Source: Cheilinus undulatus (taxonomy: Eukaryota > Chordata > Actinopteri > Labriformes > Labridae). Taken from it: a stretch of DNA of 64,000 nt. This document shows, one piece after another, positions 1 to 64,000 of this stretch; within the stretch, counting starts at the first letter, position 1, and each line of letters begins with the position of its first letter. The stretch lies in contig NC_054881.1 of assembly GCF_018320785.1 (NCBI RefSeq), positions 43,872,424 to 43,936,423 of the forward strand. Reading direction: 5' to 3'. Position numbers and translations under genes: made by a program. A model generated the notes under the pieces. The model searched no databases and was not told where the DNA came from. It saw nothing but the letters and a program-made list of their open reading frames with translations.

Positions 1-39
1 CTTTACCTCACTAGACTACAGAATCAGACACGTGCAGTG

Positions 40-660
40 GTCTTCCAGGGGTCTCTCTTCTTTATTTGGAGTCAAAACTTGAAAATTGACCAAACCAAAG
101 TAAGATTTGAACCTTTGACCTTCAGAGTCCCAGACAGACCTCTCCTCCTCTTGACCACAGAGACTGACATCTCTAGAAGCCCTCAAAGATTCTTCTTTCT
201 TTCTTTGGACTCAAATCTTGAAAACTGACAAAGTGTTAGGATTTGAACCTGGACCCTGCAGTCCTGGATCCCTCTAGGTGACAGAAAGAGTTACAGATGA
301 ACATCTGAGGTTTTCATTACTTCCTTTGGACAATGGACTTCAAGATCAACCAGCCCCACCTGGATTAGGTTTGAACCAGGAACCTCTGGACTACCAGTCA
401 GTCAGTCTTGGATCACCTTCAGCCACAGGATCAGAGACTTGCTCAAGTTTCTCCAAAGCTTTAGAGTTTTATTTGGATGTTGGACTTTCAAACTCAGCAG
501 TAGTGAATATGAATCAGTCACACAACCTGCAGACTGCCAGGTAATGAGCCAGACGTAGATAGGGTTTCCAAGAACGTTTTCACCTTCCTTTGGTCTCGGT
601 CTCTCCCTAAGGATCAAACACAGGACCTCTGATATCTCAGGCAGTCCTTTATGTCTCTGG
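40..660. repeat. Four diverged ~130-bp modules
   Basis: Similar blocks recur near 60, 200, 318 and 581. Each has a CTTTGGA-type word, then AAATCTTGAAAA-like sequence, then TTTGAACC or a relative. They look like an old tandem duplication. The TTTGAACC words recall a tRNA B box, but no tRNA fold is present. Confidence 0.4.
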
Positions 661-699
661 GCTACTGAGACAGACACTTAGTTTGACATTTTTTTCGGC

Positions 700-1145
700 A
701 ATTTAAGGAAAGATGCAGCCATAATGGCCCAGTGCACACTGCCAAAACAACAAAGGAGTTCATCCGGGGCAAGAAGTGGAAGGTTTTAGACTGGCCAAGT
801 CAACCTCCAAACTTAAGCGTGCATTTAACCTGATAAAGAGGAGACTGAAGGCAGTAACCCCCAAAATAAACAACCAAACCAGGCTGCAGTGAAAGCCTGG
901 AAAAGCTGCAAAAGTTTGCAGTTACTGAAAGTCGTATTCACTTCAATGGCTCACCTTGAAACGTGGTGTTCTGTTACAGATGATTCTATCTTCTCAGCTG
1001 TGTGTCAGATCCAGATGTAAATAGCTGTAAATAAAAGCTGAAATGTTGATCTCTTCTCTCATATTCATCTTTTCATGTCAAACCCAAACATTTTCAGTCT
1101 ACAGCAGAAATAAAGGAGTCACTGTTCCAGTACTTTTGGAGGAGA
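700..1145 (+). pseudogene. Tc1-type transposase relic, C-terminal part and 3' end
   Basis: A plus-strand frame around 742-822 reads KKWKVLDWPSQPPNL. This matches the Tc1 family block DWPSQSPDLNP, in which the Asp after SP is catalytic; here it is Asn, so the site is broken. Shifted frames continue the family text (RRLKA.. and QAAVKAW-like). About 200 bp downstream come the usual tail words (AAATAAAAGCTGAAAT, then TTTTGGAGGAG) up to about 1145. The N-terminal half is missing. This is a dead element. Confidence 0.7.
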
Positions 1146-1431
1146 GTACCTGTGAGCAACCAGGGATTCAAGTCCAGCTGTGCTCTTTTTTTTACTAAGA
1201 AACAGTCGACATTGAACAACGGCTCACGCCAAGGACAGTCTGAATTTCCTCCTTCAAAGTCAATATTTCAAAACCAAGAGAGAAACAAGAAGAGGGTCCT
1301 TTAGATTTCCACAAAGACACTACTTTTGGCTAAAGTTTGAAAGGACACAGCTGGGGTGTTCTCTGCAATATTTAGTCTCCCAAAAACTGTAGCAGACCCT
1401 GTCATTGTGGACTCTCCTGGCCTGGAGTGGG

Positions 1432-1476
1432 TGCATTTATTATATTATTATTATATATTATATTATTATTTATCAT
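1432..1476. repeat. ATT/ATATT microsatellite
   Basis: A run of TTATTATA-type words of about 45 bp, in intergenic sequence. Confidence 0.7.
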
Positions 1477-1845
1477 ATGTAGGACGACTCTGAGAGCGTA
1501 ACTTTGAATAAAAACATGTGGCAGACAGAAAATCTGATAACATAAAATACAAACTCAGTAAAACTCTTTCTGTCATCTTCTTGTCTCTTCTGGTGCATTT
1601 CCAGTAGTTTTCATAGCTTCCATGGTTACACGGATATTTCCTGAAACGGTCCGGTCTTTACGGAAACTTTTTCAAAAAGAAACGGCAATATATGGTTTTG
1701 GTCTCCGTGTGGGCGGGGCCTCAGTCTGTCTGCTCATGCTTGGGATATTTACAACGCCCAAACAACCAACAGTTATAAAAGACGACACTTTGTTGGTAAA
1801 AAGATGTTAACGAGTACTTTCACGTGTCCAGAAAGCTCACAGTTC

Positions 1846-1980
1846 ATTCAGAAAGTATTCAGACCCTCTTCACTTTTTCATTTTATGTTGACAATTAAAA
1901 CGCCAATTTAAATTCAGGTTTTTTCTCATTGATCTGCCTAATGCAGGGTCTTGTATTGATCTAAGAGCTGCGCCCTTTTA
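1846..1980. mobile_element. Tc1/mariner-type terminal fragment
   Basis: The text CAGAAAGTATTCAGACCCTC, followed by CTTCACTTTTTCATTTTATG, is the familiar outer end of fish Tc1-like elements. Only one end is seen, and the transposase is absent here. Confidence 0.55.
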
Positions 1981-2079
1981 ACAGCTTTTCTCCTTCGTTT
2001 GGTCATAAGCATGCTTTCATGGATCCCAGTAGTTCCCTCCAAGGAGGTCATGTGATCCAGAGGGTTTGTTAGATTGTTA

Positions 2080-2255
2080 GCAACATAACTCAAAAAGTCA
2101 TGGACGGATTTTGATGAAATTTTCAGGAAATGTCAGAAATGGCATAAGGAAGAACTGATTAGATTTTGGGACTGATCCGGACCACCGTCTGGATCCAGGA
2201 ATATTTTTAAGGAGTCTTTACTACTGGGAGATAGGGCCAATGGTGGAGGTCTGCG
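2080..2255. repeat. Dispersed teleost repeat copy
   Basis: The GACGGATTTTGATGAAATTT... block, followed by GATCCGGACC and GGAGATAGGGCCAATGG, is a repeat text I recognise from many fish genomes; no family name is assigned. Its last 44 bp recur at 2818-2863. Confidence 0.5.
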
Positions 2256-2817
2256 CTGTTACCACGTTACACCAGGAGATGGCGGACATGAGTCAATCCC
2301 AGCAGCTTTTTTGGGTGTGTTTCTATTCAAAGTTTTAGAGTTTATAGAGTTTGAAAGACGCACGCCCAGTCGAGGAGACGAGTCGGAGCGTAACAGAGAG
2401 AAAGAGCGAATTGTAGCGAGAATACTCACAATGCTGAGAGGAATAGAGGAATATTCACCTCTGACATGACTTCCAGTGTCCGGTGGGACCATGGGTGAGA
2501 CTGTCAGTGAGGCAGGCGATACGTCCGCCATGACTGTCCAGACATAGAGGAACCAATGCTTTGCCTCACCATGCCTTCACCCCGCCGGGGAGGGAGCAAT
2601 GGGCGAATACCGTGGTGGGGGTCAAAACACCGCGAATAGTGATGGAGATCAGGAAGGACAAACATCACGGAGGTAGAGACGTGGTCGCAGCCTAGAATAG
2701 AAGCCATCAGAGAAAAGCACAGCCAATGGTGGTGGAGGCTACCTCGTGATGTCAGAATATGCAAATTAGATGAATGAATTTACTCCCATCACAAAGTTTG
2801 GGTCATACTGAAGGTGT

Positions 2818-2863
2818 TTAAAGGAGTCTTTACTACTGGGAGATAGGGCCAATGGTGGAGGCT
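2818..2863. repeat. Second copy of a 44-bp repeat end
   Basis: Nearly identical to about 2207-2250 (AGGAGTCTTTACTACTGGGA and beyond). The two copies bracket a 570-bp segment without a supported gene. This fits a local duplication or recombination of the repeat end. Confidence 0.6.
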
Positions 2864-3039
2864 TTTCTAGTTATAACTGTTTGAGCGGGATGAGGTCTGC
2901 AGACTTCCTCCAGTAATAAAACATAAATCTAACCTTGTTGGTTAAATTTACTTTTAAATCATCAAAATGGGAAAAAAAAAAGATTCGATAAAAAGTGAAG
3001 AATGTGGGAAATAATATGAATTTGTTTCTTATTTCATAT

Positions 3040-3480
3040 TTTCTATTTAGCATCTTAATTACCACTTAAACTTTTTATCTCATATCTTAACCTTTTAGAA
3101 TGACATTTTTACATTTCAAGTCATATTATGACTTTTAAAACTCATGATTTGGAATTTTATCTCACATTTTGACCTTCTAAACAAATCATGTTGCCTTTAT
3201 TGGGTCACAATTTCAGATTATATCTCTTATTTTTACCTTTCAACTTATAATTTTGAATTTTATCTCTTATTTTGACCTACAAAAAACATGATTTTAAATT
3301 TTATCTCATATTTTGACCTATAAAACTCATGATTTTGAGTTTCTATATCAAATATTTTTCTTTTAAAAACTTCATTCTGACTGTTAATGTTGGGTTTTGA
3401 CCTTTTTGACTAAAAGTTTGACTTTCTGTCTCAGCTTTTGAGCCTTTAAATGTATAATTTTGACTTGTTTAATCTGAGAA
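3040..3480. repeat. Diverged AT-rich tandem repeat
   Basis: TTTTATCTCATATTTTGACC-like words recur about every 45-60 bp, separated by ACTCATGATTTTGA-like words. It is highly degenerate. The rest of 3481-4173 shows nothing recognisable. Confidence 0.5.
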
Positions 3481-4173
3481 TCATGCATCATCAGTAGTTT
3501 TCCCAGATTTCGTTCCTGTTGTAAATCAGACAGTTTTTGGTTGAATGTTGACCCCATTAGGCTCTCGGGTCAGACCTAAATTCAGACTCTGGCCCTGCTG
3601 TGGCTGAGTGTGACACTCCTGATGCAGACCAAACGTGGAGCGTGTTCTGGTGTTTTAAATTATGGTTAGAGTTTCGCCTCCACACCAGCGGGACAGAGGC
3701 TTCCTGTTTCCACGTGGTTCCTCTGGACCTCCAGATACTCCAGACCACTGGGAGGGAATCTCCTCTAACTTTGCAGAAATGTCCGCTCTGAGTGAAGGAT
3801 GAACTGTCGATGGTTTGAAGGTCAGAGGTCAGAGGTCGTCATGCTCATCTCTTACCTGTGAACGAGATATTACTAGGACACTTTGCACAGAAGTCCACCT
3901 CGACTCAAGGATGGCCTGTGCTCATTTTGGAGTTGAAAGGTCGAAGGTCACACCCGCCTGAACCCTTCCTCTTGGCCCACCATTGTTCTGTAAAAGTAAA
4001 TCTTGCAGAGGCATCAGCAGCACCTATTAAAACCTCCCCTCTCAGTTTCACCCTTTCATTGATTTTATTAGTCAATCCTGGTCGATTTAATCTGGACTTT
4101 TTATGTAATAGACGGAGAAAAACTGCGAGACTTGTGTTTTCTGATCATTATTTAATTTCCTGAATGTAAAATC

Positions 4174-4179
4174 TTTATT
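4174..4179 (-). terminator. mapkap1: Candidate mapkap1 polyadenylation signal
   Basis: AATAAA on the minus strand lies about 440 nt after the stop codon and is followed by T/G-rich sequence. The 3' UTR would be about 4160-4620. It contains no clear repeat. Confidence 0.5.
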
Positions 4180-4620
4180 TACAGACATTAAAAATGTGAC
4201 AGTTTGTGTTAAATCTGTTAAAGATGGCGGACAGAAGCGGGAGATTAGCATGTAGCTTTGATTGGATGAACAGAGCGGAGCAGAAGAAGCTGAATGATCC
4301 ATCCTGATCATGGAGGCAGTGAATGAAGAACTGACGCTGACAGGCAGCTCAAAAGCGTCCCAACTTTTTCTGTAAAGTCTTTCTCCGTCTCCGTAAAAGG
4401 ACGAGGAGCTGGCCGTGGCTCGTCTTCACTCGGTGACTCTTCTTTGAGGCGTTTGCGCGGCGTCTCTTTTAGCTCCGTTACCCGCTCTCTCTCGCTCCGA
4501 CCCTCCGTCAGTCTCCTCCGTTAGCCCGATGCTCTCTGTGAGTGAGACGTTCGGCCCCTTTAAGCGTCCATCGGCGTTTAAATCAAACGGACAGACGGCG
4601 TGCGAGCGTCTTCGGCCTGT

Positions 4621-4743
4621 CTACTGACCCGTCTTCTTCTCCTTCTGGAAACTGAAGCTGGTCCTGCGGCTCAGTTTTCTCTGTTTCTGGGCGAAGTAGT
4701 CGGCCCGAGAGGAGCTGGCCCGGGACTCCAGGATGTAGTTCAC
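4621..4743 (-). CDS. mapkap1: mapkap1 coding exon 11 (stop codon exon)
   Basis: It encodes the last 40 residues: [20 protein letters not shown] followed by a basic tail ending EKKTGQ. The TAG stop is at 4623-4621. This is the expected SIN1 C-terminus, and no residues are missing. Confidence 0.95.
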
Positions 4744-7700
4744 CTGGAGGGACAGACACGACTCTTCATCATCTTTAGAAGTTTTATTTATCAGTACTGA
4801 GTAGTGAAATTACTCCCTGAACAAGCCCTGATCTGCCCTACAGTCACAGTCAAACCCAGATTATAATCTCACAGGTGGACTTCGTAATCCTCAGACTGTT
4901 TTAGGGTTTCTTCCTGAGGTAAAAACCTCTAAAATCATCAGTCTCTCTTTCAGTCCTGCTAGCTGGGCTCTCAGTCTACCCTAGTGTTGACAGTAGTGAA
5001 GTACAGACCCACTCTTTATTATCAGACTTTAACAAAGCTAACAGTCAGTGATTAGTCCCTGATTTTCTACTGATGCAGGCTGAACGTTTGCTGTGATCAG
5101 GAAGAGCTGCTCTGTAACAGAGCTGTGGAGATGCATCAAACAGAAACTACAACATAAAACATTAAATCACCTTTCTGCTCCATCTGAGTGGATGTTTCTA
5201 CCTTCAACAGTCTCTGAATGAGTCCAGACTAACTTAAATGTGACCAGTAATAAAAGAGAGCCGTTTAAAAGTGGCCCCAACACTCGCAGCTCTCACCTTC
5301 AGCACGATCTCGTTGACCGTCGCAGCATCAGACTCAAAGTAGAGAGGCTTGTAGTCATGGTTACTGAGATAGGTGAGTTTGAAAATGGCATGACCTGAAA
5401 GACAAAGAGGAAACATGTTAAACAGATCAGAAATAACGCCGTGATTAAGACGATCGGCCTTCTGTGACGTCTACAGAGTCAGCTAAGAACTCAGAGACCG
5501 AAGTCAGACACAAACACCACTCTGTGGAGGTGTCTGCACATCTGTTTCTACAATTACGCCACTAATAAGAGGCAGACGACTACACAAGGGTCCTGCTGAT
5601 CAGCTCCTTTAAACATGCTGGAAGATTCCGGGCCTAAATCCAGAAAGGCTGTCTCTAATGTAAACGTGTGTGGAGGATATACAGGGATGTATGGAGGGAT
5701 GCCTTCAGGATAGAACGGTGGATCTAGGGCTGATATCGTCCTAAATAAGGATGCACAGCTGCATATAGAGGGTGTCTGTGTGCTGGACTCACTCGGGCTC
5801 CTCTCCTCGACGAGGTCACAGGCACAGAGGTGGTCAGAGTCGATGGAGATCGGTTTCTGTCGGATCCAGAACTTGGTACTGGCCTTCTGATTGGTGACAG
5901 GATCAATCTCCACTTTCTCTCCTGAAATGCCTGAAAAAAGAGGAGAAACGTGTTTCACATTTATGATTTATGACTTATTAGTGTGATAATTATCTAGTAG
6001 ATCGGTTTAAACCCGCTGATGGAGAACTAGTCGATCTTTGATGGTGAACACAGCAGTCAGGCATCCATTAACTGATTATACATCTGTTTTATCTATCAGT
6101 TTATTTCTAATCATGAAAACCCTCTGAGCCTGCATGGGTTTGTCTCCCCCTGCTGGCCTCTTCATGCAGGACAGGCCTGGTCCTGGTCCTGGTCCTGATC
6201 TAACTCAGTATAAAAGAAGAGTGTTTGGGAGTTCTCTTATTTTAAAATTGTTAGTTTTTTATAAAAAATAGCAAAAAAACAAAAAATTTACCCATAAAAA
6301 GTGGGTTTGACAGGTTATTTGAGAATTCAAAAAATGAATAATTAATTATTTCATCATTATTTTCAATTCCCCCCATTTTAACTGAGGAATATCATCTTAA
6401 TTGACATTTATCTTAACGCTTGAGTTTCAATAAGACAGATTTTTATCCCTAGATTTCTGTCACTTTTCTGTTTATTCCACCATAACACATGAAAATGATT
6501 CTGCTGTGAATGATAAAAGAAAAGCAAATAAAAAGTAATGAAAATGGTGGAGTTTTCATCATCTAAACCTCAAACTAATAAAATCACATCTTAATAACTC
6601 ACTCCATTCTTCCAGTTCAAATGTACTGTACTTTCACTCCCATATTTAAAAACAAGCTTTTATTATCTATTTAATGAAAAACATCTGTTCATGATTTCTT
6701 GTGTTAATGCACTGCTGCTGAGTTGTCCTGGAAATTGTGTATTTTTGTACATCATCTTGTGTAGAAAACCTAGCAGGACTTCTAGGAGTATTACTGCATA
6801 CTCTGCAAATCTCTAGCTGAATACTGTGTATATTAAAGGTCACAAACTATGCAAAAATCACCTTTTCAGGCTTTCTAACAAAAACATGTCTGGCCTGTCG
6901 ACCCCCCCCCCCCCCTTAAGAAAATGTGTGCTGAAACATGCTCTCAGGTTTTCCCCTCATGATGTCATGTGGGGAGTTAGCCAGTTAGCCAGCTGCTTGG
7001 AGGAGGCTCAGGAGAGCCACGAGGGGCGGAGTCAGAGAGCTCATTAACATTTAAAGCCACAGATACAGAAACAGCTGGTTCTGAGCAGGGCTGAAACAGA
7101 GGGGCTTTAGACATGCAGACATCAATACTGGAGTGTTTTATAGAAACAAGCTTCACAGGCATGTTTTAGTACCTCTGAGACTGATATTAACTTGTCTCAC
7201 AGGAGTAGAACATGTGAGCTGTAATGTGCATTGTTGTGAGAGCGTTGTGTACCTAGCTGGACGTCCGTGGTGAAGCGCAGCTTGTGGATCATGCTGATCT
7301 TGAAGGACTTGTAGTGGTGACTGCTCAGCATGTCCTGGACCGTGGTGATGTCGATGGGAGGGTCTTCTTCTGAGCTCTCCTCACCTCTGGAGCCTGAGGA
7401 AACGGGATGGAAAACGCATCTTTATATCCCCTATCTGTTGTAAATTAACTCAAAAGTTTCTGTTTTAACTGTGATAAGGCAGTGAGTTCATGAAAATCAG
7501 ACGACTGCCACAGTTGCTCTTGATTCCTCCTCAGAGGTCACACTTCAGACTCGGTTCTCTCCTACCCTGATTCTGCAGACGTGCAGGAAGCTGCATGAAA
7601 CACTCACTCTCTATTTCCTGGTCCGTTGGATAATAGTCTTGGGCCGATTTCTAATTCTCCTACTACACTAGCAGTGCGTACTGATTTGCCCAAAATGTAG

Positions 7701-10700
7701 TATGCAGTATGCAAACAAATGCGAAAGTTGCAGTCTGCCAAAAATACCCGGATGACGTACAGATTCAGGAAAATTTCACAGTATGCATCGGACCAGTCTG
7801 CTTCGCCTACTGTTACCCACAATGCAAAGCGCCAGGTCAGAGTTCGTAATGGCGGAGAGCGGCGAAAATTTCACAAATGGAAGTGCCACTTTTTATCTTT
7901 ACCTTTTTAACATGTACTACAGTGAAGCAAGTTGTAATAGGGCCGCTGTTGTTTTTGTTCTGCTGTTACGGCTCCTAACAGCCAGAAAGGTGCTGTCAAG
8001 TGTCTTTCACTGCACTATACATGCTAAGCTAAAAACAGCGGCGATAACAATCCCCCAAAATCAAATAAAAACACTTCCCAGATTTTTTCCTGTACCTAAA
8101 TGGACGGAAACACTGTAGCGTCGTTTAATATTGACCAGGGTATGACATACTTCTGTATACCGGAAACCAGCTAAACCGGGCCAAGCGTGCTACACAGTAA
8201 CATCCGACTGGCAGTCATACTGCATACTACTGTTGAACACAGTACGCGGTGTGCAGTACATACTGCATACTGCGTTTGGCAGGAGTATGTAGTAGGTCAG
8301 TTCAAAAACAGCCTTGGTCTTGCATGCTGATTTTCAAACACATTAAAAAATATTTCCTTCTTTTGCACGGAAACAGCTTCTCCAACATTAAATATTTCCT
8401 CTTTCTGGAAGAACCTGCAGATAAGCCTCTGTACACTCTCTTTACTGCTGACTCTATTCAGAACTAACCACCATCATTGATCAGCCATCGTAGCGTTGAA
8501 GCAGCGTCACCAGCCAGGTTACTTACTGTTCTCTCTGACCAGACAAAACTCTAAGGTGCTCTGAGTCTCGAGTGTGGAGTCCAGGTCTACGGCGACGTTT
8601 GGCTCCGTCTGCTTCTCCAGTCGGTACATCGGACCTGATGGAGGACCAAGGTTAGGAGGACCAAGGTTAGGAGGACCAAGGTTAGGAGGACCAAGGTTAG
8701 GAGGACCAAGGTTAGGAGGAAAAGCATGAAACAGACATGAAACTGTTTGTTGTAAACTTGCAGAATCAGTTGGATTTTCAGTGAGGCCTTCCTCCTACTT
8801 CCTTATCTACCTGCAGCCCAGAGGATGAAACTATCTCTGCTGCACAGATACCATGGTTTTAAAGGGACAGGAGACGTTCAGGGCTGATGTTACGGCTCTA
8901 CGCTCAGACCAGGACCCCATAGCTGGGTAAGGTTGCATTCACATCTCCAGCAGACTGTGCTCAGGTACGCATGGATCATGCTCAAATAACCTCTGCACGT
9001 GGACTCAGGCATCTCATCTGAATTGTGTCTGCTCTGGGTTTAGGTCTACCTGGATCTGGGTCCAGGTCCTAAATGTGAATCCAGCCTTACCGTTGAAAAA
9101 CTTCAAGACTTAGAAACAAACTGACCCTGCAGTAGTAAGACGTCCTGATACATAAGGAGGCAGTAAAGGCCCCATCTCTGTCTAAATTCATGTTTTCAGT
9201 GCGTCTGTGACGATTTTACTACGACTGAAGACAGAAATAAAGATTCTGACACAGAAACTCTGCAGAGACGTCGTCCTTGTGTGAAGAGGAGAACAGTAAA
9301 TAATCAATACTCGTCTAAATGTAAATGAGACTACAGGCCTGTCCATGCTGTCTGAGTGGGTTTAGTTATATTAATAACATTTTTAATGCATGGCTCCTCC
9401 TGAGACAGGATGAGGAGAAGAAACAGACACAGGACTCAGCTTCAAACGCAGAGAAACGGAGAAACGGAGCGCGTTTTATCTGATGTCTCAGGCGTTCTGA
9501 CGGCATCTCTTCAAACTAAAATAAAGCTCAGCTCTTATTTTGTTTTCCACAGAGAATATTCTGAAATAAACCTCCTCCCTGCGACAGAGCCGACCCAACC
9601 AGAGAGAAAAACTTTACTTTATGATCTTAAAGGTCTTGAATGAGGTAAAGGATACCTGTGTGATTACCTGAGCCTTTCTGGGAGCCTTTCCTCTTCTTCA
9701 GAGCTTTCTGGAGGATTTCCTTCATGGTGACCTTCAGACTGTCCACGGGGATCAGAGAGAAACCATGAGCAGCGTTTCTACCGGGACAGAGGGAGGGAAG
9801 GAGTTATTCATTTCTCTCTGAGATTACACTGACACTGGAAAGGGTTAAAAACATTCAGTTACTGGGCAGAAGCTGCCAAAATAAGAGCGTTTAAATCTAG
9901 TTACCCTGTTTTACTTAAATAAGATCTGAATGATTAATCCTACTGCTATAACTAGCTACGTGTCTGCACCGTTGCTAAGTTCATACTTGGAGTGTCACAG
10001 ATCTCTGCAGAGTCAGGACTTGAGGTTAAAAACATGTTAGTGGTGAGAAGAACGAAGCCTGGGCTTCAGCAGGAGAACCAGAAATGCCACATCGTTAATG
10101 TGAGAATAAAGGTTTTCGATCTAAACTCACATTCTGACAAACAGCGACTGTCTGGAGGCCAGACCCGGGGACGAGTATTTCTCCACCAGGGCCAGCGTGC
10201 TGAAGCCAAACTTGTGGATCGGCTCGTTGGAGTCCAGAGGAGGAAAATCCGTGTCGACCTCGCCGTCGTCCTCGGCGATGTGGAGGCAGTACGCGTTCAC
10301 ATTCTCGCTGTGGAGAGGGATGGGAGAAGAGTTAGTTACCCAGACTGCCGTGGGGTTCTGAAGCTCACCGCGTCTGTACTGACTTGAGTTTGGGTTCTCG
10401 CCCCTCGCTCGTGTACTGCCAGCAGATGAGTCCGATGAGGTCGTGGACGCGGGCGTTGGCGATGGTCACCACCGTCATGGGATGAAGTTTCTCCTGAGCC
10501 ATCTGCATGGAGAGGTAGACGTCGATCTTCTTGGTAGCCGTGGTTCCGATGTGGCCCTGAGAGGTGAGGAGGTGGAGCTCCATTCAGTAACAGACGCTGT
10601 GAAGAACACTCAGGATAAAGACTCACATCAAAACGTGTCAAAGCTCACCTTTCCGTCAAACTTGGAGTATTCGTTGAAGGGGTTGTTGAGCTGCTGAGGA

Positions 10701-13700
10701 CACTGCTCCAGTCTCAGGGAAAGCGTGGATTTGGTTCCTGAAGTCCTCGGCCGGTCCTTTATCTCCCGTTTTTCAAACAGAGACCCCAGATCCTCCACTG
10801 GACAGACAGACAGATCAAAAATGAGAGCAAATATTATTACTCTTCTCCTAATAAAGAGAAAAATCAGTCCAATAAAATGTTTGTTTCAGGGTTAACAAGT
10901 GTGACTGATTCCTCTGTGATTTTATTTTTATAGTTTACTGTCATTTATTATAAAAACCCTCGTTTGGCAGTCTCCTCTGGAGCAGCAAACAGTCGTTCAG
11001 GTGGTGGTTAGAGACCTGCAGCCTCACGCCGTCCATCCCGCTGATGAGGGAGCGGGCAAAGATGCTCGGTACGGCAGGTTTGTGAGGGGCCGCTCTTAGC
11101 CTAGCCTGCAGCCCGGCTCATTTGCCGGCTTCCTCCTTCTCACACAACGCCGTCTCTGGCTGTAGGTGTTGTGTTTCCTCCGCATTCTCCTCCTTTCAGT
11201 CTCTGAGCGCCCCGCGTTCCTCTGTTCCTCTGCAGGCACGCTTCCTCTGCAGCAGTCAGAGAAGCAGTCTCTTATCCCCAGAATGTCAGTTCTGGTGTGA
11301 GTGTAGGGCTTTGTTTAGCTGCTAGTGATGAACGCCGGGCCCCTGCGTCAGTACACACCGACACCATGCTACCTCAGTAGGAAGCGTTCAGTAGTCTCCT
11401 GTTGATCAGGCAGCGTTGTTGTTAGCTTTTCAGCTAGCCAGCAGTTGTAGTTGAGACTGAGGTCCACTCTTTCGTCTTTTCTGAGTTTATCTTGATGGAA
11501 ATTTCCCGTTCTTTCTCTCAAAGCTGTCCTGGACCATCCATCTTCTTCATGTCATAGATTTCAGCAAATGTTGTCCACTTAACTGTGAAATAACTACAAC
11601 TCAAAGATAGAACTCAAGAGTGCATCTTTCCTGATTCCTGATGCCAACTGCTCTGGCTGCCTGACATCTACATACTATACATATAGATGTGTTTATATCA
11701 GCATATACATACTAATAAACTATAGATTTATATTTCTGGTAGCTTTATTTGAAGGATAGAAAGCTTTGATCAGCTCTCGCCTGCCTTTACCTTTTCAGTC
11801 ACTCCTCAGAACTCTGACAGTTAAAAATATCTAAAATGTTTGAAATGTTCTGACTGAATAAACTGAAGTTTCTTATCTGTGTAACACTACAGCAATAATA
11901 AGAGCCACATGTCCTTTCTTGGGGAGCATGTGACGTTTCCATCCTGGGATCAGCAGCTCCGAGGACATGCGACCAGATTTCATACAAGATTTGTCAAATC
12001 TATAAAAAATGCTGCCTGTAAAACCAAAAAGGGTTTTTTTCTCCAGATTAGATCACAAAATCCAGTTTGAGTTTGATGTTCTGGATCATGGTGGAGCGTG
12101 AGGGCTGGACGTCACAGACATGAGCTGGTCAAACAGACCAGATTAATATTACGGAGTATTTACAAGTTTAACAGACACAGGGAGAGAAAAAACAACTCTT
12201 CTGTGGGATTTTTGTAACTGTGTTGCTTCATCTTTAAGTCTGTAGAGGTTCAGTGTTTTTGTCCTAGTGAGAGCTTTGTCTGTTCTGTGGATCTTTGTTG
12301 TTGGTCCACAGGTAGAGCTTCGGCGTTTGCGTCCTAGTGAGAGCTCTGTCTGTTATGTGGATCTTTGTTGTTGGTCCACAGATAGAGCTTCGGCGTTTGC
12401 GTCCTAGTGAGAGCTCTGTCTGTTATGTGGATCTTTGTCATTGGTCCACAGGTAGAGCTTCGGCGTTTGCGTCCTAGTGAGAGCTCTGTCTGTTATGTGG
12501 GTCTTTGTCGTTGGTCCAGAGATAGAGCTTAGGCGTTTGCGTCCTAGTGAGAGCTCTGTCTGTTCTGTGGATCTTTGTTGTTGGTCCACAGGTAGAGCTT
12601 CGGCGTTTGCGTCCTAGTGAGAGCTCTGTCTGTTATGTGGATCTTTGTCGTTGGTCCACAGGTAGAGCTTCGACGTTTGCGTCCTAGTGAGAGCTCTGTC
12701 TGTTATGTGGGTCTTTGTTGTTGGTCCACAGGTAGAGCTTAGGCGTTTGCGTCCTAGTGAGAGCTCTGTCTGTTATGTGGATCTTTGTCGTTGGTCCACA
12801 GGTAGAGCTTCGGCGTTTGCGTCCTAGTGAGAGCTCTGTCTGTTATGTGGATCTTTGTCATTGGTCCACAGGTAGAGCTTCGGCGTTTGCGTCCTAGTGA
12901 GAGCTCTGTCTGTTATGTGGATCTTTGTTGTTGGTCCACAGATAGAGCTTCGGCGTTTGCGTCCTAGTGAGAGCTCTGTCTGTTATGTGGATCTTTGTCG
13001 TTGGTCCACAGGTAGAGTGCCGAGTGTCTGAAGGAGAGGAAACTCCTCAGATGAGCCCACATTCGCTATCATCAGCTCTGAAACATTCAGAGTGGTTGGT
13101 TTCTGGTATTGATAACGTAGATTTTCCAGTAAATCTTCAGATAAAGGAGCGGTGAGAATAAGATGACATTTTCTTCTACTCCTGGTACTCTGATAGCTTT
13201 TTAAGGAGTTAGCTTACCTTCTGGTCTAAAGTGGTTTATTCAGGATTAGTAAGGTGCTATAATCAGATATTTCCTGACAGACTACATGAGGAAATATTCT
13301 AGACTTGGGTGCAAACATGCTCCTTTCTTATGCTAATAAGCCTTGGTCCAAACATCAGCTACCTCACTAAGGCCAGCACTGATAGCCACAACAGCTGACC
13401 CCTGCTCTACATCCACACCTTCTCTGTCAGCTGTTACAGTTATATAACTGAAATACAACTCTGTATGTCCAACCATGGGTCAAGGCTCTGGTAGAACCAG
13501 GTATGACCTACTAATAAGAATGTTTAAAAACCATCATCAGCCAGGTTTATCCATCCCCTCCTGCAGGCTAACAGTAGATTATTCTAGTAGAACAGCCCAG
13601 CTGACTGTGAGCAGCTCTATCAGAGGAGCACTGATGAGTTTCATAGATATGGTGCAGAAACAGTGGAGCCTAAATGAGCAGTAATCCTGGTGCTATCATT

Positions 13701-15256
13701 CTTTGTTATTTTATTTATTAATAAAAGACAGTAACCAACCTGACTGGGAGGATGTCCTCTCTTTCCACTGAATATTTTTACATTTGATTTGGTTCTGCCG
13801 TTCCTTCCTTAACCTTTCCAGTCTTTGGGCTGAAAAGAAAGAACAAGTTTTAAATTTCTGTCTCAAATAAAGAAGCAAAATAATCCACCAGAAACCTGTA
13901 AAAATAAAAATATCATTATGAGAGAACACTGAGTGTTATAAAAGAAGAAGACATTCATCTCTACGTAGTCCTGCTGTCCGTCTGCAGCCTCCCTGTAGAC
14001 ACAGAAACTAACATGCATCTCTGATCATACACAGCTTTCATCCCTCTGGTCTTACCAGCAGCCCCGGGTCGCTCTCGGCTGTCGCGTTGGAGTCCTGATA
14101 AAAAAAATCCACCACAGGTCAGAGCTGAAGTCTGAAATCTACAACCACAACCCAAAACCATGACCAAAAACTCCACCAAACTCCAGAGAGACTAAAGGAG
14201 ACGGGTGGTCTACCTTTGGACTCCCTCTGCCACCAAGAACTCATTTACCTTCATATTCAAGCAGCTTCATCTATTGGAGCAGATTCTCCCTTTAACTCGC
14301 CATTTAAACACCCACATCCATCTCAGAGCCAGAACACTCTCATTATTCAGAGTTTATTAGAACGCTTAACCTCCAGATTAAAGAGGACAGCACAGACGGG
14401 TTATAGTAAGACAGGATCTAACAGGATCTGGATCTGGTCCAGTGTTATTAATAATTATTCATTAGAACCAACGCTACAGACATTAGACTGAACTCTAACT
14501 ATCATAACTCCATGAAGGACCCGTCACAGCAGATGCATGTGATGTCTGAAGGATCAAACATGAGGGGAAAGCTGACATACATGAACCTGGGACTCAGCAG
14601 CCTGGGTTCATGTCTAGCTGCTGCTCTTCTCTCTCTGCTCAGTCTGGACCCTGACCCACCGTCCTGTCCCGTTCATGAATTCATGTCCATAAAGCGTCGA
14701 CCTTGTTGATCAGAATCAACCTGAATTTGACTGATCGTTTATCTGGCAGACATTAATCAGTTAGTTTGATCTGGTACCTCACAGCCATTAGTCCAGCAAT
14801 CCTACCCCCACCTTCAGAGTCGGACGGTTTGATTCAGTCTTATTTAATCACAGACCAGGATTAGACACACAGACCCCCAACAACAGCAGCAGGACGGGCT
14901 CTCTGGTACCCCCATCTGAGTCAGGGGAGCCTGCCCTGCTGGGACACGTCCCGCACACCATGATGATAGTTACCTGTGTTTGAGCGCCGCCGGATGCCAA
15001 AGTCCCAGCTGGAGGTGATGTCCATGGACTGGGAGAGGTCGCAGGCGTGATTGTCGGTCACACTGGTACCCCCCTCGCTCAGAGAACCCGAACCCGTCGA
15101 CCCACAGCTGCTGCCGGGCACCAGAGCCAGCTGGCACTTCTCCAGATCCACATCCTGGTCGATCAGGACCATCTCACACATCCCCGTGTCGTCGCTGGTC
15201 ACATGAGACTGCCTGATGTGGGCCAGAATAATGGCTGGATTGTCCAAGAAAGCCAT
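4621..15256 (-). CDS. mapkap1: mapkap1 / SIN1, TORC2 subunit (11 coding exons, complete)
   Basis: This is the target-of-rapamycin complex 2 subunit SIN1, a scaffold that recruits AKT, SGK and PKC to mTORC2. Coding exons on the minus strand are 15256-14974, 13829-13740, 10797-10649, 10556-10384, 10307-10131, 9777-9668, 8634-8527, 7393-7253, 5930-5793, 5394-5297 and 4743-4621. All introns are GT-AG, and phases join without a frame break to give 1590 nt, that is 529 aa (human 522). The N-terminus [18 protein letters not shown] is near-identical to vertebrate SIN1. By family knowledge the CRIM domain covers about residues 147-275, the Ras-binding domain about 287-361 and the PH domain about 390-495. 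The segment after residue 40 (VDLEK) is fish-specific and rich in Ser and Gly. It is separated from mvb12b by a head-to-head intergenic region. No break or missing domain was seen. Confidence 0.96.
5297..5394 (-). CDS. mapkap1: mapkap1 coding exon 10 (end of PH domain)
   Basis: It reads [20 protein letters not shown], then [12 protein letters not shown], and ends in phase 0. Confidence 0.95.
5793..5930 (-). CDS. mapkap1: mapkap1 coding exon 9 (PH domain)
   Basis: It reads [20 protein letters not shown], then [20 protein letters not shown], nearly identical to vertebrate SIN1. The acceptor is CTTTTTTCAG and the donor is CCCGA|GTGAG. Confidence 0.95.
6177..6201. repeat. Short TCCTGG repeat
   Basis: Four tandem hexamers in mapkap1 intron 5930-7393. 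The AT-rich sequence after it (6220-6830) shows nothing else. Confidence 0.5.
6832..7200. mobile_element. MITE copy in mapkap1 intron
   Basis: It begins ATTAAAGGTCACAAACTATG and contains GGGGCGGAGTCAGAGAGCTC and CATTAACATTTAAAGCCACA. A second copy of the right half lies at about 50150-50345, inside an mvb12b intron. A C14-15 homopolymer sits inside (about 6902-6916). It is nonautonomous and has no transposase. Confidence 0.6.
7253..7393 (-). CDS. mapkap1: mapkap1 coding exon 8 (start of PH domain)
   Basis: It reads an acidic linker [13 protein letters not shown], then [20 protein letters not shown], which enters the PH domain. It ends in the split Gly codon at CAGCTAG|GTAC. Confidence 0.95.
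7642..8313. mobile_element. 672-bp MITE with terminal inverted repeats
   Basis: The left end GGCCGATTTC...CTACTACA and the reverse complement of the right end share 19 of 26 bases. Repeated TAGTATGCAGTATGC words occur near both ends, typical of fish hAT-like nonautonomous elements. Open frames inside (7719-8118) match no protein I recognise. Target duplications could not be resolved. Confidence 0.55.
8527..8634 (-). CDS. mapkap1: mapkap1 coding exon 7 (end of RBD)
   Basis: It reads [20 protein letters not shown] and ends LEFCLVREN. The acceptor lies directly against a 15-bp tandem repeat (8641-8715) that supplies the whole pyrimidine tract. Confidence 0.95.
8641..8715. repeat. 15-bp minisatellite at the mapkap1 exon 7 acceptor
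   Basis: Five copies of GAGGACCAAGGTTAG. On the mapkap1 strand each copy reads CTAACCTTGGTCCTC, which supplies both a branch-point-like CTAAC and pyrimidines just before the AG at 8636-8635. Confidence 0.9.
8740..9660. other. mapkap1 intron, no recognised element
   Basis: Nothing was recognised. The frame at 9410-9643 has no domain. Confidence 0.4.
9668..9777 (-). CDS. mapkap1: mapkap1 coding exon 6 (Ras-binding domain)
   Basis: It reads [20 protein letters not shown] and ends KRKGSQKGS. This falls in the ubiquitin-like Ras-binding domain. The acceptor is CCCGGTAG and the donor is TCAG|GTAATC. Confidence 0.94.
10131..10307 (-). CDS. mapkap1: mapkap1 coding exon 5 (end of CRIM, start of RBD)
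   Basis: It starts with the split Asn codon and reads [20 protein letters not shown], then the [17 protein letters not shown] segment. The exon ends in phase 2 at AGAAT|GTGAG. Confidence 0.95.
10384..10556 (-). CDS. mapkap1: mapkap1 coding exon 4 (CRIM domain)
   Basis: It encodes [15 protein letters not shown] and ends ...[15 protein letters not shown], the most conserved part of CRIM. The donor is CTCAA|GTCAGT, less canonical than the others. It is needed to keep the frame into the next exon, and the intron is only 76 bp. Confidence 0.94.
10649..10797 (-). CDS. mapkap1: mapkap1 coding exon 3 (start of CRIM domain)
   Basis: It reads through [20 protein letters not shown], which leads into the CRIM substrate-recruiting domain. 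The exon ends in phase 0 at GGAAAG|GTGAG. Confidence 0.95.
10975..11330 (-). mobile_element. Degenerate LINE fragment (CR1/L2-type)
   Basis: The minus strand contains the words CAGAGACGGCGTTGTGTGAG, GCCGGGCTGCAGGCTAGGC, CCGTACCGAGCATCTTT and GGCTGCAGG in the order I recall from the 5' part of fish CR1/L2-type LINE ORF2. In-frame stops show it is dead. It lies in the large mapkap1 intron 10798-13739. Confidence 0.5.
12241..13017. repeat. 60-bp minisatellite, 13 copies
   Basis: The period is exactly 60 bp. The unit contains GGCGTTTGCGTCCTAGTGAG and ATCTTTGTTGTTGGTCCACA. Copies differ by a few point changes, and the first is the most diverged. It lies inside a mapkap1 intron. Because 60 is a multiple of three, it creates short open frames (12404-12589 on minus, 12967-13155 on plus) that are not genes. 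Confidence 0.95.
13018..13739. other. mapkap1 intron, no recognised element
   Basis: Unique-looking sequence. The open frame at 13475-13684 has no recognisable domain. Confidence 0.4.
13740..13829 (-). CDS. mapkap1: mapkap1 coding exon 2
   Basis: The acceptor is TTTCTTTTCAG. It completes the split Ala codon and reads [17 protein letters not shown], the basic helical stretch conserved in SIN1. The donor is TCAG|GTTGG. Confidence 0.95.
14974..15256 (-). CDS. mapkap1: mapkap1 coding exon 1 (start codon exon)
   Basis: This exon holds the ATG at 15256-15254 and 94 codons plus one base. It includes the conserved N-terminus and ends in [16 protein letters not shown], a SIN1 hallmark. The donor is CAG|GTAACT. 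The 5' UTR acceptor is not certain. A CAG just before AGGAAATGG (about 15262) and a better pyrimidine-tract CAG near 15331 are both possible. Confidence 0.95.
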
Positions 15257-18167
15257 TTCCTCTGCTTTACGAGGAGTGGCTCAGAGCTGTGGGTGCTTTC
15301 TTCTTCTCTCACTCCCTTTCCTGAAAGCCAGAGGACCCTTCACGTCCTTCAGTATCTCTGCGAGAGCGTTAAAGTGGAGGCTGGTGACGAGTGGAGAGCA
15401 GCCATCTTTTCCATCTCCTTCTCTCTGTTATTCTCTCTGATCCGAGGCAGGAAACCAGCAGGAACCTGTCAGAGGAGAGATGATGGTTACAGCTCTGAGT
15501 GTGTGAGAAGAACCTTTAAAGCTGGAGAAATGTTCTCCCAACATTTATGATCCTCAGGGTTCTACAGTCTGGGGATCATGACGGGGCAAATCTCCTGTTT
15601 CAACCTGGTTTTTATGGTCTGGTTTACAGTCTCCATGAACCGAACGTGGTTTCTTTTATAAGGGGGTCAAACATCTTAGTATTAGTGACACAATCTTTTT
15701 AAAAGGATAAAATCTCTGTTACTTAAATGATCTACAGACAGGGACCACTGAGTATTGGCCTGGCCAGTTATTGGTGCAGATATTCAGCATTTGGCCCGCT
15801 ACCTGTACCTGGATTAAACTTTACTGATCGATCAGAGAGTGTGCTGCTTGGCTCTGTTTTAATCTTCAGTCTCACCTGAGCTCAGCACGACACCTTTAAC
15901 CATCTCCATTCAGTACCTGCAGAACCAAAGTCTCACCTGCCTCAAGTCCAAGACGATCCGTTAACTCAACGACAAACATCTCATTCTAGAGGAGACTTTC
16001 ACAATAAAAGTCCCAGTTATTAGGTTGTTGAAATTTTCAGTCATAGTACAGTAAAATGTTGTAAATATTTTAAATAATATTCCTTTTTGGAGGTTTATAA
16101 TGTCCTTGTGTTTGAGCACTAACCAGCTACCGTGCGTCTTCATTTGCTGCTTTTCCTGTTTGTTTGTGAGCGGCCGTCCTCACTGAAAGAAGCACTTTCC
16201 ATTTTAAACACCATCTTCAAATACTCTGAAATATTCCAGCATCACAGAACGAGTTCTTATTGGCTCAAAGTTCACAAACCGGTTTAGATCAGACAAATGA
16301 AGCAGGAAATAAACATGGATCTGTGGTGGTTTCTAATCTGTTGACAGAGGAAGGGTGGCGTTATTTTGCTGTTCATACTTTGTGGTCAACGATAGCAGAA
16401 GTGAAACAGAGTTAAATTACACACAGCGCAGGCCCATCCAGCTCAGAACCAATCAGCAACCTCACACTGATCAGTCCTGGGGATGATGATTGGTACTGAG
16501 GGCTTCAGCTGGTCGGAGTCGAGAGATGTGAGGATTTATATGAAGGCCCAGACCTCCTGATGACTGTATAGACAGGCAACCCTAGACATGACACTCCAAG
16601 CGTACTTGACATTTTGGTTCGATCCCTACCCCGCCCTCAGACTGCGCCCTGCCTCGTGTTCACGTCTAGAGGTAGGGTGTCTCCGTACCTCTCCCCCTGC
16701 CACTAAAGCGACTCTTGAAAATAAGGAGTAGGGAGATAGAAATGGGACTGAGCTTCACAAACAACTGGAACTTTCCTCTTTAGTCTAAAAGTGTGGTCCG
16801 CTGGAGCCCACAGACTTTCCTCCTTCTTCTCAGCCAAGCCTCTGTGCTTTCACATAGACTGCTGGAGTTAATACTAACCAGAGCGCCTGTCACTTGACTA
16901 CAGTTGTGCTTTCATATGATGTTTGCTGATAGAGATTAGAGCCTTGTGAACGGTCAGCCTGAAGCAGAAAGCTGTGAGTTCATTACAGTAGAAACCTGTG
17001 CCTCTATGACCTGATGAACAGGACTTTTAATCAGAACTCCAGTCATTTAACAGATCATTAAACTTTAGCGTGTTTGAGCGTGAACGTCAGCGGGGCGACC
17101 CCAGAGTCACAACAAGGAAGGGCTCAGGTGTTTCTCCAACGCTGACGTAGGTCACTGACTCCTTTAGTGTTAGACGTCGCTGTGTTGACCGCTAAATACT
17201 CGTCCTCTTCATGAGCAGAAGTATGACGCTCCGGAGTGTTTACACTGAGAACATGAAGCTGTTTGTCATGTAGACATTCAGAGAGAGCTGAGTAAGGGCA
17301 AAACAATCCAAGCCTACTGAACATGAGCCTGGCTGAGATTAGGCCTGCCTTTTAAAACGTCGCTATGTGATATTTCCAAACTCATTTTATCAGGTACAGA
17401 TTCATAAACAGCTTCACTGTAAAGAACACCGAGTGTCTGCTGTCAAAGAGAGGCTGAGTCAGTCAGCAGAGAGAGGAGAGGGTGCTCTGGTAGTCGTCTA
17501 ATGTTTGGAGCTTCATTAACAAGTTCAGCGCTCACAGAGGGCCTCAACCATGCCTGATGGTACAGATGTATATTTGCTGAAATTTAAGGCTGATAGGATT
17601 TAACCTGATGATTACCAGGATGGTGATCTGTTTTAGTGTTTTTCTTCTTTTAAACTGCTGACAATTCCATATAATGAGCAATAATCATTAACCAGATGTT
17701 GAAAAGTCAAGTTCAAGTACTCCTGGGAAAAGGGAGCAAAGCTCTCAGACTTAGGGCATTTCCTGACTATTTTACAGCCAGAATAACTAAATATGTCCAA
17801 ATCACCATTTTTAGACTCAGCAGGTAAAGGGTTAAATCACCCAGGGGTCAGGCACACTCTTTCATTTAGTCTAAATCATGGAAAAATCATTGACAATCCA
17901 CCAGTATCAGAGCACGCCCCATGAATTCGGATGATTTAGAAAGTGTGATTGAATATTTGTCCATGGATTATTCCTCTCTCTCACTACTGCTGTATGTTAA
18001 AGTGGTTCTTTACACTAAAGCTCAATAATAACATTAACTGTATTACTCTAAACCCCCTGCTTTAATAAAGAATTAAAGAATTTTAGATTTTAACAGTTAG
18101 ATAAGATAAATGTGGGATGTGATTGGAAAACAAAAGTACTACTATTTAATCTGAATCATAACCAACC
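15257..18167. other. mapkap1 intron 1, unique part
   Basis: There is no exon, repeat array or RNA gene that I can support. A segment with CpG and a possible MITE look (16560-16740) was noted but not assigned. The 5' UTR part of the start exon lies just upstream of 15256. Confidence 0.4.
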
Positions 18168-21100
18168 GTTCCTAGTAAATCTGTGGTTTTATTACATTTA
18201 TTTAACAGTTCCTAGTAAATCTGTGGCTTTGTTAAACAGTTCCTAGTACATCTGTGGCTTTGTTAAACCGTTCCTAGTACATCTGTGGCTTTGTTAAACC
18301 GTTCCTAGTAAATCTGTGGTGTTATTACATTTATTTAACAGTTCCTAGTAAATCTGTGGCTTTGTTAAACCGTTCCTAGTACATCTGTGGCTTTGTTAAA
18401 CCGTTCCTAGTAAATCTGTGGTGTTATTACATTTATTTAACAGTTCCTAGTAAATCTGTGGCTTTGTTAAACCGTTCCTAGTACATCTGTGGCTTTGTTA
18501 AACAGTTCCTAGTAAATCTGTGGTTTTATTACATTTATTTAACAGTTCCTAGTAAATCTGTGGCTATGTTAAACCGTTCCTAGTACATCTGTGGCTTTGT
18601 TAAACCGTTCCTAGTAAATCTGTGGTGTTATTACATTTATTTAACAGTTCCTAGTAAATCTGTGGCTTTGTTAAACCGTTCCTAGTACATCTGTGGCTTT
18701 GTTAAACCGTTCCTAGTAAATCTGTGGCTTTGTTAAACCGTTCCTAGTACATCTGTGGCTTTGTTAAACCGTTCCTAGTAAATCTGTGGCTTTGTTAAAC
18801 CGTTCCTAGTAAATCTGTGGCTTTGTTAAACCGTTCCTAAAAAATCTGTGGTTTTATTACATTTATTTAACAGTTCCTAGTAAATCTGTGGTTTTATTAC
18901 ATTTATTTAACAGTTCCTAGTACATCTGTGGCTTTGTTAAACCGTTCCTAGTAAATCCGTGGCTTTGTTAAACCGTTCCTAGTAAATCTGTGGTTTTATT
19001 ACATTTATTTAACAGTTCCTAGTAAATCTGTGGTTTTATTACATTTATTTAACAGTTCCTAGTAAATCTGTGGTTTTATTACATTTATTTAACAGTTCCT
19101 AGTAAATCTGTGGTTTTATTACATTTATTTAACAGTTCCTAGTAAATCTGTGGTTTTATTACATTTATTTAACAGTTCCTAGTACATCTGTGGCTTTGTT
19201 AAACCGTTCCTAGTAAATCCGTGGCTTTGTTAAACCGTTCCTAGTAAATCTGTGGTTTTATTACATTTATTTAACAGTTCCTAGTACATCTGTGGCTTTG
19301 TTAAACCGTTCCTAGTAAATCCGTGGCTTTGTTAAACCGTTCCTAGTAAATCTGTGGTGTTATTACATTTATTTAACAGTTCCTAGTACATCTGTGGTTT
19401 TATTACATTTATTTAACAGTTCCTAGTAAATCTGTGGCTTTGTTAAACCGTTCCTAGTACATCTGTGGCTTTGTAAAACCGTTCCTAGTACATCTGTGGC
19501 GTTGTTAAACCGTTACATTTATTTAACAGTTCCTAGTAAATCTGTGGCTTTGTTAAACCGTTCCTAGTACATCTGTGGCTTTGTTAAACCGTTCCTAGTA
19601 AATCTGTGGTGTTATTACATTTATTTAACAGTTCCTAGTAAATCTGTGGCTTTGTTATACCGTTCCTAGTACATCTGTGGCTTTGTTAAACAGTTCCTAG
19701 TAAATCTGTGGTTTTATTACATTTATTTAACAGTTCCTAGTAAATCTGTGGCTATGTTAAACCGTTCCTAGTACATCTGTGGCTTTGTTAAACCGTTCCT
19801 AGTAAATCTGTGGCTTTGTTAAACCGTTCCTAGTAAATCTGTGGCTTTGTTAAACCGTTCCTAAAAAATCTGTGGTTTTATTACATTTATTTAACAGTTC
19901 CTAGTAAATCTGTGGTTTTATTACATTTATTTAACAGTTCCTAGTAAATCTGTGGCTATGTTAAACCGTTCCTAGTACATCTGTGGCTTTGTTAAACCGT
20001 TCCTAGTAAATCTGTGGCTTTGTTAAACCGTTCCTAAAAAATCTGTGGTTTTATTACATTTATTTAACAGTTCCTAGTAAATCTGTGGTTTTATTACATT
20101 TATTTAACAGTTTCTAGTAAATCTGTGGTTTTATTACATTTATTTAACAGTTCCTAGTAAATCTGTGGCTTTGTTAAACCGTTCCTTGTAAATCTGTGGC
20201 TTTGTTAAACCGTTCCTAAAAAATCTGTGGTTTTATTACATTTATTTAACAGTTCCTAGTAAATCTGTGGTTTTATTACATTTATTTAACAGTTCCTAGT
20301 ACATCTGTGGCTTTGTTAAACCGTTCCTAGTAAATCCGTGGCTTTGTTAAACCGTTCCTAGTAAATCTGTGGTTTTATTACATTTATTTAACAGTTCCTA
20401 GTAAATCCGTGGCTTTGTTAAACCGTTCCTAGTACATCTGTGGCTTTGTTAAACCGTTCCTAGTAAATCTGTGGTTTTATTACATTTATTTAACAGTTCC
20501 TAGTAAATCTGTGGTTTTATTACATTTATTTAACAGTTCCTAGTAAATCTGTGGCTTTGTTAAACCGTTCCTAGTAAATCTGTGGTGTTATTACATTTAT
20601 TTAACAGTTCCTAGTACATCTGTGGCTTTGTTAAACCGTTCCTAGTAAATCTGTGGCTTTGTTAAACCGTTCCTAGTAAATCTGTGGCTTTGTTAAACCG
20701 TTCCTAGTAAATCTGTGGCTTTGTTAAACCGTTCCTAGTACATCTGTGGCTTTGTTAAACCGTTCCTAGTAAATCTGTGGCTTTGTTAAACCGTTCCTAA
20801 TAAATCTGTGGTTTTATTACATTTATTTAACAGTTCCTAGTAAATCTGTGGTTTTATTACATTTATTTAACAGTTCCTAGTAAATCTGTGGCTTTGTTAA
20901 ACCGTTCCTAGTACATCTGTGGCTTTGTTAAACCGTTCCTAGTAAATCTGTGGCTTTGTTAAACCGTTCCTAGTAAATCTGTGGCTTTGTTAAACCGTTC
21001 CTAAAAAATCTGTGGTTTTATTACATTTATTTAACAGTTCCTAGTAAATCTGTGGTTTTATTACATTTATTTAACAGTTCCTAGTAAATCTGTGGTTTTA

Positions 21101-24100
21101 TTACATTTATTTAACAGTTCCTAGTAAATCTGTGGCTTTGTTAAACCGTTCCTACTACATCTGTGGCTTTGTAAAACCGTTCCTAGTACATCTGTGGCTT
21201 TGTTAAACCGTTCCTAGTACATCTGTGGCTTTGTTAAACCGTTCCTAGTACATCTGTGGCTTTGTTAAACCGTTCCTAGTAAATCTGTGGTTTTATTACA
21301 TTTATTTAACAGTTCCTAGTAAATCTGTGGTTTTATTACATTTATTTAACAGTTCCTAGTAAATCTGTGGCTTTGTTAAACCGTTCCAAGTACATCTGTG
21401 GCTTTGTTAAACCGTTCCTAGTAAATCTGTGGTTTTATTACATTTATTTAACAGTTCCCAGTAAATCTGTGGCTTTGTTAAACCGTTCCTAGTACATCTG
21501 TGGCTTTCTTAAACCGTTCCTAGTACATCTGTGGCTTTGTTAAACCGTTCCTAGTACATCTGTGGCTTTGTTAAACCGTTCCTAGTACATCTGTGGCTTT
21601 GTTAAACCGTTCCTAGTAAATCTGTGGCTTTGTTAAACCGTTCCTAGTACATCTGTGGCTTTGTTAAACCGTTCCTAGTAAATCTGTGGTTTTATTACAT
21701 TTATTTAACAGTTCCTAGTAAATCTGTGGTTTTATTACATTTATTTAACAGTTCCTAGTAAATCTGTGGCTATGTTAAACCGTTCCTAGTACATCTGTGG
21801 CTTTGTTAAACCGTTCCTAGTACATCTGTGGCTTTGTTAAACCGTTCCTAGTAAATCTGTGGCTTTGTTAAACCGTTCCTAGTACATCTGTGGCTTTGTT
21901 AAACCGTTCCTAGTACATCTGTGGCTTTGTTAAACCGTTCCTAGTACATCTGTGGCTTTGTTAAACCGTTCCTAGTAAATCTGTGGCTTTGTTAAACCGT
22001 TCCTTGTACATCTGTGGTTTTATTACATTTATTTAACAGTTCCTAGTAAATCTGTGGCTTTGTTAAACCGTTCCTAGTACATCTGTGGTTTTATTACATT
22101 TATTTAACAGTTCCTAGTAAATCTGTGGTTTTATTACATTTATTTAACAGTTCCTAGTAAATCTGTGGTTTTATTACATTTATTTAACAGTTCCTAGTAA
22201 ATCTGTGGCTATGTTAAACCGTTCCTAGTACATCTGTGGCTTTGTTAAACCGTTCCTAGTACACATGTGGCTTTGTTAAACCGTTCCTAGTAAATCCGTG
22301 GCTTTGTTAAACCGTTCCTAGTACATCTGTGGCTTTGTTAAACCGTTCCTAGTAAATCTGTGGTGTTATTACATTTATTTAACAGTTCCTAGTAAATCTG
22401 TGGCTTTGTTAAACCGTTCCTAGTACATCTGTGGCTTTGTTAAACAGTTCCTAGTAAATCTGTGGTTTTATTACATTTATTTAACAGTTCCTAGTAAATC
22501 TGTGGCTATGTTAAACCGTTCCTAGTACATCTGTGGCTTTGTTAAACCGTTCCTAGTAAATCTGTGGCTTTGTTAAACCGTTCCTAGTAAATCTGTGGCT
22601 TTGTTAAACCGTTCCTAAAAAATCTGTGGTTTTATTACATTTATTTAACAGTTCCTAGTAAATCTGTGGTTTTATTACATTTATTTAACAGTTCCTAGTA
22701 AATCTGTGGCTATGTTAAACCGTTCCTAGTACATCTGTGGCTTTGTTAAACCGTTCCTAGTAAATCTGTGGCTTTGTTAAACCGTTCCTAAAAATTCTGT
22801 GGTTTTATTACATTTATTTAACAGTTCCTAGTAAATCTGTGGTTTTATTACATTTATTTAACAGTTCCTAGTAAATCTGTGGCTTTGTTAAACCGTTCCT
22901 AGTACATCTGTGGCTTTGTTAAACCGTTCCTAGTAAATCCGTGGCTTTGTTAAACCGTTCCTAGTAAATCTGTGGTTTTATTACATTTATTTAACAGTTC
23001 CTAGTAAATCTGTGGCTTTGTTAAACCGTTCCTAGTACATCTGTGGCTTTGTAAAACCGTTCCTAGTACATCTGTGGCGTTGTTAAACCGTTCCTAGTAA
23101 ATCCGTGGCTTTGTTAAACCGTTCCTAGTACATCTGTGGCTTTGTTAAACCGTTCCTAGTAAATCTGTGGTTTTATTACATTTATTTAACAGTTCCTAGT
23201 AAATCTGTGGTTTTATTACATTTATTTAACAGTTCCTAGTAAATCTGTGGCTTTGTTAAACCGTTCCTAGTAAATCTGTGGTGTTATTACATTTATTTAA
23301 CAGTTCCTAGTACATCTGTGGCTTTGTTAAACCGTTCCTAGTAAATCTGTGGCTTTGTTAAACCGTTCCTAGTACATCTGTGGCTTTGTTAAACCGTTCC
23401 TAGTAAATCTGTGGTTTTATTACATTTATTTAACAGTTCCTAGTACATCTGTGGCTTTGTTAAACCGTTCCTACTACATCTGTGGCTTTGTAAAACCGTT
23501 CCTAGTACATCTGTGGCTTTGTTAAACCGTTCCTAGTACATCTGTGGCTTTGTTAAACCGTTCCTAGTACATCTGTGGCGTTGTTAAACCGTTCCTAGTA
23601 AATCCGTGGCTTTGTTAAACTGTTCCTAGTACATCTGTGGCTTTGTTAAACCGTTCCTAGTAAATCTGTGGTTTTATTACATTTATTTAACAGTTCCTAG
23701 TAAATCTGTGGTTCTATTACATTTATTTAACAGTTCCTAGTAAATCTGTGGCTTTGTTAAACCGTTCCTAGTACATCTGTGGCTTTGTTAAACCGTTCCT
23801 AGTAAATCTGTGGTTTTACTACATTTATTTAACAGTTCCCAGTAAATCTGTGGCTTTGTTAAACCGTTCCTAGTACATCTGTGGCTTTGTTAAACCGTTC
23901 CTAGTACATCTGTGGCTTTGTTAAACCGTTCCTAGTACATCTGTGGCTTTGTTAAACCGTTCCTAGTACATCTGTGGCTTTGTTAAACCGTTCCTAGTAA
24001 ATCTGTGGCTTTGTTAAACCGTTCCTAGTACATCTGTGGCTTTGTTAAACCGTTCCTAGTAAATCTGTGGTTTTATTACATTTATTTAACAGTTCCTAGT

Positions 24101-27100
24101 AAATCTGTGGTTTTATTACATTTATTTAACAGTTCCTAGTAAATCTGTGGCTATGTTAAACCGTTCCTAGTACATCTGTGGCTTTGTTAAACCGTTCCTA
24201 GTAAATCTGTGGTTTTATTACATTTATTTAACAGTTCCTAGTAAATCTGTGGTTTTATTACATTTATTTAACAGTTCCTAGTAAATCTGTGGCTTTGTTA
24301 AACCATTCCTAGTACATCTGTGGCTTTGTTAAACCGTTCCTAGTAAATCTGTGGCTTTGTTAAACCGTTCCTAGTACATCTGTGGCTTTGTTAAACCGTT
24401 CCTAGTAAATCTGTGGCTTTGTTAAACCGTTCCTAGTAAATCTGTGGCTTTGTTAAACCGTTCCTAGTACATCTGTGGCTTTGTTAAACCGTTCCTAGTA
24501 AATCCGTGGCTTTGTTAAACCGTTCCTAGTACATCTGTGGTTTTATTACATTTATTTAACAGTTCCTAGTAAATCTGTGGTTTTATTACATTTATTTAAC
24601 AGTTCCTAGTAAATCTGTGGCTTTGTTAAACCATTCCTAGTACATCTGTGGCTTTGTTAAACCGTTCCTAGTAAATCTGTGGCTTTGTTAAACCGTTCCT
24701 AGTAAATCTGTGGTTTTGTTAAACTGTTCCTAGTACATCTGTGGCTTTGTTAAACCGTTCCTAGTACATCTGTGGCTTGGTTAAACCGTTCCTAGTACAT
24801 CTGTGGCTTTGTTAAACCGTTTCTAGTTCATCTGTGGCTTTTTTAAACCGTTCCTAGTACACATGTGGCTTTGTTAAACCGTTCCTAGTACATCTGTGGC
24901 GTTGTTAAACCGTTCCTAGGAAATCCGTGGCTTTGTTAAACCGTTCCTAGTACATCTGTGGCGTTGTTAAACCGTTCCTAGTACATCTGTGGCTTTGTTA
25001 AACCGTTCCTAGTACATCTGTGGCTTGGTTAAACCGTTCCTAGTACACCTGTGGCTTTGTTAAACCGTTCCTAGTACACATGTGGCTTTGTTAAACCGTT
25101 CCTAGTGAATCTGTGGCTTTGTTAAACCGTTCCTAGTACATCTGTGGCTTTGTTAAACCGTTTCTAGTACATCTGTGGCTTTGTTAAACCGTTCCTAGTA
25201 CACATGTGGCTTTGTTAAACCGTTCCTAGTGAATCTGTGGCTTTGTTAAACCGTTCCTAGTACATCTGTGGCTTTGTTAAACCGTTCCTAGTACATCTGT
25301 GGCTTTGTTAAACCGTTCCTAGTACATCTGTGGCTTTGTTAAACCGTTCCTAGCACATCTGTGGCTTGGTTAAACCGTTCCTGTGGCTTGGTTAAACCGT
25401 TCCTAGTACATCTGTGGCTCAATTAAACCGTTCCTAGTACATCTGTGGCTTTGTTAAACCGTTCCTAGTACATCTGTGGCTATGTTAAACCGTTCCTAGT
25501 ACATCTGTGGCTTGGTTAAACCGTTCCTAGTTAATCTGTGGCTTTGTTAAACCGTTCCTAGTTAATCTGTTGCTTTGTTAAACCGTTCCTAGTACATCTG
25601 TGGCTTTGTTAAACCGTTCCTAGTACATCTGTGGCTTTGTTAAACCGTTCCTAGTACATCTGTGGCTTTGTTAAACTGTTCCTAGTACATCTGTGGCTTG
25701 GTTAAACCGTTCCTAGTACATCTGTGGCTTTGTTAAACCGTTCCTAGTACATCTGTGGCTTGGTTAAACCGTTCCTAGTACATCTGTGGCTTTGTTAAAC
25801 CGTTCCTAGTGAATCTGTGGCTTTGTTAAACCGTTCCTAGTACATCTGTGGCTTGGTTAAACCGTTCCTAGTACATCTGTGGCTTTGTTAAACCATTCCT
25901 AGTACATCTGTGGCTTTGTTAAACTGTTCCTAGTACATCTGTGGCTATGTTAAACCGTTCCTAGTACATCTGTGGCTTGGTTAAACCGTTCCTAGTACAT
26001 CTGTGGCTTTGTTAAACCGTTCCTAGTACATCTGTGGCTTGGTTAAACCGTTCCTAGTACATCTGTGGCTTTGTTAAACCGTTCCTAGTACATCTGTGGC
26101 TTTGTTAAACCGTTCCTAGTACATCTGTGGCTTTGTTAAACCGTTCCTAGTACATCTGTGGCTTTGTTAAACCGTTCCTAGTACATCTGTGGCTTGGTTA
26201 AACCGTTCCTAGTACATCTGTGGCTTGGTTAAACCGTTCCTAGTACATCTGTGGCTTGGTTAAACCGTTCCTAGTACATCTTTGGCTTTGTTAAACCGTT
26301 CCTAGTAAATCTGTGGCTATGTTAAACTGTTCCTAGTACATCTGTGGCTTGGTTAAACCGTTCCTAGTGAATCTGTGGCTTTGTTAAACCGTTCCTAGTA
26401 CATCTGTGGCTTTGTTAAACCGTTCCTAGTACATCTGTGGCTTGGTTAAACCGTTCCTAGTAAATCTGTGGCTTGGTTAAACCATTCCTAGTACATCTGT
26501 GGCTTTGTTAAACCGTTCCTAGTACATCTGTGGCTTTGTTAAACCGTTCCTAGTACATCTGTGGCTTGGTTAAACCATTCCCAGTACATCTGTGGCTTTG
26601 TTAAACCGTTCCTAGTACATCTGTGGCTTTGTTAAACCGTTCCTAGTACATCTGTGGCTTTGTTAAACCGTTCCTAGTACATCTGTGGCTTTGTTAAACC
26701 GTTCCTAGTACATCTGTGGCTTTGTTAAACCGTTCCTAGTACATCTGTGGCTTTGTTAAACCGTTCCTAGTACATCTGTGGCTTTGTTAAACCGTTCCTA
26801 GTACATCTGTGGCTTTGTTAAACAGTTCCTAGTACATCTGTGGCTTTGTTAAACCGTTCCTAGTACATCTGTGGCTTTGTTAAACCGTTCCTAGTACATC
26901 TGTGGCTTGGTTAAACCGTTCCTAGTAAATTTGTGGCTTGGTTAAACCGTTCCTAGTACATCTGTGGCTTTGTTAAACCGTTCCTAGTACATCTGTGGCT
27001 TTGTTAAACCGTTCCTAGTACATCTGTGGCTTTGTTAAACCGTTCCTAGTAAATCTGTGGCTATGTTAAACCGTTCCTAGTACATCTGTGGCTTGGTTAA

Positions 27101-30100
27101 ACCGTTCCTAGTGAATCTGTGGCTTTGTTAAACCGTTCCTAGTACATCTGTGGCTTTGTTAAACCGTTCCTAGTACATCTGTGGCTTGGTTAAACCGTTC
27201 CTAGTACATCTGTGGCTTTGTTAAACCGTTCCTAGTACATCTGTGGCTTTGTTAAACCGTTCCTAGTACATCTGTGGCTTTGTTAAACCGTTCCTAGTAA
27301 ATCTGTGGCTATGTTAAACCGTTCCTAGTACATCTGTGGCTTGGTTAAACCGTTCCTAGTACATCTGTGGCTTGGTTAAACTGTTCCTAGTACATCTTTG
27401 GCTTTGTTAAACCGTTCCTAGTAAATCTGTGGCTTTGTTAAACCGTTCCTAGTACATCTGTGGCTTTGTTAAACCATTCCTAGTACATCTGTGGCTTTGT
27501 TAAACCGTTCCTAGTACATCTTTGGCTTCGTTAAACCGTTCCTAGTACATCTGTGGCTTCGTTAAACCGTTCCTAGTACATCTGTGGCTTGGTTAAACCG
27601 TTCCTAGTACATCTGTGGCTTTGTTAAACCGTTCCTAGTACATCTGTGGCTTGGTTAAACCGTTCCTAGTACATCTGTGGCTTTGTTAAACCGTTCCTAG
27701 TACATCTGTGGCTTTGTTAAACCGTTCCTAGTACATCTGTGGCTGTGTTAAACCGTTCCTAGTAAATCTGTGGCTATGTTAAACCGTTCCTAGTACATCT
27801 GTGGCTTGGTTAAACCGTTCCTAGTACATCTGTGGCTTGGTTAAACTGTTCCTAGTACATCTGTGGCTTTGTTAAACCGTTCCTAGTAAATCTGTGGCTT
27901 TGTTAAACCGTTCCTAGTACATCTGTGGCTTTGTTAAACCGTTCCTAGTACATCTGTGGCTTGGTTAAACCGTTCCTAGTACATCTGTGGCTTTGTTAAA
28001 CCGTTCCTAGTACATCTGTGGCTTTGTTAAACCGTTCCTAGTACATCTGTGGCTTTGTTAAACCGTTCCTAGTACATCTGTGGCTTGGTTAAACTGTTCC
28101 TAGTACATCTGTGGCTTTGTTAAACCGTTCCTAGTAAATCTGTGGCTTTGTTAAACCGTTCCTAGTACATCTGTGGCTTTGTTAAACCGTTCCTAGTACA
28201 TCTGTGGCTTTGTTAAACCGTTCCTAGTACATCTGTGGCTTTGTTAAACCGTTCCTAGTACATCTGTGGCTTTGTTAAACCGTTCCTAGTACATCTGTGG
28301 CTTGGTTAAACCGTTCCTAGTACATCTGTGGCTTTGTTAAACCGTTCCTAGTACATCTGTGGCTTTGTTAAACCGTTCCTAGTACATCTGAGGCTTGGTT
28401 AAACCGTTCCTAGTACATCTGTGGCTTTGTTAAACCGTTCCTAGTACATCTGTGGCTTTGTTAAACCGTTCCTAGTACATCTGAGGCTTGGTTAAACCGT
28501 TCCTAGTACATCTGTGGCTTGGTTAAACTGTTCCTAGTACATCTGTGGCTTTGTTAAACCGTTCCTAGTAAATCTGTGGCTTTGTTAAACCGTTCCTAGT
28601 ACATCTGAGGCTTGGTTAAACCGTTCCTAGTACATCTGTGGCTTTGTTAAACCGTTCCTAGTACATCTGTGGCTTTGTTAAACCGTTCCTAGTACATCTG
28701 TGGCTTTGTTAAACCGTTCCTAGTACATCTGTGGCTTTGTTAAACCGTTCCTAGTACATCTGTGGCTTGGTTAAACCGTTCCTAGTAAATCTGTGGCTTG
28801 GTTAAACCGTTCCTAGTACATCTGTGGCTTTGTTAAACCGTTCCTAGTACATCTGTGGCTTTGTTAAACCGTTCCTAGTACATCTGTGGCTTTGTTAAAC
28901 CGTTCCTAGTACATCTGTGGCTTTGTTAAACCGTTCCTAGTACATCTGTGGCTTTGTTAAACAGTTCCTAGTACATCTGTGGCTTTGTTAAACTGTTCCT
29001 AGTACATCTGTGGCTTTGTTAAACTGCTCCTAGTACATCTGTGGCTTGGTTAAACCGTGCCTAGTAAATTTGTGGCTTGGTTAAACCGTTCCTAGTACAT
29101 CTGTGGCTTTGTTAAACCGTTCCTAGTACATCTGTGGCTTTGTTAAACCGTTCCTAGTACATCTGTGGCTTTGTTAAACCGTTCCTAGTAAATCTGTGGC
29201 TATGTTAAACCGTTCCTAGTACATCTGTGGCTTGGTTAAACCGTTCCTAGTGAATCTGTGGCTTTGTTAAACCGTTCCTAGTACATCTGTGGCTTTGTTA
29301 AACCGTTCCTAGTACATCTGTGGCTTGGTTAAACCGTTCCTAGTACATCTGTGGCTTTGTTAAACCGTTCCTAGTACATCTGTGGCTTTGTTAAACCGTT
29401 CCTAGTACATCTGTGGCTGTGTTAAACCGTTCCTAGTAAATCTGTGGCTATGTTAAACCGTTCCTAGTACATCTGTGGCTTGGTTAAACCGTTCCTAGTA
29501 CATCTGTGGCTTGGTTAAACAGTTCCTAGTACATCTTTGGCTTTGTTAAACCGTTCCTAGTAAATCTGTGGCTTTGTTAAACCGTTCCTAGTACATCTGT
29601 GGCTTTGTTAAACCATTCCTAGTACATCTGTGGCTTTGTTAAACCGTTCCTAGTACATCTTTGGCTTCGTTAAACCGTTCCTAGTACATCTGTGGCTTAG
29701 TTAAACCGTTCCTAGTACATCTGTGGCTTTGTTAAACCGTTCCTAGTACATCTGTGGCTTTGTTAAACCGTTCCTAGTACATCTGTGGCTTTGTTAAACT
29801 GCCTAGTACATCTGTGGCTTTGTTAAACTGCTCCTAGTAAATCTGTGGCTATGTTAAACTGTTCCTAGTACATCTGTGGCTTTGTTAAACCGTTCCTAGT
29901 AAATCTGTGGCTTTGTTAAACCGTTCCTAGTACATCTGTGGCTTGGTTAAACCGTTCCTAGTACATCTGTGGCTTTGTTAAACCGTTCCTAGTACATCTG
30001 TGGCTTTGTTAAACCGTTCCTAGTACATCTGTGGCTTTGTTAAACCGTTCCTAGTACATCTGTGGCTTTGTTAAACCGTTCCTAGTACATCTGTGGCTTG

Positions 30101-30929
30101 GTTAAACCGTTCCTAGTACATCTGTGGCTTTGTTAAACCGTTCCTAGTACATCTGTGGCTTTGTTAAACCGTTCCTAGTACATCTGTGGCTTTGTTAAAC
30201 CGTTCCTAGTACATCTGTGGCTTTGTTAAACCGTTCCTAGTACATCTGTGGCTTTGTTAAACCGTTCCTAGTTCATCTGTGGGTTTGTTAAACTGCTCAG
30301 TACATCTGTGGCTTGGTTAAACCGTTCCTAGTACATCTGTGGCTTTGTTAAACCGTTCCTAGTACATCTGTGGCTTTGTTAAACCGTTCCTAGTACATCT
30401 GTGGCTTTGTTAAACCGTTCCTAGTAAATCTGTGGCTATGTTAAACCGTTCCTAGTACATCTGTGGCTTGGTTAAACCGTTCCTAGTGAATCTGTGGCTT
30501 TGTTAAACCGTTCCTAGTACATCTGTGGCTTTGTTAAACCGTTCCTAGTACATCTGTGGCTTGGTTAAACCGTTCCTAGTACATCTGTGGCTTTGTTAAA
30601 CCGTTCCTAGTACATCTGTGGCTTTGTTAAACCGTTCCTAGTACATCTGTGGCTGTGTTAAACCGTTCCTAGTAAATCTGTGGCTATGTTAAACCGTTCC
30701 TAGTACATCTGTGGCTTGGTTAAACCGTTCCTAGTACATCTGTGGCTTGGTTAAACTGTTCCTAGTACATCTTTGGCTTTGTTAAACCGTTCCTAGTAAA
30801 TCTGTGGCTTTGTTAAACCGTTCCTAGTACATCTGTGGCTTTGTTAAACCATTCCTAGTACATCTGTGGCTTTGTTAAACCGTTCCTAGTACATCTGAGG
30901 CTTGGTTAAACCGTTCCTGTGGCTTGGTT
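18168..30929. repeat. 12.8-kb satellite of 31-bp and 40-bp units
   Basis: The 31-bp unit contains GTTCCTAGTACATCTGTGG, then CTTTGTTAAACC. The 40-bp form keeps the first 19 bases and replaces the end with TTTTATTACATTTATTTAACA. From 18.2 to about 24.6 kb the two forms are interspersed. From about 24.7 kb to the right edge only the 31-bp form occurs, with CTTGG and CTATG variants and a few truncated copies (25379, 29800, 30297 and the last unit). From length and unit size there are roughly 380-400 copies. TAG and TAA words in the unit keep all frames closed. It lies in intron 1 of mapkap1 if the first exon is at 31.3 kb. Confidence 0.97.
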
Positions 30930-31260
30930 TCAGTGTTTAAAGGAGCTTCTGTAGAAACTTTGATGCTCATCTTCAGTCTGGAGGAAGCTTTATCCGGTTT
31001 TCTCCGTCATTTCTTCATAAAAACACGCTTTTTGACAGGCGTTGACAGGTCAAACCGCTCTCTGCCTTCCTAAAGGAAGCTTTGTTTTATCTGTTTAGGG
31101 GTCTTTAGCCCCCTGTGCTCCTTTCTTCAGCCCCAAACTGGATCAGCTCGTCCTGGTTCTCGGTGGCTAGTTTGACGTTAGCTCCTGTAGCTAACTATTG
31201 TGTCTTAGCTGCTGGAGCTAACAGGCTAACTCAGATCTGTAAGCATCAGTCAGCACTCAC

Positions 31261-31365
31261 CTGTTCGGAGCAGCAGGGAGCTTTAAACATGATGAAAATA
31301 CTCTACTCGTAATTTCTGCAGATGGTCAGAGCGATCGGCGCCGGTTTGATCTGCTAAGCTCGTTA
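31261..31365 (-). other. mapkap1: Candidate mapkap1 noncoding first exon
   Basis: A strong donor CCGAACAG|GTGAGTG lies 16 kb upstream of the coding start on the same strand. It sits about 130 nt downstream of a TATA-like box. The 5' edge is a guess, about 27-32 nt below that box. It contains an upstream ATG followed by ten open codons to the donor. The ATG lies within the last 30 nt of the exon. The link to mapkap1 is inferred from strand and position only; transcript data would decide it. Confidence 0.45.
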
Positions 31366-31391
31366 GCTGAAGGCTAACATCCCTCAATCTC

Positions 31392-31397
31392 TTTATA
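31392..31397 (-). promoter_or_regulatory. TATA-like box upstream of candidate mapkap1 exon
   Basis: The minus strand reads CCATATAAAGAG, a good TATA match, at a sensible distance upstream of the candidate first exon. The surrounding DNA is CpG-richer than average, with many GCTAGC-type words. Confidence 0.4.
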
Positions 31398-31461
31398 TGG
31401 ACGCTAGCTGCGGCTAGCCTAGCTGCTAAGCTAGCCTCCCTAAGCCATAAAGGTGAGTTAA

Positions 31462-31469
31462 TGACGTCA
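31462..31469. promoter_or_regulatory. Perfect palindromic CRE (TGACGTCA)
   Basis: A full consensus CREB/ATF site lies 65 bp upstream of the TATA-like box on the minus strand, the usual position for a functional CRE. An ETS-type ACTTCCGG (31642-31649) lies further upstream. Together they mark a probable promoter for the minus-strand gene. Confidence 0.5.
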
Positions 31470-31699
31470 TCAAACCTTTGGAAGAGACATCCGAGGAGGA
31501 ACAGAGATCTCCACTGGGCCCCATTTTATCCGTACATAGTCCCAGCACTGACAGAACTCTGCTAAGGATTAATAATCACCTACAGCAACATCACAACACA
31601 AGCTAACCGCTGAGCCCAGCCTGCAGGAAACACTGCCCTTTACTTCCGGTTCAACTCTTCAGAATAAAAGCTCGGAGCGATGTCGTAGATGCAGATAAA

Positions 31700-32340
31700 G
31701 AAATAACCTTCGAACACATGCTTGTAAAAAACAAAAGTTAAACTGAAGTAAACCAAGTCAGATTAAATTAGATAAAAAAAGGACGACACCAAAAACGAAT
31801 AAAATAAATAAAAAAATGAAATGGAATAAAATTGTAAAAATGTATTCAACTCATGTCCTTGTTTCACAAATCAACTCAAATCAAATAATAAATTTAAAAG
31901 GAAAGGAAAAGATGGTGAATCTAAAGAAAGAAATATTATTAAAACTAATGTTTGAACAAAATAAAGTGATGTCGCTGATGCACAAATGAAAAAACTATGA
32001 TGAATAAAATAAAATAAAATAAAATTTAACCAAAACAAGAAAAAATAAAGACAATTAATTTGAATTAGATTCTACAAAAGAAAATAAATGTTTTATTTCA
32101 ATTAGTATTTGCAAAATAGGGATGGCTTTAAATCAAATACAAACAAGTCATGTAGAATAAAATAAAATTAAGTATCAAGTTAAATCAATTTATTACAACT
32201 AATGTTAGTAAAACAGCGAGGTTGCAAATGTAGAAATAAAGCAATATAAAATAAAATAAAATAATGTTGTTAAATCAGATTGAATTGAATTACATTTTTA
32301 GAAAATATTCCAACCAAATTTCATAAAAGTATTTCATGCT
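31700..32340. repeat. AT-rich AAATAAAAT-type simple sequence
   Basis: Degenerate AATAAAATAAAATAA runs (e.g. 32005-32022 and 32245-32262) upstream of the minus-strand promoter. Nothing else was recognised from 32341 to 33610. Confidence 0.6.
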
Positions 32341-33610
32341 AAATTCAAGCAAAGTCAAAAATAGTTCTCATGTCGTTAACGTGCTGCAGTTTTAAAAACA
32401 TCCATTTTAAAAAATTCATACTGAATAAAACTCAGCGAATAATTCCAGGAAGAATCTGAACGCTAACCAACATCAGCATCATGTTCTTAGATACACAGAG
32501 AATCTGTTGCTATGGTTACATCTGATGGTGATTTAAGGGGAAAATATTTCCATAGATACTGAATAAGTCAGATGTCCCTGTGCTGCTCAGAGGAAGAATG
32601 AGTGTTATTTTACAACCATCACCAGAGTGAGATCATTCCTCTGAGCAGAGAGACCAACGCTTCTTTCACACTAGACTGACTCCTTCTTCTCTGCTGCGTA
32701 GAAACACACTTAATATAAAAGTGTCCTAGAGTCCTAAAACCTGCTGCCAGTTGGTTCTTCTTCTGCTTTCCTTGATGACTTTATCAAACATATAAACATG
32801 AATACATATAACCCTGAGGCTGTTCCTGAAGCCGCTGGTTCGTCTGTTTCAGCTTCAGAGCAGAGCTGAAGGTCTGATGTTCATCTGTGACACCTGAAGA
32901 TGCTCCAGCAGCTTCAGAATAAAAGCAAATGTTCAGCCTGGCTTTTACGTTGTACCCATCATTTATAATGAGCATGTATAGATGCTGCTGTGTTTAAAGC
33001 TGACCCAGTGTTTAGTATATCTTAGATGTGATCTTGTTTATCATCCATGCAGCCGCTGGTTTCCATGATTCCCAGTAAAGAGACTCGACCAGCACTTGAA
33101 CTCTGGCCTCAGTCCTCGCTGAGTTTGAGGGATCGGTGTCAGATGTTGTTTCTAGTGTTTGTTTGGAGTCTCAGAGATCCTCCGTCTGATTCACTCTCTA
33201 AAACAAACAGCTGACATGAGTGCAGAGAACAGAAACACTAAACACACCAGGAGCGGCATCGTGTGGCTGGAGGAGGAACTGACTGCATCAGGATTTATTT
33301 TACCACAACACTGTTAACGTGCATTTCACACACACTGCTGCTAATCCCAGCTGGTATCACTGGTGCATGTGCTCTTCATCAGCCAGGTTTCTACAGGCCT
33401 GTTTGGATATCTGGAGCTGAAACTGCTTTATAAGATTCTCCTGACATGACTGAATGATCGTCTTTAACCCTTCACTGGTGGGCTCTGCAGTTTTGGTCTT
33501 AAAGCTTCATCTGACTCTGAAGTGAAGCTTCTCAGTGCAGAAACACAGAAATGAAAGACATTTAAACTAAAAGACATCCTTCATCTACATCTGAACTGTT
33601 TCTACTTCAT

Positions 33611-33872
33611 TTAGGCCACGCCTTTTCTCCTAGGCCACGCCTTTTCTGCTAGGCCACGCCTTTTCTGCTAGGCCATGCCTTTTCTCCTAGGCCACGCCTT
33701 TTCTGCTAGGCCACGCCTTTTCTGCTAGGCCATGCCTTTTCTCCTAGGCCACGCCTTTTCTGCTAGGCCACGCCTTTTCTGCTAGGCCATGCCTTTTCTC
33801 CTAGGCCACGCCTTTTCTGCTAGGCCACGCCTTTTCTCCTAGGCCACGCCTTTTCTGCTAGGCCACGCCTTT
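33611..33872. repeat. 19-bp minisatellite
   Basis: About 14 copies of GGCCACGCCTTTTCTGCTA. CTCC/CTGC and CACG/CATG variants alternate in a roughly three-unit pattern. Confidence 0.95.
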
Positions 33873-33984
33873 CCACAAACACTTCTACAGAGCAGATGTG
33901 AGCGCTGGTGTGTTTGATCAGAGTGCAGCCAGATTCTTCAGTTCACGGCTGAACCAAAGGTTCAGGTTTCTACTACCTCTCTGT

Positions 33985-34125
33985 GTTTACAGCAATGATT
34001 TCAGGAATGTTCCTGAGCCCATGCAGTGATTTCACTACAGAATCATGCCTGTTTTAATGCAGTGGCCCCTGAGGGCCCCTGAGGGCCCCTTCAGCCTTGT
34101 TGATATTATGGACTGTAGATGCAGG
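33985..34125. mobile_element. Fragment of a dispersed fish element (same family as 59850-60890)
   Basis: It shares ATGTTCCTGAGCCCATGCAG, then CACTACAGAATCATGCCTG and the GGGCCCCTGA repeats, with 60400-60500. Confidence 0.6.
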
Positions 34126-34504
34126 GGTGGGAAAGATCAAGGTTATTTGAAATGTCCGTGACTTTGTTTAAAATGTAGAAGTAGCCTCAGAGATCTGCTC
34201 CATCTCAGTCTAGAGCAGGGCTTTCACACTAGCGTGCATCCAGGCAGGTCTAGGTGTGGGAACTGGATCAACCAAACATTATTACCGCCACTTTATGGCG
34301 AGCAGCCTGCTGTAGCCAGGCCTGCCCGCAGACCTGGACCCCTGAGAAACCCCAGAGACTGGGACGAACCAGTTGGGATTTATTGATGGTATCAGTGTGT
34401 GTGAGTTGGATCAGTAGCATTGGTGCTAGCATCCTGGCTAACGGCTACCTCATTTAGAGCTGACAGCATGGCGAGCTGTAACTGGGCTGATTGGATTGGT
34501 TCTG

Positions 34505-34975
34505 TTGACAGCTTAAACCATTTTACTGCTTTTTGCCACTTCTTTTTACCACTTTTGACCCATTTTGCCACTTTTCTGTAATGTTTTGCCCCATGTAACA
34601 CACTGTTGCAACCTTTTTGCCACTTTTCCGTCCACTTTTGCTGTTGTTTGGCCATTTTTTACTCATTTTTAATCACTTTTAAGGCCCTTTTCCCATCTTA
34701 TTGCAGCTTCAACCCTTTTTGCCACTGTTCTGCCACTTGTGATTTATTTTGCCACCTTTTTGCCAATTTTCACCCACTTTAGCCTTTGTTTGTCCACTAT
34801 TTTGCCCTTATTTTAATCACTTTTAACTCATTTTTACCACCTTTTTACAAAGTTTAAGACTTTCAGGCCACTTGTAACCCATTTCTGCCACTATTTAGAC
34901 ACTTTCAACAAGTTTTGCCAATTTTAACCCAATGTTTAGCTGCCAATTTCTGCCCCTTTCTGACTTTGTTTTTCC
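34505..34975. repeat. Degenerate TTTTGCCACTTTT repeat
   Basis: TTTGCCACTTTT-like words recur every 15-30 bp. The reverse-complement form (AAAGTGGCAAAA) is found at 35455-35660 and 36690-36850, so the blocks face each other across 34.9-35.4 kb. Confidence 0.6.
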
Positions 34976-35029
34976 ACCTGGGCCCCAGAAAGCTCTCCTC
35001 CCCTTTCTCCCCTAATAGGCCACCTTGAC

Positions 35030-35115
35030 TAGAACATTATTTTAAAAGTCTGTTTTGTATTGATTTAAATATGGTGTGCCTCGGGTGAAAATAGTTGTAA
35101 AACCACTGGTTTAGT
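35030..35115. mobile_element. hAT-type element end
   Basis: GTGTGCCTCGGGTGAAAATAG runs to AAAACCACTGG, the reverse complement of the CAGTGGTTTT-type hAT end. It resembles the left end at 42597. Only the end is present. Confidence 0.5.
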
Positions 35116-35249
35116 GTCGTAGATTTACTCAGAGATGCTTTTTAAATGTAGTATAATACTTCCCCAAAACACACTCAAGTAACCGCGGAGATGCTAACGT
35201 AAAAAAGTACACTAAAAGTAAAAGTACCAGAGAAGACAGGCTACTACGC

Positions 35250-35335
35250 TGATCATCAACTGGTGGTCTGGGGGCCATATCAGGCCCCCCAAAGCTTCCT
35301 GTCCGGCCCTCAGAAGATTTAAGAGTCTCCCTTGG
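35250..35335. mobile_element. hAT-like end fragment
   Basis: CATCAACTGGTGGTCTGGGG, followed by GGCCATATCAGGCCC, resembles the terminal region of CAACTGGTGG-type hAT elements. Confidence 0.4.
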
Positions 35336-35454
35336 CTTTAAATGTCTGCAGCTGTTAAATCCACCCCACAAACAATACTGAAATAACTTTAGAAAGACTG
35401 AACATTTTATGTTTTTGCTGAAATTTACTGTCATATTTAGTAGATATTTAAAAA

Positions 35455-35660
35455 AAGGTAAAGGTTGGCACAAGTGCCGTAAAAGTGACCAGATAAAGTG
35501 GTGAAAAGAGGTTAAAATGTGGCAAAAATTGGTAAAAGAGAAAAAAGGGGCAAAGAGTATCAAAAATGGTTACAAATGACAAAAATTAGTGCAAAAAGGT
35601 CCTGAAAAGTCGTTAAAATCTGCAAAAAAATAGAAGAAAAGTGGCAAAATGGGGATAAAA
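35455..35660. repeat. Degenerate AAAGTGGCAAAA repeat, left part
   Basis: Reverse complement of the 34505-34975 text. It is cut by the CACTA-like element and resumes at 36690-36850. Confidence 0.55.
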
Positions 35661-35664
35661 CATG

Positions 35665-36684
35665 CACTGTAAGAAAAAATTAGTTGAGCTTACTTAAAAA
35701 AATTATGGAAAGTGGTTGCCTCAAAAATAACAAGTAAACTACACTTGACTTTTGTGAGTTATAAAAACTAGTTTGTTAGTAGTGTGCAGTACTTGTTCTA
35801 CTTGAACTACTGAAGTATTCACGACTAGTTTAAATCAATTATTTTAAGTTTTCACAACTGAGATTCAAATGTTAATTTAAGTTTGCAGGACTGAGGCTAA
35901 ATCATCTACTTTGAGTGTGTAATACTTCACATTTTAGTGCATTGTAAACACTGATAAGTTAATAGCACTCAAAATACCTTAGATATCTGATCACCTTAGA
36001 TCATCAGCTAGAACAACAGTTCTGTGAGTCATCATTTCACCTTAGCTGGACTATCCTGTGCCACCATTTGCATCAATGGCTGTTGGTGACCCTCTTCATT
36101 AATGACAGTGTGCCATACAGCTTTCACTGATGCTGGTAACAGTAACAGCGCCCCCTATGGGAGGGACAGCTTTAATTGAGACAGCAACTTCACTCGTGGT
36201 GCATTTTATTTATTTATCTTATTTCACCTTTTTATAGCCAGGAGAAAACCTCACTGAGATTAAAAATCTCTTTTTCAAAAGTGTCCTGGCAAAGACAGCT
36301 GCAGCAAACAGAGTGCATAAAGGTTTAGTGCCCAAAGGCATTCTGGGAAAACTGCAGATTTGCCACAACTCAAAAAATATGAGTTATAACCAAAAATACT
36401 TATATTGTTTGAGTACTGTTCAGTTAAAACTGAAATAAGTTCTACCAGCTCATAAAAATAGAGTTCAAATCGCTGTTTTGGATTTTTAAGTTAACACAAC
36501 TTAATTATACCCCCTTTTACTTCATTTTTTTAAACTAAGTAAACTTAAGTAAATCAAGCCCTCTGCTGTTATGGCGAGGAAGTACAATTAACTTGTTTAT
36601 AATAAGTATTCAGAACAGGTTAAGAAGAACTGAGTAATTTCAACTCAATGTTTATGAGTAAAATGGATGTTGCTTTTTACAGTG
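35665..36684. mobile_element. CACTA/EnSpm-type nonautonomous element, ~1.0 kb
   Basis: It starts CACTGTAAGAAAAAATTAG and ends GCTTTTTACAGTG, inverted CACTG termini as in CACTA elements. Subterminal TTACTTAA, AAGTAAACTACACTTGA and related words occur in both orientations. No transposase frame is present. A 3-bp target duplication is not clear. Inside there is a CTTTTTATAGCCAGGAGAAA...GTGTCCTGGCAAAGACAGC stretch also common in fish repeats. Confidence 0.6.
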
Positions 36685-36887
36685 TGCAGGAAAAGTGGTT
36701 TAACTGGGCTAAAGAATGGCAACAGTGTGCTACAGAGGCTACAGTAGCAAAAAGGGGTTAAAAGTGGCAAAAATGGATAAAATTGGGGAAAAAATGGACA
36801 AAGGGGAATAAATAAAAAGAAAACTGGTTAAAGAGGCAAACAGCGGCTAGCGGTGTCAAAGCTGAGTTAATACTAGTTAACTAGTTA

Positions 36888-37456
36888 TCCTGGTCCCGCC
36901 GCCAGGATCCTGGTCCCGCCGCCAGGATCCTGGTCCTGCTGCCAGGATCCTGGTCCCGCCGCCAGGATCCTGGTCCCGCTGGTCCCGCTGCCAGGATCCT
37001 GGTCCCGCTGGTCCCGCTGCCAGGATCCTGGTCCCGCCGCCAGGATCCTGGTCCCGCTGGTCCCGCTGCCAGGATCCTGGTCCCGCCGCCAGGATCCTGG
37101 TCCCGCTGGTCCCGCTGCCAGGATCCTGGTCCCGCCGCCAGGATCCTGGTCCCGCTGGTCCCGCCGCCAGCAGCCTGGGCCCGCCGCCAGGATCGTGGTC
37201 CCGCCGCCCGGATCGGGGGCCCGCCGCCAGGATCCTGGTCCTGCCGCCAGGATCCTGGTCCCGCTGCCAGGATCCTGGTCCCGCTGGTCCCGCCGCCAGG
37301 ATCCTGGTCCCGCCGCCAGGATCCTGGTCCCGCTGGTCCCGCCGCCAGGATCCTGGTCCCGCCGCCAGGATCCTGGTCCCGCTGCCAGGATCCTGGTCCC
37401 GCTGGTCCCGCCGCCAGGATCCTGGTCCCGCCGCCAGGATCCTGGTCCCGCTGCCC
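36888..37456. repeat. GC-rich 20-bp VNTR with palindromic core
   Basis: Copies of GGATCCTGGTCCCGCCGCCA are interleaved with a longer form carrying an extra CTGGTCCCG. Each unit junction contains the perfect 12-bp palindrome CCAGGATCCTGG. No stop codons occur in several frames on both strands, which yields open frames of up to about 198 codons that are not genes. It ends about 320 bp before the candidate mvb12b exon. Confidence 0.95.
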
Positions 37457-37779
37457 TGCAGGGACAGATCTCACTGGTCATGACTGAAAATGAAGGAAAA
37501 TAGAAAAACCTCTAAACGATACTGAATCAAACCCAGGATACGGATTCAAGGGCTTCTGGACTAAGCCTGACCTTTGTGCAGATGTTCTTGATGACCCCTG
37601 AGTAGAGTAGACCCATGTGTGCTGGTCCCAGGACCCCGGACCAGGATTCTGAGACTAATTAGAATAATGAGCAGCATCCACCCTGGTCCTCTGTTGTAGG
37701 GTCTGACTGCAGCAGGGTGGCTCTGAGGATCAGGATCAGGATCGGGGGGGTGGTCTCTGATCACTCCCCAGACCTGCTC

Positions 37780-37975
37780 CTCCTCCGATGGCTCCCTGCG
37801 GCTCACACCGCTAGCTGGATCGGCACCATGAGAACCCCCCAGCAGCTCCTGGCTCGGCTCTGGTCCTCCACCCGTACCTGCTCTTAGACAGGGAGGTGTC
37901 CTCTGGGCTGTGAAGCCGTGAGACCGAGCGAGAGCAGAAAACAGACGACGCCCGGTTTGATCCTGACCCCCTCTG
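37780..37975 (+). other. mvb12b: Candidate mvb12b noncoding first exon
   Basis: CpG-containing sequence ends in a strong donor CCTCTG|GTAAGT at 37975. The next plus-strand acceptor with supported coding is at 48148. Two short upstream ORFs (ATG at about 37789 and about 37838) both close before the donor, so translation would begin at 48160. The human long isoform has a proline-rich N-terminal extension encoded in its first exon. No such coding is visible here. The left edge is a guess. Confidence 0.4.
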
Positions 37976-38010
37976 GTAAGTGGACTACTCCGATAAGCTA
38001 GTTAGCTAGC

Positions 38011-38036
38011 ATTAGCATTAGCATTAGCATAGCAGC
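38011..38036. repeat. ATTAGC microsatellite
   Basis: Four hexamer copies just after the candidate mvb12b first exon. A GTTAGCCTGCTAGCT duplication follows at 38218-38252. Confidence 0.7.
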
Positions 38037-38259
38037 GGCTAGCCTCGGTGTCCTGGAGCTTTAAATGTGGTTTTGTCTCTGACTGGGTGGAACTGCGGCT
38101 ATGGTAAGAGCTAATGTGGTGAAGAGGGCAGAGGTTACTCAGCTGAAGGCTGTAACGGCGGAGTAATCTCAGGAGCATGCTAACGGTTTCCGTTTGTCGT
38201 AGCTGGTGTTTGGTTAGCTGTTAGCCTGCTAGCTGTTAGCCTGCTAGCTGTTAGCAGCT

Positions 38260-39424
38260 GCAGCTCCGCTCAGCAAAGACTGCAGGAAGAGAAAAACCTG
38301 CTAGTTAAAAACTGAAGGGGCTGATTTTGACACAGATGGAGGGTCGGGGGTGTTAGCTACCAGACCCTGCCTGCTAGGATCAGAATTATTCTGGGTCGGG
38401 GTTCAGAGGAGTCCGCAGACTGAGGGCCAGCTTGAACCAGAACTGTGGCTTTACTTCAGATCTGTTTAGATCAGAAACTTCAAACAGAGGAGGAAGCTGA
38501 GGTATAAATAAGAGGAGACATCCAGAAGGTCTGGATGTGTGCAGAGTTTATCAGCGGAGTAAGAGCAGAACAGAACCGACATGTATTTACTCAGGCCTCT
38601 AGTCCAGCTCACACAGGGGTCCTAGTCAGCTCCACATCTGCAGAGATCACCGCTCATATCCATCATCCAGACTCTTCTGAACGGATGCTTGAGCTCAGAC
38701 ATGGTGGATTTTTACTGGGTCATGCCTGGATGGACCTGAGTCCTCATCCAGCTCTAAGTAACAACTAAAGATCTGTGTTTCTAAACTGAACCACAGACAA
38801 CATTAAATCTGTATAGTTGACAGGTAATTGTCTTTAAACTAAACACTGATCATAATCAGCTGAGCTTTAGCGTTAATGGTACATTTCCTGACTGCAGGAT
38901 TATAAAATCCTGGTCAATCAGCCCTCGCCAGGCTGCAGGAGAAGATGACCCTGCAGCTAAAAGTCTGATAAGTTCAGACTGCTGTGTTTTTATTGTGAAA
39001 GCTCCCACCATGTTAGGACTGCTCTGATGTTTGAGGCTTAAACTGAGGCTTCAAACGTCCCTGAAGGACATTATAGTCAAACTCACAGCTGTTCCTCAGC
39101 TGCGGTCTGAAGGTAAAGGGCCATTTCCCTTCTTTTTGTGCTGCAAATATTGAAAGAGTGTCAGAGCTGTTTGTAAGAGTGTTTGAATGAAACCTTTTAG
39201 AAACCGTTCACACTAAACCTGGTCCCTGGAGACCCCAGGGCTGCAGCTGTGAGACTCACACATCGGACCGTCGGCTCTGAGCGGTCCTTTTAAGATCCAA
39301 ACTACAGAGTGTGGATCTGTAATCAGGACCAGGCAGGTAGCATGGTTAGAGTGTTTCTACACAGCTGGGCAGCCAGCAGGTCTGTCCTGGTTAAAATGAG
39401 CTGCTGGTGGCACCTTTCTGTGCA
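38260..39424. other. mvb12b intron 1, no recognised element
   Basis: Unique-looking sequence. The open frame at 38535-38768 has no recognisable domain. The same holds for 39836-41090. Confidence 0.4.
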
Positions 39425-39835
39425 CGTTAGGGCTGGGCATTTATTTGGAAAATGAGAGTAAGTCGCAATATGGCCTGCTGCAATTTTCAAATCACAAAAG
39501 GTGCAATATTTTTTTTGACCTGAAATTTCTGTCAGAATACCAGTTTGAAACTTTTATTTGCAGCAGAGATGTTATTCATGACATGCCATGCAATCATTCA
39601 GGTGCCATTATTTTTTAGAATAGTCTGCAAAAAATCCTACCTCCTTTTTTGTACTTTTTTAGATTAAATATAAGATTGACAACAACCTTCAATGCAAAAA
39701 TTCATATCCAGTTTGCAGCAGGATTCAAAATCATCAGAATGAGACACTTGTAAAGAATTGTTCAGCCCTTGTTCAGGAGTAAAGGAAAGTTCAAGAATAA
39801 CTGCATAGCAAATCACCATTAGATTATTTTCCAAA
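39425..39835. repeat. Dispersed repeat copy A (GGGCTGGGCAAT family)
   Basis: It begins GGGCTGGGCATTTATTTGG and includes TTTTCAAATCACAAAAGGTG. A diverged copy lies at 47400-47790, so the two copies sit on either side of the 29-bp array in mvb12b intron 1. Confidence 0.6.
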
Positions 39836-41094
39836 TTGGTTCAGCCCCAGTGCACGCTCTGTGAGTTCTGGCTCTACCAAACACTTTTACAAGCATCTTT
39901 AGGACCTCATAACTGTGTAACTAAGAGAAGAAAATTCTGCTTTATTTCACAAACAACAGCACTGACACCACATGTGGCACAAGACAGCCACAGAAGTCAG
40001 ATTCATCCAGGGCTGCCATTGGCTGATGGAAATCCTCAGTAAATTCTGAATGCAGGAAAAACTCTGACCAACAAAATCCTGAACAAGAATGAATCCATCA
40101 CTGATTAAAACCATCTGATTTAGAATCACTGAAAAGTGAAAATGTGCTTTTGGTTAATGAGGTTTTAGGACAGATGATCCATTTAAGGACATCAGCATTG
40201 GATGAAACTCCTTATTCCCTTCTCATCAGTAGGATATTTGATATTTGTGTTTCACAGCCTAAGACGGAGCTCTAAAAATAAAACATAGCTGCAGAGTGTT
40301 GATGAGACACCAGATCAGACTGTCCCATCTTTACCCAGGCTAAATCTGTACCACAGCCCTCCCTTCTGGCTGCTGATGCCTCCATTTACTGTTAAAAAGA
40401 CTGGCTTTAATGCAGAGACATGCAGTACTTTCCCCCAAACTTTGCTGTTAAACTCGACTGTCATGAACCCAGACATAACTAAAGATTCATGCTCAGTCAG
40501 AGGTGGCATCAGGACCAGTTTAGGCGTTAGATTGCTGATGGATGGTAGTTAATTGTGCTGTTTCCAGTCTGATATAATCGTGATTAAATATTAGTCTCTG
40601 CTCTATTCCTCTGAGCTGTTAAATAAAGCGGGGGCTGAGCCCAACCCACATTCAGATGCAGAACATGGCAAAAGCATGCTTAATTATGTAATTGACCAGA
40701 TTTACTGCACCTGTGGGAGAGTCTTTCTGCTTAATTCAGAGAACCTGTTTGTTAACTTCATGATAAGCCCCTAAAACCACAGCCAGCATGCCGCTGCAAG
40801 CCCAACCAAGGCCCTGTGAGAGAGAAGACAGCCTGAGGTCTGAGAGTTATCCAGAGGATGCACCAGGAACTACAGAGGTCAAAATGTTTGATTCCTCCAT
40901 AATCCACCTACGTAAAATCTACAATACCAGGGTTCATGAGTACCCAGTATCAACGTGATGAAAGAGAATAACAGGTCAACAGTAAGGGTGCACCCTAGGA
41001 CAATCCTAGATTGGAAACAAATAGAATGTGTCACCGATCTGCTGAAGCTGATAGCTTGGATTGTACCTGTGTATGTTCACTAACTCCCCTCCTT

Positions 41095-41425
41095 CTTCGG
41101 GGGGGGGGGCTGAAAATGAAACTCAAACTTAAGGTGTACTTTATTAATCCCTAAAAAGAAGTTCACACTCCATTCATATCACACTCAGGCTGAGTTACAT
41201 GCACACAGGATCCTCAGAGACGTGCACCAATGGAGAGATGTCAGAGACGGCTGTGCTGCTCTCGCTGAAGCTGTTGGGGGTTCAGTGCCTTGCTCAAGGG
41301 CAACAGGACTCAGAAAGTGAACTGGCACCTCTCCAGCTACCAGGCCAGAGTCCACATATGGTCTGATCAGGACTTGGATCAGCAACCCTCTGATTTCCAG
41401 CCCACATCCTTACAGACTGAGCTAC
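41095..41425. mobile_element. Dispersed fish repeat (TTCAGTGCCTTGCTCAAGGG family)
   Basis: A G10 run (about 41100) is followed by TTATTAATCCCTAAAAAGAAG, GGTTCAGTGCCTTGCTCAAG, AACTGGCACCTCTCCAGCTA and GACTGAGCTACTGCTGCC. This text is widespread in teleosts, and the class is uncertain. The open frame on minus at 41185-41385 is a shadow of it. Confidence 0.55.
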
Positions 41426-42596
41426 TGCTGCCGAAAGCTTGTCCTTTCAAAGAACTCTAACTGGACAGGATGGACAGATTTGGGGGTTTCTAAACCATCA
41501 GGGTGCAAGAACAGTTTGTGCACAATCTCTGTAGAGTTTGCAAACGTTTTTGAAAATCTCCAGAGAGACAGCATCCTCAGATTCCAACAGACACAGTAGT
41601 CAGCAGAGAGAGTGAGGCAGAGGCAGGTCTAGTCCTGATTTCATGATTACAGCTGCTGTTGTTCTGCTCCTCTGTTGTTCTAAGTCATTAATAATCCTAT
41701 CCTCCTCTCCACATGAGGCTACATGCCAGCTGAACAGCACAACTGACCTTTTTATACCAGAGTCTTTTACAGAGGAGACAGTGATGTCTGGGCCTTGGTC
41801 ATCATTGAGAATGCTCCAGACATAATCACTGATCTCCATGCTTCCATCTACATGCATGCTACTCAGAGTGACCCCAGTCTGCAGCAGGCAAACGGTTTCC
41901 AGACCCCTTTATGAATAAAATCAAAATTATATAAAAGAAGGTTAAATCTTCATTGCATGACTATGCATCACAAAAATAAATCCCATTCTGGGTTATGTGT
42001 TAATTAGCTGATTTAGGCCTGTGTGAGCTCTGCTCTAGTCCACATTTTAGAATAAAATGACTAAAATGTGCCTCATGAACACTGAAATAGAATTAAAAGA
42101 CACAAAAGAGTACAGTTAATTCTGGGTGAAGGAAGGAGGTGCTTAGAATATAGGCTGACATTAAAGGCTGATATAGTGGCTGTCCATACTGGCAGCTGAA
42201 ATAGATGTGACTGATTCTCATGATCTCAGTGTTGATGAGAATAATAGTGATAGACATTTAGGCTGCAGTAGTTCACTCTCAGGTGTCCTTTAGGATTGGT
42301 TCATGGTGCTTTTTCACTGATGATGATGATAATGTGGTTAATCATTCAGTCATTAACAGGATGCAGAGGAAGATGAGACTGAAGCTAAAAGGCTTTTTTA
42401 CAGTCATCTAAGCAGAGTTAAACAGAGGAGAGAAGTGGCAGATTCTTGTTTCACTGATACCACCATCATGGTTAGGATTACACTGGCTGGTCATTTTCAG
42501 TTACATTCAGTCTTTAGTCTCCTTTATCTTCCCTTTATTCCTCCGTGTGGTTTTCTGTAAACATCCCTGTGTCTGAGCAGCTGTTAGAGTCTAGAG

Positions 42597-42990
42597 CAGT
42601 GGTTCTCAAATGGTGTGCCTTGAGGTGAGTCTAGGTGTGCCGTGAGATTTTTTTGCTTCTATAAGTCATATTTACAACTATTCAGCAACACGATTGTTTT
42701 TGTTAATTTACATGATCAGTATTTTATAAACATTTATTTCCATGTATGACTGCAAATTCTATTTGCCTAATCTAAAAATCCCTATAACTCCTTAAAAGGA
42801 ACGCCGTCTTTGCAGTTAGTTAAATCAGCGGGTGGGGGGGATTGTTAGAATGACACACATCAAGGGCTTGATTGACAGTTTTGTGAGGGAAATTGAGGGG
42901 AAATGGATCGTTTCCTTAAGTGTATTAAACCCCAAAGAGCTGTTAATGAGAAAGACCCACCAAAAAAAAGAAAAAAACAGCCAGGAGACA
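42597..42990 (+). pseudogene. hAT element: left end and start of a transposase, truncated
   Basis: The left end CAGTGGTTCTCAAATGGTGT is a hAT terminus. About 300 bp inside, ATG 42903 opens a frame MDRFLKCIKPQRAVNEKDPP, then a KKRKKQ basic run. This is the usual start of fish hAT transposases (MD.FL..K). The frame ends at the edge of the 29-bp minisatellite. The BED finger, the RNase-H-like core and the right end are all missing. The element is dead. Confidence 0.6.
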
Positions 42991-42999
42991 ATAGAGTCT

Positions 43000-45900
43000 A
43001 GAGTATTTCCCTGCAGGTTTTAGAGTCCAGAGTATTTCCCTGCAGGTTTTAGAGTCCAGAGTATTTCCCTGCAGGTTTTAGAGTCTAGAGTATTTCCCTG
43101 CAGGTTTTATAGTCCAGAGTATTTCCCTGCAGGTTTTAGAGTCTGGAGTATTTCCCTGCAGGTTTTATAGTCCAGAGTATTTCCCTGCAGGTTTTAGAGT
43201 CTAGAGTATTTCCCTGCAGGTTTTAGAGTCTAGAGTATTTCCCTGCAGGTTTTAGAGTCTAGAGTATTTCCCTGCAGGTTTTAGAGTCTGGAGTATTTCC
43301 CTGCAGGTTTTAGAGTCCAGAGTATTTCCCTGCAGGTTTTAGAGTCTGGAGTATTTCCCTGCAGGTTTTAGAGTCTAGAGTATTTCCCTGCAGGTTTTAG
43401 AGTCCAGAGTATTTCCCTGCAGGTTTTAGAGTCTAGAGTATTTCCCTGCAGGTTTTAGAGTCCAGAGTATTTCCCTGCAGGTTTTATAGTCCAGAGTATT
43501 TCCCTGCAGGTTTTAGAGTCCGGAGTATTTCCCTGCAGGTTTTAGAGTCTAGAGTATTTCCCTGCAGGTTTTAGAGTCTAGAGTATTTCCCTGCAGGTTT
43601 TAGAGTCTAGAGTATTTCCCTGCAGGTTTTAGAGTCCAGAGTATTTCCCTGCAGGTTTTAGAGTCCAGAGTATTTCCCTGCAGGTTTTAGAGTCTAGAGT
43701 ATTTCCCTGCAGGTTTTAGAGTCTAGAGTATTTCCCTGCAGGTTTTAGAGTCTGGAGTATTTCCCTGCAGGTTTTATAGTCCAGAGTATTTCCCTGCAGG
43801 TTTTAGAGTCTAGAGTATTTCCCTGCAGGTTTTAGAGTCTAGAGTATTTCCCTGCAGGTTTTATAGTCCAGAGTATTTCCCTGCAGGTTTTAGAGTCTAG
43901 AGTATTTCCCTGCAGGTTTTAGAGTCTAGAGTATTTCCCTGCAGGTTTTAGAGTCCAGAGTATTTCCCTGCAGGTTTTAGAGTCCAGAGTATTTCCCTGC
44001 AGGTTTTAGAGTCTAGAGTATTTCCCTGCAGGTTTTAGAGTCTAGAGTATTTCCCTGCAGGTTTTAGAGTCTAGAGTATTTCCCTGCAGGTTTTAGAGTC
44101 TAGAGTATTTCCCTGCAGGTTTTAGAGTCTAGAGTATTTCCCTGCAGGTTTTAGAGTCCAGAGTATTTCCCTGCAGGTTTTAGAGTCCAGAGTATTTCCC
44201 TGCAGGTTTTAGAGTCTGGAGTATTTCCCTGCAGGTTTTAGAGTCTAGAGTATTTCCCTGCAGGTTTTATAGTCCAGAGTATTTCCCTGCAGGTTTTATA
44301 GTCCAGAGTATTTCCCTGCAGGTTTTAGAGTCCGGAGTATTTCCCTGCAGGTTTTAGAGTCTAGAGTATTTCCCTGCAGGTTTTATAGTCCAGAGTATTT
44401 CCCTGCAGGTTTTATAGTCCAGAGTATTTCCCTGCAGGTTTTAGAGTCCAGAGTATTTCCCTGCAGGTTTTATAGTCCAGAGTATTTCCCTGCAGGTTTT
44501 AGAGTCTAGAGTATTTCCCTGCAGGTTTTAGAGTCTAGAGTATTTCCCTGCAGGTTTTAGAGTCCAGAGTATTTCCCTGCAGGTTTTATAGTCCAGAGTC
44601 TAACCATGCAGGTTGTATAGTCGAGAGTATGTCACTGCAGGTTTTAGAGTCCCGAGTATTTCCGTGCAGGTTTTAGAGTCTAGAGTATTTCCTGCAGGTT
44701 TTAGAGTCTAGAGTATTTCCTGCAGGTTTTAGAGTCCAGAGTATTTCCTGCAGGTTTTAGAGTCTAGAGTATTTCCTGCAGGTTTTAGAGTCTAGAGTAT
44801 TTCCCTGCAGGTTTTAGAGTCTAGAGTATTTCCCTGCAGGTTTTAGAGTCTAGAGTATTTCCCTGCAGGTTTTAGAGTCCAGAGTATTTCCCTGCAGGTT
44901 TTAGAGTCTAGAGTATTTCCCTGCAGGTTTTAGAGTCTAGAGTATTTCCCTGCAGGTTTTATAGTCCAGAGTATTTCCCTGCAGGTTTTATAGTCCAGAG
45001 TATTTCCCTGCAGGTTTTAGAGTCCGGAGTATTTCCCTGCAGGTTTTAGAGTCTAGAGTATTTCCCTGCAGGTTTTAGAGTCTAGAGTATTTCCCTGCAG
45101 GTTTTAGAGTCCAGAGTATTTCCCTGCAGGTTTTAGAGTCTAGAGTATTTAACTGCAGGTTTTAGAGTCTAGAGTATTTCCCTGCAGGTTTTAGAGTCCA
45201 GAGTATTTCCCTGCAGGTTTTAGAGTCTAGAGTATTTCCCTGCAGGTTTTAGAGTCTAGAGTATTTCCCTGCAGGTTTTAGAGTCCAGAGTATTTCCCTG
45301 CAGGTTTTAGAGTCTAGAGTATTTCCCTGCAGGTTTTAGAGTCCAGAGTATTTCCCTGCAGGTTTTAGAGTCTAGAGTATTTCCCTGCAGGTTTTAGAGT
45401 CTAGAGTATTTCCCTGCAGGTTTTAGAGTCTAGAGTATTTCCCTGCAGGTTTTAGAGTCCAGAGTATTTCCCTGCAGGTTTTAGAGTCTAGAGTATTTCC
45501 CTGCAGGTTTTAGAGTCTAGAGTATTTCCCTGCAGGTTTTATAGTCCAGAGTATTTCCCTGCAGGTTTTATAGTCCAGAGTATTTCCCTGCAGGTTTTAG
45601 AGTCTAGAGTATTTCCCTGCAGGTTTTAGAGTCTAGAGTATTTCCCTGCAGGTTTTAGAGTCTAGAGTATTTCCCTGCAGGTTTTAGAGTCTAGAGTATT
45701 TCCCTGCAGGTTTTAGAGTCTAGAGTATTTCCCTGCAGGTTTTAGAGTCTAGAGTATTTCCCTGCAGGTTTTAGAGTCCAGAGTATTTCCCTGCAGGTTT
45801 TAGAGTCTAGAGTATTTCCATGCAGGTTTTAGAGTCAAGAGTATTTCCATGCAGGTTTTAGAGTCTAGAGTATTTCCCTGCAGGTTTTAGAGTCTAGAGT

Positions 45901-46072
45901 ATTTCCTGCAGGTTTTAGAGTCAGTATTTCCCTGCAGGTTTTAGAGTCTAGAGTATTTCCCTGCAGGTTTTAGAGTCTAGAGTATTTCCCTGCAGGTTTT
46001 AGAGTCTAGAGTATTTCCCTGCAGGTTTTAGAGTCCAGAGTATTTCCCTGCAGGTTTTAGAGTCTAGAGTAT
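43000..46072. repeat. 3-kb array of 29-bp units
   Basis: The unit is TTTTAGAGTCTAGAGTATT followed by TCCCTGCAGG, about 105 copies by length. Common variants are TCTAG/TCCAG/TCTGG and AGAG/ATAG. A small block near 44590-44760 and 45900-45925 carries shortened or diverged units, which suggests junctions between amplification rounds. Every unit has a PstI word CTGCAG. It lies in mvb12b intron 1. Confidence 0.97.
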
Positions 46073-46594
46073 TTCCTTCTCTCTGCTCCAGTCCACATCC
46101 AGCTCTGGGTTTGTGTGCTGGGAGGATGTGGAAGTGATACTGGGAGTCTACTGTCTCAGATCACTGGTCTGCATGCTCCGTTTGTTCTCCAGCCTCAGAC
46201 ACACACATTCATTCACTGACACACACGTCAGTTTGGAGTCAGGCTGCCCTTTATCCTCGCCGTCTTTGTGTGGCGTCCGTGAAAAGAGAACGCTGGTTTT
46301 CATGGAGACGCTGTGCAGGAGGCCTCTGTCGTCCAGGCAGCTTCAAGAGGGTCTCTGCAAATCCCCCTCCTCTTACTGCTGTTTAATATGCTGCTGTTCT
46401 ACAGCCTTCACTTAGAAATGTCAGAGTTGTCTGCACAATAAGAAATACACAAACTACACACAACAACACACACTTTTTATCTAACTCTTCATAAACTTTA
46501 ACTCTGGTTTAAAATGCTTTGAGGCAGGGCGAGCTGCCAGATCCTCACGGCTGAAAAAGTCGAAACTATGACACAATGTGTGTTTGTGTTTCTC

Positions 46595-46624
46595 TGTGGG
46601 ATGTGTGTGTGTGTGTGTGTGTAG
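46595..46624. repeat. TG microsatellite
   Basis: A GTGTGTGTGT run of about 25 bp. The rest of 46073-47399 shows no recognised element. Confidence 0.85.
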
Positions 46625-47399
46625 GTGTTGTGTGTAGTTGTGCAGGCTTGTTGGTTTGTGGGGAGTGCTCTGTTTTGATTGTGATGTCATGCGGCGGGAA
46701 TGCTCACCGTTAAATATCCGACCAATCACGTGGGGGACGGCGCTGTGGGAAAGGTTTGCTGTTAATCCACGTGTTGCTTCTGTAGGGTAAAATTAAAGTT
46801 GTATTTATAAATCCTCTGTAAAACAGGCTTTAACAGGAGCCACAGATCAGTGGGTTTTTATGGTTTCAGGTTGTTGAAGTGTTTCACTCCCTGAGGCTGG
46901 CTGCACACCAGACCATCCTCAGATCTGAACTAGTTTTAAAACCCAGGGAGACCACAGACAGGAGGAGAGTTTCAGCTGATTCTTTATCTTATAATCCCCC
47001 AAATGCACACATTACACCAGTTATTCCCAAACTCTGTCTGCCAGCAAACACCAAAACACATCAACACAGTAGTACAGAGTTTATCAGTGAAGGAAAGCTG
47101 CTCTCACACAGGTAGGATGTGGAAAAATCAAAGTTATGACTCTCTGTTTAATACCCACGGTAAAGCTGGGCAAGATATGACTGATATTAATGTGATATGA
47201 ATGAATGATGATATGACCACTCATATTCGTGTCTTGGTGTTAAAGTTGGAGTACCGTATATCCTGGTAACATTTGGGGAGGGTATGACGGTGTTAAAAAG
47301 CGGCTACCCAATCCTACTGTGACCTTTAAGGAACTAAATGGACTTCAGTCCAGCAGGGACTAAAGTCCCAGGAAGATTCTGCAGATCAGACATCCTGGC

Positions 47400-47790
47400 G
47401 AGGACTGGGCAATTAATCGAAATTATTTTAAATTTCAACCTTCAAATCACAGAAGGTGCAGTATTTCTCTAACCTGTGTCCAAATGCCAATTTAAAACTG
47501 GTTTTACTGCAGAGATGTTTTGCTCTACTCATACAGTCATTCAGATGTTACATCTTTAGACTGGTTTACAAAAATCTCTTCCTTATTTGTGCACGTTTGT
47601 CTTAATCAATAAAAAGTGACATTCAAGGATCACCCTCTTCTATACAGCAGTTCATTATTAATCAGTATTGTTCAGCCCTAGTTAGATCTGTTGTGTTTGT
47701 TGAAAAATACATAAGATGAGGGACTTGGAAAATAATCACATACAAAATCACAATTTCAATGATAGAATGGTGGTTTCTGCTTCATAGTGG
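47400..47790. repeat. Dispersed repeat copy B (GGGCAATTAATCG family)
   Basis: It reads ACTGGGCAATTAATCGAAAT, then CTTCAAATCACAGAAGGTGC. It is homologous to 39425-39835 in the same orientation. Confidence 0.6.
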
Positions 47791-48147
47791 TTCAGGTCTA
47801 ATCCTGATTCAGCCAGGATTCAGAAAGACCAGGCAGTCAGCAGGAACCAGATTATATACTTCAATGTTTACAGAATAAATGTAACTGTTGGAGAAGCAGG
47901 GTTAGGGTTAGGATTTTTCAGTGGGTAAAATATTCTACCACAGAATTACATTTAGACCCTGGTCCCTGCAAAGGTTCCTAGTTCCCAGGTAGAGTTCCTG
48001 CCTACAGTATCAGTGACAGAGACACAGAACATGGGTGAAGATGTAGAGAAGATGCTCGCTCTATCCTGCAGCTCTGCCTTCAGTTTGAACAGCTTGGATT
48101 CAAACATTTAGCAGGATGTTCATCAGTCTGGATGTTTTCTGTTGTAG

Positions 48148-48270
48148 ATCTGTACAAAGATGCCGGAGGTTCGGGACCTCTCTGAAGCTCTGCCTGAGAT
48201 GCCCATGGACCCCATCACAGGAGTGGGAGTAGTGGCCTCCAGGAACAGGGCCCCCACTGGTTATGATGTG
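48148..48270 (+). CDS. mvb12b: mvb12b coding exon 1 (with 12 nt of 5' UTR)
   Basis: The acceptor is GTTGTAG and the first 12 nt are upstream of ATG 48160. It reads MPEVRDLSEALPEMPMDPIT and ends SRNRAPTGYDV. The 12 leader nt are open in frame, so a longer N-terminus is possible if an upstream coding exon exists. Confidence 0.94.
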
Positions 48271-51200
48271 GTGAGTTCTGAACACTAACAGACACAGATA
48301 CTGGAGTCATTTCTCTGGGATTAATTTAATATTTTGATTGATTACTGTTCCTGCAGGTGTCGACAACGACAGACGGTCTGGACGCTGATCTCTGGAAAGA
48401 CGGCCTCTTCAAATCCAAAGTGACCCGTTACCTCTGCTTCACCAGAGTCTTCTCTAAAGAAAACGTAAGTCTTTAATAAAGTAGACAGATAAACCTCTGA
48501 GGTCCTCATATGGAGTTAACAGTGACCGGCTCCTTTTCCCTGCAGAGTCATTTAGGAAACGTTCTGGTGGACATGAAGCTGATCGATATAAAGGACACTC
48601 TGCCGGTTGGATTCATCCCCATCCAGGAGACCGTCGACACACGTAGGTTTTCCAGACAAGAGCAAAAGAAGCATTGAAGTCAATATGTGCTAGAGCCGTC
48701 TTAAAGCGTTGCACCCTAACCCTAAAAACAGCACATCAGTGATGTTAATGAGCAGAAAGTTTGACTCTCTTCATTGTTTTTGTGACCCACAGAGGAGCAG
48801 GCGTTCAGGAAGAGGCGACTCTGCATCAAGTTTATTCCTCGAGACTCCACAGAAGCTGCCATCTGTGACATCCGCATCCTGGGACGCTCCAAACAGGCGC
48901 CCCCTCAGTACACTTTCATAGGGTGAGCAGACGGAGGTCACACGGGTTAGAATCAGAACTTTACTGGAGCTCTCAGAGAGTGTGAGTCACTCAGAAAACC
49001 TGAGACAGACAGAATGCTCTCAGATTTAAAGCTCATCTGCAGCTGGGAAATACAGGTTAGTGGGAGATTGCACATCTGTATCTGTCAGGGAGGCAATAGT
49101 GTCAGTTTTACCCAGAATTCCAGGTTTCCTGACATCAGAGTTGATCAACAAGACTTCTCTTAAACCCATGAGTGGAATCTGGGCAGGTTGCAGAGTTAAA
49201 TTCATGAGTGCTAAAGATCTGCAGAGAAATGTCCCTGAATCTGTGACTCATGTTTGGAGACGCTAGGAAAAATGGAGAGTTTGTCATTCTTATTGTGAAA
49301 CATAACCTCTCTTATGAAGTCTCTCCTGCTGCTTCTTTGCTGTGTAACAGGGAGCTGAACAACATGGGGATCTGGTACCGGATGGGGAACGTTCCTCGCG
49401 CCCAGGACTTGTCTCACACTCCGATCTCCAACAACATCCAGAACGTGAACTCGTCCTCCAGCTCTAACTCGGTCCCTGCTGCTCCCCTGCCCAAGTATGT
49501 CCGCCCTGGTCATGTCTGTACACGTGTGTCACATGTTTCCTGGATCAACACACACGGCCCAGTCTCTGTGCTCGGTCTGAAAGAGAAAAGAGGATGTTCT
49601 CTGTCCTCGACCGTCTTTCCACAGGGAGGAAACAGATCTATGTTTAGATTAGAGGAAACAGGAGGAACTGTCTGAAGAAGAGAGGAAGATGTCTGCTGTG
49701 TTTGTCATGTAGGTTTAGCTCTAGAGCTGTCTGATCACTCCCAAGATCCATCTTTGTATAGAGATAAATTCCAGCTGTTTATTACTCTGCCTCAGACTGA
49801 GATGGAGTCTACTCTGTGAGATAATCATGCCGTTTCTGTGCCTGGTTCTCCTCCTCCAGCAAAGGCCTGATTATCTAATGAGTCTAAATATGATGGAATT
49901 AGCGTTTCCTGTAGTGTGAGGTGAGCAAGGCAGGGTTGGGCATTGCTCTTGGTTTTCAGAGTTCAGTGCTAAATGGTGCCTTCAGTATGCTTTTAAGTGG
50001 GAAAACGACTCCAGAGACTCTGGGCCAGGCTTGGACCCAGAAGGATGTCAGAGATAGCAGTGGAGTGGTGCTGTCTACTGTAGGGCAGAGGGCTGCTCTT
50101 CACCTTAGTGTACCAAAATTAAAGCAAAGCTGCCAGCTGAGAGGAGGATCAGGAGAGCCACATCCTTTACCTGAGAGGGGCGGGGTCAGACAGCTCATTA
50201 ACATTTAAAGCCACAGACACAGAAACAGCTGGTTCTGAGCAGGGCTGAAACAGAGGGGTTTGTAGACATGCAGACATCAATACTGGAGTGTTTTTTCATG
50301 TTTTGGGACCTCTGAGACCGATATAAACTTGTCTTAAAGGGTCCTTAGAACAACTGTGATGGACAGAGGCCTTAAGCTTAGACTAACCCTGCGTTTCTTC
50401 TCTTTCAGGCACATCTCCATGACTCTCCCAGCGAGCTTCAGAGGAAAAAACACAACGAGACCGGACTACGAGCACCAGAACTCCAACCTGTACGCCATCT
50501 CAGGTCAGCAGCAGCCTCTCTCCTCCCGGATTTCTGTTTCTGTCAGTGAAGATGGACGTATCTCTTTGTGAATTTTGTTTTTGCTGAGTTAGTTAATTTT
50601 CGAATCGTGTCTTTTAGCGATGGATGGCGTTCCCTTCATGATCTCTGAGAAGTTCGCCTGTGCCTCATCTGACGTAAGTGTGAAAAAACACACAAAATTT
50701 CTACCACAATGCAGCCCATCTCTTTATTATTACTCTTTAACGTGACAGTAAACCCCCAGCTCAGAGATAACTCCGCCCACTTCAGACTTTGGTTCAGTTT
50801 GGTACTGAGAGTAGGGAGGGGGAAAGGACGGGGAAATACAGATGAAGATGGAGTGACATTGACCTCCCATTGCCAAAAAGTGACGCAGACTCCTGCTATG
50901 CTGCCTCAGAGTGATTGTGGTCTGTGAATAATGGGAGTGGTCTCTGAATGATAGGAGTGGTCTCTGAATGATGGGCGTGGTCTCTGGATGATGGGAGTGG
51001 TCTCTGAGTGATGGGCGTGGTCTTTGGGTGATGGGAGTGGTCTCTGGATGATGGGCGTGGTCTCTGGATGATGGGAGTGGTCTCTGAGTGATGGGCGTGG
51101 TCTCTGGATGATGGGCGTGGTCTCTGGATGATGGGCGTGGTCTCTGAATGATGGACGTGGTCTCTGGATGATGGGAGTGGTCTCTGAGTGATGGGAGTGG

Positions 51201-53436
51201 TCTCTGAATGGTGGGCGTGGTCTCTGGATGATGGGAGTGGTCTCTGAGTGATGGGAGTGGTCTCTGGATGATGGCAGTGGTCTCTGGATGATGGGAGTGG
51301 TCTCTGAATGGATGGGAGTGGTCTCTGGATGATGGGAGTGGTCTCTGGCTGATGGGAGTGGTCTCTGAATGGATGGGAGTGGTCTCTGGATGATGGGAGT
51401 GGTCTCTGCATGATGGGAGTGGTCTCTGAATGGATGGGAGTGGTCTCTGGATGATGGGAGTGGTCTCTGAATGGATGGGAGTGGTCTCTGGATGATGGGA
51501 GTGGTCTCTGAATGGATGGGAGTGGTCTCTGAATGATGGGCGTGGTCTCTGAATGATGGGAGTGGTCTCTGGATGATGGGAGTGGTCTCTGAATGGATGG
51601 GAGTGGTCTCTGGATGATGGGAGTGGTCTCTGGATGATGGGAGTGGTCTCTGAGTGATGGGCGTGGTCTCTGCATGATGGGAGTGGTCTCTGGATGATGG
51701 GAGTGGTCTCTGAATGGATGGGAGTGGTCTCTGGATGATGGGAGTGGTCTCTGAGTGATGGGAGTGGTCTCTGAATGGTGGGCGTGGTCTCTGGATGATG
51801 GGAGTGGTCTCTGAGTGATGGGAGTGGTCTCTCAATGGTAAAGTTGGTTAGAGGTTGTACCGTTCTACCTTTTTTATAAAGTTTGTGACATAAGCCACAC
51901 CCTTTCAAAGAAGATTTTGTCCCTTTTAGCTAATTAAAAGCCATCAACTGTAGATTTCTATCAGTTTTGGTGAAATATCAGAAATAACAGCAGCAGTGAT
52001 GTGTTTATCATAGTTCAGTCAGATTCTTAGAGCTGAAATGAGTGTTCACTACCTCTTTGAGAAACGGCTGAATCAGGGTAAATCTTAAACCACAGCGCTA
52101 ACGTCTCTTCTCTCTGATCAGCTGCAGCAGATCGATCTGATGGGAATCACTATCAAGTCTCTGGCTGAGATCGAGAAAGAGGTAGGTCTGCTACAGACAC
52201 AGAGGGTTTATTTAAATATGAAGGCAATCCCACATGCTTCACACAAACAAACATGCAGGTAAAGAACAGACGACATACTGGAACTAAATGGTAAAATGTG
52301 AAAATATAGCAGGACTAAGGATGTTTTAAAAAACTGAACAGTCAGCAGATTATTTCTGATGAATCCAGTCTTGAATAAAAAAACAGAGCAGACATTTGGG
52401 CGTGTTAGAGCCGGTTAGCTTGGACATTTTTTGGAACAACATTGAACTCCTGTGATTTATAAAACGCCCAGTGTTCCCATGGTCCTTAAAAACTGGTTAA
52501 AATTCATAGAGTTGTAGTTGTTGCATTTTTAGCCCTTTTACAGAGTGATATAATTTTACCTTTGGTTTTAAAATAGAAGTATTTTCATCTCTACACTGAT
52601 TCTGATACCAGAGTGTTGGCTATCAGCTGATATTGATCCCATACCTTTGTGTACTGTACAGAAATAGGATCATGATGTTCAGCCTCTTAAAGTTGGATTC
52701 CTGCTGATTATTGTGGGTTTTAGTGCTAAATATCAAAATAACAGAACAGTCTGCCATTGGTCGACAGCCCCTCACAAACAGCTGCCATTAGCATTTATTA
52801 GCATCAAGCTAGTGGCAACAATGATAGAAAATGGATTAAAGATGTTAAATTTGAATCTGCTGGTGTGGATTTAATCTCTGGAGTGAGTTTCAGGCTCACT
52901 GAAGAGCTGCTCAGTAGAACGGCACAAGAGAAAAAAACGGAGCTATGATTTATGGCTCAGAAGTTATTTAACGTTTAATAACCTGCTTAACTTCTTGTCC
53001 TGTAAACAAAGCTGGTCTGGGAGGTTAGAATAAACTCGTACTGAGAATAATTACCACACAGCCTGCAGACTTTGCTGCTGTAGGTCTGCAGCTCTATGAT
53101 GTGCTTTTATTTTGAAGGACTTGTCTCCAGTCAGAGCTGTTAAATTGTTGTTGATAATATTCAGGTAGTCCTGATCCTAGACCAGTCAGGGACCAGTTCT
53201 CTAAACGCCTGCTCTGACAGACAGGAATGTTTGTGTTCTTCTGAAGTCCACCAGAGGGCGCTGTTGTCTTCAGTTTGCTGTGAAGGAGATCTGATGGATG
53301 GTGTTTTCAGGGTGTCTTCCATGTTAAATGTGACCTTCTCCTCTGTCAGTATGACTACAGTTTCCGTACCGAGCACAGCGCCGCTGCTCGCCTCCCCCCC
53401 AGTCCAACACGGACCTCCCTGAGCTCCGAGGCCTGA
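48160..53436 (+). CDS. mvb12b: mvb12b / FAM125B, ESCRT-I subunit (9 coding exons)
   Basis: This is multivesicular body subunit 12B, a metazoan ESCRT-I component that acts on endosomes in sorting ubiquitinated cargo. Coding exons are 48160-48270, 48357-48464, 48546-48642, 48793-48922, 49351-49494, 50409-50503, 50618-50673, 52122-52181 and 53350-53436. All are GT-AG and in frame, giving 888 nt or 295 aa. It starts MPEVRDLSEALPEMPMDPIT, matching the human short start; the human long isoform has about 31 more N-terminal residues. By family knowledge a membrane-binding MABP domain covers roughly residues 12-160, a Ser/Asn-rich linker about 165-196, and the UMA domain about 219-272. The C-terminus keeps SAAARLPPSPTR, then a divergent tail. 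Introns carry a 20-bp minisatellite (50.9-51.8 kb) and a MITE fragment. No defect was seen. Confidence 0.96.
48357..48464 (+). CDS. mvb12b: mvb12b coding exon 2 (MABP domain)
   Basis: It reads VSTTTDGLDADLWKDGLFKS and ends CFTRVFSKEN, phase 0 at both ends. The preceding intron is only 86 bp. Confidence 0.95.
48546..48642 (+). CDS. mvb12b: mvb12b coding exon 3 (MABP domain)
   Basis: It reads SHLGNVLVDMKLIDIKDTLP and then VGFIPIQETVDT. The donor is ACAC|GTAGGT. Confidence 0.95.
48793..48922 (+). CDS. mvb12b: mvb12b coding exon 4 (MABP domain)
   Basis: It reads EQAFRKRRLCIKFIPRDSTE and ends SKQAPPQYTFIG, conserved in MVB12 proteins. Confidence 0.95.
49351..49494 (+). CDS. mvb12b: mvb12b coding exon 5 (end of MABP and linker)
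   Basis: It reads ELNNMGIWYRMGNVPRAQDL, then a low-complexity Asn/Ser linker ending PAAPLP. The human linker is Ser/Thr/Pro-rich and differs in sequence. Confidence 0.94.
49860..50345. mobile_element. MITE copy in mvb12b intron (right half clear)
   Basis: GGGGCGGGGTCAGACAGCTC, CATTAACATTTAAAGCCACA and GACATGCAGACATCAATACT match 7020-7135. It ends near CTTGTCTTAAAGGGTCC. The left boundary is uncertain, because 49860-50140 has only weak similarity. Confidence 0.55.
50409..50503 (+). CDS. mvb12b: mvb12b coding exon 6 (start of UMA domain)
   Basis: It reads HISMTLPASFRGKNTTRPDY and ends NSNLYAIS. The acceptor is CTTTCAG. Confidence 0.95.
50618..50673 (+). CDS. mvb12b: mvb12b coding exon 7 (UMA domain)
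   Basis: It reads AMDGVPFMISEKFACASSD, the core of the UMA domain. The donor is GAC|GTAAGT. Confidence 0.94.
50921..51836. repeat. 20-bp minisatellite in an mvb12b intron
   Basis: About 45 copies of GGGAGTGGTCTCTGGATGAT, with CGTGG, GAGTG and AATGG variants; some units are 21 bp (AATGGATGG). All three minus frames stay open (up to 392 codons, SRDHSHHPETTP-type repeats). A 20-bp unit read in three frames gives the same peptide cycle, so this is not coding. Confidence 0.96.
51840..52121. other. mvb12b intron, no recognised element
   Basis: Nothing was recognised here or in the next intron, 52182-53349. Confidence 0.4.
52122..52181 (+). CDS. mvb12b: mvb12b coding exon 8 (UMA domain)
   Basis: It reads LQQIDLMGITIKSLAEIEKE. 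A second acceptor CTGCAG six bases downstream could remove two residues (LQ); the first AG was chosen by length match. Confidence 0.93.
53350..53436 (+). CDS. mvb12b: mvb12b coding exon 9 (stop codon exon)
   Basis: It reads YDYSFRTEHSAAARLPPSPT, then RTSLSSEA and TGA at 53434-53436. The last eight residues differ from human, which is common at this end. Confidence 0.94.
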   Translation, partial: YDYSFRTEHSAAARLPPSPTRTSLSSEA

Positions 53437-53457
53437 GGACGCCGTCTGACCTCCAGA

Positions 53458-53480
53458 TCATCATCATCATCATCATCATC
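53458..53480. repeat. ATC trinucleotide run in the mvb12b 3' UTR
   Basis: Seven or eight ATC copies start 20 nt after the stop codon. Confidence 0.85.
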
Positions 53481-54480
53481 CACCTCCTGTACGGACCACA
53501 GGAGACACAAACACACATAACTACTGAGGACAAACACACAACAACACAACAAAGACTAGTGTAGAGACTCTGGGTGTGAGGTAGAGCCACGGCCAGCTGG
53601 ACTAAAGAGACGGAGTAACCTTTTCTGGTTGGAGGACACGGAAACATCCACCTGGTTTTAGATCCTTTCTTTCTCACTGACGTGTTCTTCTTTCTGTGAA
53701 TCAGACTTCCTGTCAGGAGGACGAGTTTCAAACAAAGGAGAGGATAAAACCACTTTTCCTTCTGATGGAGGACGGCGTCCTGAGACTCTGAGAGCCGCCG
53801 TCATGTCCGCCTCGATCACACGACCGTCTGCAGCTCTAGGAGGCACCATCAACAGGAAATAGATGGCTAAACTTCCTGTGGTGGATGAAGACTGTGATGT
53901 TTAGGTGTTACTGTAAAATAATGTTTGTGAGTGCACTTTGTGTTCCTGGATTTCAGTGTTTGTGAACCACTCTGTGTGCCGTCTATGGACATGAGCTGCA
54001 GCTTTATCTGGACTAGAACCACTGCTACTGTCAGCTCCATCAACCACTCCTGCTTTTGTCCTTAGAGCCGGCTATGGTTTTTATTTTAGTCTGAGTTTGG
54101 TACAACACAGAATAATGCTCTCTTACTTTTACTATAAATATTCTCTCACGCTGTTACAACAAGAACAAGTCTAGAAAAATCTGGGCGTTAACATCCCAGA
54201 AAAGGTCATCTCTCTGTTCAGTCATTATAGTTTACACTCCACCGTTACTAAACTTCTCTTACTCTCTCTAGATCAGTCTTTAAATCAGTGAAAAGTAAGG
54301 CCAGATTCTCCTCCCTCTCCATGCTGCTGGTCTGATCTCCTGCACCTTCAGGCCTACATCCTCATGCAGCACCTGCATACCTTTGTTTACAACGAGTGCA
54401 GCGTCAGAGCAGCGCGGTCCCGTCACAGAGAGCCTGTCTGCAGCCGGACTGACTTTGTAGCTCATTCTGCCTCGTTGGGC

Positions 54481-54648
54481 TCAGATACGGCGCTCTGACA
54501 CTCAGATACGGCGCTCTGACACTCAGATACGGCGCTCTGACACTCAGATACGGCGCTCTGACACTCAGATATGGCGCTCTGACACTCAGATACGGCGCTC
54601 TGACACTCAGATACGGCGCTCTGACACTCAGATACGGCGCTCTGACAC
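54481..54648. repeat. 21-bp minisatellite in the mvb12b 3' UTR
   Basis: Eight copies of TCAGATACGGCGCTCTGACAC, near-identical; one carries ATATGG. On the minus strand it reads as SECQSAV heptads, a by-product of the 21-bp period. Confidence 0.93.
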
Positions 54649-54799
54649 TGCCAGAGCTCTAGATGGAGCATAGATTTGGGGGTCAAACATGCTCAGGCAT
54701 GACTCTGGTTTCTGAGTCAGAGTGCGCCCTAAGACTACCAAACCGCTCTGGATGAAAGCCTCCCAGACCAGGTCTGTATGTGGTCTGAGCTGTTAATCT

Positions 54800-55020
54800 C
54801 AAGCTATTTTCACACTGCCTCTCTTTTCCCTGTCTGTTATGCCTTCGCTCCGCAACGCCGTTATGAATGAAAGCGACCGTTCCGCAATGGGGGGTCGATC
54901 TCGCCCCGCTTCTGATCTGGATCGAGAGGTAGTATCAGAGCCGTAACAGACTTTTCTGCAACGAGTGTGAAAGGATGTCATGGCATTCTGCAACGGCGAG
55001 TGTGCGCTGCTGTCTCCATA
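54800..55020. mobile_element. MITE-like segment with inverted ends
   Basis: TTTTCACACTGCCTCTC...CTGTTATG near the left faces GTAACAGACTTTTCTGCAACG...GTGTGAAA on the right. CpG-rich text in between suggests a fairly young insertion in the mvb12b 3' UTR. The family is not assigned. Confidence 0.35.
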
Positions 55021-56197
55021 AACAGGAGATTTAAAAACCAGCGCCGTTTAATCGAGCGGCATTTAATCGGAGAAAACAACAGCGGGATAAAACAAAGAAT
55101 AATGTGGGTTAACTGGAGAGACTGAGGTTAGAGAGCTGATCACACTCTGTCCAGGAGAGGAGAGAGCAGACACATCTCTGCTCACAGCAGCGTCTGAAAA
55201 CTTCCATGATGTGTTCAAGTGAGCTCGGTACTCTGAAGTTTCTGACCTCCAGTGTAAATAGTGCGCTGTGACACTGCTTAAAGTCGGACCTCCAACTCAG
55301 AAACATGGAGGAAAAAAGTCTATTGGATCTAATCAATCAAAATGAATTTTCATGTTATTTTCCCCGTATTTCGTTTAGAAAATACAAAGTTTTGAACCGA
55401 GAAATCCAGAGCTTCGAGTTTCTTTGGAAGCAGCAGCTCGGGCAGCGGCTGCCATCTGATTACGGGACGCCGGTGTGTGTGTGTGTAAGCTCGGGCGTGC
55501 ACGGCTCTGTTACATCTTTGTGTGAATTGCTGGTTGTGGAACAGAGACGGGGATTCCTTTCAGCCTTTATTGCAGAATCTCTGTAAAACCGGCTTCAGTC
55601 TGGTTTCAGGATGCTCTGAGCTGCTCTGAGCTGCACTCAGCGAGGTTTTAGGCTAACTCCATGTGATCTGATCAGCCAGTAGGGATGTTGGTGCATGGAG
55701 TATTATGTACTGAAAAAGCCTCATTTCCTCTTTTTCATACATGCATTTTTCACATCTGCAGCTGAATCTTCCTCCGTGTTTACCTGTTCAGATCATGTTT
55801 TTATAAATCTAAATTTCATCTCCTTCAACAGTTGAATATCATTCTCACTTTGCTGCTGCTCTTCTGAGTTTTACATTCTCGTTTTTTATTTTGATTCTGT
55901 TTTTTTATATTTTTATCACCACGTCTGAGAATCACTAACGCCTTAGATAACATGTTTAGTTCACTGTGTGTTGGATTTTATTTGTAATAATACAGAAAAA
56001 TGTGTTAAACTTTGAGGGTTTAGCTTCAGAATAACTCTTATTGGACGAGCCCGATGTTCAAAGCTGACTTTATTTCTGCAGTGTCAGCATTATCACATCC
56101 TAACTGCATGGATTAACATTTATGTTCTGTTTTATTTATTAGTCCTGTGGCTTTATCGTGAGCGTGTACGTTAGTCCTTTGCACTGCAGACGTGTGA

Positions 56198-56203
56198 AAT
56201 AAA
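56198..56203 (+). terminator. mvb12b: Candidate mvb12b polyadenylation signal
   Basis: AATAAA follows a T-rich and GTGT-containing context and lies 2.76 kb after the stop codon. Confidence 0.4.
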
Positions 56204-56631
56204 AGGACCCCGGCTCATGTCCATGTGACGCTCTGTGATAAGCTATCATCTCTGCTAACTAACCCGGTGTCTGCATTAACGGCACTGATTTTATAACGTC
56301 TGTCCGTCTGCATGCAGGACGTCCCACCTGTCAATACGACAGGTGTTTGTCTCCAAAACTAGAAATATTCTGTAAAGAACGAACAAAAACCACATCAGTA
56401 GAGTTTGTATTCTGAAGAAGTTTTATTAAACTATGAAGAAATGAAGACTTGGGCCTCACCTTTGATTTTATCCTGTTAAAATGAAGTCAGAGAGTTTTTA
56501 CTGATGAAGGAAATGTGGTTTACTGAGGTAACTTCAGCTGCATCAGGTGAGGGCTTTAAAGGAGAAATTGGAGGGGAGAAGATGGAGCACAGGGCCAAAA
56601 ACAGCTGGACTAATAGAGGGAACAATGGCTG

Positions 56632-56639
56632 GTCCCCCC

Positions 56640-56672
<33 letters not shown>
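56632..56672. repeat. C-run plus CA microsatellite
   Basis: A C8-9 run is followed by about 14 CA units. The open frames on either side are shadows. Confidence 0.9.
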
Positions 56673-56699
56673 TTACCTGTGACAAGTGGAGCCACCCCA

Positions 56700-56905
56700 C
56701 CCCTGGACCCAAGAGAGAAGAAAAAGTGACACTGCCGCCAAAACTCGACTTAGATTTTATTGTTTCAGTTAAAAACGCCGGTGCATGCTTATGACTGGTG
56801 TATAAACAACATAACTGCTTCATCAACAAAACCTTGCCCCCCCCCAAGATCTTTGATGTCCCCGAGAGGTCTCGAGCCCCAGATTGGGAACCACTGGTCT
56901 ACAGG
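56700..56905. mobile_element. hAT-type element end
   Basis: The right end reads CCAGATTGGGAACCACTGG, the reverse complement of CAGTGGTTCCCAATCTGG, a common hAT terminus in fish. The left boundary is unclear. Confidence 0.55.
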
Positions 56906-57039
56906 AAGCTGTGAATTTGAACATGGATCTGGACAACCAGTGCTGGGTAGATTTTAACTACAGAATGCAGCCAAACTCTGACAGTGAGGAAAACCTTAAC
57001 CCTATTAAATATCTCTGCTCTTTACTAACACGGTTCTAT

Positions 57040-57128
57040 GTCTGAGCTGGGCCGGTCTGAGCAGGGCCGGTCTGAGCTGGGCCGGTCTGAGCTGGGCCGG
57101 TCTGGTCTGAGCTGGGCCGGTCTGGACT
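57040..57128. repeat. GGTCTGAGCTGGGCC repeat
   Basis: About five 15-bp copies with one internal GGTCT duplication. Confidence 0.8.
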
Positions 57129-57494
57129 GTGGATGTGGGCTCTAATATGACGTCCTCCCGTCAAAGATCTGCTGCCTCCAATAAGCTGAGGAGTTTTAAA
57201 GGTTCTTCAGAGACCAAAGCTGAGGGTCTGTTTGATGGTGGTGTAAAAATCTCAGCTCCTGACTCTCTCTAACCCTTAAAGTGGGTTTATTCCTCTGTGG
57301 TGGTCTTCAAACACTGACTCTGAAGAATCAAAGAGAAGTTTGATCTGTGGCTTTAACACGGGTTTAACACGTGTGTCCTCTTTATAGAGCAGAGAGAACG
57401 TCACGGCTCCACCGCAGAGAGAGAGGCTGGAAAAGTCAGATCTCTCTGGGACAGGGTTTAATCCTGGGGACGGTCTGAGTCAGAGTCTAACATG

Positions 57495-57658
57495 GTTTAG
57501 TTTGGTTTGGTTTAGTTTAGTTTAGTTTAGTTTAGTTTAGTTTAGTTTGGTTTAGTTTGGTTTAGTTTAGTTTAGTTTAGTTTAGTTTAGTTTAGTTTAG
57601 TTTAGTTTAGTTTAGTTTAGTTTAGTTTAGTTTAGTTAAGTTTAGTTTAGTTTAGTCC
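57495..57658. repeat. TTTAG pentanucleotide tract
   Basis: TTTAG copies with scattered TTTGG variants. It runs straight into the 15-bp array that follows. Confidence 0.95.
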
Positions 57659-58208
57659 AGTTTGGTTCAGTCCAGTTTGGTTCGGTCCAGTTTGGTTCGG
57701 TCGGTCCAGTTTGGTTCAGTCCAGTTTGGTTCGGTCCAGTTTGGTTCGGTCCAGTTCGGTTCGGTCCAGTTCGGTTCGGTCCAGTTTGGTTTAGTCCAGT
57801 TTGGTTTAGTCCAGTTTGGTTCGGTCCAGTTTGGTTCGGTCCAGTTTAGGTCGGTCCAGTTTGGTTTAGTCCAGTTTGGTTCAGTCCAGTTTGGTTCGGT
57901 CCAGTTTGGTTCGGTCGGTCCAGTTTGGTTCAGTCCAGTTTGATTTGGTCCAGTTCGGTTCGGTCCAGTTCGGTTCGGTCCAGTTTGGTTTAGTCCAGTT
58001 TGGTTCGGTCGGTCCAGTTTGGTTTAGTCCAGTTTGGTTTAGTCCAGTTTGGTTCGGTCCAGTTTGGTTCGGTCCAGTTTAGGTCGGTCCAGTTTGGTTT
58101 AGTCCAGTTTGGTTCAGTCCAGTTTGGTTCGGTCCAGTTTGGTTCGGTCCAGTTTGGTTCAGTCCAGTTTGGTTCAGTCCAGTTTGGTTCAGTCCAGTTT
58201 GGTTTAGT
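57656..58208. repeat. 15-bp minisatellite derived from the TTTAG tract
   Basis: The unit TTTGGTTCGGTCCAG is three pentamers (TTTGG, TTCGG, TCCAG). A period of 15 keeps plus-strand frames open as VQFGS repeats (57662-58233), which are not a gene. A block at 57662-57850 recurs at 57876-58090, showing a second-level duplication. Confidence 0.95.
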
Positions 58209-58209
58209 A

Positions 58210-59087
58210 GAGCTCTACAGGAGAGAACTGTAGACAAAGTGAACATCAGCTACATGAACCAGCATTAACAGGTTCTGGTGTTCAGCTTTCTGATCTTAAA
58301 GACTCCTGATTGGTTCAGACGTTTCCTGAAAGTCTTCTGATTCTTTGTGGGTTCTTGGTGGATCAGAGGAACTAAACCTCAGATGTTTCTGGAGGTTTCT
58401 GCTCTCTTCAGAGATGCAGCATCAGGATGAAGAAGGTTTAGTTTTAGGTCTAGAGAAGCTCTTGGTTGATCCTGAGTAAATCTGCATTCATTTGGGTACA
58501 GAGGGGTTAATATTTGGAGGCTCTGCTCTCTGATCTGGTCTACATCAGGACCAGAATCATCTAAAGTCTCCACATCTCACAGCTTTCAGAAAAAGGAGCA
58601 GAAACTCTGGTTCCTCTGGTTCCAGGAGAACAGGACTAAGACTGGATCTGGTCCAGACCACCAGCAGAGATCTCAGACATGAAGAGCCTCCTCTAACAGC
58701 TCTCTGTTTCCAACAACTTCCCAGAATGCTTTGTGGTGGTTGGACCGCAGCGTCTTAAAGACTTCTGCCTAATTTTCCACGACCGTTAAAACGTCTCGGT
58801 TCTCTCAGGGGGTTTTATAAACCTGTTTATGAGGCGGCGGCGAGTTTCCGTTAACGTTTCTGCTCATTAGAGCGCCGAGAGACGACGTCAGCGGGAACAC
58901 GGGTTCTCAAGATTTCAATGTGGACACGTCTGAAGGTCAGAGGACCAGACCTGGTCTAGATCTGGATTTAAACCTGGTCTAGATTTAGATTTAGACCTGG
59001 TCTAGGTTTAGATGTAGACCAGCTGGTTCATCAGAGTGTTCTTAGTGCTAACAAGGCTAACATGATCTCTGATGCTAACATTGTTAA
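58210..59087. other. Intergenic, mostly unique
   Basis: It contains a GC-richer, CpG-containing block at about 58780-58905 (see findings) and a short GACCTGGTCTAGATTTAGA repeat at 58945-59025. No gene was recognised. Confidence 0.4.
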
Positions 59088-59091
59088 ATAT

Positions 59092-59222
59092 CCTCCCCAT
59101 CATCCTGGCTCCTCCCCCTCATGCTGGTAACCAGCCTGGCTCCTCCCCCTCACGCTGGTCACCAGCCTGGCTCCTCCCCCTCATCCTGGCTCCTCCCCCT
59201 CATGCTGGCAACCAGCCTGGCT
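59092..59222. repeat. CTGGCTCCTCCCCCTCATG repeat
   Basis: Four imperfect copies of about 20-36 bp. Confidence 0.8.
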
Positions 59223-59703
59223 ATAAGAAACTTTATTACAACAGAAATAATCTACCAAACACCCATGTCCTCTCTTTCTGTGCTTTATTTATTAATATAG
59301 TTTATGGTAGTATTTATCTAATTTAAATTCTTTTATTCTCCTCCTCTGAGGTTTGTTGTTTTCTGATGAAGTTCATATTCTGACCAGCAGAGGGCAGCGC
59401 TACTCCATGATGCTTAATGTGCAGCATGAACACAGCTCTGTGAGTCTAAATGAAGCAGAACAATAATAATGAACCTGAAAGAAGGTATGTCCTGCTTTAA
59501 TTGGGTTAAATCAATAACATTAAGACATTTTCATTCTTCTCACAGCAGGTTAAAGAACTACATCACTGAAACTGAACGCTGACTCTGTCAGTCAGAGATT
59601 CAATGATTCGTTCTTTTTCCCCTTTCATCCAATTCAATCTCAGAATTTTACCTTAAAATAAAATACAGATTAGTACCAGAATATGCTGCTCCACCCCTGT
59701 TAT

Positions 59704-59796
59704 CACACACACACACACACACACCCCCACACCCCCTCACACACACACATCCACAAACACACACACACACACACACACACCCCCACACACACACAT
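59704..59796. repeat. CA/CCCCACA microsatellite
   Basis: Interrupted CA tract. It yields a plus frame rich in His and Thr that is not a gene. Confidence 0.9.
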
Positions 59797-59849
59797 TCCT
59801 CCTCCTTTTATTTCTTATTAATGGATAAATGTGTAATAACTGCAGAAAT

Positions 59850-60890
59850 ATCAGAGTTAAACTGAGACATTTTAAAAGTCCATTAAAATTTTAGCTCATT
59901 CTGAATCTGATGGCAGCAACACATCTCAGAAAAGTCGGGACAGAGTCGTTTTTTAAGCTCTGCTTTAACAACAGCCTGTGAACGTCTGGAAGTGAGGAGA
60001 CCAGCTGATGCAGAGGAATGTTGTCCCATTCTTGCCTGATGGAGGATTCTAGTTGAAATACTTCACAGAAATAATTCCTCTGACCACAGAACAGTTTTCC
60101 ATGTTTCCTCTGACCACAGAACAGTTTTTCCTTGTTTCCTCAGTCCACAGAACAGTTTTCCATGTTTCCTCTGACCACAGAACAGTTGTCCATGTTTCCT
60201 CTGACCACAGAACAGTTTTCCATGTTTCCTCTGACCACAGAACAGTTTTCCATGTTTCCTCAGTCCATGTTAAATGAGCTTTGGTCCAGAGAAGACGGAC
60301 CACGCTGTTTCTGGATCCTGGTCACATATGGCTTCTTCTCTCCATGATCAGCTTTAACTGTCATTGGTGGATGGCACGGCCAACTGTGTTGACAGACGAT
60401 GATTTCTGGAATGTTCCTGAGCCCATGCAGGGATTTCACTACAGAATCATGCCTGTTTTTAATGCAGTGGCCCCTGAGGGCCCCTGAGGGCCCCTGAGGC
60501 CTTGTCCCTTCCTCCAGATTCTTTTGATGATATTTTTACTTCTGAGAGACTCTGCCTCTCTAAAATGCTCCTTTTACACCCAGTCATGTGACTGACCTGT
60601 TGATAATTAACCTCATTAGTGAGAAAATGCTCCTCCAGCTGTTTTTCATTGGTACACCTTCTTTTCCAGCCTTTTGTTGCCCTGTCCCTACTTTTTTGAG
60701 ATGTACTGCTGCCGTAAAATTCTAAATGAGCTCATATTTTTCCTGAAATGTTAAAATGTCTCAGTTTAACCTCTGATCTGTTGTTTCTGTTCCACTGTGA
60801 ATAAAAAAGGGTTTATAAGATTTGACAATCATTGTTTTTTACAGTTTAAACAGCGACCCAGCTTTTTTGGAACTGGGATTTTATATCAGA
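59850..60890. mobile_element. Dispersed fish element, near full length, with an internal array
   Basis: The left end has GACATTTTAAAAGTCC, then CTGATGGCAGCAACACATCT and AAAAGTCGGGACAGAG. The right end has ACCCAGCTTTTTTGGAACTG. The middle has CTGAGCCCATGCAGGGATTT. I recognise this text from many teleosts but do not assign a class. It has no complete transposase frame. A fragment of the same family is at 33985-34125. Confidence 0.6.
60075..60262. repeat. 30-bp array inside the dispersed element
   Basis: About six copies of TTCCTCTGACCACAGAACAG plus TTTTCCATGT. The period is a multiple of three, so both strands are open here; the frames at 60049-60347 are not genes. Confidence 0.92.
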
Positions 60891-61004
60891 TGGTTTTACC
60901 AACTTAAACACTAAAGGGATTCCTCAGTGATTACAGTCTGTTAAATATCGTCATGAAGCCGTTTAACTCTTGTTTTCAGGTATTTTGGGCTTAGATTCAG
61001 CTTT

Positions 61005-61795
61005 TATTTTATTTGTAAAGAGATTAAATAATACATTTTTATTTTATTTATAATGAGAATAAAATGATAAATTGTATTTTATTTATAATCAGAATGAAAT
61101 GATAATTTTTTATTGTATTTATAATGAGAATAAAGTGATAAATTTTATTTTATTTATAATGAGAATAAAGTGATACATTTTATTTATAATGGGAATAAAA
61201 TGATAAATATTATTTTGTTTATAATCAGAATAAAATGATAAATATTATTTTGTTTATAATCAGAATAAAATGATAAATATTATTTGTTTATAATCAGAAT
61301 AAAATGATAAATATTATTTGTTTATAATCAGAATAAAATGATAAATATTATTTGTTTATAATCAGAATAAAATGATAAATATTATTTTGTTTATAATCAG
61401 AATAAAATGATAAATATTATTTGTTTATAATCAGAATAAAATGATAAATATTATTTTGTTTATAATCAGAATAAAATGATAAATATTATTTGTTTATAAT
61501 CAGAATAAAATGATAAATATTATTTGTTTATAATCAGAATAAAATGATAAATATTATTTTGTTTATAATCAGAATAAAATGATAAATATTATTTGTTTAT
61601 AATCAGAATAAAATGATAAATATTATTTTGTTTATAATCAGAATAAAATGATAAATATTATTTTGTTTATAATCAGAATAAAATGATAAATATTATTTTG
61701 TTTATAATCAGAATAAAATGATAAATATTATTTGTTTATAATCAGAATAAAATGATAAATATAATTTTATTTATAATCAGAATAAAATGATAAAT
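61005..61795. repeat. AT-rich 34/35-bp minisatellite upstream of the lmx1b-type gene
   Basis: Units of ATAATCAGAATAAAATGAT followed by AAATATTATTTTGTTT. Two lengths differ by one T in the TTTTG run. The left part (61005-61200) is more diverged, with TTATAATGAGAATAAAGTG forms. Roughly 20 copies. It ends within 10 bp of the presumed promoter region. Confidence 0.95.
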
Positions 61796-62106
61796 CCTGG
61801 TCCGTGCTGACATGGTGCTGACTGAGTGAGGCGTTGTGATTTGCAGTGATTGGGGCCGTTTGGAGGCGGAGCCTTCAGCCTCGGAGCTCCAATAACAGAG
61901 GGAGAGGAGGGGTGGGGGGTGAGGGGGGTGAGTTTCTCCTCTTTGACTCTCTCCTCTAGCTGAGGAAGGCACACGGCTCTCTCTCTCCTCACCATCACCA
62001 TCTCCTCCTGGATCTACGCCTCCTCTCCTACCCGGGACTTTTATTTTGAAAGGCTTGAACTTTGTGGATTGTTCTTCATCAGAGGAGGAAGAGGAGGGTG
62101 TCAACG
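61796..62106 (+). promoter_or_regulatory. lmx1b: Probable 5' UTR / promoter-proximal region of the lmx1b-type gene
   Basis: A GC- and purine/CT-rich segment lies between an AT-rich minisatellite and the start codon. It has a CCAAT word (61888-61892), an inverted CCAAT (ATTGG, about 61850-61854), a G-rich run (61908-61930) and a CTCTCTCTC tract (61977-61987). No TATA box was recognised. The transcription start is not determined. Confidence 0.4.
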
Positions 62107-62173
62107 ATGCTGAAGGACATAAAGGTGGAGGAGCGACTCAGGACGGAGGACGGCTTTCTGCACGACACCAGCG
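62107..62173 (+). CDS. lmx1b: First coding exon of a probable lmx1b-type LIM-homeobox gene (partial)
   Basis: ATG 62107 opens 22 codons plus one base (MLKDIKVEERLRTEDGFLHD...) and ends at AGCG|GTGAGT. LMX1 proteins begin MLDGIKMEE or MLDGLKMEE, so six of the first nine residues agree. The exon ends in phase 1 before the LIM domains, as in LMX1B. A TGA at 62056-62058 is in frame upstream with no other ATG between, which fixes the start. LMX1B follows MVB12B on the same strand in human. If correct, the product is a nuclear transcription factor for dorsal limb/fin, hindbrain and kidney development. The LIM and homeodomain exons lie outside the window. The short match leaves another gene possible. 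Confidence 0.6.
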
Positions 62174-62493
62174 GTGAGTCCGTTTACCTCAGAGCGCCGG
62201 TTCTCAACCCGTGGGTCGGGACCCGAAGTGGGACGTGAAAAATAAAGTCAGGCACAAAGTCTGTGATGTACGGAAGCCCTGGGAGGACACACGCGCATGT
62301 TTAATATTCCTCTGTTTCCCTGTGGGGATGGAAATCCTGTCAGAGCCAAGATTTCTGTCACAGAGGGAGGAAGAGGAGGGTGTGACTGACCTCCGACAAA
62401 ACCAGTAAAAAAATAAAGACAGCGCGAATGAGTCTGAGGTTAGAGCAGAGGGTTAGATCTGTGGTCACGTCTCCTTTAGAACAAACGCAGGTG

Positions 62494-64000
62494 TTCTAGT
62501 TCCTTAGTTCTTAGTTCCTTAGTTCTTTAGTTCTTAGTTCCTTAGTTCCTTAGTTCTTTAGTTCTTAGTTCTTTAGTTCTTTAGTTCTTAGTTCCTTAGT
62601 TCCTTAGTTCTTTAGTTCTTAGTTCCTTAGTTCCTTAGTTCTTTAGTTCTTAGTTCCTTAGTTCTTTAGTTCCTTAGTTCTTAGTTCCATAGTTCCTTAG
62701 TTCTTAAGTTCCTTAGTTCCTTAGTTCTTAGTTCCATAGTTCTTTAGCTCTTTAGTTCTTAGTTCTTTAGTTCTTTAGTTCTTAGTTCCTAGTTCTTAGT
62801 TCCTTAGTGCTTTAGTTCTTTAGTTCTTAGTTCTTAGTTCCTTAGTTCTTTAGTTCTTAGTTCTTAGTTCCATAGTTCTTTAGTTCTTTAGTTCTTAGTT
62901 CCTTAGTTCTTAGTTCCTTGGTTCTTTAGTTCCTAGGTCTTAGTTCCTTAGTGCTTTAGTTCTTTAGTTCTTTAGTTCTTAGTTCCTTAGTTCTTTAGTT
63001 TTTAGTTCTTAGTTCCATAGTTCTTTAGCTCTTTAGTTCTTAGTTCTTTAGTTCTTTAGTTCTTAGTTCCTTAGTTCTTAGTTCCACAGTTCTTTAGCTC
63101 TTTAGTTCTTAGTTCTTTAGTTCTTAGTTCCTTAGTTCTTAGTTCTTAGTTCCTTAGTTCTTAGTTCTTAGTTCCACAGTTCTTTAGCTCTTTAGTTCTT
63201 AGTTCTTTAGTTCTTAGTTCCTTAGTTCTTAGTTCCTAGTTCCACAGTTCTTTAGCTCTTTAGTTCTTAGTTCTTAGTTCCTTGTTTCTTTAGTTCCTTA
63301 GTTCCTTAGTTCCTAGTTCCACAGTTCTTTAGCTCTTTAGTTCTTAGTTCTTAGTTCCTTGTTTCTTTAGTTCCTTAGTTCCTTAGTTCTTAGTTCCACA
63401 GTTCTTTAGCTCTTTACTTCTTAGTTCTTTAGTTGTTTAGTTCTTAGTTCTTTTGTTCTTTAGTTCTTAGTTCTTAGTTCTTTAGTTCCTTAGTTCTTTA
63501 GTTCTTAGTTCTTTAGTTCCTAGTTCCTTACTTCTTAGTTCTTTAGTTCTTAGTTCCTTAGTTCTTTAGTTCTTTAGTTCTTAGTTCTTTAGTTCCTAGT
63601 TCCTTACTTCTTAGTTCTTTAGTTCTTAGTTCCTTAGTTCCATAGTTCTTTAGTTCCTTAGTTCTTAGTTCCTTAGTTCTTTAGTTCTTAGTTCTTTAGT
63701 TCTTAGTTCCTTAGTTCCTTAGTTCTTAGTTCCTTGGTTCTTTAGTTCTTAGTTCTTTAGTTCTTAGTTCCTTAGTTCCTTTGTTCTTAGTTCCTTAGTT
63801 CTTTAGTTCTTAGTTCTTTAGTTCGTTAGTTCTTTAGTTCCTTAGTTCCTTAGTTCTTAGTTCTTTAGTTCGTTAGTTCTTTAGTTCTTAGTTCCTTAGT
63901 TCTTAGTTCCTTGGTTCTTTAGTTCTCAGTTCTTTAGTTCTTAGTTCTTTAGTTCCTAGTTCCTTACTTCTTAGTTCTGTAGTTCTTAGTTCCTTAGTTC
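62494..64000. repeat. TTAGTTC-type simple repeat filling the start of intron 1 of the lmx1b-type gene
   Basis: TTAGTTC (7 bp), CTTAGTTC and TTTAGTTC (8 bp) alternate in irregular order, with some CATAGTTC, CACAGTTC and TTAGCTC variants. The tract continues to the last base, so its true length is unknown. Confidence 0.96.

Follow-up and report, generated by a model that had tools for sequence, protein, structure and literature searches.

A very large two-domain array, probably a minisatellite, in the putative first intron of mapkap1

Overview

The window, the whole 64,000-base stretch of DNA analysed here, contains a tandem array of about 12.8 kb that is probably a very large minisatellite grown in place within the first (5'-UTR) intron of mapkap1. 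Growth would have proceeded by multiplication of blocks of units, through unequal exchange or replication slippage, with the left and right halves of the array expanding separately. The array would be transcribed and then spliced out together with the intron, and no function would be needed of it.

Organization of the array

An anchor-based split resolves 392 head-to-tail cores of a 31-bp unit between 18168 and 30912, and Tandem Repeats Finder reports a period of 31 over 18197-30918 (393.5 copies, score 16313). The two-domain satellite of 12.8 kb that an earlier note described from the letters is thus a real array. The window contains no N bases. Among the 391 spacings between cores, 325 measure 31 bp and 62 measure 40 bp, the others being 29 bp (two), 48 bp (one), and 53 bp (one); the last core, which no other follows, was assigned 31 bp by the script. 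Two domains and a truncated terminal unit can be delineated.

18168..24601, no strand assigned: left domain, 189 units (126 of 31 bp, 62 of 40 bp, one of 48 bp)
24602..30912, no strand assigned: right domain, 203 units (200 of 31 bp, including the last as set by the script, two of 29 bp, one of 53 bp)
30913..30929, no strand assigned: truncated last unit, following the last core

The mixture of 31- and 40-bp units reported for the left domain is borne out by these counts, and the final 40-bp unit (24562-24601) sets the border at 24.60 kb, close to the earlier figure of about 24.7 kb. In the right domain, described as purely 31-bp, none of the 203 units has the 40-bp form; the departures from 31 bp there are the two 29-bp units and the 53-bp unit. 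The right 31-bp consensus is GTTCCTAGTACATCTGTGGCTTTGTTAAACC, from which the left 31-bp consensus differs in having A or C, about half each, at position 11. The 40-bp consensus is GTTCCTAGTAAATCTGTGGTTTTATTACATTTATTTAACA; as had been proposed, it carries 21 AT-rich bases, TTTTATTACATTTATTTAACA, in place of the 12-base linker CTTTGTTAAACC. Mean pairwise identity is 0.964 for left 31-bp units, 0.976 for left 40-bp units, and 0.951 for right 31-bp units. At the right end, 30899-30929 is identical to the 31 bp from 25363, including a shared internal deletion.

The array has a higher CpG observed/expected ratio (0.70 and 0.67 in the two domains) than its flanks (0.49 and 0.36), with 320 CpG in total and one in the 31-bp consensus (AACCGTT). 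Two 311-nt samples show no excess RNA stability: their shuffles fold more stably on average (z +0.67 and +1.48), and 76 and 93 of 100 shuffles, respectively, fold at least as well. No Rfam family matches the window at the gathering threshold.

Proposed growth by block duplication

The longest runs of identical units span 11 units within the left domain and 13 within the right, compared with maxima of 7 and 9 in 60 shuffles of unit order, whereas the longest run shared between domains is 5 units, inside the null distribution (up to 6 units in shuffles). Each of the 14 runs that reach 6 units or more is confined to one domain. Of 61 distinct unit types, 28 occur in the left domain and 40 in the right, with 7 common to both. 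The right domain is also somewhat more diverged, with bin means of 0.017-0.034 versus 0.007-0.017 on the left, where each 31-bp unit was compared with whichever of two consensus sequences it resembled more, units of other lengths were excluded, and one left bin extends a few units beyond the border. The identical runs, together with the recurrence of the deletion-bearing unit at 25363 and at the right end, fit block duplication in two separately evolving halves.

Other kinds of internal structure were considered and set aside. The resemblance between the two halves of the 40-bp linker is matched in 896 of 5000 shuffles, and an origin by internal duplication is therefore not claimed. A higher-order repeat was likewise rejected: exact unit matches at lags 1-39 in the left domain range around the expected value (0.11-0.21 against 0.161), and in the right domain lags 8 and 15 appear slightly elevated (0.30 and 0.31 against 0.217). 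Clustering of the 40-bp units is weak (73 runs versus 84 expected, with 63 of 2000 shuffles as low).

Masked self-comparison within the window reveals no dispersed repeat overlapping 15.2-18.2 or 30.9-33.6 kb, and self-comparison finds no opposite-strand match between the array edges, the places where a tandem array derived from a transposable element would carry element sequence or terminal inverted repeats. The left flank (17000-18250) contains an 18-nt inverted pair whose arms lie 577 nt apart, which was taken as chance.

Probable placement within mapkap1

The array adjoins coding exons of mapkap1, which can be recognized on the minus strand from protein matches. Of ten frames searched against Pfam, four match SIN1 (E 2.1e-21), CRIM (two frames, E 1.6e-15 and 1.9e-11), and SIN1_PH (a segment below the family cut-off); one yields a sub-threshold GETHR match alone, and five have no match. 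A comparison of the N-terminal 94 residues with the PDB finds human-type MAPKAP1 chains (E 1e-31).

14974..15256, minus strand: first coding segment of mapkap1, with the ATG at 15256, identified by protein matches
10368..10583, minus strand: mapkap1 frame with part of the CRIM domain, identified by Pfam
31262..31480, minus strand: putative 5'-UTR exon 1 of mapkap1, bounded by the donor at 31261; the edge at 31480 is arbitrary

Position 15256, which the earlier note took for an exon end, is instead the A of the start codon and no exon edge. Scoring against a donor consensus yields a sole 9/9 minus-strand donor in 15-40 kb, which ends at 31261 and is separated from the array by about 330 bp; three minus-strand donors in this interval reach 8/9. 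Because the 9/9 donor is single, an upstream 5'-UTR exon is likely at this site. The putative exon includes a TGACGTCA box (31462-31469). On the acceptor side, a simple score gives 12 candidates in 15250-18160, among which 15465 was picked by eye and is favoured; 15380 and 15357 lie nearer the ATG. Given the putative exon 1 and this acceptor, the array would make up about four fifths of the intron. The gene identity, the minus strand, and the assignment to intron 1 made in the earlier note are supported by the protein matches and the 9/9 donor, and a 5'-UTR intron containing the array is, on this sequence evidence, well supported but unproven. A very AT-rich stretch (31701-32400; GC 0.18-0.25 in 200-bp windows) lies upstream of the putative exon 1.

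Tandem repeats are abundant in the window as a whole. Twenty-five tandem stretches, merged by hand from Tandem Repeats Finder output, cover 22,554 of 64,000 bases (35%), or 19% of the remainder when the big array is left out. A second large array occupies 42992-46076 (29-bp unit, 107 copies, 95% matches), and a degenerate TAGTTCCT-type array runs from 62493 to the window end at 64000. Two arrays appear, from flanking exon frames read by eye, to lie in other mapkap1 introns: a 70-bp unit at 12242-13017 (11 copies, 94% matches) and a 15-bp repeat at 8640-8720 (5.4 perfect copies). The latter lies a few bases or less from an apparent mapkap1 exon acceptor (exon likewise read by eye), and since its copies are pyrimidine-rich it may act as a polypyrimidine tract. 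Dispersed pairs are found at 33981-34100 and 60384-60505 (93% identical, each with short GGCCCCTGAG tandem copies) and at 6988-7203 and 50132-50340 (80% identical).

AATAAA hexamers in the left domain

The 40-bp units load the left domain with AATAAA hexamers on the sense strand of mapkap1.

18168..24601, minus strand (mapkap1 sense): 115 AATAAA hexamers, with one on the opposite strand

In 100 dinucleotide shuffles of 18164-24640, the sense count averages 10.9 and never exceeds 18. Of the 40-bp units, 52 carry two hexamers and the other 10 carry a single one; the 48-bp unit adds one more, and neither strand of the right domain has any. The strand bias arises because one unit type is repeated. 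For 107 of the 115 hexamers a UGUA occurs in the preceding 60 nt, an uncontrolled count; the 31-bp unit itself carries UGUA. The array contains no minus-strand donor of at least 8/9. Downstream GU content is not raised, the best 12-nt window scoring 6-9 (mostly 7-8) versus a control mean of 8.0; since downstream elements are not enriched, early polyadenylation is put forward as a hypothesis only.

Discussion

Minisatellites, or VNTRs, are tandem repeats with units of roughly 10-100 bp that occupy one locus instead of being dispersed and differ in copy number among individuals, whereas satellite DNA of heterochromatin forms long arrays, often at many loci. The 31- and 40-bp units of this array lie within the size range of a minisatellite. 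An ordinary overgrown repeat is the most likely description. That the array is instead one member, lying beside a gene, of a genome-wide satellite family is unlikely: its size and the homogeneity of its units (pairwise identity 0.951-0.976 within classes) would suit a satellite, but there is no second copy in the 64-kb window, where masked self-comparison finds only 12-bp matches to the unit. A core 19-mer has one single match in each of viral_contigs and genome_contigs, both attributed to chance (by our own estimate, 257 Gb should yield about 4); these matches are uninformative because the two collections include no animal genomes as such and may omit near records. A false expansion or misjoin in assembly is extremely doubtful. 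Exact internal duplicates of 450, 382, and 359 bp are spots at which an assembler could err in length, but the 61 distinct unit types, the mere 4 off-length spacings in 391, the two distinct domains, and flanks that share no repeats within the window all speak against an artefact.

A functional role for the left domain is very unlikely, although it would be compatible with growth by block duplication. The 40-bp units would supply many poly(A) signals in the sense strand of intron 1 at which some transcripts are cut early, so that array length or 40-bp content would tune mapkap1 output. The lopsided hexamer count against its shuffle maximum, the empty right domain, the (uncontrolled) upstream UGUA, and the lack of strong donors within the array are all in keeping with such attenuation. 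Against it, the count follows from multiplication of the hexamers of one unit type, GU content downstream is at the control level, and U1 bound at the 9/9 donor, some 330 bp before the array in the direction of transcription, may afford protection. In the available text of a review, depletion of U1 or of the cap-binding complex leads to premature termination early in first introns (PMC7471841). The strong strand bias might not be harmless, yet a real regulatory effect is held to be improbable. The fullest version of the idea is highly improbable. In it, a 40-bp unit with two sense AATAAA, once gained, would have multiplied across 6.4 kb of intron 1 and turned the left domain into a brake on mapkap1, a core TORC2 gene, that acts by premature polyadenylation and is tunable by length, with output following array make-up.

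Several described arrays are close parallels. According to the portions of PMC4411736 available, a human minisatellite at 16q24.1 near FOXF1 spans 8.7 kb of imperfect 33-bp units and is length-unstable. It resembles the present array in being single, kilobase-scale, of similar unit size, and outside the centromere, and it differs in sequence, in its MLT1D ERVL-MaLR flanks, and in being possibly heterochromatinised; a first-intron position is not among the descriptions in those portions. The TERT intron 6 array VNTR6-1 is intronic with a short unit (38 bp), and its deletion shifted the TERT isoform ratio in two cell lines; as excerpted, it has 24-66.5 units and expands a G-quadruplex, in contrast to the AT-rich linkers and 392 cores here (PMC11830802). 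Introns of the gilthead seabream growth hormone gene hold minisatellites, a fish example in a different gene, as given in part of PMC3045353. The gigantic satellite-bearing introns of Drosophila kl-3 and kl-5 would share with this array the transcription of tandem DNA within introns, but in the sections of PMC6508621 at hand they comprise megabases of simple satellite as against 12.8 kb. A literature search found nothing on this array, which is no proof of absence.

The view that so long an array belongs in heterochromatin fares unevenly. The region is itself rich in tandem arrays and lies among mapkap1 exons. The same excerpts of PMC4411736, however, place most long arrays in pericentromeric and subtelomeric regions, named in contrast to VNTRs of less than 1 kb, and raise the prospect that the 8.7-kb human array may be heterochromatinised. 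This speaks in part for the earlier note, and the ordinary reading may understate the rarity of long arrays elsewhere. Taken as a plain intronic minisatellite, the array is of a known kind and a large instance of it. Were its AATAAA load active, it would offer a natural case for measuring how poly(A)-signal-rich introns are protected, with the right domain, which has the same core unit and no hexamer, as a built-in control.
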